NCBI GenBank assembly: GCA_007694185.1
Contig: RECD01000209.1
Coordinates: forward strand, 1-34,324
Length of the DNA: 34,324 nt
Source of the DNA: Planctomycetaceae bacterium
Lineage (GTDB): Bacteria; Planctomycetota; Planctomycetia; Pirellulales; Pirellulaceae
Direction: 5' to 3'
In this document: positions 1-34,324 of the stretch, in pieces
How positions within the stretch are numbered: position 1 is the first letter of the stretch
Layout of the letters: every line of letters begins with the position of its first letter
Position numbers and translations under genes: made by a program
The notes under the pieces: model-generated
What the model was told of the DNA's origin: nothing
The model's input: the letters and a program-made list of their open reading frames with translations, nothing else
Databases searched by the model: none

Positions 1-229
1 GGGTCGTGCCGGAAATGTGGATGGCTTCGATCTCCGAATGCGAGGCCAGCGCAGCAATCTCATCGTCCGTCGGAGCGAGGTCGATGCCACTGGTGTCCGC
101 CGTCCCTTTCCAGGACGCGGTGACTTTGCCGCCCACAGGTTCGATGGTGAATTTCGACTCGGCCCCCGCAGCCGGGAGCGCGGCGGACAGGAACAGGATC
201 AGAAGGAAGAATGGTCTCATGAGATTCAC
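1..229 (-). CDS. LRR-like exported protein (LRR-B type), N-terminal part, runs off the window
   Basis: This is the first ~76 codons of a gene that continues past the left edge. A Sec-type signal peptide is visible (RPFFLLILFLSAALPAAGAE), followed by the start of a repeat region (..DDEIAALASHSEIEAIHISG). It is a close paralogue of the gene at 4438-5493, and the two share 269 bp including upstream sequence. I chose GTG at 229 because AAGG lies 9 nt upstream and the paralogue has ATG at the same place; ATG at 220 is the alternative. It follows the DUF1552 gene (stop at 253) by 23 nt and is probably cotranscribed with it. Its function is unknown. By family it is likely an exported or periplasmic protein-interaction scaffold. 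Confidence 0.8.
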   Translation of the reverse strand, partial: MNLMRPFFLLILFLSAALPAAGAESKFTIEPVGGKVTASWKGTADTSGIDLAPTDDEIAALASHSEIEAIHISGTT

Positions 230-269
230 GATCTGGGGCCTTAAAATCGGGTTCACACGAGTTCTTTGA
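1..269. repeat. Direct repeat, copy 1 (pairs with 5265-5533)
   Basis: The sequence matches 5265-5533 with no net length change and roughly nine bases in ten identical by eye. It covers the last codons of a DUF1552 gene (..KELV-stop), the intergenic spacer and the N-terminus of an LRR-B gene. The left end of the repeat may lie outside the window. The pair flanks one complete LRR-B/DUF1592/DUF1552 unit, as expected from tandem duplication. Confidence 0.85.
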
Positions 270-1617
270 TAATGCCGTCGGCTTCGCCGCCTTGAAAGTC
301 TTTCGATACCGCGACGCCCATGACGCCGAACATGGTCTGCCAGAGGTTGCCGAGGCGGACGTCTTTCTTTTCGAGGTGGCCTTGGTGCTTGATGCCGAGC
401 TTGTAGCCGCCGACCAGCATCGTGGGGAGGTTCGTGTTGTTGTGCGCGTTCTCGGTGCCGCCGCTGCTGCCCCAGACGAGCAGCGTGTTGTCGAGCAGCG
501 TGCCGTCGCCTTCCTTCACGCTCTTGAGCTTCTCGATGAAGTAGGCCCAGTCTTCCATGTACCACGTGTCGACGGTCGTCAGCCACTTGAGCTTGTCAGC
601 CTCCTCGCCGTGGTGCGTCATTTCGTGATAGCCGTAAGGGCAGCCTTTGTAGGCGTAGCAGTGGGTCCCGTCGCTGAGATCGCGGCGGGCGTAGTAGTTG
701 ATGACGCGCGTGCTATCCGTTTGCAGCGCGAGCGTGATGACATCGAACATCAGACGCTGGTAGCGGCGGTAATCGAAATTCCCCTTGGCTTGCAGTTCAG
801 GATCGAGCGCCTGCACGTTCTGGCCAAAGTCGATCGCAGCGACTTCGGGCTTTGGTTTGTCGAGCCACGCGAGATCTGTGGCGATGTTCCGTTCGACGTC
901 GCGAATGGAATTGAAGTATTCGTCGAGCTTTGCCTGGTCCTCTTTGCCGAGGCGGTTCTGCAAGCGTTTGGCTTCGTCGCGCACGGCATCGAGCACGCTG
1001 CCGGTCCGCCCAGCGCCTTCTTTCCGCGCGGCGACTTCGTCGGGACGTTCGGCGCGAAAGAGCTTGTCGAAAAGGATGTGCGGACGATTTTCGGCGGGGA
1101 TCGGAGTGCCGCCACGCGTCCAGGCGAGCGTTTTGTCAATCGTGCCACTGCCAAACCCGGTGCCCCGATGGATGCCGAGCACGAGGCTCGGGAAGCGAGT
1201 CGCTTTGCCAATGGCTTCAGCGAGTTCTTGATCGGCAGAAATGCGGAGCTTCGCGTCGGCCATATGCGTGGCGGTGCCGGTCAAGAAAGTGCGGTCGCCA
1301 CCGTGGCCGCCGGAGTGTGTGAGCTTCAGTCCGCTGATGAGCGTGAACTCATCCCGCAAATGCGACACCGGCTTCAAGATGGTCGTAGCTTCCCACTCTC
1401 GGCCGAATACGGTCGGCGTGTAGTCGCGACCGTTCACCCCGAGACCCCACATGGTGAAGACGGCTCGCTTGGGGCGCTCCGACTCGGCAATACCCCCAGC
1501 CGTGTCGGCAGCGCGAGCCAGAGACGACATGGACTCCAGCCACGGCAAAGCCAAGGCGACACCCGCGCCACGGAGCAGCGTGCGGCGAGAAACGGGACGG
1601 TGCTTGATGATATTCAT
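253..1617 (-). CDS. DUF1552 (HXXSHH) Tat-exported protein, cassette 1
   Basis: This 454-residue protein has a twin-arginine signal (SRRTLLRGAGVALALPWLES, from about residue 10), so it is probably exported folded. Family hallmarks are GGHGGDRTFLTG (about 103-114), a predicted helical section with LDEYFNSIRDVERN (about 231-244), LALQTDSTRV (296-305) and the signature HEMTHHG (331-337) that gives the Pfam family HXXSHH its name. DUF1552 proteins resemble DUF1501, a sulfatase/phosphatase-like group, but no reaction has been established to my knowledge. The gene starts 4 nt after the DUF1592 stop at 1622 with no strong ribosome site of its own, which suggests translational coupling. The consistent pairing implies the two proteins act together outside the cytoplasm; that is inference. 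Confidence 0.9.
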   Translation of the reverse strand: MNIIKHRPVSRRTLLRGAGVALALPWLESMSSLARAADTAGGIAESERPKRAVFTMWGLGVNGRDYTPTVFGREWEATTILKPVSHLRDEFTLISGLKLTHSGGHGGDRTFLTGTATHMADAKLRISADQELAEAIGKATRFPSLVLGIHRGTGFGSGTIDKTLAWTRGGTPIPAENRPHILFDKLFRAERPDEVAARKEGAGRTGSVLDAVRDEAKRLQNRLGKEDQAKLDEYFNSIRDVERNIATDLAWLDKPKPEVAAIDFGQNVQALDPELQAKGNFDYRRYQRLMFDVITLALQTDSTRVINYYARRDLSDGTHCYAYKGCPYGYHEMTHHGEEADKLKWLTTVDTWYMEDWAYFIEKLKSVKEGDGTLLDNTLLVWGSSGGTENAHNNTNLPTMLVGGYKLGIKHQGHLEKKDVRLGNLWQTMFGVMGVAVSKDFQGGEADGIIKELV

Positions 1618-1621
1618 GGCG

Positions 1622-4258
1622 CTATTTCGTGAGGAAGGGTTCGGAAGAAACGACAGCTTGGATCAGATCTTGCAGACTGTGGTCGGACTTCGCGGCGCTC
1701 GTCGTAATCTGTTCGAGCGTGGCGTTGTCGACATAACCGACGGGACGACCGAGTGCGTAAGTGAGCAGTTTCTCGCTGAAGGCGCGGATGAACTTTTCTT
1801 TTTCGGCGAGCAGCGCAACCTTGTAACCGGCGAGGTCTGAGAACTCGCGACCCGACTTCAATGCGCCGCTCGGATCGATCGTCGGTGCTTGAGGACCGCT
1901 GATCCCTTCGCCGTTTTGCTGCTCGCGCCAACGTCCGATGGCGTCGTAGTTTTCGAGCGCGAGGCCATACGAATCGAGTTTCGCATGGCAACTGGCACAG
2001 TTGGGTTCGCTGCGGTGTTTTGCCAGTCGCTCGCGAACGGTGAGCCTCGCTCCAGCGGTGTTGGGCTGAATCTCACCGGCATTCGGCGGTGGCGGTGGCG
2101 ACGGATCGTTGAGTAGTTTTTCCAACACCCACGCACCGCGACGCACCGGCAGCGTCCGCGTGCCGTCGGACAGCAAGGTCATCAACCCCGCCATTCCCAG
2201 CACACCGCCGCGATGATGTTCGGGTCGCAGAGCGACTTTCTGAAACTTCTCTCCGGTGACACCTTCGATGCCATAGTGTCGGGCCAGCCGCTCGTTGATG
2301 ACTACAAACGGCGAGTCGAGGAAATTCGTCACCGGCAGGTTCTCGCTGAGCACCTGCTGGAAGAACGCGAGCGGTTCTTCTCGCTCTGCGGCTTTCAGCG
2401 TCGCATCATAGTCCTTGTATTCCATCGCGGGTTCGACACTGCCGAATTGTTCCACATCGAGCCACTGACCGGCGAAGTTTTCGACAAAGCGGCGGCTCTT
2501 CGGATCGGCCAACATTCGCGTAACCTGAGCACTCAGCGTCGCGGGATCTCTCAACGTGCCCTTGTCCGCAAGTGCAAACAACTCGTCATCGGGCAGCGAA
2601 CTCCACAGAAAGTAAGAGAGGCGGCTTGCGAGTTCGTAGTCGTTCAGGGGACGCACAGCCGATGCGTCGCTGGCCTGCGGTTCCTGCAAGAAGACGAAGC
2701 CGGGCGAGACCAGCATCGTCTGCAAGCCCAAACGCAGAGCGGCATGGAAGTCGAGCTTCTCGTCGCGCATGGCCTTGGCGGCGATGTTGACGAGGCGGTC
2801 TATCTCCTCCGCTTGAACTGTCCGTCGATACGCACGCGGCAGCAGCTTCGAGAAGGCCGCACGCAGGCCGACTTCGTCCTGCGGTGTCTTCGCATCGAGT
2901 CCGAGGACGACATGACTTGCCGGCGGCCATTCTTTTGACACAGGACCTTCCACTTCGATCGTGTCAAGAAGCAGCTTGGGCAGTGTGTCGATATTGTATT
3001 TCTCGTTGTGGATCCAGCGCGTGCCAGTGAACGCCTTCGCCTCCGCCAAGGCGTTGTCGAGATCTGCTCGGGCCTTCTTGAGCCCGTCGTCATCCTTCTT
3101 CGCGACGGCTTGCCCAATTTTTGCACCGCCCACCATGATGCGCATATTGAGAGCTTCCCAGCCGGGATGATTGATGCGCGCATCCCAAATGCCGTTCCAA
3201 GTGATCGAGATGCCTCTGGTCATGTCGGGTTCGCCCGCGCGAAGGAACACGGTCATCTCCGTGACAGCCGGGTTGTCCAGCGTCCCATTGGGTTTGAACT
3301 CGAACGTTTGTTCAAGCGGCGTTCCTCCGCCGTAGAGGAGCCTCACTCGAATCGGCTCGCCACGGTCACCGGGGTCGCTTCCCCCTTTGAATCGAATGCG
3401 GTAATAGCCATCCGCTTTGACCAAACTGGTCAGCGAAGGACGAACACCAGCCGGGACGTCAATAAACTCCCAGTTTCTATGGCCATACATATTCACGGAA
3501 CGGATAATCATTCCTTTATCGGTCTTGAAGTAAGTCGGCGGACCGGTCTCGATCATGTGATCCAGGTTTTCATTGACCTTTTGACGCACAGCTTCGCCAG
3601 AAAGGTGCTTGTTCGCTTCCCAGGTGTATTTTACAGACGTAGGAGGAGTGGATTGAACGGCTTCGCAAGCGATCTCCGCCGTCCATTCGAGATAGCTGGC
3701 CATTTGCGTCTGATCGAAGAACAACGCACTGCTGAGCCGATCGAAGCCTTCCGCTTTGCCATCAGCGGGCAGTTCCCGTTTGAGTTTCTCGATAAAGTGT
3801 GAATCGAGCCGGAAGAGATCACCGACGGTATTGGCATACTCCTGCCGATTGAGTCGCCGCATCAGGATGCGTCCGCCGCTCATACGCGCCAGCTTCTCGG
3901 CCTCTTTCAGCTTCGCTCCGACCCACTCGACCACCGCAAACGCCGCCTTGGGATCAGGTCGTGGTTCATCCTCCGGCGGCATCTCGCCACTGTTGATCTG
4001 GTTGATGACCTCATGCCAGTTATCCGCCGTTGTGCCGCGCAGGAAATCTGTGCCGAGCTCATCGAGACGCAAGCCGGCCTTGGCCTGCTTGGCGTCATGA
4101 CACGAATAGCAATGCCGCTTGAGGAACGGCAGCACATCGCGCTCGTACTCAGGTGCTGCCGCGAACGCGGTCGTCGTTGGCAAGCCGAGGGCGATTGCCA
4201 ATACACAGCAGGCCCAGAGTACAAAGTCTTTCATCGAGTGGTTCGAGTTGATGTTCAT
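1622..4258 (-). CDS. DUF1592-type exported cytochrome-like protein, cassette 1
   Basis: This protein of about 878 residues has a Sec-type signal (KDFVLWACCVLAIALG) and then a planctomycete cytochrome C (PSCyt1) motif CYSCH at 50-54. The family order is visible: DUF1587 (RRLNRQEYANTVGDLF), a beta-rich middle section, DUF1595 (LLPRAYRRTV), DUF1592 (LASRLSYFLWSSLPDDELF), a poly-proline stretch (PSPPPPPNAGE), DUF1588 with a second CxxCH (CASCH, 754-758; DSYGLALENYDAIGRW) and DUF1585 (LLTYALGRPV). Two haem sites suggest periplasmic electron transfer, but the function is unknown. I chose the start at 4258 because AGGA lies upstream and the signal peptide follows. The frame stays open to 4441 through a relic of another gene, so automated calls may give a 939-residue fusion. 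It is paired with DUF1552 downstream. Confidence 0.9.
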   Translation of the reverse strand: MNINSNHSMKDFVLWACCVLAIALGLPTTTAFAAAPEYERDVLPFLKRHCYSCHDAKQAKAGLRLDELGTDFLRGTTADNWHEVINQINSGEMPPEDEPRPDPKAAFAVVEWVGAKLKEAEKLARMSGGRILMRRLNRQEYANTVGDLFRLDSHFIEKLKRELPADGKAEGFDRLSSALFFDQTQMASYLEWTAEIACEAVQSTPPTSVKYTWEANKHLSGEAVRQKVNENLDHMIETGPPTYFKTDKGMIIRSVNMYGHRNWEFIDVPAGVRPSLTSLVKADGYYRIRFKGGSDPGDRGEPIRVRLLYGGGTPLEQTFEFKPNGTLDNPAVTEMTVFLRAGEPDMTRGISITWNGIWDARINHPGWEALNMRIMVGGAKIGQAVAKKDDDGLKKARADLDNALAEAKAFTGTRWIHNEKYNIDTLPKLLLDTIEVEGPVSKEWPPASHVVLGLDAKTPQDEVGLRAAFSKLLPRAYRRTVQAEEIDRLVNIAAKAMRDEKLDFHAALRLGLQTMLVSPGFVFLQEPQASDASAVRPLNDYELASRLSYFLWSSLPDDELFALADKGTLRDPATLSAQVTRMLADPKSRRFVENFAGQWLDVEQFGSVEPAMEYKDYDATLKAAEREEPLAFFQQVLSENLPVTNFLDSPFVVINERLARHYGIEGVTGEKFQKVALRPEHHRGGVLGMAGLMTLLSDGTRTLPVRRGAWVLEKLLNDPSPPPPPNAGEIQPNTAGARLTVRERLAKHRSEPNCASCHAKLDSYGLALENYDAIGRWREQQNGEGISGPQAPTIDPSGALKSGREFSDLAGYKVALLAEKEKFIRAFSEKLLTYALGRPVGYVDNATLEQITTSAAKSDHSLQDLIQAVVSSEPFLTK

Positions 4259-4441
4259 CGACGTGTTCCTGGACTGCTTGTTGGTTTCGAATTCCGCGAT
4301 GGCCTTCTCCCGATCGGCGGCGTTCACGAGGCTCATCGAGAGATCGAGCGTCTTGAGCCGACCTTTGAGAGGCACCGGATGTTTGAACCCAGCCTCATAC
4401 GTGACGAACGACTGTCGAGCGGCCCATGCGATCGTGCTCAT
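4259..4441 (-). pseudogene. Relic of an LRR-A gene tail, open and in frame with the DUF1592 gene
   Basis: Codons from the ATG at 4441 read RQSFVTYEAGFKHPVP and RLKTLDLSMSLVNAAD, then REKAIAEFE. The intact LRR-A protein at 11008-11982 has QEAFVTYEGGFRHLLP, RLKTLDLSMSVINDDD and, about 46 residues later, KKAIEAFSKK. The relic thus keeps the conserved C-terminal module but has an internal in-frame deletion and no stop codon. The ATG overlaps the LRR-B stop at 4438 as ATGA, so it could still be translated by coupling, giving a 939-residue product with an internal signal peptide. I consider it a decayed remnant. Confidence 0.75.
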
Positions 4442-5493
4442 TTTTTCGGCCCTCCCACCATGTGGAATCTGACCTTCGGCTTATCGGCCTTGAGCGATTC
4501 CAGATCGGCGTCGGACCAATCACAGGAGTTCCAGATTTCTACGACTGCGAGATTCGGCAACGCCTTCAGTGCCACCAATGCTCCGTCGTCAAGCTTCACA
4601 GCGCTGAAGCTCACGATCTTGACTGAGCTTATCTCCGCGAGTTTGCTCGCGGCCGCCCGATCGAGACTCGCGTGTTGGATTCCGAGCCATTCCAGGTTCG
4701 CCAGCGCTGCCAGCGGTTCGAGATCGGCGGCAGTCGCCGGATTCTTCGGCTTGCCGTGACTCTTCACGCTGGTGAACGCGAGCGTTAGCGACTTGAGCGT
4801 TTCTATCTTCGCCACAGCCTCGGTCAGATCGCGCATCGAACCTCCGGCGGGCGGGGCCTGTTCTCCCGCGTGCAGCGATTCGAGCGAGCGCAATCCGGCG
4901 AAAGCCTGAGCTCCGGACTTGGTGAGTGGACTCTCCGGGACCGTAGCCCAGTGACCGAAGGCAAGCGTCTTCAGCTTCGGCGCGTCAGCCGCCGCGGCGA
5001 CGATTTTGTCATCGGCAAAGACGCCGAGTCCCGCGTGTTCCAGTCCCGCCATCCCCTTCAGGAGGATGACGGCGCCTTCGACCGGCAGCATGACGTGGTC
5101 TAAGTTCAGGCGAGTCACCTGATCCAGTTCGGCGAGCGCGTGGTAACCCTCGAGTGATCCGGGCGGGAACATTTCCGAGAACTGACCAGGGCCGGTGCCA
5201 CCAAAGCTCAGCTCGCGCAGCTTCGACAGCCCTTTCAAAGCGGCAAATCCTTTCCCGGTGAAACGGGTCGTGCCGGAAATGTGGATGGCTTCGAGCTCTG
5301 AATGCGAGGCCAGCGCAGCAATCTCATCGTCCGTCGGAGCGAGGTCAATGCCGCTGGTGTCCGCCGTGCCTATCCATGACGCGGTGACTTTGCCCCTGAC
5401 CATCGCGATGGTGAATTTCGACTCGGCCCCCACAGCCGGGAGCGCGGCGGACAGGAACAGGATCAGCAGGAAGAATGGTCTCATAAGATTCAT
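4438..5493 (-). CDS. LRR-like exported protein (LRR-B type)
   Basis: This protein of about 351 residues has a Sec signal (RPFFLLILFLSAALPAVGAE). Repeats of about 24 residues follow a leucine-rich pattern, for example LSKLRELSFGGT, LDQVTRLNLDHV, APKLKTLAFGHW, IETLKSLTLAF, LANLEWLGIQHASL and LPNLAVVEIWNS. Such repeats usually bind protein or glycan partners, and no catalytic motif is seen. ATG at 5493 has AAGG 8 nt upstream and matches the GTG used by the paralogue at 229; ATG at 5484 is the alternative. It lies upstream of the cassette-1 DUF1592 gene and downstream of a ghost cassette. An N-terminal extension open to 6102 is rejected because it overlaps the SUMF gene in another frame. Confidence 0.85.
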   Translation of the reverse strand: MNLMRPFFLLILFLSAALPAVGAESKFTIAMVRGKVTASWIGTADTSGIDLAPTDDEIAALASHSELEAIHISGTTRFTGKGFAALKGLSKLRELSFGGTGPGQFSEMFPPGSLEGYHALAELDQVTRLNLDHVMLPVEGAVILLKGMAGLEHAGLGVFADDKIVAAAADAPKLKTLAFGHWATVPESPLTKSGAQAFAGLRSLESLHAGEQAPPAGGSMRDLTEAVAKIETLKSLTLAFTSVKSHGKPKNPATAADLEPLAALANLEWLGIQHASLDRAAASKLAEISSVKIVSFSAVKLDDGALVALKALPNLAVVEIWNSCDWSDADLESLKADKPKVRFHMVGGPKK

Positions 5494-5533
5494 GATCTGG
5501 GCCTTAGAAAACAGGTTCACACGAGTTCTTTGA
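5265..5533. repeat. Direct repeat, copy 2 (pairs with 1-269)
   Basis: This is the second copy of the 269-bp repeat, containing the LRR-B N-terminus and its upstream sequence. In this copy only the last few codons of the DUF1552 gene (VKELV-stop, 5531-5517) remain, and sequence upstream of them differs from copy 1. The repeat therefore marks the edge of the ghost cassette. Confidence 0.85.
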
Positions 5534-5765
5534 CATCCCAGGGAATTGAACGTGAAGGTTCCTTCCGACAAGTCCATGCGGGGCGATGCTGGCAAACACA
5601 GCACGATGCCTAAAGCCCGGCGAGCCCAGAACACGATGGTTTTTATTGCAGACTTCGAGATAGTGTTCATCGATTTTCTCACGAATCGCTTGCTTTGCAT
5701 CTCGAGGGATAGACTGGATGGACCACACAAGCAGGTAACAGCCAATTTCCAAAGAGGCGTATCAT
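5513..5765 (-). pseudogene. Ghost DUF1592-DUF1552 cassette (fused remnants)
   Basis: This 343-nt gap (5494-5836) holds no intact gene but several remnants in cassette order. An ATG at 5765 with a good ribosome site (GGGGGAAG) starts a 28-codon signal-like ORF (MIRLFGNWLLPACVV). Next, about 5690-5580 aligns without gaps to the start of the cassette-1 DUF1592 gene: SMNTISKSAIKTIVFWA here against SMNINSNHSMKDFVLWA there, sharing TCGATGAACA around the start codon. Finally 5531-5517 is the end of a DUF1552 gene (VKELV-stop). Everything between has been lost. The alignment was made by eye; the DUF1592 part is the stronger evidence. Confidence 0.65.
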
Positions 5766-5836
5766 GATGCTTCCCCCAGGAAAAATGCGGGGTGAATCTG
5801 TGCCGATCTTGGCTCTCCAAGTGGATGCAGCATAAG

Positions 5837-6943
5837 TCAGTTCTCCCTGACCACGCGGAAGCCGATGTAACACGCCGAGTCGGCCGCGAGGAAGAAGGAG
5901 CGGGTGCAGGCCATGTGGTTCTGCGGGGCCGAGTAGAAAGAACCACCGCGAATGACCCGGACATCGACCCCTTCGGTCGACGGCTTGAGAACAAGCGGGT
6001 CCGCCACAACACGGTCCTTGCCGACGGCCTGCGCGAGATCCATGTAGGCCGTATACGAGTAGGCGTCCTGACACCATTCGAAGGCGTTGCCATGAGTGTC
6101 ATGGAGCCCCCATGGGTTGGCCGGATAACTCGCCACGGGCGCAGTGTAAACGAAACCGTCGCTGGGCTCCTTTTCGGGATCGATGATCCATTTTTCGATC
6201 ACCATCTTCGGATAAGCTTTCTCCAATTCGGCCGTGCCGATGTTCGCGAAGCGATACGCCTGATGAGGATCGGCACCAAACCAGTAAGCATGTCCCCACG
6301 TTCCCGCGCGACAGACGTATTCCCACTCGGCTTCGGTGGGCAGTCGATAGGTTTTTCCTTCTTTCTTGCTGAGCCACTGACAGAAAGCGACGGCGTCATG
6401 CCACGACACGCCGACGACAGGGTGCTCGTCGGTTTGTTCAAACCCAGGATTCTTCCACGTGTACTTCGTGGAAGAAACGATGTCGAGTTCTTCCAGCGTC
6501 TTCACCGCACCAATGGCGCGCGGCGGGGTAAAGCCGAGCATCGGCGCACCGGGCGCATTCGCTTGGCTGGCTTTTTCAGCGTCGGTGATGTGCCCCGTTT
6601 CTTCAACGAATTTCTGGAACTGGCCGCGCGTCACCTCGGTCGCACCGACATGGAACGGCCGGGTGAATTTCGCAGTGTGCTTTCCGGCGCCGTACTCGCC
6701 CTGATTCAGGAAGTAACCTTGCACGTAGAGAACGTAAGTGAACTTCTCTGCGTGCGCGTGGATTTCGTCTTCGCCGATCCCGCGCTGCAGCGTGCCCGGT
6801 TGGATGGGAACGAGTTTCATTCCCAGAGTATTGGTCTCTTCGGCGAGCACGGATGTCGCTATTGCCAGGGCAAGCAACAACGCCTTGCAAACCGTTGACG
6901 AAGACCGGCGAAACCAATCCATGAAGTGCAGTGTGGTCATCAT
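5837..6943 (-). CDS. SUMF/FGE-sulfatase-fold exported protein
   Basis: This protein of about 368 residues has a signal peptide (CKALLLALAIATSVLAEE) and then the formylglycine-generating-enzyme (SUMF1) fold: NTLGMKLVPIQPG, EVTRGQFQKFVEETG, HPVVGVSWHDAVAFCQWLS, YRLPTEAEWEYVCRAGT, WGLHDTHGNAFEWCQD and RGGSFYSAPQNH ending in IGFRVVRE. True aerobic FGEs carry a C-x4-C pair after RGGS; here only one cysteine (ACTRS) is present, so sulfatase maturation is doubtful. Many planctomycete SUMF proteins are thought to bind ligands or do other chemistry. The start at 6943 lies 2 nt after the DUF1552 stop, so it belongs to cassette 2; a second ATG is at 6940. Confidence 0.88.
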   Translation of the reverse strand: MMTTLHFMDWFRRSSSTVCKALLLALAIATSVLAEETNTLGMKLVPIQPGTLQRGIGEDEIHAHAEKFTYVLYVQGYFLNQGEYGAGKHTAKFTRPFHVGATEVTRGQFQKFVEETGHITDAEKASQANAPGAPMLGFTPPRAIGAVKTLEELDIVSSTKYTWKNPGFEQTDEHPVVGVSWHDAVAFCQWLSKKEGKTYRLPTEAEWEYVCRAGTWGHAYWFGADPHQAYRFANIGTAELEKAYPKMVIEKWIIDPEKEPSDGFVYTAPVASYPANPWGLHDTHGNAFEWCQDAYSYTAYMDLAQAVGKDRVVADPLVLKPSTEGVDVRVIRGGSFYSAPQNHMACTRSFFLAADSACYIGFRVVREN

Positions 6944-6945
6944 TG

Positions 6946-8268
6946 TCAGGCCCTGATGAGTTGTTTGATCGGACCTGGGGAATCCTGAAAGTCTTTCGGA
7001 ACCTGCACCTGCATTCGGTCCAGCATCGTGTGCCACAGCGACGACAGCGGCGTGTTCGGAGGCAGCTTCAGGTGGCCTTGATGTTCGATGCCAAGGGCCG
7101 ATCCACCGAAGATCGCCGTTGGCAGCAGATCGCGACTGTGGCCGATACCCATCCCGCTGGAAAACGCCAACATTGTGTGATCGAGCACGGACGATCCATC
7201 CGGCTCCTTCATCTCGGAGAGACCTTTCAGGACGTGGGCGAAATGCTCCATGTAAACGCGGTCGATCCGCGCAAGGTCTCGCAACTTCACCGGATCTTCA
7301 CCATGATGCGTCAGCGAATGGAAGTTGCCGGCAAGATTCTGCATCTTCGTTGTCACCAAGGCCCCGCCAGCGGATTCGACACGCACCATAAACGTGATCA
7401 GCCGAGTCGAATCGGTCTGAAACGCCAGCGTCGTCAGGTCGTACATGAGATGGAAATAGCGCCGTGCGTCCTCAATGGGATTAAATTTCTGTTGAAAGTC
7501 GCCCATCCCGGCAGTCGTCGGCTGCGGCTTTGGCGTCGTTGCCCATGCGATGTCGCGTTGCAATTCGCTTTCGACACCGCGGATCGAAGTCATGAACTCG
7601 TCGAGCTTCGACTTGTCAGTCGCGCTGATTTTCTTTTCCAAATCCTTCGCCTTGCCAACCAGGCCATCGAGAATGCTGGCCCGCTGGCGGAAACGGTGCT
7701 CATTCAACCGCTGTTCCTCTACAGACACCGGCGCGAAGAGTCGATCGAAAATCGCTTTGGGGTCATTCTCTGCCGGCAGAGGAATCCCCTGCTCGGACCA
7801 TGACAACGTGCTGACATTGCCTGGATACCCTGTCCCTTTCGTTTCAGAGAACTGGAGCGAGGGGAACCGCGTGTGATGCCCGATCTGGGCGGCGGCGATC
7901 TGGTCGGCAGAGATCGTCATCTTCGTCGCCGCAGGCGATGTGCCGGTGAGAAACGGATAGTCGCCGCCGTGTCCGCCGCCGTGTTCGAGATAGGTTCCCG
8001 AGAGTACCGTCATTTGATCGCGAAACGGCGCGAACGGTTCCAATGTCGGAGTCAGTGTGAAGTTCCTCCCTTCGTCCTGCGGCGTAAACACTCGCATATT
8101 CATCCCTGTGCCGAAGTAGAAGATCGCGGACCTGGCTGGGATGGCCATGCTGGTCGCCGCCGACAGCGAATTCGGAAGCATGGCTTCGAGAAACGGCAGG
8201 CTGAGCGAAACGCCCAGACCACGCAGAACAGTGCGACGAGAAAGGGGCTGGCGAAGATTCAGGTTCAT
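6946..8268 (-). CDS. DUF1552 (HXXSHH) Tat-exported protein, cassette 2
   Basis: This 440-residue protein has a twin-arginine signal (SRRTVLRGLGVSLSLPFLEA). Family marks are HGGGHGGDYPFLTGT (about 96-110), LDEFMTSIRGVESEL, LAFQTDSTRL and HSLTHHG (317-323). Its ATG at 8268 has AAGGAA 5 nt upstream and sits 9 nt after the DUF1592 stop, so the two are cotranscribed. The SUMF gene follows after 2 nt. No biochemical function is established for the family. It is clearly paralogous to the other three DUF1552 genes here but is not a recent copy of any of them. Confidence 0.9.
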   Translation of the reverse strand: MNLNLRQPLSRRTVLRGLGVSLSLPFLEAMLPNSLSAATSMAIPARSAIFYFGTGMNMRVFTPQDEGRNFTLTPTLEPFAPFRDQMTVLSGTYLEHGGGHGGDYPFLTGTSPAATKMTISADQIAAAQIGHHTRFPSLQFSETKGTGYPGNVSTLSWSEQGIPLPAENDPKAIFDRLFAPVSVEEQRLNEHRFRQRASILDGLVGKAKDLEKKISATDKSKLDEFMTSIRGVESELQRDIAWATTPKPQPTTAGMGDFQQKFNPIEDARRYFHLMYDLTTLAFQTDSTRLITFMVRVESAGGALVTTKMQNLAGNFHSLTHHGEDPVKLRDLARIDRVYMEHFAHVLKGLSEMKEPDGSSVLDHTMLAFSSGMGIGHSRDLLPTAIFGGSALGIEHQGHLKLPPNTPLSSLWHTMLDRMQVQVPKDFQDSPGPIKQLIRA

Positions 8269-8277
8269 GGCATTTCC

Positions 8278-10899
8278 TTACTTGGTTCTGAAGGGATACG
8301 ACGTGGCGATGCCGGCAACCAACGTGCGGATGGTAAACTTGTTCTGTTTCAACTGTTCGACAATCGACTCGACCGCAGGGCGATCGGTGGCCTCAAGCGT
8401 ACGACCGAGGGCATACGTCATCATCTTCTCGGTCAGGCCACGCAGGTAACGCTCTTTCTGTTCCAGTAGCGTTCCTTTGAACTCGGCGAAATTCGCGAAC
8501 TCGCGACCGCTGGGCAGGACGCCGGAGACATCAATGGGCGGAGCCTTCGCTCCCCAATTTGTGTCCTCGCCATCCTGTTGGTCACGCCACTCACCAATCA
8601 CGTTGAAGTTCTCCATCGCCAAGCCGTATGGATCGATTCTGCGGTGGCAGTTGGCACAGGACTCGATCTTCTGATGCTGGACGAGCCGCTGGCGGACGGT
8701 CAGGTTCTTGCCTTCAATGTTCGGTTCAACTTCGCCGACGTTGGGGGGTGGCGGAGGGGGCGGGTCGTTGAAGAGAACATCGAGAATGTACTTGCCGCGT
8801 TCGACAGGTTTGGTGCGCACACCATCGCTGCCCCAACGATGAACCCCAGCCATCCCCAGCAGTCCGCCCCGATGCGAACCTTCCGGCAATGCGACTCTTC
8901 GGAACTCGGCTCCCTTCACGTCGGGGATGCCGTACAACGCGGCGAGCCGTTCGTTGACCATCGTCCAATCTGCGTCGATGATTTCCAGCACATTGCCGTC
9001 GGTCGCCAGCAACTCGCGGAACACGGCCAGCGGCTGTTGCTGCAGGTCTTTGTCCAGATCCTTAAACTTCGCGGTATACACTTTGCGATAGAGCCGTTCA
9101 TCGGGCGCGAACCGGGCGAATTCCTCGGTCTTGAACCACTGTGCCGCAAAGTTATGCACGAATGCATCAGCTTTCGGGTCAAGCAGCATGCGTTCTACCT
9201 CCCTGCGGATGACGGCGGGGTTCGCAATTTCGCCGGACTGGGCAAGAGCGAAGAGTTTCTCGTCGGGCATCGACGACCACAGGAAATAAGACAATCGCGA
9301 CGCGAGTTGGTAATGATTGATCTCGTATTTCCGATCGTCAGACGCCTCGGAAGATGTTCGTTCAGAAGACGGCGGTTCGACGATCAAGAGAAACTCCGGC
9401 GAGCAAAGCATCGAGATCAGGCCGATGCGCAGCGCTTCAGCATAAGGCAGGCCCCTATCGAATTCGCCTTGGACGATATTGAGAATGAAATCGACTTCTC
9501 CCTGTTCGATCGGTCGACGATAAGCGCGGGGCAGCAACCGTCCGAACACTTCACGAGCTTGCGCGAGCGCCACAGCTCGGTCAGAGCCATCGGCGATCCC
9601 GTTCGGAAAGAGCCGTGCCATCGCGCGCGACGGCCAGTTCGGATAGATCGGCCCTTCGATCTCGACCGACTCCACATACAGCGTGCGATGCTTGTCGCGG
9701 TCGAGAACCCTGGGCGAGATCCCATAACGATTCGGGGCTTCGGCTCGTTCGCGAGCCATCAACCTGAACTGCTGCGCCGGTTCGTTTCCCGCTTCCAGCA
9801 ACCGCAAAAAGACATGGTGTTTGTGCGTGACCTCTCCGCCATAACCGACCACATTGAGAAACCGCAACATCGGCATTTCACGGTTCATCTTCGGATCGAG
9901 GACCACGGAGACTTCGTGTACTTCCGGCTTCTCGACCGTCCCCCTCACGATTGTCGTCAGCAGGTTCCCCGCGAATTTTTCGTCGACCTGAATCTCCACC
10001 GGCGCGCCGTCTTCGCCTGGGATTCCCGCCAACTTGAAGCGAAAGCGGTAGGTTCCCTTGACGGGAATTCGCAGCTTCGACCCAGGGTAAAGCCCCAAAT
10101 GCGGCGCGAAAAAAATGTCTTGGCTGTGGTAGCGGAAGACCCCATTCTCACCTGCTCGAACCTTGTAATCTCCTTTGGGAACGGACGCTTCGGGCTCAAT
10201 GGTGTAGGTGCGGGTCTCGAACTCTGGCGGCGCGGTTTGAATCGCCTCGTCGGCAATCAATCGAGCCATCCGGAAGTAGGCATCCATCAGCGACGGGTCG
10301 AGCAGCAGCGCCTTGCCGACCTTGTCGAACCCTCCGACCTTGCCGTCCGACGGGAGATCATTCAAAGGCCCGTCGCCTTCGAGGAACGTAACCCCCAGCA
10401 GATCGCGAATCGTGTTCGTGTATTCGGCACGGTTGAGCCGTCGCATGATGACCCGCCCGCCGGTAGAGTTGGCCTGCGACTCGGCCTCAGCGACCTTCGC
10501 GGCGACCCAACGTGTGATCCGGGCGGATTCGGCAGCGGTGGGTTGCTGCTTCGCGTCCTCCGGCGGCATCTCGCCAAGATTGAGCCTGTCCATGACCTCG
10601 ACCCACACGCTGGCGGCTCGGCCCTGAGTGAAATCGCGGCTCAGTCCATCGAGTCTCAGATCACCCTTCTGCTGTTTGGGACCGTGACAGGCCAGGCAAT
10701 AGTTTTTCAGGTAATCATCAATCTGCTCCGGCGAGGCGATCTCAACAGGAGGGTCTGGCGACTGAGCGGCGACTGGCGAAGCCATCACCGCTAAGGCGAT
10801 CATCACGGCCACCCTTTTTGCCGCGATGCTTAGACCGCAGCAGCAGGCGAGGATCATTCTGCGCCTTGGCTTATCGGCTGTAAGGGTTCGGATCGTCAT
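8278..10899 (-). CDS. DUF1592-type exported cytochrome-like protein, cassette 2
   Basis: This 873-residue protein has a basic N-terminus, a hydrophobic segment (VAVMIALAVMASPVAAQ) and CLACH at 68-72 (PSCyt1). It then shows DUF1587 (RRLNRAEYTNTIRDLLG), a beta-rich section (about 220-380), DUF1595 (LLPRAYRRPIEQGEVDFIL), DUF1592 (QLASRLSYFLWSSMPDEKLF), a run of seven prolines (NDPPPPPPPNVGE), DUF1588 with CANCH and IDPYGLAMENFNVIGEW, and DUF1585 (MMTYALGRTL). The start has GGAG 6 nt upstream. Two CxxCH motifs suggest two covalently held haems after export. It lies 108 nt after an LRR-A gene and 9 nt before DUF1552; the role of the pair is unknown. Confidence 0.9.
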   Translation of the reverse strand: MTIRTLTADKPRRRMILACCCGLSIAAKRVAVMIALAVMASPVAAQSPDPPVEIASPEQIDDYLKNYCLACHGPKQQKGDLRLDGLSRDFTQGRAASVWVEVMDRLNLGEMPPEDAKQQPTAAESARITRWVAAKVAEAESQANSTGGRVIMRRLNRAEYTNTIRDLLGVTFLEGDGPLNDLPSDGKVGGFDKVGKALLLDPSLMDAYFRMARLIADEAIQTAPPEFETRTYTIEPEASVPKGDYKVRAGENGVFRYHSQDIFFAPHLGLYPGSKLRIPVKGTYRFRFKLAGIPGEDGAPVEIQVDEKFAGNLLTTIVRGTVEKPEVHEVSVVLDPKMNREMPMLRFLNVVGYGGEVTHKHHVFLRLLEAGNEPAQQFRLMARERAEAPNRYGISPRVLDRDKHRTLYVESVEIEGPIYPNWPSRAMARLFPNGIADGSDRAVALAQAREVFGRLLPRAYRRPIEQGEVDFILNIVQGEFDRGLPYAEALRIGLISMLCSPEFLLIVEPPSSERTSSEASDDRKYEINHYQLASRLSYFLWSSMPDEKLFALAQSGEIANPAVIRREVERMLLDPKADAFVHNFAAQWFKTEEFARFAPDERLYRKVYTAKFKDLDKDLQQQPLAVFRELLATDGNVLEIIDADWTMVNERLAALYGIPDVKGAEFRRVALPEGSHRGGLLGMAGVHRWGSDGVRTKPVERGKYILDVLFNDPPPPPPPNVGEVEPNIEGKNLTVRQRLVQHQKIESCANCHRRIDPYGLAMENFNVIGEWRDQQDGEDTNWGAKAPPIDVSGVLPSGREFANFAEFKGTLLEQKERYLRGLTEKMMTYALGRTLEATDRPAVESIVEQLKQNKFTIRTLVAGIATSYPFRTK

Positions 10900-11007
10900 T
10901 GTTGCTCCAGTGCCTCCTGTAGCGGCGCGAGGAAGGGACGCACTTCGCTCTCGAAATCCGGTGTGACTGCAAAGACCGTAGAGAATCGCATTATACGTAT
11001 CATCCGA

Positions 11008-11982
11008 TCACTTCTTGCTAAACGCTTCGATGGCCTTCTTCAGTTCCTCGGCGGCTTCGCCCGTGGCGATGCGGGCGAGACTATGGGCCACACCGATATG
11101 CCGCCTCACGATCTCGGCGGGGGGAATCGTAATGATTTTGGCATCGGGGTGATCAGCCCGGACACGTAAAAGGTCGTCATCGTTGATGACACTCATCGAA
11201 AGGTCCAGGGTTTTCAGGCGGCGTTTCATCGGCAGCAGATGCCGGAATCCGCCCTCATATGTGACGAACGCCTCTTGAAAGCCGACGTGTGTCACTTTCG
11301 GCATCTTCGCGATGGATGCCAGAGCCGTTTGCGAGACCTTACCCATTTCGGCCACAGTGAATGACTCCAGCGACGGATGCCCTTCGAAAAATTTCACCCC
11401 CGCTTCGCTCACCTGCGAATGCACCACGGCGAAAGATTTGAGCCCGTTGATCTTGGCGGCTTGCTCCATGCCTACATCGCTGATGCCCAGGGTCAACTTG
11501 ATGTCGACAAGCTTGGAATCCGACAAGGCATCGAATCCGGCGCCGCTGTAAAGCGGGGACTGTGGGTGATTTCTCAGAAAGCCGTTGTGATCGAAACGGA
11601 TGATGCGCAGTTCCGGCATCCCCTTCAGAGCGCGGAGACTTTCGTCTCGCAGCCAGGGGCCGTTGCCGGTGAGCGCCAACACCCGACCGTTCGAGTCGTA
11701 AATGCAACTAAACGACATCGCTTTGTTCTCGGCGCCTCGAACTCCCCATGACTTCAGATTGGTCGTATCGGAACCCAATTCTTCCAAACGGTTGATGACA
11801 CTTCCTTTCGCCCAACCGGGTACTTCAGCAACTTCGACCGAGTGCCCCTCGACCGCGATGATCCGTTGAATGGTCTTCGCCTCGTCGGGATGCACCGGAG
11901 GTACGGCTTCTGCGGCTTCAGCCACCAGTGGTAGCCAGCTCAGAGACATGCAAAACAAAAGGGTGATCGGTAGCGAGCGCAT
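11008..11982 (-). CDS. LRR-like exported protein (LRR-A type)
   Basis: This protein of about 324 residues has a signal peptide (LPITLLFCMSLSWLPLVAEA). The mature part begins VHPDEAKTIQRIIAVEGHS, then leucine-rich-like repeats (MPELRIIRFDHNGF, DSKLVDIKLTLGISDVG, INGLKSFAVVHSQVSEAG, HPSLESFTVAEMGKVS) and a C-terminal module FVTYEGGFRHLLP, RLKTLDLSMS, RADHPDAKIITIPPAEIV. The same module is in the gene at 25848-26801 and in relics at 4259-4441 and 16654-16869, so this is a distinct family, LRR-A. In all three cassette contexts it lies directly upstream of a DUF1592 gene. I chose the start at 11982 by the signal peptide; an open frame to 12261 overlaps the Asp-box gene. Confidence 0.85.
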   Translation of the reverse strand: MRSLPITLLFCMSLSWLPLVAEAAEAVPPVHPDEAKTIQRIIAVEGHSVEVAEVPGWAKGSVINRLEELGSDTTNLKSWGVRGAENKAMSFSCIYDSNGRVLALTGNGPWLRDESLRALKGMPELRIIRFDHNGFLRNHPQSPLYSGAGFDALSDSKLVDIKLTLGISDVGMEQAAKINGLKSFAVVHSQVSEAGVKFFEGHPSLESFTVAEMGKVSQTALASIAKMPKVTHVGFQEAFVTYEGGFRHLLPMKRRLKTLDLSMSVINDDDLLRVRADHPDAKIITIPPAEIVRRHIGVAHSLARIATGEAAEELKKAIEAFSKK

Positions 11983-12010
11983 CGGGGAGATCTCGTCGGA
12001 AGGGATGGAT

Positions 12011-12931
12011 TCAGGATGACGGGTTTCCCAAGCGACCGAACGCCAGGGCCAACACGTGATGGGGCATTTCCTGCGTGGGCTCCCAGGCGATGCCGTCGGT
12101 GCAGCGGAGCAACTTCCCCGGCCAGAGCGAGCCGACGAAGACGCCCTCCCCAAACGCGGCGGCCGTGGGAGCGTTCTGGTTGGGAATTCGTTCCCAGGTT
12201 CTTCCGTCGGGAGAAAGGTAGGTCGCTCCCTGGCCGATGCCGACGAACTGCCGGCCATCAAAGATCATCGTGTTGATGTGTTCGCCTTCCTCACCAACCA
12301 CTCGCTCCTCCCACTTGAGTCCATCTTCGCTGCGAATTCGCAGGCCGTGCAGACCGCCGCCGACAAAGACGCCATTGCCGAAGGCGATGTCGATCAAGGT
12401 GTCGCGGGCGGCCGCATCGGGGACGGCTTGAAACATTTCCTCATCGAGTTTCCGTACCAGTCGGGCTCCGTAGTCACCGACGGCGACCAGCAAGCCGTTC
12501 CCCTCGGCCACGCGCCGCAAGTGAGCGTCGCGGCGCATGACCCGCCAATCGTCCAGCACCGGCCGGCGAGGCGTCCAGGTCTTGCCATCCTCGGAAGTGA
12601 TCACACCCGGGAGTTGGCCGTCCTCGTTCAAGATGCACTGAAACAGTTCGTTGGCCGTGTAGAGCACTTCCAGCCGAGTCACATAGGGCCGCACGTCCAG
12701 TTTGACTTGCTCCCAGGCGAGCCCGTCCTCCGTGACATACAACACGCGCTCGCCGCCGAACCGCCCCGCGACGACGCACTTTCCCTTGAGGAAGCAGGCT
12801 TGATCCAGCAACACGCCCTCGCGGTCGGTTTCGAGATGCGACCACTGGCGACCATCGTGTGAGAACACGCGCAGACCGTTTTCGCCAATCGCAAGGAATA
12901 CCTTGCCGCGCAAAGGTTGCTGGTCCGCCAT
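12011..12931 (-). CDS. Asp-box (BNR-like) beta-propeller protein
   Basis: This 306-residue protein has six evenly spaced Asp-box-like motifs: SHDGRQWSHL, TEDGLAWEQV, SEDGKTWTPR, SEDGLKWEER, SPDGRTWERI and CTDGIAWEPT. Between them are GNGxFVGGG and VVAGRFGG-type strands, which suggest a six-bladed propeller like sialidase or photosystem-stability-factor repeats. Sialidase catalytic residues are not evident, so I do not call it a hydrolase. The ATG at 12931 has a strong GGAGG 10 nt upstream. No signal peptide is seen, which is odd beside exported neighbours. It lies 52 nt after the cassette-3 DUF1552 gene and 28 nt before the LRR-A gene, apparently in the same operon. Confidence 0.85.
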   Translation of the reverse strand: MADQQPLRGKVFLAIGENGLRVFSHDGRQWSHLETDREGVLLDQACFLKGKCVVAGRFGGERVLYVTEDGLAWEQVKLDVRPYVTRLEVLYTANELFQCILNEDGQLPGVITSEDGKTWTPRRPVLDDWRVMRRDAHLRRVAEGNGLLVAVGDYGARLVRKLDEEMFQAVPDAAARDTLIDIAFGNGVFVGGGLHGLRIRSEDGLKWEERVVGEEGEHINTMIFDGRQFVGIGQGATYLSPDGRTWERIPNQNAPTAAAFGEGVFVGSLWPGKLLRCTDGIAWEPTQEMPHHVLALAFGRLGNPSS

Positions 12932-12983
12932 GTCTCTGTTTCCTCCGGAGTGCGTCAGGCCGGGAGCCCGAGAAATGTTTCCG

Positions 12984-14516
12984 TTACACCAGGCCGGGCA
13001 AGCGGCCATCGTAAGCGGCCTTGGGCGAAGTGCGGCTGTTGCCGAACTCCCCCCGCGTATCGCCCAGTCGTTCGAGCAGTTCAACATACAGATTCGCGAC
13101 CGGCGTATCCTTTTGATAGGCAAGATGTCGGCCCGTCTTGAGCGTCCCTCCTCCTCGGCCCGCGAGCAACACGGGATAGTTGTTGCGTCCGTGCCCGCCG
13201 TCGGCCATGTAGGAGGTATAGAGCAGGGTCGTGTTGTCGAGCAGGCTGCTGCCCCCTTCGTCGATCTCCCGCATCTTGGCGATGGCCTCGGCGAAGAACT
13301 GAGAATACCAAGCGTGGATCTGGCGGCAGCCCTCGCGGGCGACCGGGTCGGCGTCCTCAACTCGAGCGGCGTTGCCGTGGTGTTCGAGCGTGTGGGCGTG
13401 ATGTTCGTAGCCCACCGTCACGACCCCCGGAAACAGCGCCTCGTCGCTCCCCAGCCCCAGGCTGCAGACCCGCGTGGTGTCGGTCTGGAATGCCAGCACC
13501 ATCAGGTCGGTCATCACTCGGAGATATTCCGCGTGTACGCCGGGGTCGCGCCCAACCGCGCGTACGAACCGCTGCGAGGCTGCGCGATCCTCGGGCAGGT
13601 TTTCCGGCGCATGCGGATTGGATGGGCCGGGGTCCTTTAGGTCGAGCGATTCCACCAAAATCCGCTCTTGCACCCGCTGCACGCGGCGCTCGATGCTGTC
13701 GATCGAATCCAGGTATTCATTGAGCTTGGCCTGATCCGCGCGGCCCAACCGCGTGCGCAGTTGTTTCGCATCCTCCAGAACGAGATCGACCACCTGCTTG
13801 TCGTAGGTCCGGCTTTCGGCAGGCACTGTCGGCGCCGTGGATCGACCGAGACGCCGTTGCCAGTTGGGGGCCACCAGCCGCCTCCCGGCGAACATGCGGT
13901 CGAAGGCCATCAGCGGGTCTCGTTCCACCGGCAGACTGCGTCCCTGGGCATCAAAGAAGTACGAGGTTTCGCCACCCGCATAGCCCATCCGCACCGTCGG
14001 CAGCAGGCTCTCCTGGCCGACCAACTCCGCCGCCCGTTCATCCACCGACTGGCCGGCCCGCGGCTTGCCGTCCACCTTGCCGACCTGGTCAACTCCCGTG
14101 AGGTGCAAGTATGCACAATGTTCGTGCGCGTTGATGCTTCCGGTCGATCGGCCCGATTGAGACAGATTCGAGAGCACCAGCAGTTCGCTCTTGTGCGGTT
14201 CCAGCGGCCGCAGGATCGACGGAAGTTTGCCTAACTCGCCTGTCGACTCGGGCACCCAGGATTCGATCACGGTTCCGCCGGTCACGGTGTAGATGCCGAA
14301 CCGCAACGGCGGTCGCACCGGGACTTTCGTTCCAGCCCGGACCACGGTCGGAGCCAGCGATTCCAAAAACGGCAACGCCGCGACCACGCCGGCTCCTCGC
14401 AGGAACGAGCGGCGGCTGACTGGGATCGGGGACACTGGGATCGGGGACACCGGGATCGGGGACACCGGGATCGGGGACACCGGGATCGGGGACACCGTAT
14501 CTTGATATCTCATCAT
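12984..14516 (-). CDS. DUF1552 (HXXSHH) Tat-exported protein with VSPIP repeats, cassette 3
   Basis: This 510-residue protein is longer than its paralogues (440-454) partly because five VSPIP pentapeptides (about residues 8-32) precede the Tat motif (SRRSFLRGAGVVAALPFLES, 34-53). The family core follows: INAHEHCAYLHLTG, LNEYLDSIDSIERRVQ, LAFQTDTTRV and HTLEHHG (375-381). ATG at 14516 overlaps the DUF1592 stop within ATGATG, so translation is coupled; a second ATG follows at 14513. The repeats lie in the cytoplasmic n-region of the signal and would be cut off with it. An alternative start after the repeats is not visible. Confidence 0.9.
   Translation of the reverse strand: MMRYQDTVSPIPVSPIPVSPIPVSPIPVSPIPVSRRSFLRGAGVVAALPFLESLAPTVVRAGTKVPVRPPLRFGIYTVTGGTVIESWVPESTGELGKLPSILRPLEPHKSELLVLSNLSQSGRSTGSINAHEHCAYLHLTGVDQVGKVDGKPRAGQSVDERAAELVGQESLLPTVRMGYAGGETSYFFDAQGRSLPVERDPLMAFDRMFAGRRLVAPNWQRRLGRSTAPTVPAESRTYDKQVVDLVLEDAKQLRTRLGRADQAKLNEYLDSIDSIERRVQRVQERILVESLDLKDPGPSNPHAPENLPEDRAASQRFVRAVGRDPGVHAEYLRVMTDLMVLAFQTDTTRVCSLGLGSDEALFPGVVTVGYEHHAHTLEHHGNAARVEDADPVAREGCRQIHAWYSQFFAEAIAKMREIDEGGSSLLDNTTLLYTSYMADGGHGRNNYPVLLAGRGGGTLKTGRHLAYQKDTPVANLYVELLERLGDTRGEFGNSRTSPKAAYDGRLPGLV
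14418..14496. repeat. 15-bp minisatellite encoding VSPIP repeats
   Basis: On the plus strand the unit GACACCGGGATCGGG is repeated about five times in tandem, with the first unit partial and one unit differing by a single base (GACACTGGGATCGGG). The array is a whole number of codons, so the DUF1552 reading frame is kept. Near-identity of units suggests recent expansion by replication slippage. Confidence 0.95.
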
Positions 14517-16402
14517 TCCACCTTTCGATGTTGGAACGGATAGCTCTTGACCACTTCGAGGATCAACGTCGAGAACCGAAAGTTATTCTGCTGAAGCGCC
14601 GCGGTAATCGCCTTCAGCGAGGGTTCATCGTAATAGCTCACATCGCGGCCCAGGGCGTAGGAGAGCGTCTGGGCAGCAAGGTTCTCGACGAACTCCGGCT
14701 GCTTCCCGCTCAACACCCCGCGTAGACCTTCGAGGCCACGAAACTCGCCCACTCCGGGCAACGTGCCCGTATTATCGATCGGATCCAGTTCGCTCCCCTC
14801 GCGCCAGCGGCCGATGGCATCGAAGTTTTCCAAGGCGAACCCCAGCGGGTCGATGCGTTGATGGCAACTGACGCAGCGGCTGTCGCTGGCGTGTTGCCCC
14901 AGTTGCTCGCGGAAGCTGGCCGGCTCGGGCTGATCCTTATCGGGCGGGGCGAGATTTCCGGCATCGGGCGGCGGGGGCGGAGGCGGAGAACCGAGCAGGA
15001 CTTCGAGCATCCACTTGCCGCGAGCCGTCGGTTTCGTGCGGTCGGTGTGGGAGGTCATCGTCAAGATGCTGGCCATGGCCAGCAGACCGCCGCGATGATC
15101 TTCGGCGCGCAGAGCCACTTTGACGAACTCCCCTGGATTCATCGATGGTTCGGGTAACCCATAGTGCCGCGCCAGTTCCGCATTGACGAATGTGTAGTCC
15201 GCGTCGAGGAACGCGAGCACGCTGCCATCTTCCTGGCGGAGGTGATCGCAGAACAGCCGCGTCTCGCGCTCCATCGCGTCCCTCAGTCCGCGAGTGTAGG
15301 TCGGAAAATGATTTTGCGTGGGCAAGGCCTTCCGCAAATGCGGCAATTGCAACCAATGCGCGAGGAAATTGGACGTCAGCGAGCTCGCTTTGTCGTGAAC
15401 CAGCATGCGACGTACTTGCCGCTCGAGCGCCTCCGGCCGAGAGAGTTCCCCACCATCGGCGGCGGAAAACAGTTCTTCGTCGGGCATCGTGCCCCAGAGG
15501 AAATAGGACAGCCGGACGGCCAGTTCGTGATCGTTGATCCGCGCCACTTTTTCGGAATCGCTCGCCACCGATTCGACGCGCAACAGAAAATGCGGTGAAA
15601 CCAACACCGGTTTCATCGCCTTGCGAATCGCCAAATCGAAGTCGTCGTCATGGCGGAGTGCCCCCTCGGCGACCGCCGCATAGCGTTTGACCTCTTCTTC
15701 GGCGACCGGTCGCCGAAAGGCGCGACGCAAGAACGCCCGCAAGACCTCCCGGGCCGCCTCGGGCGCGGTCACGCTTTCCGAAGGAGCCGCTACGAACAGC
15801 GATCGACGGGCATTAGCCGCCCCAGGGTCGGTGAACAGTTTTTCCAAGGCCAGATCGGCTGCCGTGAAGTACTTTTCCATCAACGAGGCTTCCAGAACCA
15901 GACCGCCTGCCCGGTTGGGAAACCCTTCGACCACCTGCTCCTCAGGGATGCCGGCTTCCCCTGCGGGATCGTACCCGATCCGCAGCAGATCGCGTATGGT
16001 TTGCCCATACTCGCTGCGCGTGAGTTGGCGAGTGAGTGCCGGGCCAGGGTCGGGATTGTCGCTGGTGTCGAACGACGTCTCGATCCAACCGAGAAGCTGT
16101 TGCCGTTCCGCCTGATTCAGCGGATCGTCGGGCGGCATCTGCGCCGCACGAACTTGCGTGACGACCCGCTTCCACAGGTCGTAGCGGCTAATCGCCGCGG
16201 CGTGACTGGTGATCCCGGAGAAATCGACGCCGCCCCTGGCCTCGCCGGCGTCGTGACAATCGACGCAACGCTTTTCCAACAGCGGCTGGATGCCTTCAGC
16301 AAAGGTATCATCAGCGGCGAATCCGCTTCGGCAATTCAGTAACACCGCCATCCCGACAAGCAGCAGGGCGACGCATAAACGGAAAACGGTTTTGATTGCC
16401 AT
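14513..16402 (-). CDS. DUF1592-type exported cytochrome-like protein, short form, cassette 3
   Basis: This protein of about 629 residues has a signal peptide (LCVALLLVGMAVLLNC), CVDCH at 46-50, DUF1587 (RQLTRSEYGQTIRDLLRIGY), DUF1595 (FLRRAFRRPVAEEEVKRYA), DUF1592 (LAVRLSYFLWGTMPDEELF), a seven-proline run, DUF1588 with CVSCH and IDPLGFALENFDAIGRW, and DUF1585 (TLSYALGRDV). It is about 200-250 residues shorter than the other three because the beta-rich section between DUF1587 and DUF1595 is missing; that section may bind substrate in the others. The start is uncertain: ATG 16402 lacks a near ribosome site, and an in-frame GTG 18 nt upstream is possible. It is the first gene after the minus-strand promoter at 16522-16550. 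Confidence 0.88.
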   Translation of the reverse strand: MAIKTVFRLCVALLLVGMAVLLNCRSGFAADDTFAEGIQPLLEKRCVDCHDAGEARGGVDFSGITSHAAAISRYDLWKRVVTQVRAAQMPPDDPLNQAERQQLLGWIETSFDTSDNPDPGPALTRQLTRSEYGQTIRDLLRIGYDPAGEAGIPEEQVVEGFPNRAGGLVLEASLMEKYFTAADLALEKLFTDPGAANARRSLFVAAPSESVTAPEAAREVLRAFLRRAFRRPVAEEEVKRYAAVAEGALRHDDDFDLAIRKAMKPVLVSPHFLLRVESVASDSEKVARINDHELAVRLSYFLWGTMPDEELFSAADGGELSRPEALERQVRRMLVHDKASSLTSNFLAHWLQLPHLRKALPTQNHFPTYTRGLRDAMERETRLFCDHLRQEDGSVLAFLDADYTFVNAELARHYGLPEPSMNPGEFVKVALRAEDHRGGLLAMASILTMTSHTDRTKPTARGKWMLEVLLGSPPPPPPPDAGNLAPPDKDQPEPASFREQLGQHASDSRCVSCHQRIDPLGFALENFDAIGRWREGSELDPIDNTGTLPGVGEFRGLEGLRGVLSGKQPEFVENLAAQTLSYALGRDVSYYDEPSLKAITAALQQNNFRFSTLILEVVKSYPFQHRKVE

Positions 16403-16521
16403 CGTTTGCACGAGGAACACCTTTCGAGTCAGCTCAACGCCCGTCTCCACGAAACGCTCGCCCCGGACACCAATTCCTGACCGCACGCGAAATCCGCCGA
16501 GATGTGGGCTACCGCCAATCG

Positions 16522-16550
16522 ATGCTACATGTGGCTAAGCCACCTGTCAA
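16522..16550 (-). promoter_or_regulatory. Promoter with operator in its spacer, for the 16-kb minus-strand run
   Basis: Reading on the minus strand: TTGACA (16550-16545), a 17-nt spacer, then TAGCAT (16527-16522). The spacer contains the 13-bp palindrome GTGGCTTAGCCAC (16543-16531; centre one unpaired base). This matches the layout at 29871-29899, where a longer copy of the same palindrome fills the spacer. A repressor bound here would block RNA polymerase. The start codon at 16402 would follow a leader of about 110 nt. Confidence 0.65.
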
Positions 16551-16625
16551 CCGGATTGTGGAGTTCGTGCCCTGGTCGATGCGAAAGCTACCGCCGTTGA
16601 CGGGAATTCCAGGGGCACACAGTTG

Positions 16626-16666
16626 TTGACACGCTGTCCCTTGGAGTGTTAGAGTGGCTAAGCCAC
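16626..16666 (+). promoter_or_regulatory. Promoter-like element with operator, for the plus-strand cassette 4
   Basis: TTGACA (16626-16631) and TAGAGT (16650-16655) are 18 nt apart. The palindrome GTGGCTAAGCCAC (16654-16666) begins on the last two bases of the -10-like box, the same geometry as TATAGT plus palindrome at 29875 upstream of the GntR gene. The -10 is weak (4 of 6 consensus bases). The leader to the DUF1592 start at 16906 would be about 240 nt and contains the LRR-A relic. Confidence 0.5.
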
Positions 16667-16869
16667 CACGAAGGGCCGGTTGCGCGATGGATTTGTCGAT
16701 GAGCGCGGTGAACGAGGCGGATCTGCCGCGGGTGCGGGCCGATCATCCCTCAATGAGGATCACGACGATTCCGCCGGAGGAGATTGTCAAGCGGCACCTG
16801 GGAGTTGCTCGGGCTTTGGCTCGGATTTCGACGGGCGAGATGGGCGAAAAACTGAGGGCGGCGATTTGA
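16654..16869 (+). pseudogene. Relic: C-terminal tail of an LRR-A gene
   Basis: The codons read DLSMSAVNEADLPRVRADHP, then ITTIPPEEIVKRHLGVARAL and ARISTGEMGEKLRAAI-stop. The intact LRR-A gene has DLSMSVINDDDLLRVRADHP, ITIPPAEIVRRHIGVAHSL and ARIATGEAAEELKKAI. Only the last ~60 codons remain, with no signal peptide or repeats. The possible GTG start lies in the operator and an ATG is at 16687. It lies 36 nt upstream of DUF1592, the same position an LRR-A gene holds in cassette 2. It may be untranslated, or translated as a small cytoplasmic peptide. Confidence 0.7.
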
Positions 16870-16905
16870 GGACTTTAACGCGAGACAACAGCCGGAGGCG
16901 AAGCG

Positions 16906-19365
16906 ATGAAATTCGGGCCACCATGGGATGGCGGATGTCCCCGGCGCGTCAAATGGCTCATGTTCATAGCGATCATGCCACTGTTCGGCCCTTCAATGGC
17001 GGCAGCGGCTGAAGAGTTACGCGCGGGGCGGTTCGAGCAGCAGGTGCTGCCGCTGGTGCGGCAGAATTGCCTGGACTGCCACAACGCCGAGGAGTCGGAA
17101 GGCGGGTTGGACCTTTCGCGTTTCGCCAAAGTCGAAGACCTGTTGGCCGAGAGGAAACTTTGGCAGCGGGTCGTGCGCCAGTTGAAAGCGGGCGCCATGC
17201 CTCCGGACGGTCTCCCCAGGCCCCCAGAAAAAGAAGTGCAGGACGTGATCGCCTGGCTGGACGAAGCGCTCGTTTACGTCGATCCGACTCAGCCGCCGGA
17301 CCCGGGGCGAGTCACCGTGCGCCGCTTGAATCGGACCGAGTACAACCACACCGTCCGCGACCTGTTCGGCGTGTCGCTGAATCTGGCCGACGAGTTCCCG
17401 GCAGACGATCTCGGCTATGGGTTCGACAACATTGGCGATGTGCTCAGCATCTCGCCGCTACGGATGGAACAGTACCTGAAGGCGGCCGAGACCCTCACGT
17501 CCGTCTTGCTGCTGAAATCGGAACAGCCCGTCTACGACGAGTTCAGCGAGGCGGTCTTTTTCAAGTACAACCAGCGGCCTCGCAACGCCAGCGACCGCGG
17601 TTGGGAACTGACGCCGGGCACGGAAACGTTCCTGGAGTTCGAGTTACCTGCGCCGGGCGAGTACGAGATTCGCATCCACGCCTGGGCCGTCGAGAAACCG
17701 CCCGAGAAGGACCGCGACAACAACGAGCGGTGGCTGGAAGCCGAGGCGAAGTTGGTCCTGGATCCCGATGCCAGGCCGGCGGTCGAAGCGACGTTGCTGT
17801 GCGACGACCAGTTGATCGGGCACATTCCGGTTCTGCCGGGCAACGGTACGACGGCGCTCAAGCAGGTGTACACTGTCCGCTTCACCGCTCAGGCCGGCGT
17901 TCACACGATCCGCGCTCGGCACCGGTTCCCCCGCGAGATGAGTGAAGAGGATATCGCCAAACACCTGGAAAAGCCGCTGCTGGCGCCGCGTCTTGGCTTG
18001 CGTCGGATCGGTTTGCGCGGCCCGCTGCGGTTCGGCGAGGCCCGGCTCGCCCCGGCGCATCGGGCGCTGCTGCTGACCCGCCCGGCGGACGACCTGGATG
18101 CCGACGCGGCCGCGCGAAAGGCGCTGCGCACGATCGCCGACCTGGCCTGGCGGCGTCCGGTCACCGAGCGGGAACTGGACCAGCTCGTCGGATTCGTCGC
18201 CCGTCAACAGGCTCGCGGCCGGTCTTTTCAGGAAGCGCTGGAGCTGGCCGCGCAGGCGGTGCTCGTGTCCCCCAAGTTTCTCTTTCGACTTGAGACCTTG
18301 CCGGCGGATGCCGATCCGCCGCTGATCGCGCCGGTCGGTGATTACGCGCTGGCGTCGCGGCTGTCTTATTTCCTCTGGTCTTCAATGCCTGATGAGGAAC
18401 TGTTTCGGTTGGCCGCTGAAGGAAAACTGGCCGATCCCGCGGTGCTGACCTCGCAGGTCGATCGGATGCTCAAGGATCGCCGCAGCGAGGCGTTCGTCGA
18501 AGGCTTCTTCGGTCAGTGGCTGGGGTTGCGGCGACTTCCAGACGTCAACTTCGACCCGAAGCCGTTCCCCGATTTCAGTTCGGAATTGAAGGAGGATTTG
18601 AGCAGCGAAACGACGCGGTTCGTCACCTCGATCGTTCGCCACAACAAGAGCATCCTGGAACTGCTGCGGGCGGAAACCACGTTCGTCAACGGCCGGCTGG
18701 CCCGATTCTACGGAATTGCCGGAGTGGAACGAGACGGCGATTTTCGCGAGGTATCACTGGCCGGCACGCCGCGCCAGGGGCTGCTTACGCAGGGCGGCAT
18801 CTTGATGCTCTCGTCCTATCCGAATCGGACCTCGCCCACGCGGCGCGGCAACTGGATTCTGGAGACGATCCTCGGCGAAGAGCCGCCACCCCCGCCGGAC
18901 GGCGTGCCGGAACTGGCCGAAACGGAGTCGTCGAGTCCCGGCCTGCCGCTACGGCAGCAATTGGAACTCCACCGGACCAACGCCGTGTGCGCCTCGTGCC
19001 ATCGCACGATGGATGCGATCGGATTCGGCTTCGAGAACTTCAATGCCATCGGCCAGTGGCGAGACACGGAAGGGGATCAGCCGATCGACGCCGCTGGCGA
19101 CCTGCCTTCGGGTGAAACGTTCGAGAGCCCGCGCGAACTAATCGAGATCCTCTCCCGGCGGCAAGACGATTTTGCCCGGCACCTGGCTGGCCGCCTGCTG
19201 ACCTACGCCCTCGGTCGCGGTACCGAGTATTTCGATCGGCCCGCACTGGATGCGATCGTGGACAACACGCGTGCCGACAATTTTCGATTCCATGACCTGG
19301 TTCACCAGATCGTGCTCAGCAAGCCCTTCGGCTGGCAGCGGCATGAAAGTGAGGAACGCCAATGA
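16906..19365 (+). CDS. DUF1592-type exported cytochrome-like protein, cassette 4
   Basis: This 819-residue protein has a signal segment (VKWLMFIAIMPLFGPSMAAA), CLDCH at 55-59, DUF1587 (RRLNRTEYNHTVRDLFGV), a beta-rich section (about 220-350, with ELPAPGEYEIRIHAWAVE), DUF1595 (AWRRPVTERELDQLVGFV), DUF1592 (LASRLSYFLWSSMPDEELF), a five-proline run (GEEPPPPPDG), DUF1588 with CASCH and MDAIGFGFENFNAIGQW, and DUF1585 (LLTYALGRGTEYF). The start has GGAGG 7 nt upstream. The stop overlaps the DUF1552 start (ATGATGA). This is the only cassette on the plus strand, divergent from cassettes 1-3 across a two-operator region. Confidence 0.92.
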   Translation: MKFGPPWDGGCPRRVKWLMFIAIMPLFGPSMAAAAEELRAGRFEQQVLPLVRQNCLDCHNAEESEGGLDLSRFAKVEDLLAERKLWQRVVRQLKAGAMPPDGLPRPPEKEVQDVIAWLDEALVYVDPTQPPDPGRVTVRRLNRTEYNHTVRDLFGVSLNLADEFPADDLGYGFDNIGDVLSISPLRMEQYLKAAETLTSVLLLKSEQPVYDEFSEAVFFKYNQRPRNASDRGWELTPGTETFLEFELPAPGEYEIRIHAWAVEKPPEKDRDNNERWLEAEAKLVLDPDARPAVEATLLCDDQLIGHIPVLPGNGTTALKQVYTVRFTAQAGVHTIRARHRFPREMSEEDIAKHLEKPLLAPRLGLRRIGLRGPLRFGEARLAPAHRALLLTRPADDLDADAAARKALRTIADLAWRRPVTERELDQLVGFVARQQARGRSFQEALELAAQAVLVSPKFLFRLETLPADADPPLIAPVGDYALASRLSYFLWSSMPDEELFRLAAEGKLADPAVLTSQVDRMLKDRRSEAFVEGFFGQWLGLRRLPDVNFDPKPFPDFSSELKEDLSSETTRFVTSIVRHNKSILELLRAETTFVNGRLARFYGIAGVERDGDFREVSLAGTPRQGLLTQGGILMLSSYPNRTSPTRRGNWILETILGEEPPPPPDGVPELAETESSSPGLPLRQQLELHRTNAVCASCHRTMDAIGFGFENFNAIGQWRDTEGDQPIDAAGDLPSGETFESPRELIEILSRRQDDFARHLAGRLLTYALGRGTEYFDRPALDAIVDNTRADNFRFHDLVHQIVLSKPFGWQRHESEERQ

Positions 19366-20696
19366 TGACTCGACCACCACTTTCCCGACGGACTTTTTTG
19401 CGCGGTCTGGGCGTTACCATGGGCCTGCCGCTGCTGGAGTGCATGCTGCCCCGAGGGTACGCCGCTTCGGGGTCGTTCGATCCGCCGCTACGGCTCGGCT
19501 GGGTGTACTTTCCCAACGGCATGGTGCGGGAGGATTGGACGCCCACCGGATCGGGTCGCGATTTCCAGTTCAACAAGAGCAACGCGCCGCTGGCCCCGGT
19601 GCGGGACCACGTGACGCTGATCTCGAACCTGGCTCACGACAAGGCGCGCCCCCACGGCGACGGGCCGGGGGCTCACGCCCGCGAAGGCGCCACCTATCTG
19701 ACGGGCGTGCAGGCGAAGAAAACCGGCGGCAAGGACATCTACCTGGGCGAATCGATCGATCAGGTGATCGCCCGCCGGATTGGCCAGCAAACGCGGCTGC
19801 CGTCGCTCGAACTGGGCGTGGAACCCAATCGCAAGGAAGGACGTTGCGACTCGGGCTACAGTTGCATCTATATGTCCAACATTTCCTGGCGAAGTCCGAC
19901 GCAGCCGAGCGGCGTGGAAATCAGCCCCCGCCGCGCGTTCGACCGGCTCTTTGGCGCCACGGGGGAAGCCGCGGCACGCTTCCGCCAACGGGCCGCGGAC
20001 CGGCTGAGCGTGCTGGATTTCGTCGCCGATGACGCCAGCCGGCTGAACCGGCAGCTTGGGGCCACCGATCGGCAAAAACTGGCCGAGTACCTGGAAAGCG
20101 TGCGGGCGATCGAAAAGCAGATCGCCCAGAACAAGAACATGCCGCCCATCGACGTGCCACCCGGCAGCCGCCCGGATCAAGAGCCGGATGATTTCGTCCC
20201 GCACACGCGGCTGATGTACGACCTGATGGCCCTGGCCTGGCAGACCGACGCCACGCGAGTCATCACGTTCATGTTGGCCAACTCGCAGACCAACCGGGCT
20301 TACGAGAACCTGGGGATCAGGTCCGGCCACCACCAGCTGACCCACAGCATCGGGCAGGAAGCGGACATCCAGAAGATCGACCAGTTCGTGGTCGCCGAGT
20401 TCGCTCGCTTCATTGGCAAGCTGAGCAGCATCGCGGAAGGTCCGGGATCGCTGCTGGATCACTGTTTGGTTACACTCGGCTCGGCGATGGGAGACGGCCG
20501 CAAGCACGACCATCACGAACTGCCGGTCGCCGTGGCCGGTCATGCCGGCGGAGCCGTAACGGGCGGCCAGCACCTCAAGCTGGAAGCCGAGACGCCGATG
20601 AGCAACCTGTTCGTCACCACGGCCCAGCTTGCCGGCGTGCCGCTCCAGCGATTCGGCGACAGCAGCGGCCCGCTGGCGGCCATTCTCGATACGTAA
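19362..20696 (+). CDS. DUF1552 (HXXSHH) Tat-exported protein, cassette 4
   Basis: This 444-residue protein has a twin-arginine signal (SRRTFLRGLGVTMGLPLLEC, 8-27). The core is recognisable: GPGAHAREGATYLTG, LAEYLESVRAIEKQI and LAWQTDATRV. The signature reads HHQLTHS (323-329), so the final histidine of the HxxTHH motif of cassettes 1 and 2 is serine here, which could alter a metal or catalytic site if the motif has that role. Translation is coupled to DUF1592 by an ATGA overlap. The sulfatase gene follows after about 30-48 nt, so this cassette directly links the DUF1552/DUF1592 pair to sulfate-ester hydrolysis. Confidence 0.9.
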   Translation: MMTRPPLSRRTFLRGLGVTMGLPLLECMLPRGYAASGSFDPPLRLGWVYFPNGMVREDWTPTGSGRDFQFNKSNAPLAPVRDHVTLISNLAHDKARPHGDGPGAHAREGATYLTGVQAKKTGGKDIYLGESIDQVIARRIGQQTRLPSLELGVEPNRKEGRCDSGYSCIYMSNISWRSPTQPSGVEISPRRAFDRLFGATGEAAARFRQRAADRLSVLDFVADDASRLNRQLGATDRQKLAEYLESVRAIEKQIAQNKNMPPIDVPPGSRPDQEPDDFVPHTRLMYDLMALAWQTDATRVITFMLANSQTNRAYENLGIRSGHHQLTHSIGQEADIQKIDQFVVAEFARFIGKLSSIAEGPGSLLDHCLVTLGSAMGDGRKHDHHELPVAVAGHAGGAVTGGQHLKLEAETPMSNLFVTTAQLAGVPLQRFGDSSGPLAAILDT

Positions 20697-20744
20697 CGCG
20701 ACCGATCAAACAACCATCAACCGCACATGAAGGAACTTGTCATC

Positions 20745-22214
20745 ATGAAGTTATGGGTGCCGCTCGGCCTGACGCTGCTGTATTTCGCATCCGCCCCGCT
20801 TGCTCAAACCGCCGAACGTCCCAACATCGTCTTCATCATGTCGGACGAGATCGGCTATTTCGAGCCCGGCTATATGGGCGGCCAGACGATCCGCACTCCC
20901 CGCATCGACCGCATGGCCCGCGAGGGGCTGCGGTTCGACAACCTATTCTCGGGAGCCTCCGTGTGCGCACCGACCCGCAGCTGTCTGCTCACCGGCAAAC
21001 ACGCCGGGCACACTTCGGTGCGGGTGAACGGCGGCGGCACGCCCATTCGAGCCGACGAGACCACCGTGGCCGCCTTGCTCAAGGCGAAAGGCTACGCCAC
21101 CGGCGGGTTCGGCAAATGGGGATGCGGTGCCCGCGGTTCGACCGGAGTTCCGGAGAAGCACGGGTTCGACGTCTTCTTCGGATATTACGACCAGGTTCAC
21201 GCCCACACGTACTATCCGCCCTACTTGATCCGCAACAGCGAGGAGGTGCCGCTGCCGGGTAACGACGGCAGCGACGGCGGCAAGACGTACGCCCACTATC
21301 TGATCCACGAAGCCGCTTTGCAGTTCATTCGCGACCACCGCGACCAGCCGTTCTTCGCCTATCTGCCCTATACGCCGCCGCACGGCAGTTTTCAGATTCC
21401 GGACAGCGATCCCGCCTGGGCACAGTATCAGGACAAGCCCTGGCCGGAACCGGCACGGCGCTACGCCGCGATGGTCACAATGCTCGATCGGCACGTCGGC
21501 GAGGTGCTGGAGTTGCTCAAGGAACTCGAACTGGAGCAGAACACACTGGTCATGTTCTGCGGGGACAACGGTGGGGCGGACTATTTCGCGTCGCCCGAAC
21601 ATCCCCGCGGCATGCACTCGGCCAACAAACACCCGGACACGGGGCTGGAGTATCGCGGCAAGAAGGGCGAATTGTACGAAGGCGGCGTCCGCGTGCCGTT
21701 CGTCGCCTGGTGGCCCGGCATGATCGCCGCCGGAGGGACGTCGGACCTGCTGGCCTGCTTCCCCGACATCCTGCCGACATTCGCGGAATTAGCCGGCGTT
21801 GATCCACCCGCCGACATCGACGGCATTTCTCTGGTGCCGACCTTGCTGGGCGCGGCGGCGGGTCGCCCGCAGCGGCAACATCCTTACCTCTACTGGGAAG
21901 GGAACGGATGGATCGCGATCCGTCAAAATAACTGGCGGGCGGTGAAGCCCAACAAGAGCACCACCTGGGAACTCTACGACCTGAGCGTCGATCCCGGAGA
22001 AACCACGGACCTGGCCGCCTCGCACCCAGAGGTTCTCGCCCGCTTGAGAGCCTTGGCTGAATCGGCTCATCAGCCCGCCCGCGAAGGAACGTTTACGTCC
22101 CTGGACCTCTACGAACGCGACCGGCGGGCCAAGTACGGAAAGCATGACGACCCCAGCTACATCGCCACGCCCAGCGGGATCAGAAAAAGGCCGGTCCCCT
22201 CGACGCCTCAATGA
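20745..22214 (+). CDS. Exported sulfatase (type I, cysteine type), cassette 4
   Basis: This protein of about 489 residues has a signal peptide (VPLGLTLLYFASAPLAQ) and the sulfatase core. The active-site motif is CAPTR (74-78), whose cysteine would be converted to formylglycine. Other ligands and catalytic residues appear in PYTPPHGSF, GDNGGAD and GKKGELYEGGVRVPF. The usual DD metal pair near the N-terminus reads SDEIGYFEPG (D34-E35), and the usual GKWH is GKWGCG; both suggest a planctomycete subgroup. ATG at 20745 is preferred because AAGGA precedes it at good spacing; an in-frame ATG lies at 20727. The likely substrate is a sulfated polysaccharide, by family. It converges on the truncated sulfatase at 22295. 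Confidence 0.9.
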   Translation: MKLWVPLGLTLLYFASAPLAQTAERPNIVFIMSDEIGYFEPGYMGGQTIRTPRIDRMAREGLRFDNLFSGASVCAPTRSCLLTGKHAGHTSVRVNGGGTPIRADETTVAALLKAKGYATGGFGKWGCGARGSTGVPEKHGFDVFFGYYDQVHAHTYYPPYLIRNSEEVPLPGNDGSDGGKTYAHYLIHEAALQFIRDHRDQPFFAYLPYTPPHGSFQIPDSDPAWAQYQDKPWPEPARRYAAMVTMLDRHVGEVLELLKELELEQNTLVMFCGDNGGADYFASPEHPRGMHSANKHPDTGLEYRGKKGELYEGGVRVPFVAWWPGMIAAGGTSDLLACFPDILPTFAELAGVDPPADIDGISLVPTLLGAAAGRPQRQHPYLYWEGNGWIAIRQNNWRAVKPNKSTTWELYDLSVDPGETTDLAASHPEVLARLRALAESAHQPAREGTFTSLDLYERDRRAKYGKHDDPSYIATPSGIRKRPVPSTPQ

Positions 22215-22294
22215 TCGTTGAAAAAACTCGGCAAGTGGTTGCGAGAGAATCCTGGTGCCCTCGGTGCCGGCTTCGTCATCATCGAGCTGCACAA

Positions 22295-22690
22295 CTATGT
22301 ATTCCGGGCACCGCTTGCAAACCGGGCGGCGGAGTTGGTCGCGAATAACGCGATCCATGCCGGAGTGGTGCGGGCGGCCGAGGAGACGACACTCGCGGCT
22401 GCGGAGGATCTGGCGAGCGCGGCGCTCAAGGTCGTCCGCAACGGATTGCACAGCGGCGATTGGCAGTGGGCGTTGAGAAACAGGGTCCCCTGTTCGGCGA
22501 GCCGGTCGATGTTCGGCGTTCGCGCCAACGGATGCCCCATGCTGCCGACCCAGTCGTTCAGGTCATCAATCGAGATGAACAGCACGTTCGGTTTCGACGA
22601 CTCGCCCGCCGCCTCTCCGCCGACTATTCCCACTCCGATCGTGAACACCATCAGAGCGATGGACCATGGAATATTGCCAAAGGACTTCAT
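22295..22690 (-). pseudogene. Truncated sulfatase, iduronate-2-sulfatase-like N-terminus
   Basis: The first ~88 codons are a good sulfatase start: signal peptide, PNVLFISIDDLNDWVG, TPNIDRLAEQGTLFLNAHCQ and the active-site motif CNPLR (81-85; the usual form is CNPSR). After RTTL the frame turns into unrelated alanine/serine-rich sequence and stops after 131 codons, against about 450-500 expected. Homology ends near 22430. The ATG at 22690 has GGAG 9 nt upstream and lies 24 nt after the previous sulfatase stop, so it may still be transcribed as the last gene of the operon. The sequence that replaces its body (22218-22430) is unidentified. Confidence 0.8.
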
Positions 22691-22714
22691 AGGGGGCATC
22701 TCCAAGCGCGTCGT

Positions 22715-24328
22715 TCAGGGTGTGGGTTTCATCTGTTTCACGATATCCTCGCGCGGTACCACGCCGACGCGAGAGGCCCAGGCTTCAAATTGACTCTGCA
22801 TGGCTGCTAGGCGCTCGGCCTGGCTGGCGGCGAGGTTCTGAGTTTCGCCCGGATCAATGGATGTATCGTAAAGCTCCCATTCTCCGGTGCGGGATCCGCT
22901 GGTGGCGATGTCGCCGCTCTCTGCGGCGGCAGCGTAGCCGCGCACGAGCTTCCAGTGGCCTTGACGCATTGCCTCGTTGCCCATGCGCTCCCAGAAAAGT
23001 GGGCGGTCCATGGGGAGAGAGACCGCTTCACCCTGCAGAGCAGGCAGGATACTTTGGCCTTCGAGTTTCGGCACAGGATGGCCGGCGAAGGCGGGGGGGT
23101 GCTCAGCCCCTGCGGCTTCAAGACAGGTGGGGAAGATGTCCATGATGTGCGCAGGGCCAGTGACGATCTTGCCTCGCTGGGTTGCAGGTATGCCTGCAGG
23201 CCAGTGAGCGACTAAGGGTGAAGCGATGCCGCCGTCATGCACCCAAACTTTGAACTTGCGGAAGGGCGTATTGCTCACCTGACCCCAGAGCGTGCCATGA
23301 ACTGTGTCGGCACCGTTGTCGCTGAGGAAGAGAATGAGGGTGTTGTCGAGCTGCTTGCGTTGACGAAGCACCTCGACGATGCGGGCGAGGTTCTGGTCCA
23401 CGCGGTCGATCATGCCAGCGAAATGCCGCATCCATAATTCGTTGCGCTCGCTTTTGGCGTGTTTGGCCTCCTCGGTGACGGTGGGATCGAGATCGGGAAG
23501 ACGTGCATCATCCGGCACAAGGCCGAGTTCTTTGAGACGTTCGAAGCGGCGTTGGCGGATGACATGGGGGCCGACACGGTAGGTGTCCAGATACTTGGCG
23601 ACGTCACTCTCATGGGCCTGCAGTGGCCAATGGGGGGCGGTGAACGCCAGGTATCCGAACCAGGGAAGGTCAGGGTCGGATTCCTCAATGAAACGCAGGG
23701 TGTAGTCAGTAAAGGTGTCGGTTGTGTAGAAATCGGGCAGGAGTTCTTTGACGATTTCACCATTGAGCACGAATCGGCTGATCGGACCTTTCTTTTGCCA
23801 GGAGCGATAGCCGGTAAACTGCTCGCAAGCACCGCCGATGAGAGCGAAATGGCGGTCGAACCCGCGTTGGCCCGGCCAACGGATTTGTTCCTGACCGAGG
23901 TGCCATTTGCCGGACATGAAAGTCTGGTAGCCTGCCGCGCGCAGGGCTTCAGGCAAGGTGACGATGCCCTCGGTCTTGAATCCGAGATAGGCAGGCGAAC
24001 CGATGCGCCGCCACAGATCGCTTCGTGCGCCTTGTTCGTTCATGTCTCCCACGCCCGCCTGATGCGGGTAAAGACCGCTCAGGAGGGAGGCGCGGGAGGG
24101 ACAGCATTGGGCAGCGTTGTAAAATCGTGCGAGCCGGACGCCATCGGCCGCCAGCGCATCGAGTGTCGGCGTGCGAACTTCGCCGCCATAACAGCCGATG
24201 TCTGAATAGCCCATGTCATCCACCATGATCAGGAGGATGTTCGGGCTGTGGCGCCGCTCCGATTCCACCGCCAAGGCGGGACCGGCGCAGAGGATGAACA
24301 GGAGGTAGAGAATGAGGGAGCGATTCAT
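22715..24328 (-). CDS. Exported arylsulfatase-type sulfatase (cysteine type)
   Basis: This protein of about 537 residues has a signal peptide (ILYLLFILCAGPALAVE), the metal pair VDDMGYSDIGCYGG (D37-D38), active-site CCPSR (75-79), GKWHLG, TAPHWPLQA, LSDNGAD and VHDGGIASPLVAHWP. All key features of a functional arylsulfatase are present. The ATG overlaps the upstream sulfatase stop (ATGA at 24325-24328), so translation is coupled. An open extension to 24376 overlaps that gene and lacks support. The likely role is to remove sulfate from a polysaccharide in the periplasm or outside the cell. Maturation needs a formylglycine-forming enzyme; none is evident in this window. Confidence 0.93.
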   Translation of the reverse strand: MNRSLILYLLFILCAGPALAVESERRHSPNILLIMVDDMGYSDIGCYGGEVRTPTLDALAADGVRLARFYNAAQCCPSRASLLSGLYPHQAGVGDMNEQGARSDLWRRIGSPAYLGFKTEGIVTLPEALRAAGYQTFMSGKWHLGQEQIRWPGQRGFDRHFALIGGACEQFTGYRSWQKKGPISRFVLNGEIVKELLPDFYTTDTFTDYTLRFIEESDPDLPWFGYLAFTAPHWPLQAHESDVAKYLDTYRVGPHVIRQRRFERLKELGLVPDDARLPDLDPTVTEEAKHAKSERNELWMRHFAGMIDRVDQNLARIVEVLRQRKQLDNTLILFLSDNGADTVHGTLWGQVSNTPFRKFKVWVHDGGIASPLVAHWPAGIPATQRGKIVTGPAHIMDIFPTCLEAAGAEHPPAFAGHPVPKLEGQSILPALQGEAVSLPMDRPLFWERMGNEAMRQGHWKLVRGYAAAAESGDIATSGSRTGEWELYDTSIDPGETQNLAASQAERLAAMQSQFEAWASRVGVVPREDIVKQMKPTP

Positions 24329-25851
24329 GGGTGTGGCTCCGGAGTGATCGTCATGGATTTCGGAAACGGCGCCCATTCGGATGCCTCGGGATGGCGCAGC
24401 TCTTTGGCGGAACCGTTCCAGCCGCGCATCAAGGGAATGCAGTCGCCACCGCTCTCTGCAAGCAGTTCGAACAACCGCTTGTCCATCGCCAGGGCGAGTT
24501 GTCGGTGCTCGACCTCATGAAACAGGTTTTTCAGTTCGTCTGGATCGTTCTTCACATCGTACAGTTCGGGGACGTCCCAGAGTCCATAGGCCCGCACATA
24601 TTTCCAGCGGGGGGTGATCAGCGCGTGGAGTGTCGGTGTGGAGGGAGCCCAGCGTTCCCAGTAGTATTCGTAAAGCAGCTCGTCGCGCCAGTCGGGGACC
24701 TGCTCGCCGCGAGCCAGCGGCAACAGGCTCCGGCCGTGGAATCGGTCGGGTGGCTCGACTCCGGCGGCTTCCAACACCGTCGGGGCGATGTCGATGTTCG
24801 CCGCCATCTCGTGGACGACCCGGCCGCCGGAGAACGCCGCTGGGCAGTGTATCAGCAGCGGCACGCGAATGGACGCTTCATAGGCCGTGCGTTTGTCGAT
24901 CAGGCCGTGCTCGCCCCATAGATGACCGTTGTCGCCCATGTAGATGATCAGCGTCGAGTCGAGCTGACCGGATTCGCGCAGGAAGTCGAGCAGGCGCTGC
25001 GTACTCTCGTCCACCGACAGGAGCGTTTCACAGTAGCGTCGATAGATGTCTTCCGTGCTGCCCAGCGTATTGTGAAACGGGAACTCGGCCCCGTGCCACG
25101 AATTCCGCTGGTTGCGGGCCCACATCGGCTTGAGCTTGTCGAGCGGCGTGTCCTGAGTCGTGGGCAGCGGTTCGATATCCACGTCCGCGAACTTCCCCTC
25201 GTGCCGCGGGGCGGGACTGAAGTCGTGATGCACCGCCTTGTGAGACAGGTACAGCATCCACGGTTTGTCGGTCTTCCCGCGGCCCCTTAACCAGTCGAGT
25301 GCGTAGTCGGTCAGTTCGTCGGTGATGTATTTCGTCTGCGAGACCCGCTTGCCATCGACATTAAGCATCGCCTTGCGGCCGCTGGGCAGGTCGGGGAAGT
25401 AATGCCCCTGTCCGACGAAGCTCACCCAATGGTCCCAGCCGCGTCGCGGTTCGTCGCTCGAATGCCCCATGTGCCACTTGCCGACAAACGCGGTACGATA
25501 GCCCGCCTCCTGCAGATCTTCGCTGAAGAACCGCAGGCCGTCCGGCATGCCGCTCTGATTGTCCACCACGCGATGCGTATGGGCATACAGTCCGGTCAGG
25601 ATCGAGGCGCGGCTGGGCGAACAGAGCGACGTGGTCACATAGGCATTGGCGAATCGCACTCCGCCGGCCGCAAGCGAATCGGCGGCGGGCGTCTTCAGAA
25701 ACGGGTGCCCCAGGCAGCCGAGCGCGTCCCACCGCTGGTCGTCCACCAGGATGAACAGGATATTCCGCTTCTGCGCGGATTCGGCGGCATCGGCTCCCGG
25801 ACTCCAGACGCAGCATGCCAGACAGATCAACAAGTACGCAAGCTGTTTCAC
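24325..25851 (-). CDS. Exported sulfatase (cysteine type)
   Basis: This 508-residue protein begins with GTG at 25851 (GGAGT just upstream), overlapping the LRR-A stop as GTGA. It has a signal peptide (LAYLLICLACCVWSPGADA), the metal pair VDDQRWDALG (D37-D38), active-site CSPSR (77-81), GKWHMG, LSHKAVHHDF, GDNGHLWGEHGL and DKRTAYEASIRVPLL. The last motif is typical of a large sulfatase group that includes glycosaminoglycan-active members; the exact substrate cannot be read from sequence. It differs clearly from the sulfatase encoded next to it, so the operon probably attacks more than one sulfate position. Confidence 0.93.
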   Translation of the reverse strand: MKQLAYLLICLACCVWSPGADAAESAQKRNILFILVDDQRWDALGCLGHPFLKTPAADSLAAGGVRFANAYVTTSLCSPSRASILTGLYAHTHRVVDNQSGMPDGLRFFSEDLQEAGYRTAFVGKWHMGHSSDEPRRGWDHWVSFVGQGHYFPDLPSGRKAMLNVDGKRVSQTKYITDELTDYALDWLRGRGKTDKPWMLYLSHKAVHHDFSPAPRHEGKFADVDIEPLPTTQDTPLDKLKPMWARNQRNSWHGAEFPFHNTLGSTEDIYRRYCETLLSVDESTQRLLDFLRESGQLDSTLIIYMGDNGHLWGEHGLIDKRTAYEASIRVPLLIHCPAAFSGGRVVHEMAANIDIAPTVLEAAGVEPPDRFHGRSLLPLARGEQVPDWRDELLYEYYWERWAPSTPTLHALITPRWKYVRAYGLWDVPELYDVKNDPDELKNLFHEVEHRQLALAMDKRLFELLAESGGDCIPLMRGWNGSAKELRHPEASEWAPFPKSMTITPEPHP

Positions 25852-26801
25852 GGTGTCACTCCCGTCTTCAGATACTCACCCGCTTCGGGACTGGCCCACT
25901 TAAGGAGTTGGTTCGTGAGGTATCGGTTCTGGGCGATCTCCGCGGGTGTCGACGTCTCCACTTCAAGCCCCGGATGATCGGCCTTCAGCTTCTCGACATC
26001 CGATGGCAGAACGAGCGATTGCTTCAAGCCGACGGACTCCAGCCGGCCCCGCAACGGCTTCAAATGTTCGAACCCGTCGTCATAGGTGAGAAACGTCTCG
26101 TCCATGCCGATCCGTTTGATCCTTGGCAGCGTGGCCAGTGTCTTCAGCGTCTTGTTGGTGATCTTCGGTACCCCCATCGGCCCGAACCGGACTTCCTCGA
26201 TCCGAGGATGGTTCGCCAGGTGAGCGATCCCCTCGTCGGTCACCCGGGTGTGAAAGATGTCAATCGACCGCAGCGAGCGGATGCGAGCCAGATGCTTCAT
26301 TCCCGCGTCCGCAAATGCCCCGGTGAGCCGCACGTCTTCGAGTTTCGAGTTTTCGAGCGCAGCGAGGCCCGAGCCATCGTACTGGTCGTGCGGCACATCG
26401 CTGCCGGAATGAGGAATGTTGTGGTCGATGCGGACCACCCGCAGTTCGGGCAGCGCGGCAATCCAGCCGAATGCCTCGTTGCTCAGCAGCGGGCCGTTGC
26501 CGACCAGGTGCGTCACCCGGCCATTCTCGTCATATCCCGCGGTCAATGCGTGCCGGGGTCGTTCGGTCGCCGTGAAGCGGATCGTTTGCACGCCCCGCAA
26601 TTGCGGCCAACCGGTCGGGTTTGTGACTCGTGGCGCATCGAGACCTTCATGCCGGGCAATCTTCTGCAAGATCTGAAGGTCGTCAGGGTGTGGCGCCTGC
26701 TCTTCCGCCGCGAAAGTCGGCTGCGGGAGAGCCAGGGACAATGTGACGAGAAGTACAAACCGCGACATGCGGAAGCGGGCGGGTTGTTGTGCCATGTTCA
26801 T
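25848..26801 (-). CDS. LRR-like exported protein (LRR-A type) in the sulfatase operon
   Basis: This protein of about 317 residues has a signal peptide (FVLLVTLSLALPQPTFAAEE), mature start HPDDLQILQKIARHEG, repeats such as LPELRVVRIDHNI, NSKLEDVRLTGAFADAG, IRSLRSIDIFHTRVTDEG and HPRIEEVRFGPMGVP, and the LRR-A tail FLTYDDGFEHLKP, LKADHPGLEVE and TPAEIAQNRYL. It is a paralogue of 11008-11982, which places LRR-A proteins in both the DUF1592 cassettes and the sulfatase operon. The start could be 26801, 26795 or 26768; AAGGA precedes 26801 at rather long spacing. The stop overlaps the sulfatase GTG. Confidence 0.85.
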   Translation of the reverse strand: MNMAQQPARFRMSRFVLLVTLSLALPQPTFAAEEQAPHPDDLQILQKIARHEGLDAPRVTNPTGWPQLRGVQTIRFTATERPRHALTAGYDENGRVTHLVGNGPLLSNEAFGWIAALPELRVVRIDHNIPHSGSDVPHDQYDGSGLAALENSKLEDVRLTGAFADAGMKHLARIRSLRSIDIFHTRVTDEGIAHLANHPRIEEVRFGPMGVPKITNKTLKTLATLPRIKRIGMDETFLTYDDGFEHLKPLRGRLESVGLKQSLVLPSDVEKLKADHPGLEVETSTPAEIAQNRYLTNQLLKWASPEAGEYLKTGVTP

Positions 26802-26847
26802 GTTTCTAATGGATTCCTTGATCCCATCGTTGGAGTTTCGCCGCGAC

Positions 26848-27807
26848 TCACTCGGATTTGGGAGATTTGCCGTTGAGTATCTTCTGCTCGCGCAGCCACT
26901 CGAAAGCAGCGTCTGGCCATCTGGTGACTGCTTGTTCCGTGCGGCGCAAGCCGTAACCATGACCACCGCTGGCAAAGATGCACAGCGCCGCGGAGCCACC
27001 CGTCCGTTTCAGTTCCGAGGCCAGCAAGAGCGTGTTTTGTACGGAGACGCCGTCGTCAAACGCATGCACAAAGAACATCGGCGGTGCGCCATCCGTCTGC
27101 GGAAGATCACTGCGGAGTCCGGTTTGATCCCGGTTGACCAGATAAGCCGGATAGATCAGGAGTGCGAAATCAGGACGGCTGGAAACGTCGTCGGCGTCAT
27201 CAACCGAGGGGTACTGCTTCTGGTCGGCAAGCAGGGCCGTGCGTGCGGCAACCTCCCCGCCGGCGGAGAACCCGCAGATGCCGATCCGGTCCGGATCGAG
27301 GTTCCACTTGGCGGCATGGCTGCGGATCAGGCTCATGGCCCGTTGAGCGTCTTGAACGCCAGCCAACCAGCGCCGCTCGGGATCACGAAACGGGACCCGA
27401 TATTTCAGTACGATCCCGGTGACGCCGATCGAGTTGAGCCAATGGGCCACTTCGGTTCCTTCTAGGTCATAGGCCAGGATGTGGTGTCCGCCGCCGGGAC
27501 AGATCAAAACCGCCGCCCCGGTCTCTTTTTCAGCGTGGGGACGGTAGACGGCGATCTGCGGCGTCGACACATTTCCCAGCCGGATCACCGGGCATCCCGC
27601 GATCAGCCGGCCGTCCGGCTTCGTCTGATCGGCTTCGGGTGGCAACTCCCGCGTCTCTCCCGGCGGCTTGTCCGGCCACATGTCGAGCACAACCGTTTCC
27701 TGGGCAACGAGCCGCACTGCCCAGGCGAATAGTGACAGCCAGACAACACCCAGGCCCGCCGCAAACTGAAAGCGCGTCGGCAACCCGGAGCGAAAGATTT
27801 TGGTCAT
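26848..27807 (-). CDS. Alpha/beta hydrolase (esterase/lipase-like), exported or anchored
   Basis: This protein of about 319 residues has a hydrophobic N-terminal segment (FAAGLGVVWLSLFAWAVRLV), then an alpha/beta hydrolase fold. The oxyanion region is CPGGGHHILAYDLEG (103-117), the nucleophile is S181 in GFSAGG, the acid is D251 or D252 in HAFDDGVS, and the base is H283 in GGHGYGL. Such planctomycete proteins are often annotated as xylanase/acetyl-esterase-like; removal of acyl groups from polysaccharide would suit the neighbouring sulfatases. The ATG overlaps the stop of the TIM-barrel gene (ATGA, 27804-27807). Confidence 0.9.
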   Translation of the reverse strand: MTKIFRSGLPTRFQFAAGLGVVWLSLFAWAVRLVAQETVVLDMWPDKPPGETRELPPEADQTKPDGRLIAGCPVIRLGNVSTPQIAVYRPHAEKETGAAVLICPGGGHHILAYDLEGTEVAHWLNSIGVTGIVLKYRVPFRDPERRWLAGVQDAQRAMSLIRSHAAKWNLDPDRIGICGFSAGGEVAARTALLADQKQYPSVDDADDVSSRPDFALLIYPAYLVNRDQTGLRSDLPQTDGAPPMFFVHAFDDGVSVQNTLLLASELKRTGGSAALCIFASGGHGYGLRRTEQAVTRWPDAAFEWLREQKILNGKSPKSE

Positions 27808-28688
27808 ACAACCCCCTGAGACCGCAGGTACTCGTAGCTGATGCGAATGCTCTCGATGGCCGAGCGGTCCTCGCAGTTTTGTTCGACCAAGTACCACTCG
27901 ACGCCGGCCTCTTCGGCGGCGGCGAAGACGGCGGGCCAGTCGATCACGCCGCGACCAAGCTCGGTGTTGGCGGCCTTCTCGCCCGGCTTCGACTTTTCCT
28001 TGAGGTGCAACAGCTTGACGCGGCCGGTGAACTCGCGAATCAATGCCGCCGGATCGCGCCCCACGTCGGCCACGAAAAAGACATCGATCTGGGCTTGCAG
28101 CAGCTCCGGCTCGATCGAATCGAACAGCAACTTGTGGAACTCGACCCCGCCTACTTTCACCTGGAACTCGAAGGCGTGATTGTGATACAGCATGCGGAAA
28201 CCCGCCTCGGTACCCAACCGAGCGACCTGGCGGATCTCCTCGATCCGCCGCCGCCAGTCGTCCTCGGTCAGCTTCTGGTGATTGTTGATAAACGGCACGA
28301 CGAGCGCCGGGTTGCCGATCTGGCGGTGATAGTCGGCCACGCGGTTGAAATCCGCCAGCAGGTCGGTCAGGCCGACGTGAGCGCTGGTGATGGTCAGCCC
28401 GTAGTCGCTGACGATCTGTTTGAGGTTCTTCGCGGCCGGCCACTTCTGAAACCAGAGTTCGACGCCCCGATAGCCGATCTGGGCGACCTGTTTGAGCGTG
28501 CCGGCGAGGTCCTGCGCGATCTCCTGTCGCATTGTCCAAAGCTGCACGCCGACCGGAATCTTCCTGCGGGGCGCATCAGCACAGGCCGGCCAGGCAGACA
28601 TCGCCACAGTCGCGCTCCCCCACGCCAGCAGATCGCGCCGTGACAGACCATTTTGTTTGTTCAGGATCTCTGGTTGACCGGTCATCAT
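27804..28688 (-). CDS. Tat-exported sugar phosphate isomerase/epimerase-like TIM barrel
   Basis: This protein of about 294 residues has a twin-arginine signal (LSRRDLLAWGSATVAMSAWP). The AP-endonuclease-2/xylose-isomerase-like barrel follows: IPVGVQLWTM, GYRGVELWFQ, HVGLTDLL, LYHNHAFEF, LLHLKEKSK and WYLVEQNCED. The glutamates and histidines are probable metal ligands, so the fold looks competent for sugar isomerisation or epimerisation. Export by Tat means it probably acts on free sugars or oligosaccharides, not phosphosugars. ATG 28688 and 28685 are adjacent possible starts. It is the first gene of the minus-strand sulfatase operon, 13 nt after a DUF1501 relic. Confidence 0.9.
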   Translation of the reverse strand: MMTGQPEILNKQNGLSRRDLLAWGSATVAMSAWPACADAPRRKIPVGVQLWTMRQEIAQDLAGTLKQVAQIGYRGVELWFQKWPAAKNLKQIVSDYGLTITSAHVGLTDLLADFNRVADYHRQIGNPALVVPFINNHQKLTEDDWRRRIEEIRQVARLGTEAGFRMLYHNHAFEFQVKVGGVEFHKLLFDSIEPELLQAQIDVFFVADVGRDPAALIREFTGRVKLLHLKEKSKPGEKAANTELGRGVIDWPAVFAAAEEAGVEWYLVEQNCEDRSAIESIRISYEYLRSQGVV

Positions 28689-28701
28689 GTGTCGTTCTCT
28701 C

Positions 28702-28809
28702 TCAGGCGAGGATGTCTTGCACCACACGGCCATGCGCGTCGGTCAGTCGAAAGTCGCGGCCCGCATGACGGTACGTGAGCTGTTCATGATGATCGACTCT
28801 GCCCACCAA
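28702..28809 (-). pseudogene. Relic: C-terminal end of a DUF1501 gene
   Basis: The minus strand reads [19 protein letters not shown] followed by [16 protein letters not shown]-stop. This matches the typical end of DUF1501 proteins (..DHxxLTYRxxGRDxRLTDxxGxVVxxILA) as I know the family. The frame is closed by a stop a few codons upstream and the remaining ~400 codons are absent. The relic sits immediately before the TIM-barrel gene in the 249-nt gap 28689-28937, which suggests that a DUF1501 gene once headed this operon. Confidence 0.7.
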
Positions 28810-28909
28810 GGAACTGCCTGACGATCATGTTTCAAGTCCTTTCACGCTTTCGCCCTGTTCGACCCGACCGAAAATCCGCACCCATTTAGCCAACAATGGG
28901 AAATTTTAC

Positions 28910-28932
28910 GGGGTGAGTGAGAAAATCACCCC
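28910..28932 (-). terminator. Possible terminator after the SDR gene
   Basis: GGGGTGA and TCACCCC form a 7-bp stem with a 9-nt loop just past the SDR stop codon (28938). On the minus strand it is followed by GTAAAATTT, a weak T-run. A competing pair, AGTGAGAAA/TTTCTCACT, overlaps it. The rest of the gap up to 28688 holds only the DUF1501 relic and no clear promoter. Confidence 0.35.
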
Positions 28933-28937
28933 ATTTC

Positions 28938-29726
28938 TCACTGCGCCGTCCACCCGCCATCCACGGCGAGCGTCGCGCCGGTGACGTAGCTCGCCGCATC
29001 GCTGGCGAGGTAGATTGCCGCACCCTGGATTTCCTCGAGACGCGCCCAGCGTTTCAGCGCGGTGGCGCCGACGACAAACTTCTTCCCGTCCTCGGAGTCG
29101 GCGATGGGGAGGTTCATCTCGGTCAAAAACGGGCCGGGGCAGATGGCGTTCGCGGTGATGCCATCGACGGCGGTTTCGAGCGCGAGGCTTCGGGTCATTT
29201 GGATGACCGCGCCCTTGCTCGCGGTGTAAGGCGTGCGGCCCGCGAGTCCGACGAGGCCGAGGGAGCTGGCGAGATTAATGACGCGACCCCATTTTCGAGC
29301 GCGCATTCCCGCGAGCACGGCGCGGCAGCAGAGCCAGGTGCCTTTGACATTCACGTTCATGACCTCATCGAACTGCTCGGGCGTCAGTTCCGCGATGGGG
29401 CCGCGAATGTTTATGCCCGCGCTGTTGACGAGAATATCCACCTTGCCCAGTTCACGCTCGGCGGCGGCGAGCATCGCGTCCACTTCGGCGGGGATCGTAA
29501 CATCGGCAGCGTGGCCGATGGCTTTCCGGCCAAAGTCACGCGAGATGTTCGCAGCGGCGGCTTGCGCTTCATCGACGTGGCGGCTCACGAGCATCACATC
29601 CGCGCTCGCCGATGCGAGTCCGGCGGCCATCGCGTAGCCGAGACCTTTCGAGCCGCCGGTGACGAGCGCGGTACGGCCAGTGAGATCGAAGAGATTGATG
29701 CCAGGGAGTGAGGTAGGTTCGTTCAT
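28938..29726 (-). CDS. SDR-family dehydrogenase (gluconate/2-deoxygluconate dehydrogenase-like)
   Basis: This 262-residue protein has the classical SDR plan: cofactor motif TGGSKGLG (23-30), NSAG (101-104), catalytic serine at 154 or 155, YTASK with Y167 and K171, and the C-terminal VTGATLAVDGGWTAQ. It resembles SDRs that oxidise sugar acids such as gluconate or 2-deoxygluconate; the exact substrate is not readable. The start at 29726 is chosen by family alignment; an ATG at 29750 is possible and neither has a clear ribosome site. It is divergent from the GntR gene. A promoter with the operator in its spacer points at it, so it is probably controlled by that regulator and works with the adjacent sugar operon. 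Confidence 0.88.
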   Translation of the reverse strand: MNEPTSLPGINLFDLTGRTALVTGGSKGLGYAMAAGLASASADVMLVSRHVDEAQAAAANISRDFGRKAIGHAADVTIPAEVDAMLAAAERELGKVDILVNSAGINIRGPIAELTPEQFDEVMNVNVKGTWLCCRAVLAGMRARKWGRVINLASSLGLVGLAGRTPYTASKGAVIQMTRSLALETAVDGITANAICPGPFLTEMNLPIADSEDGKKFVVGATALKRWARLEEIQGAAIYLASDAASYVTGATLAVDGGWTAQ

Positions 29727-29872
29727 ACGGGGAGGTTTAATTGCATCCAATCGAGGCCGTGACGATCGTGGATTTCTTCTTCGGGTAGGACTTGCACCGT
29801 GGGTTTGCCGCTGACGGTGGCAGGCTGGTCCTTGGGCTGCCCCGGCCCAGCTAGCCGAACATCGTCGCGCAT
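29723..29872 (-). other. Possible 49-codon ORF or gene relic before the SDR
   Basis: An ATG at 29872 opens 49 codons (for example KPTVQVLPEEEIHDRHGLDW) that end in a TGA overlapping the SDR start as ATGA. Codon choice looks coding. However the ATG lies inside the -10 box of the proposed SDR promoter, so that transcript could not carry it. It may be the tail of a lost gene whose front was replaced by the operator region. I do not recognise the family. Confidence 0.3.
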
Positions 29873-29899
29873 GATATAGTGGCTAAGCCACTAAGTCAA
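29871..29899 (-). promoter_or_regulatory. SDR promoter whose spacer is a 17-bp palindromic operator; overlaps GntR promoter
   Basis: Minus strand: TTGACT (29899-29894), then the perfect odd palindrome TAGTGGCTTAGCCACTA (29893-29877) as the whole 17-nt spacer, then TATCAT (29876-29871). On the plus strand TATAGT (29875-29880) is a -10 candidate for the GntR gene and overlaps the same palindrome, though no good -35 is seen. The palindrome resembles the AGTGG..CCACT outline of HutC-family GntR operators such as DasR/NagR sites. One bound regulator would therefore control both directions, including its own gene. Confidence 0.75.
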
Positions 29900-29930
29900 G
29901 AGTCCCTGTGCCTCATCAGCGAAAGTCACG

Positions 29931-30695
29931 ATGGATACCCAATTAGTCCACAGTCCGGTGTATCAGCAGCTCAATCAACGGCTGCGGAGTGCCCTGGCGG
30001 CCGAGTATCGTTTGGGCGACCAATTTCTCACGGAGCGGGAAATCGCTGAAAAATTCCATGTGAGTCGCGCGACCGCGAACAAGTCGCTGGCCAGTCTGGT
30101 GTCGGAGGGCTTTCTCGAATTCCGCAAAGGTGTGGGGACATTCGTTCGTCGGGGTGTCATCGACTACGACGTCCGCTCGCTGGTGAGCTTCACCGAAAAG
30201 GCGCGCGCCGCCGGGAAGAAGCCGAGTACCGAGCTGCTCACCTTTGGCAAACTCACTGCCAACGAAGCGGACGAGTCCGTGCGAACCGCCTTGAGTGTTG
30301 AATGCGACTCGCTGGTCTGGGAAATGGAACGCGTCCGCCTGGCCGATGATGTGCCAGTGATTCTTGAGCATCGTTATGTCGTACATCGCCATTGCCCGAA
30401 GCTCACGAAGTCGCAGGCAGAAGGCTCGTTGTATCGCGCGTGGACCGGGCCCCACGGGTTGAAGATCGCCGGTGCGAACGAAGTGATCCGAGCGGTGCTG
30501 CTCACCACCGAGGAATCGCAACGCCTGCAAACCATCGCCAGCTCGCCGGCACTGGAGGTTGTCTCGGTCGGGTTCTTGGAGGACGACTCGCCGCTGTGGT
30601 GGGAGCGGACACTATACCGCGGGGACCAGTACGAATTTCACAGCCGGCTCGGCCCGATTCAATCCGCGACGCCCGCGCGAGGCAAATTGCGATGA
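29931..30695 (+). CDS. GntR-family (HutC subfamily) transcriptional regulator
   Basis: This 254-residue protein has an N-terminal winged helix-turn-helix (about 8-72: [56 protein letters not shown]) and a C-terminal UTRA-type ligand domain (about 90-245: [58 protein letters not shown]). UTRA domains usually sense a small sugar or amino-acid-derived metabolite. It heads an operon with an oxidoreductase (4-nt overlap), a ROK kinase and DeoC. The likely operator TAGTGGCTAAGCCACTA lies 38 nt before the start, and shorter copies at 16531 and 16654 suggest that it also controls the DUF1592/DUF1552 cassettes. Ligand unknown. Confidence 0.92.
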
Positions 30696-31855
30696 ATTCG
30701 CGGATCGAAAACCTCACCGCCGCAGTGGTCGGTACAGGTTTCATCGGGCCGGTGCATGTCGAAGGCTTGCGCCGTGCGGGAGTGCATGTGGTCGGCATCG
30801 TCGGTTCGACGCCGGACAAGTCGCAGATTGCCGCCGAGCGACTGGGTGTGGCGCGCGGCTATGCGTCGTTCGAGGAACTGTTGCGGGACGAGTCGGTTGC
30901 AGCCGTGCATCTGGCATCGCCGAACCGGCTTCACTTCGAGCAGGCCGCCGCTGCATTGCGAGCCGGCAAACACGTGCTGTGCGAAAAGCCACTGGCGATG
31001 ACGCCGCGCGAGTCCGCGGAACTTGTTCGCCTCGCGGCCGAGAGCGGGCGGGCGGCGGGCGTGGCATACAACATCCGCTTTTATCCGCTGTGCCACGAAG
31101 CTGCCTCGCGCGTACGCAACGGAACGATCGGCGACGTGCTGCACATAACCGGCAGCTACTTGCAGGACTGGCTGCTGCGTGAAACGGACTTCAATTGGCG
31201 TGTCCTCGCGGAAGAGGGCGGCGAACTGCGTGCGGTCGCGGACATCGGCACACACTGGCTCGATCTGGCGCAGTTCATCAGCGGGCAGCGAGTCGTCGCC
31301 GTGTGCGCCGAATTGCGAACCGTGCATCCGACGCGGCGAAGTCCTAAATGCGGCTTGGAGACGTTTTCCGGCAAGGGCACGCCCCTCACGGCGACGGAAC
31401 CCGTTGCGATCAGTACCGACGACTGCGGCAGCGTCCTGCTACGATTTGACAACGGAGCGAACGGTTGCCTGTGGGTGTCGCAGACGACAGCGGGGCGCAA
31501 GAACTGCCTGCGGCTTGAGATCGCCGGGACCGCGCAATCTCTCGCATGGAACAGCGAGACCCCGAACGAACTTTGGATCGGCCATCGCGACCGCCCGAAC
31601 GAGTTGCTGATCCGGGATCCTGCACTTATGGGCGCATCAGCCGCGGCCGTCTCGAACTACCCCGGTGGCCACAATGAGGGCTTTTCCGACACATTCAAGC
31701 AGCTCTTCCGCAGATTCTACGGCTTCGTCGCTGCAGGTGACTTCACGGCACGGCCGCCGTTTCCGACGTTCGCAGATGGTCATCGCGAACTTCTGTTGTG
31801 CGAGGCGATCCTGCGGAGCCATCGGGAACGGTGCTGGATTTCAATCGAGGAATAA
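30692..31855 (+). CDS. Gfo/Idh/MocA-family oxidoreductase
   Basis: This 387-residue protein has an N-terminal Rossmann fold with [14 protein letters not shown] (12-25), the family signature CEKPLAM (EKP at 98-100) and a C-terminal alpha/beta domain including [16 protein letters not shown], where the histidine is a likely catalytic residue. It has no signal peptide and acts in the cytoplasm, probably oxidising or reducing a sugar or inositol-like substrate with NAD(P). The ATG overlaps the GntR stop (ATGA at 30692-30695), so expression is coupled to the regulator. An upstream open frame to 30392 lies inside the GntR gene and is rejected. Confidence 0.93.
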
Positions 31856-31857
31856 CC

Positions 31858-31911
31858 ATGATGCAACTTGTCTTGGGAGACTATATTCCGCAGCGGGAGG
31901 TTGCCACATGA
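31858..31911 (+). other. 17-codon ORF between oxidoreductase and ROK kinase, coupled to the kinase
   Basis: ATG at 31858 has GAGGA 6 nt upstream and opens MMQLVLGDYIPQREVAT, ending in TGA at 31909-31911, which overlaps the kinase ATG (31908) as ATGA. The kinase also has its own GGGAGG site within this ORF. It could aid translational coupling, be the stump of a deleted gene, or be chance. Confidence 0.35.
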
Positions 31912-32879
31912 CCGGCCTGTATGCGGGAGTCGATCTGGGTGGGACCACCATCAAGGTGGCGATTGCAGCGGCTGACGGCGATATTCTTGCCCAGGATCAG
32001 GTGTCGACAAGTTCCCATCTTGGCCCAAGTGCGGTTCTGAATTCGATGGGTGATGTCATCGGACGCCTGAAGTCGCAAATCGCCGCAACTTCCCCGTTGA
32101 TTGGGGTCGGCATAGGAGTTCCTGGGCTTGTCGATATCGAAACGGGTACGACCAAGTTCCTGCCGAATTTGCCAACTCAGTGGCGTAACATTCCTGTTGG
32201 TGCGATCCTTCAGCAGAGACTGGGGTGTCCCGTCCGATTGTTGAATGACGTTCGCGCGGCGACGTTGGGCGAGCTTCGATTCGGTCATGGCAAGCGAGAA
32301 CCTCAACTGACAATGGCGTTCTTTTCCATCGGTACCGGTGTCGGGGGAGGCGTCGCACTCAAAGGGGATCTGTGGCTCGGCCCCTTGGGAGCGGCTGGAG
32401 AACTTGGTCATCAAACAATTGTCCCCGATGGGCCGCGGTGTGGCTGTGGCAATCGCGGTTGCCTCGAAGCGCTCGCCAGCGGAACCGCGATTGCAGCCCA
32501 GGGAGTCCGGCTCATGCGGAGCGGCCTTGCTCCGGCGCTGCATGCCTTAGTCGACGGCAATGCGGACCGTGTCACGACACGGGAAATGACCGCCGTTGCC
32601 GACCAGGACCCGCTTGTTCACGAAGCGCTGGTCGATGCCGCCATTGCGATCGGCATCGCAGCCGCGAATGTCGTCACGATCCTGCATCCCGACCTGATCG
32701 TGCTGGGGGGCGGCGTCGCAGAAATGGGTACCCTGCTCACCGACACAGTGCAGGACGTGATCACTTGCCGCGTCGGCATGTTTCCGACAGATCAAGTGCG
32801 AGTCGAACGGTCACTGCTGGGTGAACAGGCCGGGCTTTGCGGAGCCGTCGCTCTCGCCATGAAAGCGGCACATACCTGA
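31908..32879 (+). CDS. ROK-family sugar kinase (glucokinase-like)
   Basis: This 323-residue protein has the phosphate motif DLGGTTIK (9-16), GVPGLVDIETG (70-80), ND at 113-114, GTGVGGG (142-148), GELGHQTI (164-171) and the ROK zinc site CGCGNRGC (178-185). It lacks the N-terminal helix-turn-helix of ROK repressors, so it is a kinase, phosphorylating glucose or another hexose or N-acetyl-sugar with ATP. ATG at 31908 follows GGGAGG by 7 nt. It sits between an oxidoreductase and DeoC, so its product probably feeds the DeoC step. Confidence 0.93.
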   Translation: MTGLYAGVDLGGTTIKVAIAAADGDILAQDQVSTSSHLGPSAVLNSMGDVIGRLKSQIAATSPLIGVGIGVPGLVDIETGTTKFLPNLPTQWRNIPVGAILQQRLGCPVRLLNDVRAATLGELRFGHGKREPQLTMAFFSIGTGVGGGVALKGDLWLGPLGAAGELGHQTIVPDGPRCGCGNRGCLEALASGTAIAAQGVRLMRSGLAPALHALVDGNADRVTTREMTAVADQDPLVHEALVDAAIAIGIAAANVVTILHPDLIVLGGGVAEMGTLLTDTVQDVITCRVGMFPTDQVRVERSLLGEQAGLCGAVALAMKAAHT

Positions 32880-32924
32880 TCGAAATAACCAAGAGCCCTT
32901 AATCCGACGAAGGGGAGAATTTAA

Positions 32925-33713
32925 GTGAAATACACGTACGAAGAACTCGCCAAGATGATCGACCATTCCTTACTGCATCCCACGATGACCGATGCGGAAC
33001 TGGAGGCGGGCTGTCGGCTCGCGGCGAAGTACAACGTCGCCTCGGTCTGTATCAAGCCCTATGCCGTCAAGCAGGCGGTCGAGTGGCTGCAAGGGAGCGA
33101 CGTCAGAGTGGGTGCGGTGATCGGCTTTCCGCACGGCAACTCCTGCACCGAGTCGAAACGCTACGAGACCGAACTCGCCTGCCGTGACGGTGCTGTCGAG
33201 ATCGACATGGTAATCAACATCGGCAAGGCGCTCAGCGGCGACTGGGAGTATGTCGAACGGGACGTCAAGGCAGTCTGCGATGAAGCCCACCAGCACGGTG
33301 CCCAGGTCAAAGTCATCTTTGAGAACGACTACCTGACAAGTGGCGGTGCGGGCCTCTCCGGCGACGAGTTCAAACGCCGGCTGTGCGAACTCTGCGAGCG
33401 CGCCGGTGCCGACTGGGTGAAGACGTCGTCCGGCTACGGTTTCGTCAAGCAGGTTGACGGTTCGTACTCATACCAAGGAGCCACCGAGCACGATTTGAAC
33501 CTGATGCGGGGGAGCTGCTCGTCGAAGGTGCAAGTGAAGGCGGCTGGCGGCGTGCGCGATCTTGACGGCTTAATCAACGTCCGCGATCTCGGGGCGACGC
33601 GCTGTGGTGCCACGGCGACGGCGGCGATGCTCGACGAATATCGTCGCCGGCTAGCCGCAACCGAGAGTACGCCGGACAAGGGTCCGACTTCGATCGGCGG
33701 CGGATACTATTGA
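32925..33713 (+). CDS. deoC: Deoxyribose-phosphate aldolase (DeoC family)
   Basis: This 262-residue protein starts with GTG and has AAGGGGAG upstream. The class I aldolase residues are present: D94 in EIDMVINIG (proton relay), Schiff-base K166 in ADWVKTSSGYG and K205 in VQVKAAGGVRDL. The known reaction is cleavage of 2-deoxyribose-5-phosphate to glyceraldehyde-3-phosphate and acetaldehyde. A segment after K166 (GFVKQVDGSYSYQGATEHDL) is longer than in the E. coli enzyme and marks a subfamily that may use another deoxy sugar phosphate. It is the last gene of the GntR operon, 45 nt after the ROK kinase. Confidence 0.9.
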   Translation: MKYTYEELAKMIDHSLLHPTMTDAELEAGCRLAAKYNVASVCIKPYAVKQAVEWLQGSDVRVGAVIGFPHGNSCTESKRYETELACRDGAVEIDMVINIGKALSGDWEYVERDVKAVCDEAHQHGAQVKVIFENDYLTSGGAGLSGDEFKRRLCELCERAGADWVKTSSGYGFVKQVDGSYSYQGATEHDLNLMRGSCSSKVQVKAAGGVRDLDGLINVRDLGATRCGATATAAMLDEYRRRLAATESTPDKGPTSIGGGYY

Positions 33714-34018
33714 TCGGACTCTGCAATCTGCTTGTCTAGATCGTTCAAAATATGGGCGAGGAAAACGACCAGTTCGGCAGCAGCGGCGTGAAAGGGCGTG
33801 AGGCATAAGAGTCGCCGCAGGCCCAGTGCATAAAGCAGATCGGCGGCTTTTTGAATCAGGTCGCGCGATGATATGGAGAGGCTTGAAAGCGTCGGCGCGT
33901 TGATTCGCCGCGCCGGCGCATGCATAAGTTCGGATAAAGACGGATGAGTCGCTGCCGTCGAAGCGAGTTTCAAGCGTTGGCATCCGTCGCAATGAATTCG
34001 CGAACCGCCGCCGCTCAC
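33707..34018 (-). CDS. Hypothetical short protein, doubtful
   Basis: This is a 103-codon frame from a GTG at 34018 whose end overlaps the deoC end by 7 nt in convergent orientation. The C-terminal half could form helices (RDLIQKAADLLYALGLRRLL). I see no family motif and no good ribosome site. It may be chance or a remnant. Confidence 0.25.
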   Translation of the reverse strand: MSGGGSRIHCDGCQRLKLASTAATHPSLSELMHAPARRINAPTLSSLSISSRDLIQKAADLLYALGLRRLLCLTPFHAAAAELVVFLAHILNDLDKQIAESDQ

Positions 34019-34324
34019 GCCGCCTTCCGATAGTAATGCTTCAGCAGTCCGCCCCGCCGCTCGCGACAGGCAATCTGCGAGTCGGCAGCGGTGCGAACGT
34101 TGGCGGGGGATACCGGCCGCCGGCCGCGACTAAAATCGAATGGGTACACTTCCTATTTCACCACCTTCGGGGGGACTCGAACAAAATCGGCCTTTGGTTA
34201 ACAGCTTTTGCGATTTCGGAACCCCCCTAATGCGAGCGCGAGAGCGCTTTACGAAGAGGGTTTTGCACAGGGAGCTGAACTTCAGAAAGCGAAAACTCTC
34301 GCGATCTCGTTGACGCCTGTCGCC
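34019..34324. other. No recognisable feature
   Basis: I see no convincing gene, RNA or repeat here. A short hairpin AGCGC-GAGA-GCGCT lies at about 34233-34246, and open frames on either strand are short and unsupported. Confidence 0.5.

Follow-up and report, generated by a model that had tools for sequence, protein, structure and literature searches.

A palindrome that is very probably the operator of a GntR/UTRA regulator appears to join sugar catabolism to DUF1592/DUF1552 cassettes in planctomycetes

Introduction

The DUF1592 and DUF1552 families are labelled in Pfam as proteins of unknown function. DUF1552 genes numbered 4 to 53 in each of eight planctomycete genomes that we checked and zero in 14 control genomes. 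PSCyt/PSD cassettes of planctomycetes have been described near sulfatases, with a suggested carbohydrate role and functions stated as not known (PMC5615132); they share both the protein families and the sulfatase neighbourhood with the locus analysed here, but no regulator or operator is named for them in the accessible part of that paper. A DUF1592 protein with a CBM2 domain has been reported from Cellvibrio (PMC6004670). In Rhodopirellula baltica, the ECF sigma factor RB10049 has been proposed for the PSD1/PSC2 protein RB10051 (PMC2754498). This is likewise a regulatory prediction for planctomycete-specific cytochrome proteins, but the part of that paper accessible to us deals with DUF1553/DUF1549, an ECF sigma factor and a redox or stress role, whereas the present locus combines DUF1592/DUF1552 with a GntR operator. 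An open-access literature search, as far as the sources were accessible, found no earlier account of the operator or of a regulator for DUF1592/DUF1552.

The 34,324-bp stretch of DNA analysed here (the window) is the entire contig C18 of a 5.78-Mb Planctomycetaceae genome in 288 contigs. It carries four DUF1592/DUF1552 cassettes and a GntR-type regulator gene flanked by sugar-related genes (Table 1), which raises the question of what controls the cassettes and what they are used for. A preliminary description of the window had proposed that a single palindrome ties the two regions together, and this proposal was followed up across bacterial genomes.

Results and discussion

The palindrome in the window and in the genome

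In the whole window, pattern matching located three exact copies of GTGGCTAAGCCAC (Table 1); with up to one mismatch allowed and both strands counted, seven matches were seen versus a mean of 0.22 in shuffled windows. The preliminary description had placed copy 1 within a promoter facing cassettes 1-3, copy 2 over a -10-like box facing cassette 4, and all three copies at promoters. The exact positions and the three promoter pattern matches agree with this in each respect. Its statement that the element is common to the cassette promoters and the GntR/SDR region was likewise borne out, as copy 3 lies between the SDR gene and GntR, its end 39 bp from the GntR start. The promoter of cassette 4 is similar to the rightward promoter columns of the 34-site alignment described below.

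Table 1. Positions of operators, promoters and genes in the window
Feature	Position	Strand	Basis
Cassette 1 DUF1552 protein	253..1617	-	Pfam
Cassette 1 DUF1592 protein	1622..4441	-	Pfam
FGE-sulfatase domain protein	5837..7036	-	Pfam
Cassette 2 DUF1552 protein	6946..8268	-	Pfam
Cassette 2 DUF1592 protein	8278..10899	-	Pfam
Cassette 3 DUF1552 protein with Tat signal	12984..14516	-	Pfam
Cassette 3 DUF1592 protein	14513..16486	-	Pfam
Promoter TTGACA-17-TAGCAT, copy 1 in spacer, facing cassettes 3-2-1	16522..16550	-	Pattern match; same layout in many relatives
Operator copy 1, GTGGCTAAGCCAC	16531..16543		Exact match
Promoter TTGACA-18-TAGAGT, -10 running into copy 2, facing cassette 4	16626..16655	+	Pattern match
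Operator copy 2, GTGGCTAAGCCAC	16654..16666		Exact match
Cassette 4 DUF1592 protein (PSCyt1/PSCyt3, PSD2-5), predicted CBM-like domain ~205-374	16906..19365	+	Pfam; predicted fold
Cassette 4 DUF1552 protein (HXXSHH), predicted sulfatase/alkaline phosphatase-like fold	19362..20696	+	Pfam 326 bits; predicted fold
Sulfatase downstream of cassette 4	20727..22214	+	Pfam
Sulfatase	22715..24376	-	Pfam
Sulfatase	24325..25851	-	Pfam
LRR-like repeat-family protein (named by eye; no Pfam match)	25848..26999	-	Homologues beside GntR in relatives
ORF, 3' half alpha/beta hydrolase, start uncertain	26848..28539	-	Pfam Abhydrolase_3, BD-FAE
Sugar isomerase-like TIM barrel	27804..28733	-	Pfam AP_endonuc_2
SDR dehydrogenase	28938..29750	-	Pfam
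Promoter TTGACT-17-TATCAT, copy 3 in spacer, facing SDR/TIM-barrel/sulfatase genes	29871..29899	-	Pattern match
Operator copy 3, between SDR gene and GntR	29879..29891		Exact match
GntR/UTRA regulator, HutC type	29931..30695	+	Pfam GntR 51.3 bits (cut-off 27), UTRA 108.3 (23.8)
Gfo/Idh/MocA oxidoreductase, start overlapping GntR stop	30692..31855	+	Pfam; orthologues follow GntR in relatives
ROK family sugar kinase	31908..32879	+	Pfam ROK 221 bits
DeoC, deoxyribose-phosphate aldolase	32925..33713	+	TIGR00126 187.9 bits, cut-off 117.3 (equivalog level)

Across the 5.78-Mb genome, the exact palindrome occurs four times, versus two for a reversed-letter control. This raw count is unremarkable; placement is the telling feature: all four sites are at promoters of GntR or DUF1592/DUF1552 genes. 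The preliminary description had named frequent occurrence at random sites as an observation that would break the link, and the genome-wide search gave no such picture. The fourth site (C127:9695) lies between a second GntR gene and a minus-strand DUF1552 gene and, by pattern match, is again in a promoter spacer (TTGCAT-17-TAGCAT). The genes following it are, in order, DUF1552, LRR-like, DUF1592, sugar isomerase-like TIM barrel and Gfo/Idh. The second GntR is 79% identical to that of the window and is directly divergent from the DUF1552-LRR-like-DUF1592 operon.

The genome also contains many two-mismatch matches; inspection covered three near-exact ones, on contigs C106, C195 and C274, which were set aside because they are inside open reading frames (by eye, Fpg/MutM-like, long repeat-protein and DUF1559-like). 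At C47:28837-29145, a stretch of ~310 bases contains GTGCGTAAGCCAC three times, in spaced copies, and GTGTGTAAGCCAC once, probably as a local repeat with no relation to the operator.

Co-occurrence of the palindrome and GntR across genomes

Of 149 family genomes, 14 contain the palindrome (W centre) and nine contain GntR (E ≤1e-30). The palindrome was present in all nine GntR-bearing genomes versus 5 of the 140 others (Fisher 2.6e-11; the loci are homologous, and p-values therefore overstate independence). In three of the five GntR-less genomes (L037, L041 and L042) the sites are inside ORFs called by a simple script, and in the remaining two (L038 and L045) they are between ORFs or at an ORF end.

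The regions upstream of GntR were compared in two sets of loci. The discovery set started from 31 loci of a GTDB contig scan; L068, L077, L078 and L082 were dropped as partial matches, and L093 and L094 (family genomes), the window and L030 (contig C127 of the same genome) were added, giving 31 genes. The held-out set consisted of 13 non-own matches from a phylum draw, mostly distant (41-70% identity); one of them (L104/L118) duplicates L081, the DNA being 100% identical, leaving 12 counted, among which L115 and L116 share 98% identity. In the 200 bp preceding GntR, the exact core was found at 25 of the 31 discovery genes, and a match with at most one mismatch at 29, L054 and L073 being the exceptions. 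The corresponding numbers in the held-out set were 6 and 7 of 12 (L109, L112, L113, L119 and L121 having no upstream site). In total, 36 of the 43 distinct GntR genes have a palindrome with at most one mismatch in this interval, and two of the seven loci lacking it, L112 and L113, place the operator just before DeoC instead, with GntR convergent. Verrucomicrobial GntR homologues (48-50% identity) retain GTGGCTATGCCAC.

Sites away from GntR promoters are rare. In the 622,637 bases of GntR loci (a total that counts ~20 kb twice), only six sites with at most one mismatch are off a GntR promoter, and five of these precede DUF1592 or DeoC. Among the sites listed, at least 21 of the genomes behind 29 GntR loci have an exact site, 19 of them only one, and in 20 of the 21 it adjoins GntR. 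In L112, a tandem pair of exact operators (372-400), separated by 3 bp, precedes the start of DeoC similarity by ~40-65 bp, and a 42% GntR homologue lies convergent downstream of them.

Two other explanations of the palindrome were weighed against these data, and both were rejected. That it is an ordinary frequent word found here by chance is hardly credible: the genome count, low yet unexceptional, would suit this explanation, but the placement of all four exact copies, the association with GntR over the family genomes and the near-confinement of sites to promoters in the GntR loci all speak against it. It is also very unlikely, though somewhat less so, that the palindrome is the site of another transcription factor merely co-occurring with GntR. 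Such a reading could appeal to the GntR homologues that have no site and to the fact that the assignment is made from sequence. The site nevertheless tracks GntR in the 36 genes despite changing neighbours, so that the different regulator which the preliminary description had allowed for did not emerge, and the base-reading residues of NagR are conserved in the protein and fit the GTGG half-site, as described next. We regard the palindrome as very probably the operator of the GntR/UTRA protein.

The regulator and the architecture of its promoters

The regulator has the HutC (UTRA) architecture, with an N-terminal GntR winged helix and a C-terminal UTRA domain; among the solved structures in the PDB, NagR/YvoA and DasR are closest to it in sequence. 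It scored below the cut-off of all 23 listed NCBIfam models, and orthology to NagR or DasR was not indicated by this comparison. According to the accessible part of PMC4333415, NagR reads G-7, G-5 and G-4 with Gly69, Arg38 and Arg48. Arg38, Arg48 and Gly69 align with R36, R46 and G67 of the present protein, which are invariant in five homologues, and the operator half-site, GTGG, offers the bases read by their NagR counterparts. Bacillus subtilis NagR (YvoA), with its dre-sites, is thus alike in the winged helix and UTRA domain, the base-reading arginines, the wing glycine, the GTGG half-site and the control of sugar genes. However, the present protein is distant in sequence and has other target genes, and its operator is a 13-bp odd palindrome, versus the 14-bp GTGG-N6-CCAC inferred from the NagR contact positions. 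DasR of Streptomyces coelicolor, whose operators are termed DasR-responsive elements in the source text accessible to us, belongs to the same subfamily by sequence but differs in operator and regulon, and the listed NCBIfam cut-offs were not reached. The HutC consensus NyGTMTAKACNy, with GT and AC 4 nt apart, holds for most members, with published exceptions (PMC4494728, as far as accessible); GTGGCTWAGCCAC has no GT-N4-AC core and does not match it.

The 34 sites that were aligned had been picked by palindrome match; the conservation of the palindrome in the alignment is therefore by construction, and only the flanking columns are evidence. These flanks are near random apart from a pair of promoter signatures that keep a fixed register with the operator. 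The promoter towards GntR has TTG at -27 to -25 (23, 26 and 27 of the 34 sites) and TA at -4/-3 (28 and 29 of 34). The promoter away from GntR uses the same TA for its -10, with the -35 at approximately +15 to +20, so that the divergent promoters share a -10 region next to the operator. An in-spacer promoter score of ≥8/12, taking the best of both orientations, was reached by 21 of the 34 real sites versus 128 of 5000 random flanks. The pseudo-symmetrical bidirectional promoters of E. coli have a similar layout, as far as the accessible part of PMC12825309 describes them.

Genes associated with the probable operator

The genes found within 5 kb of GntR differ between the discovery and held-out sets. 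DeoC is present at 16 of the 31 discovery loci and 7 of the 12 held-out loci, Gfo/Idh at 9 and 5, sulfatases at 7 and 3, ROK at 7 and 2, DUF1553/DUF1501 at 3 and 2, DUF1592/DUF1552 at 12 and 0, and LRR-like genes at 9 and 0, respectively. These counts are best-hit filtered (filtering took the DUF1592/DUF1552 discovery loci from 14 to 12) and are lower bounds because many loci have short flanks. The Roseiconus locus L070 is one that combines GntR, operator and DeoC. For DUF1552 alone, a randomly placed point would be expected to have a gene within 5 kb in ~3% of cases, calculated from 178 genes in eight GntR-bearing genomes (~57 Mb). At L052, L058, L115 and L116, the system within 5 kb of GntR is DUF1553/DUF1501, not DUF1592/DUF1552.

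Operator-bearing clusters hold 5 of the 23 DUF1552 genes of the genome that contains the window and two of four in genome G338. The second exact site of G338 (L091) lies ~36 bp before a DUF1592-DUF1552-sulfatase cassette, the first two genes of which were confirmed with Pfam. That of G312 (L090) lies ~25 bp before the sulfatase homologue of a DUF1592-DUF1552-sulfatase cluster. In G332 (L092), the exact site, the only one among the sites listed, precedes DeoC. Close orthologues of the cassette-4 DUF1552 protein (E 1e-200) were found in 2 of the 149 family genomes, both with GntR, and in 1 of 392 phylum genomes, its own, in a scan that scored the first 11 or 4 candidates per genome. Among the GntR-bearing family genomes, the closest orthologue of cassette 4 is that of G019 (L114). 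No site with at most one mismatch is present in the 11 kb read there, where the orthologue stands behind same-strand sulfatase and Gfo/Idh homologues in a run that starts beyond the 11 kb.

The regulon thus delineated from sequence appears to join sugar-catabolism genes (DeoC, ROK and Gfo/Idh) to DUF1592/DUF1552 cassettes. The held-out loci, none of which has DUF1592/DUF1552 within 5 kb of GntR, place the cassette branch in some lineages only. From these loci and the absence of the site from the 11 kb of G019, we take the DeoC/Gfo-Idh pathway to be the older core of the regulon, which the cassettes joined in some planctomycete lineages.

Neighbours among ten ORFs were GAPDH-like, G6PD, aldehyde dehydrogenase, pyruvate formate-lyase-like and sulfatase, a mixture that singles out no one sugar. 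On the minus strand at 22295-22705 of the window, a short ORF has a sulfatase-like N-terminus, after which the similarity is lost by eye; it is probably a broken sulfatase gene.

Predicted folds of the cassette proteins

A model of DUF1552 built from 18 sequences (pLDDT 74, pTM 0.80) matched sulfatases and phosphodiesterases with Z of 15.8-17.1 over 239-277 residues, the top structural matches including ENPP7 and snake venom phosphodiesterase. DUF1552 is accordingly predicted to have the core fold of the alkaline phosphatase/sulfatase superfamily. By eye, the invariant His105 of the protein encoded at 19362-20696 has a spacing before LTG that we take to be that of the catalytic cysteine of sulfatases. 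The DUF1592 model, from 19 sequences (pLDDT 81), contains a beta-sandwich at residues 205-374, between the annotated PSD3 and PSD5 domains. It matched CBM6/35/36 modules with Z up to 13.2 over 119 residues (rmsd 2.7), a predicted CBM6/35/36-like fold; in the alignment, the cassette-3 DUF1592 protein has no such region. The helical and cytochrome parts had no match among those listed, which cover residues 205-374; this bears on the extent of the matches and not on the fold of those parts. Neither the DUF1552 nor the DUF1592 model had a Foldseek match below E 0.001. The DUF1592 alignment contains two invariant CXXCH motifs, at residues 55-59 and 695-699. A run of PIPVS repeats opens the cassette 3 DUF1552 protein (~14416-14516, minus strand), just before its twin-arginine motif.

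On these models, a presumably exported DUF1592 cytochrome, perhaps sugar-binding, and a sulfatase-fold protein appear to be co-regulated with sulfatases and sugar catabolism. The preliminary description had placed the cassettes in carbohydrate use. The co-regulated DeoC, ROK, Gfo/Idh, TIM-barrel and sulfatase genes, together with the predicted folds of DUF1552 and DUF1592, point in the same direction. A Pfam scan of 23 window ORFs showed no SusC/SusD pair, and the locus does not qualify as a polysaccharide utilization locus of the Bacteroidetes type.

A proposed model for joint control of the sugar pathway and the cassettes

It is likely that GTGGCTWAGCCAC is the operator of the window GntR/UTRA protein and of its paralogue on C127, and that the sugar pathway and the cassettes are governed together through it. 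A GntR dimer on the operator would lie in the spacer, between -35 and -10, at the leftward promoters and over the -10/start region at the rightward ones, and from this position and from the protein family, it would be expected to obstruct RNA polymerase. GntR would be released when its UTRA domain binds a sugar or sugar phosphate. Release would switch on the cytoplasmic Gfo/Idh, ROK kinase, DeoC aldolase, SDR and TIM-barrel isomerase and, at the same time, the exported DUF1592/DUF1552 cassettes and sulfatases, if operon extents follow gene order. Given this joint induction with the DeoC pathway, the most likely target of the cassettes would be an external saccharide, perhaps a sulfated one, with a product that the DeoC pathway would process.

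Which protein acts at the cassette promoters, and on behalf of which substrate, can be read in other ways. The preliminary description had spoken of one repressor; the shared element very probably belongs to GntR, as proposed, but 'one' is not supported, since the paralogue on C127 carries the same operator. With its 79% identity and its position divergent from a DUF1552-LRR-like-DUF1592 operon, this paralogue may even be the main regulator at 16531 and 16654, or both proteins may act there with different effectors, operator and regulon being real in either case. We consider this possible but the less probable arrangement, as the window GntR shares the 34-kb contig with these two sites and has a copy of the operator at its own promoter, and the logic of the regulon would be left unchanged. 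Somewhat more doubtful still is a substrate of deoxyribose, or of material derived from DNA, in place of a sulfated polysaccharide. No target is shared more deeply than DeoC, which has the operator directly before it in L092, L112 and L113 and scores above the TIGR00126 cut-off, and the phosphodiesterases among the structural matches of DUF1552 would suit such a substrate. However, sulfatases, an FGE-domain protein and CBM-like folds occur in the same clusters, and the ROK and Gfo/Idh members reach no NCBIfam cut-off.

With joint control of the sugar pathway and the cassettes through the GntR operator as the preferred reading, we tentatively suggest, as a possibility with less than even chances, that polysaccharide-utilization systems have a planctomycete counterpart in DUF1592 and DUF1552. 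An exported, CBM-bearing cytochrome would be paired with a sulfatase-fold protein, and both would be induced through a GntR of their own, responding to a phosphorylated sugar, perhaps a 2-deoxy one, that DeoC cleaves. If this is true, the many other PSCyt/DUF1552 cassettes of these genomes would be further substrate-specific versions. A regulator, a defined operator, co-regulated enzymes and a divergent, reporter-ready promoter together offer a concrete route, the first known to us, to the inducing substrate of DUF1592/DUF1552.

One further DUF1552 sequence of the genome was observed on contig C127 (L030:4194-4876), where a short ORF has a cytochrome-like start fused to a DUF1552 fragment 63% identical to one query DUF1552 protein; it resembles a decayed cassette.
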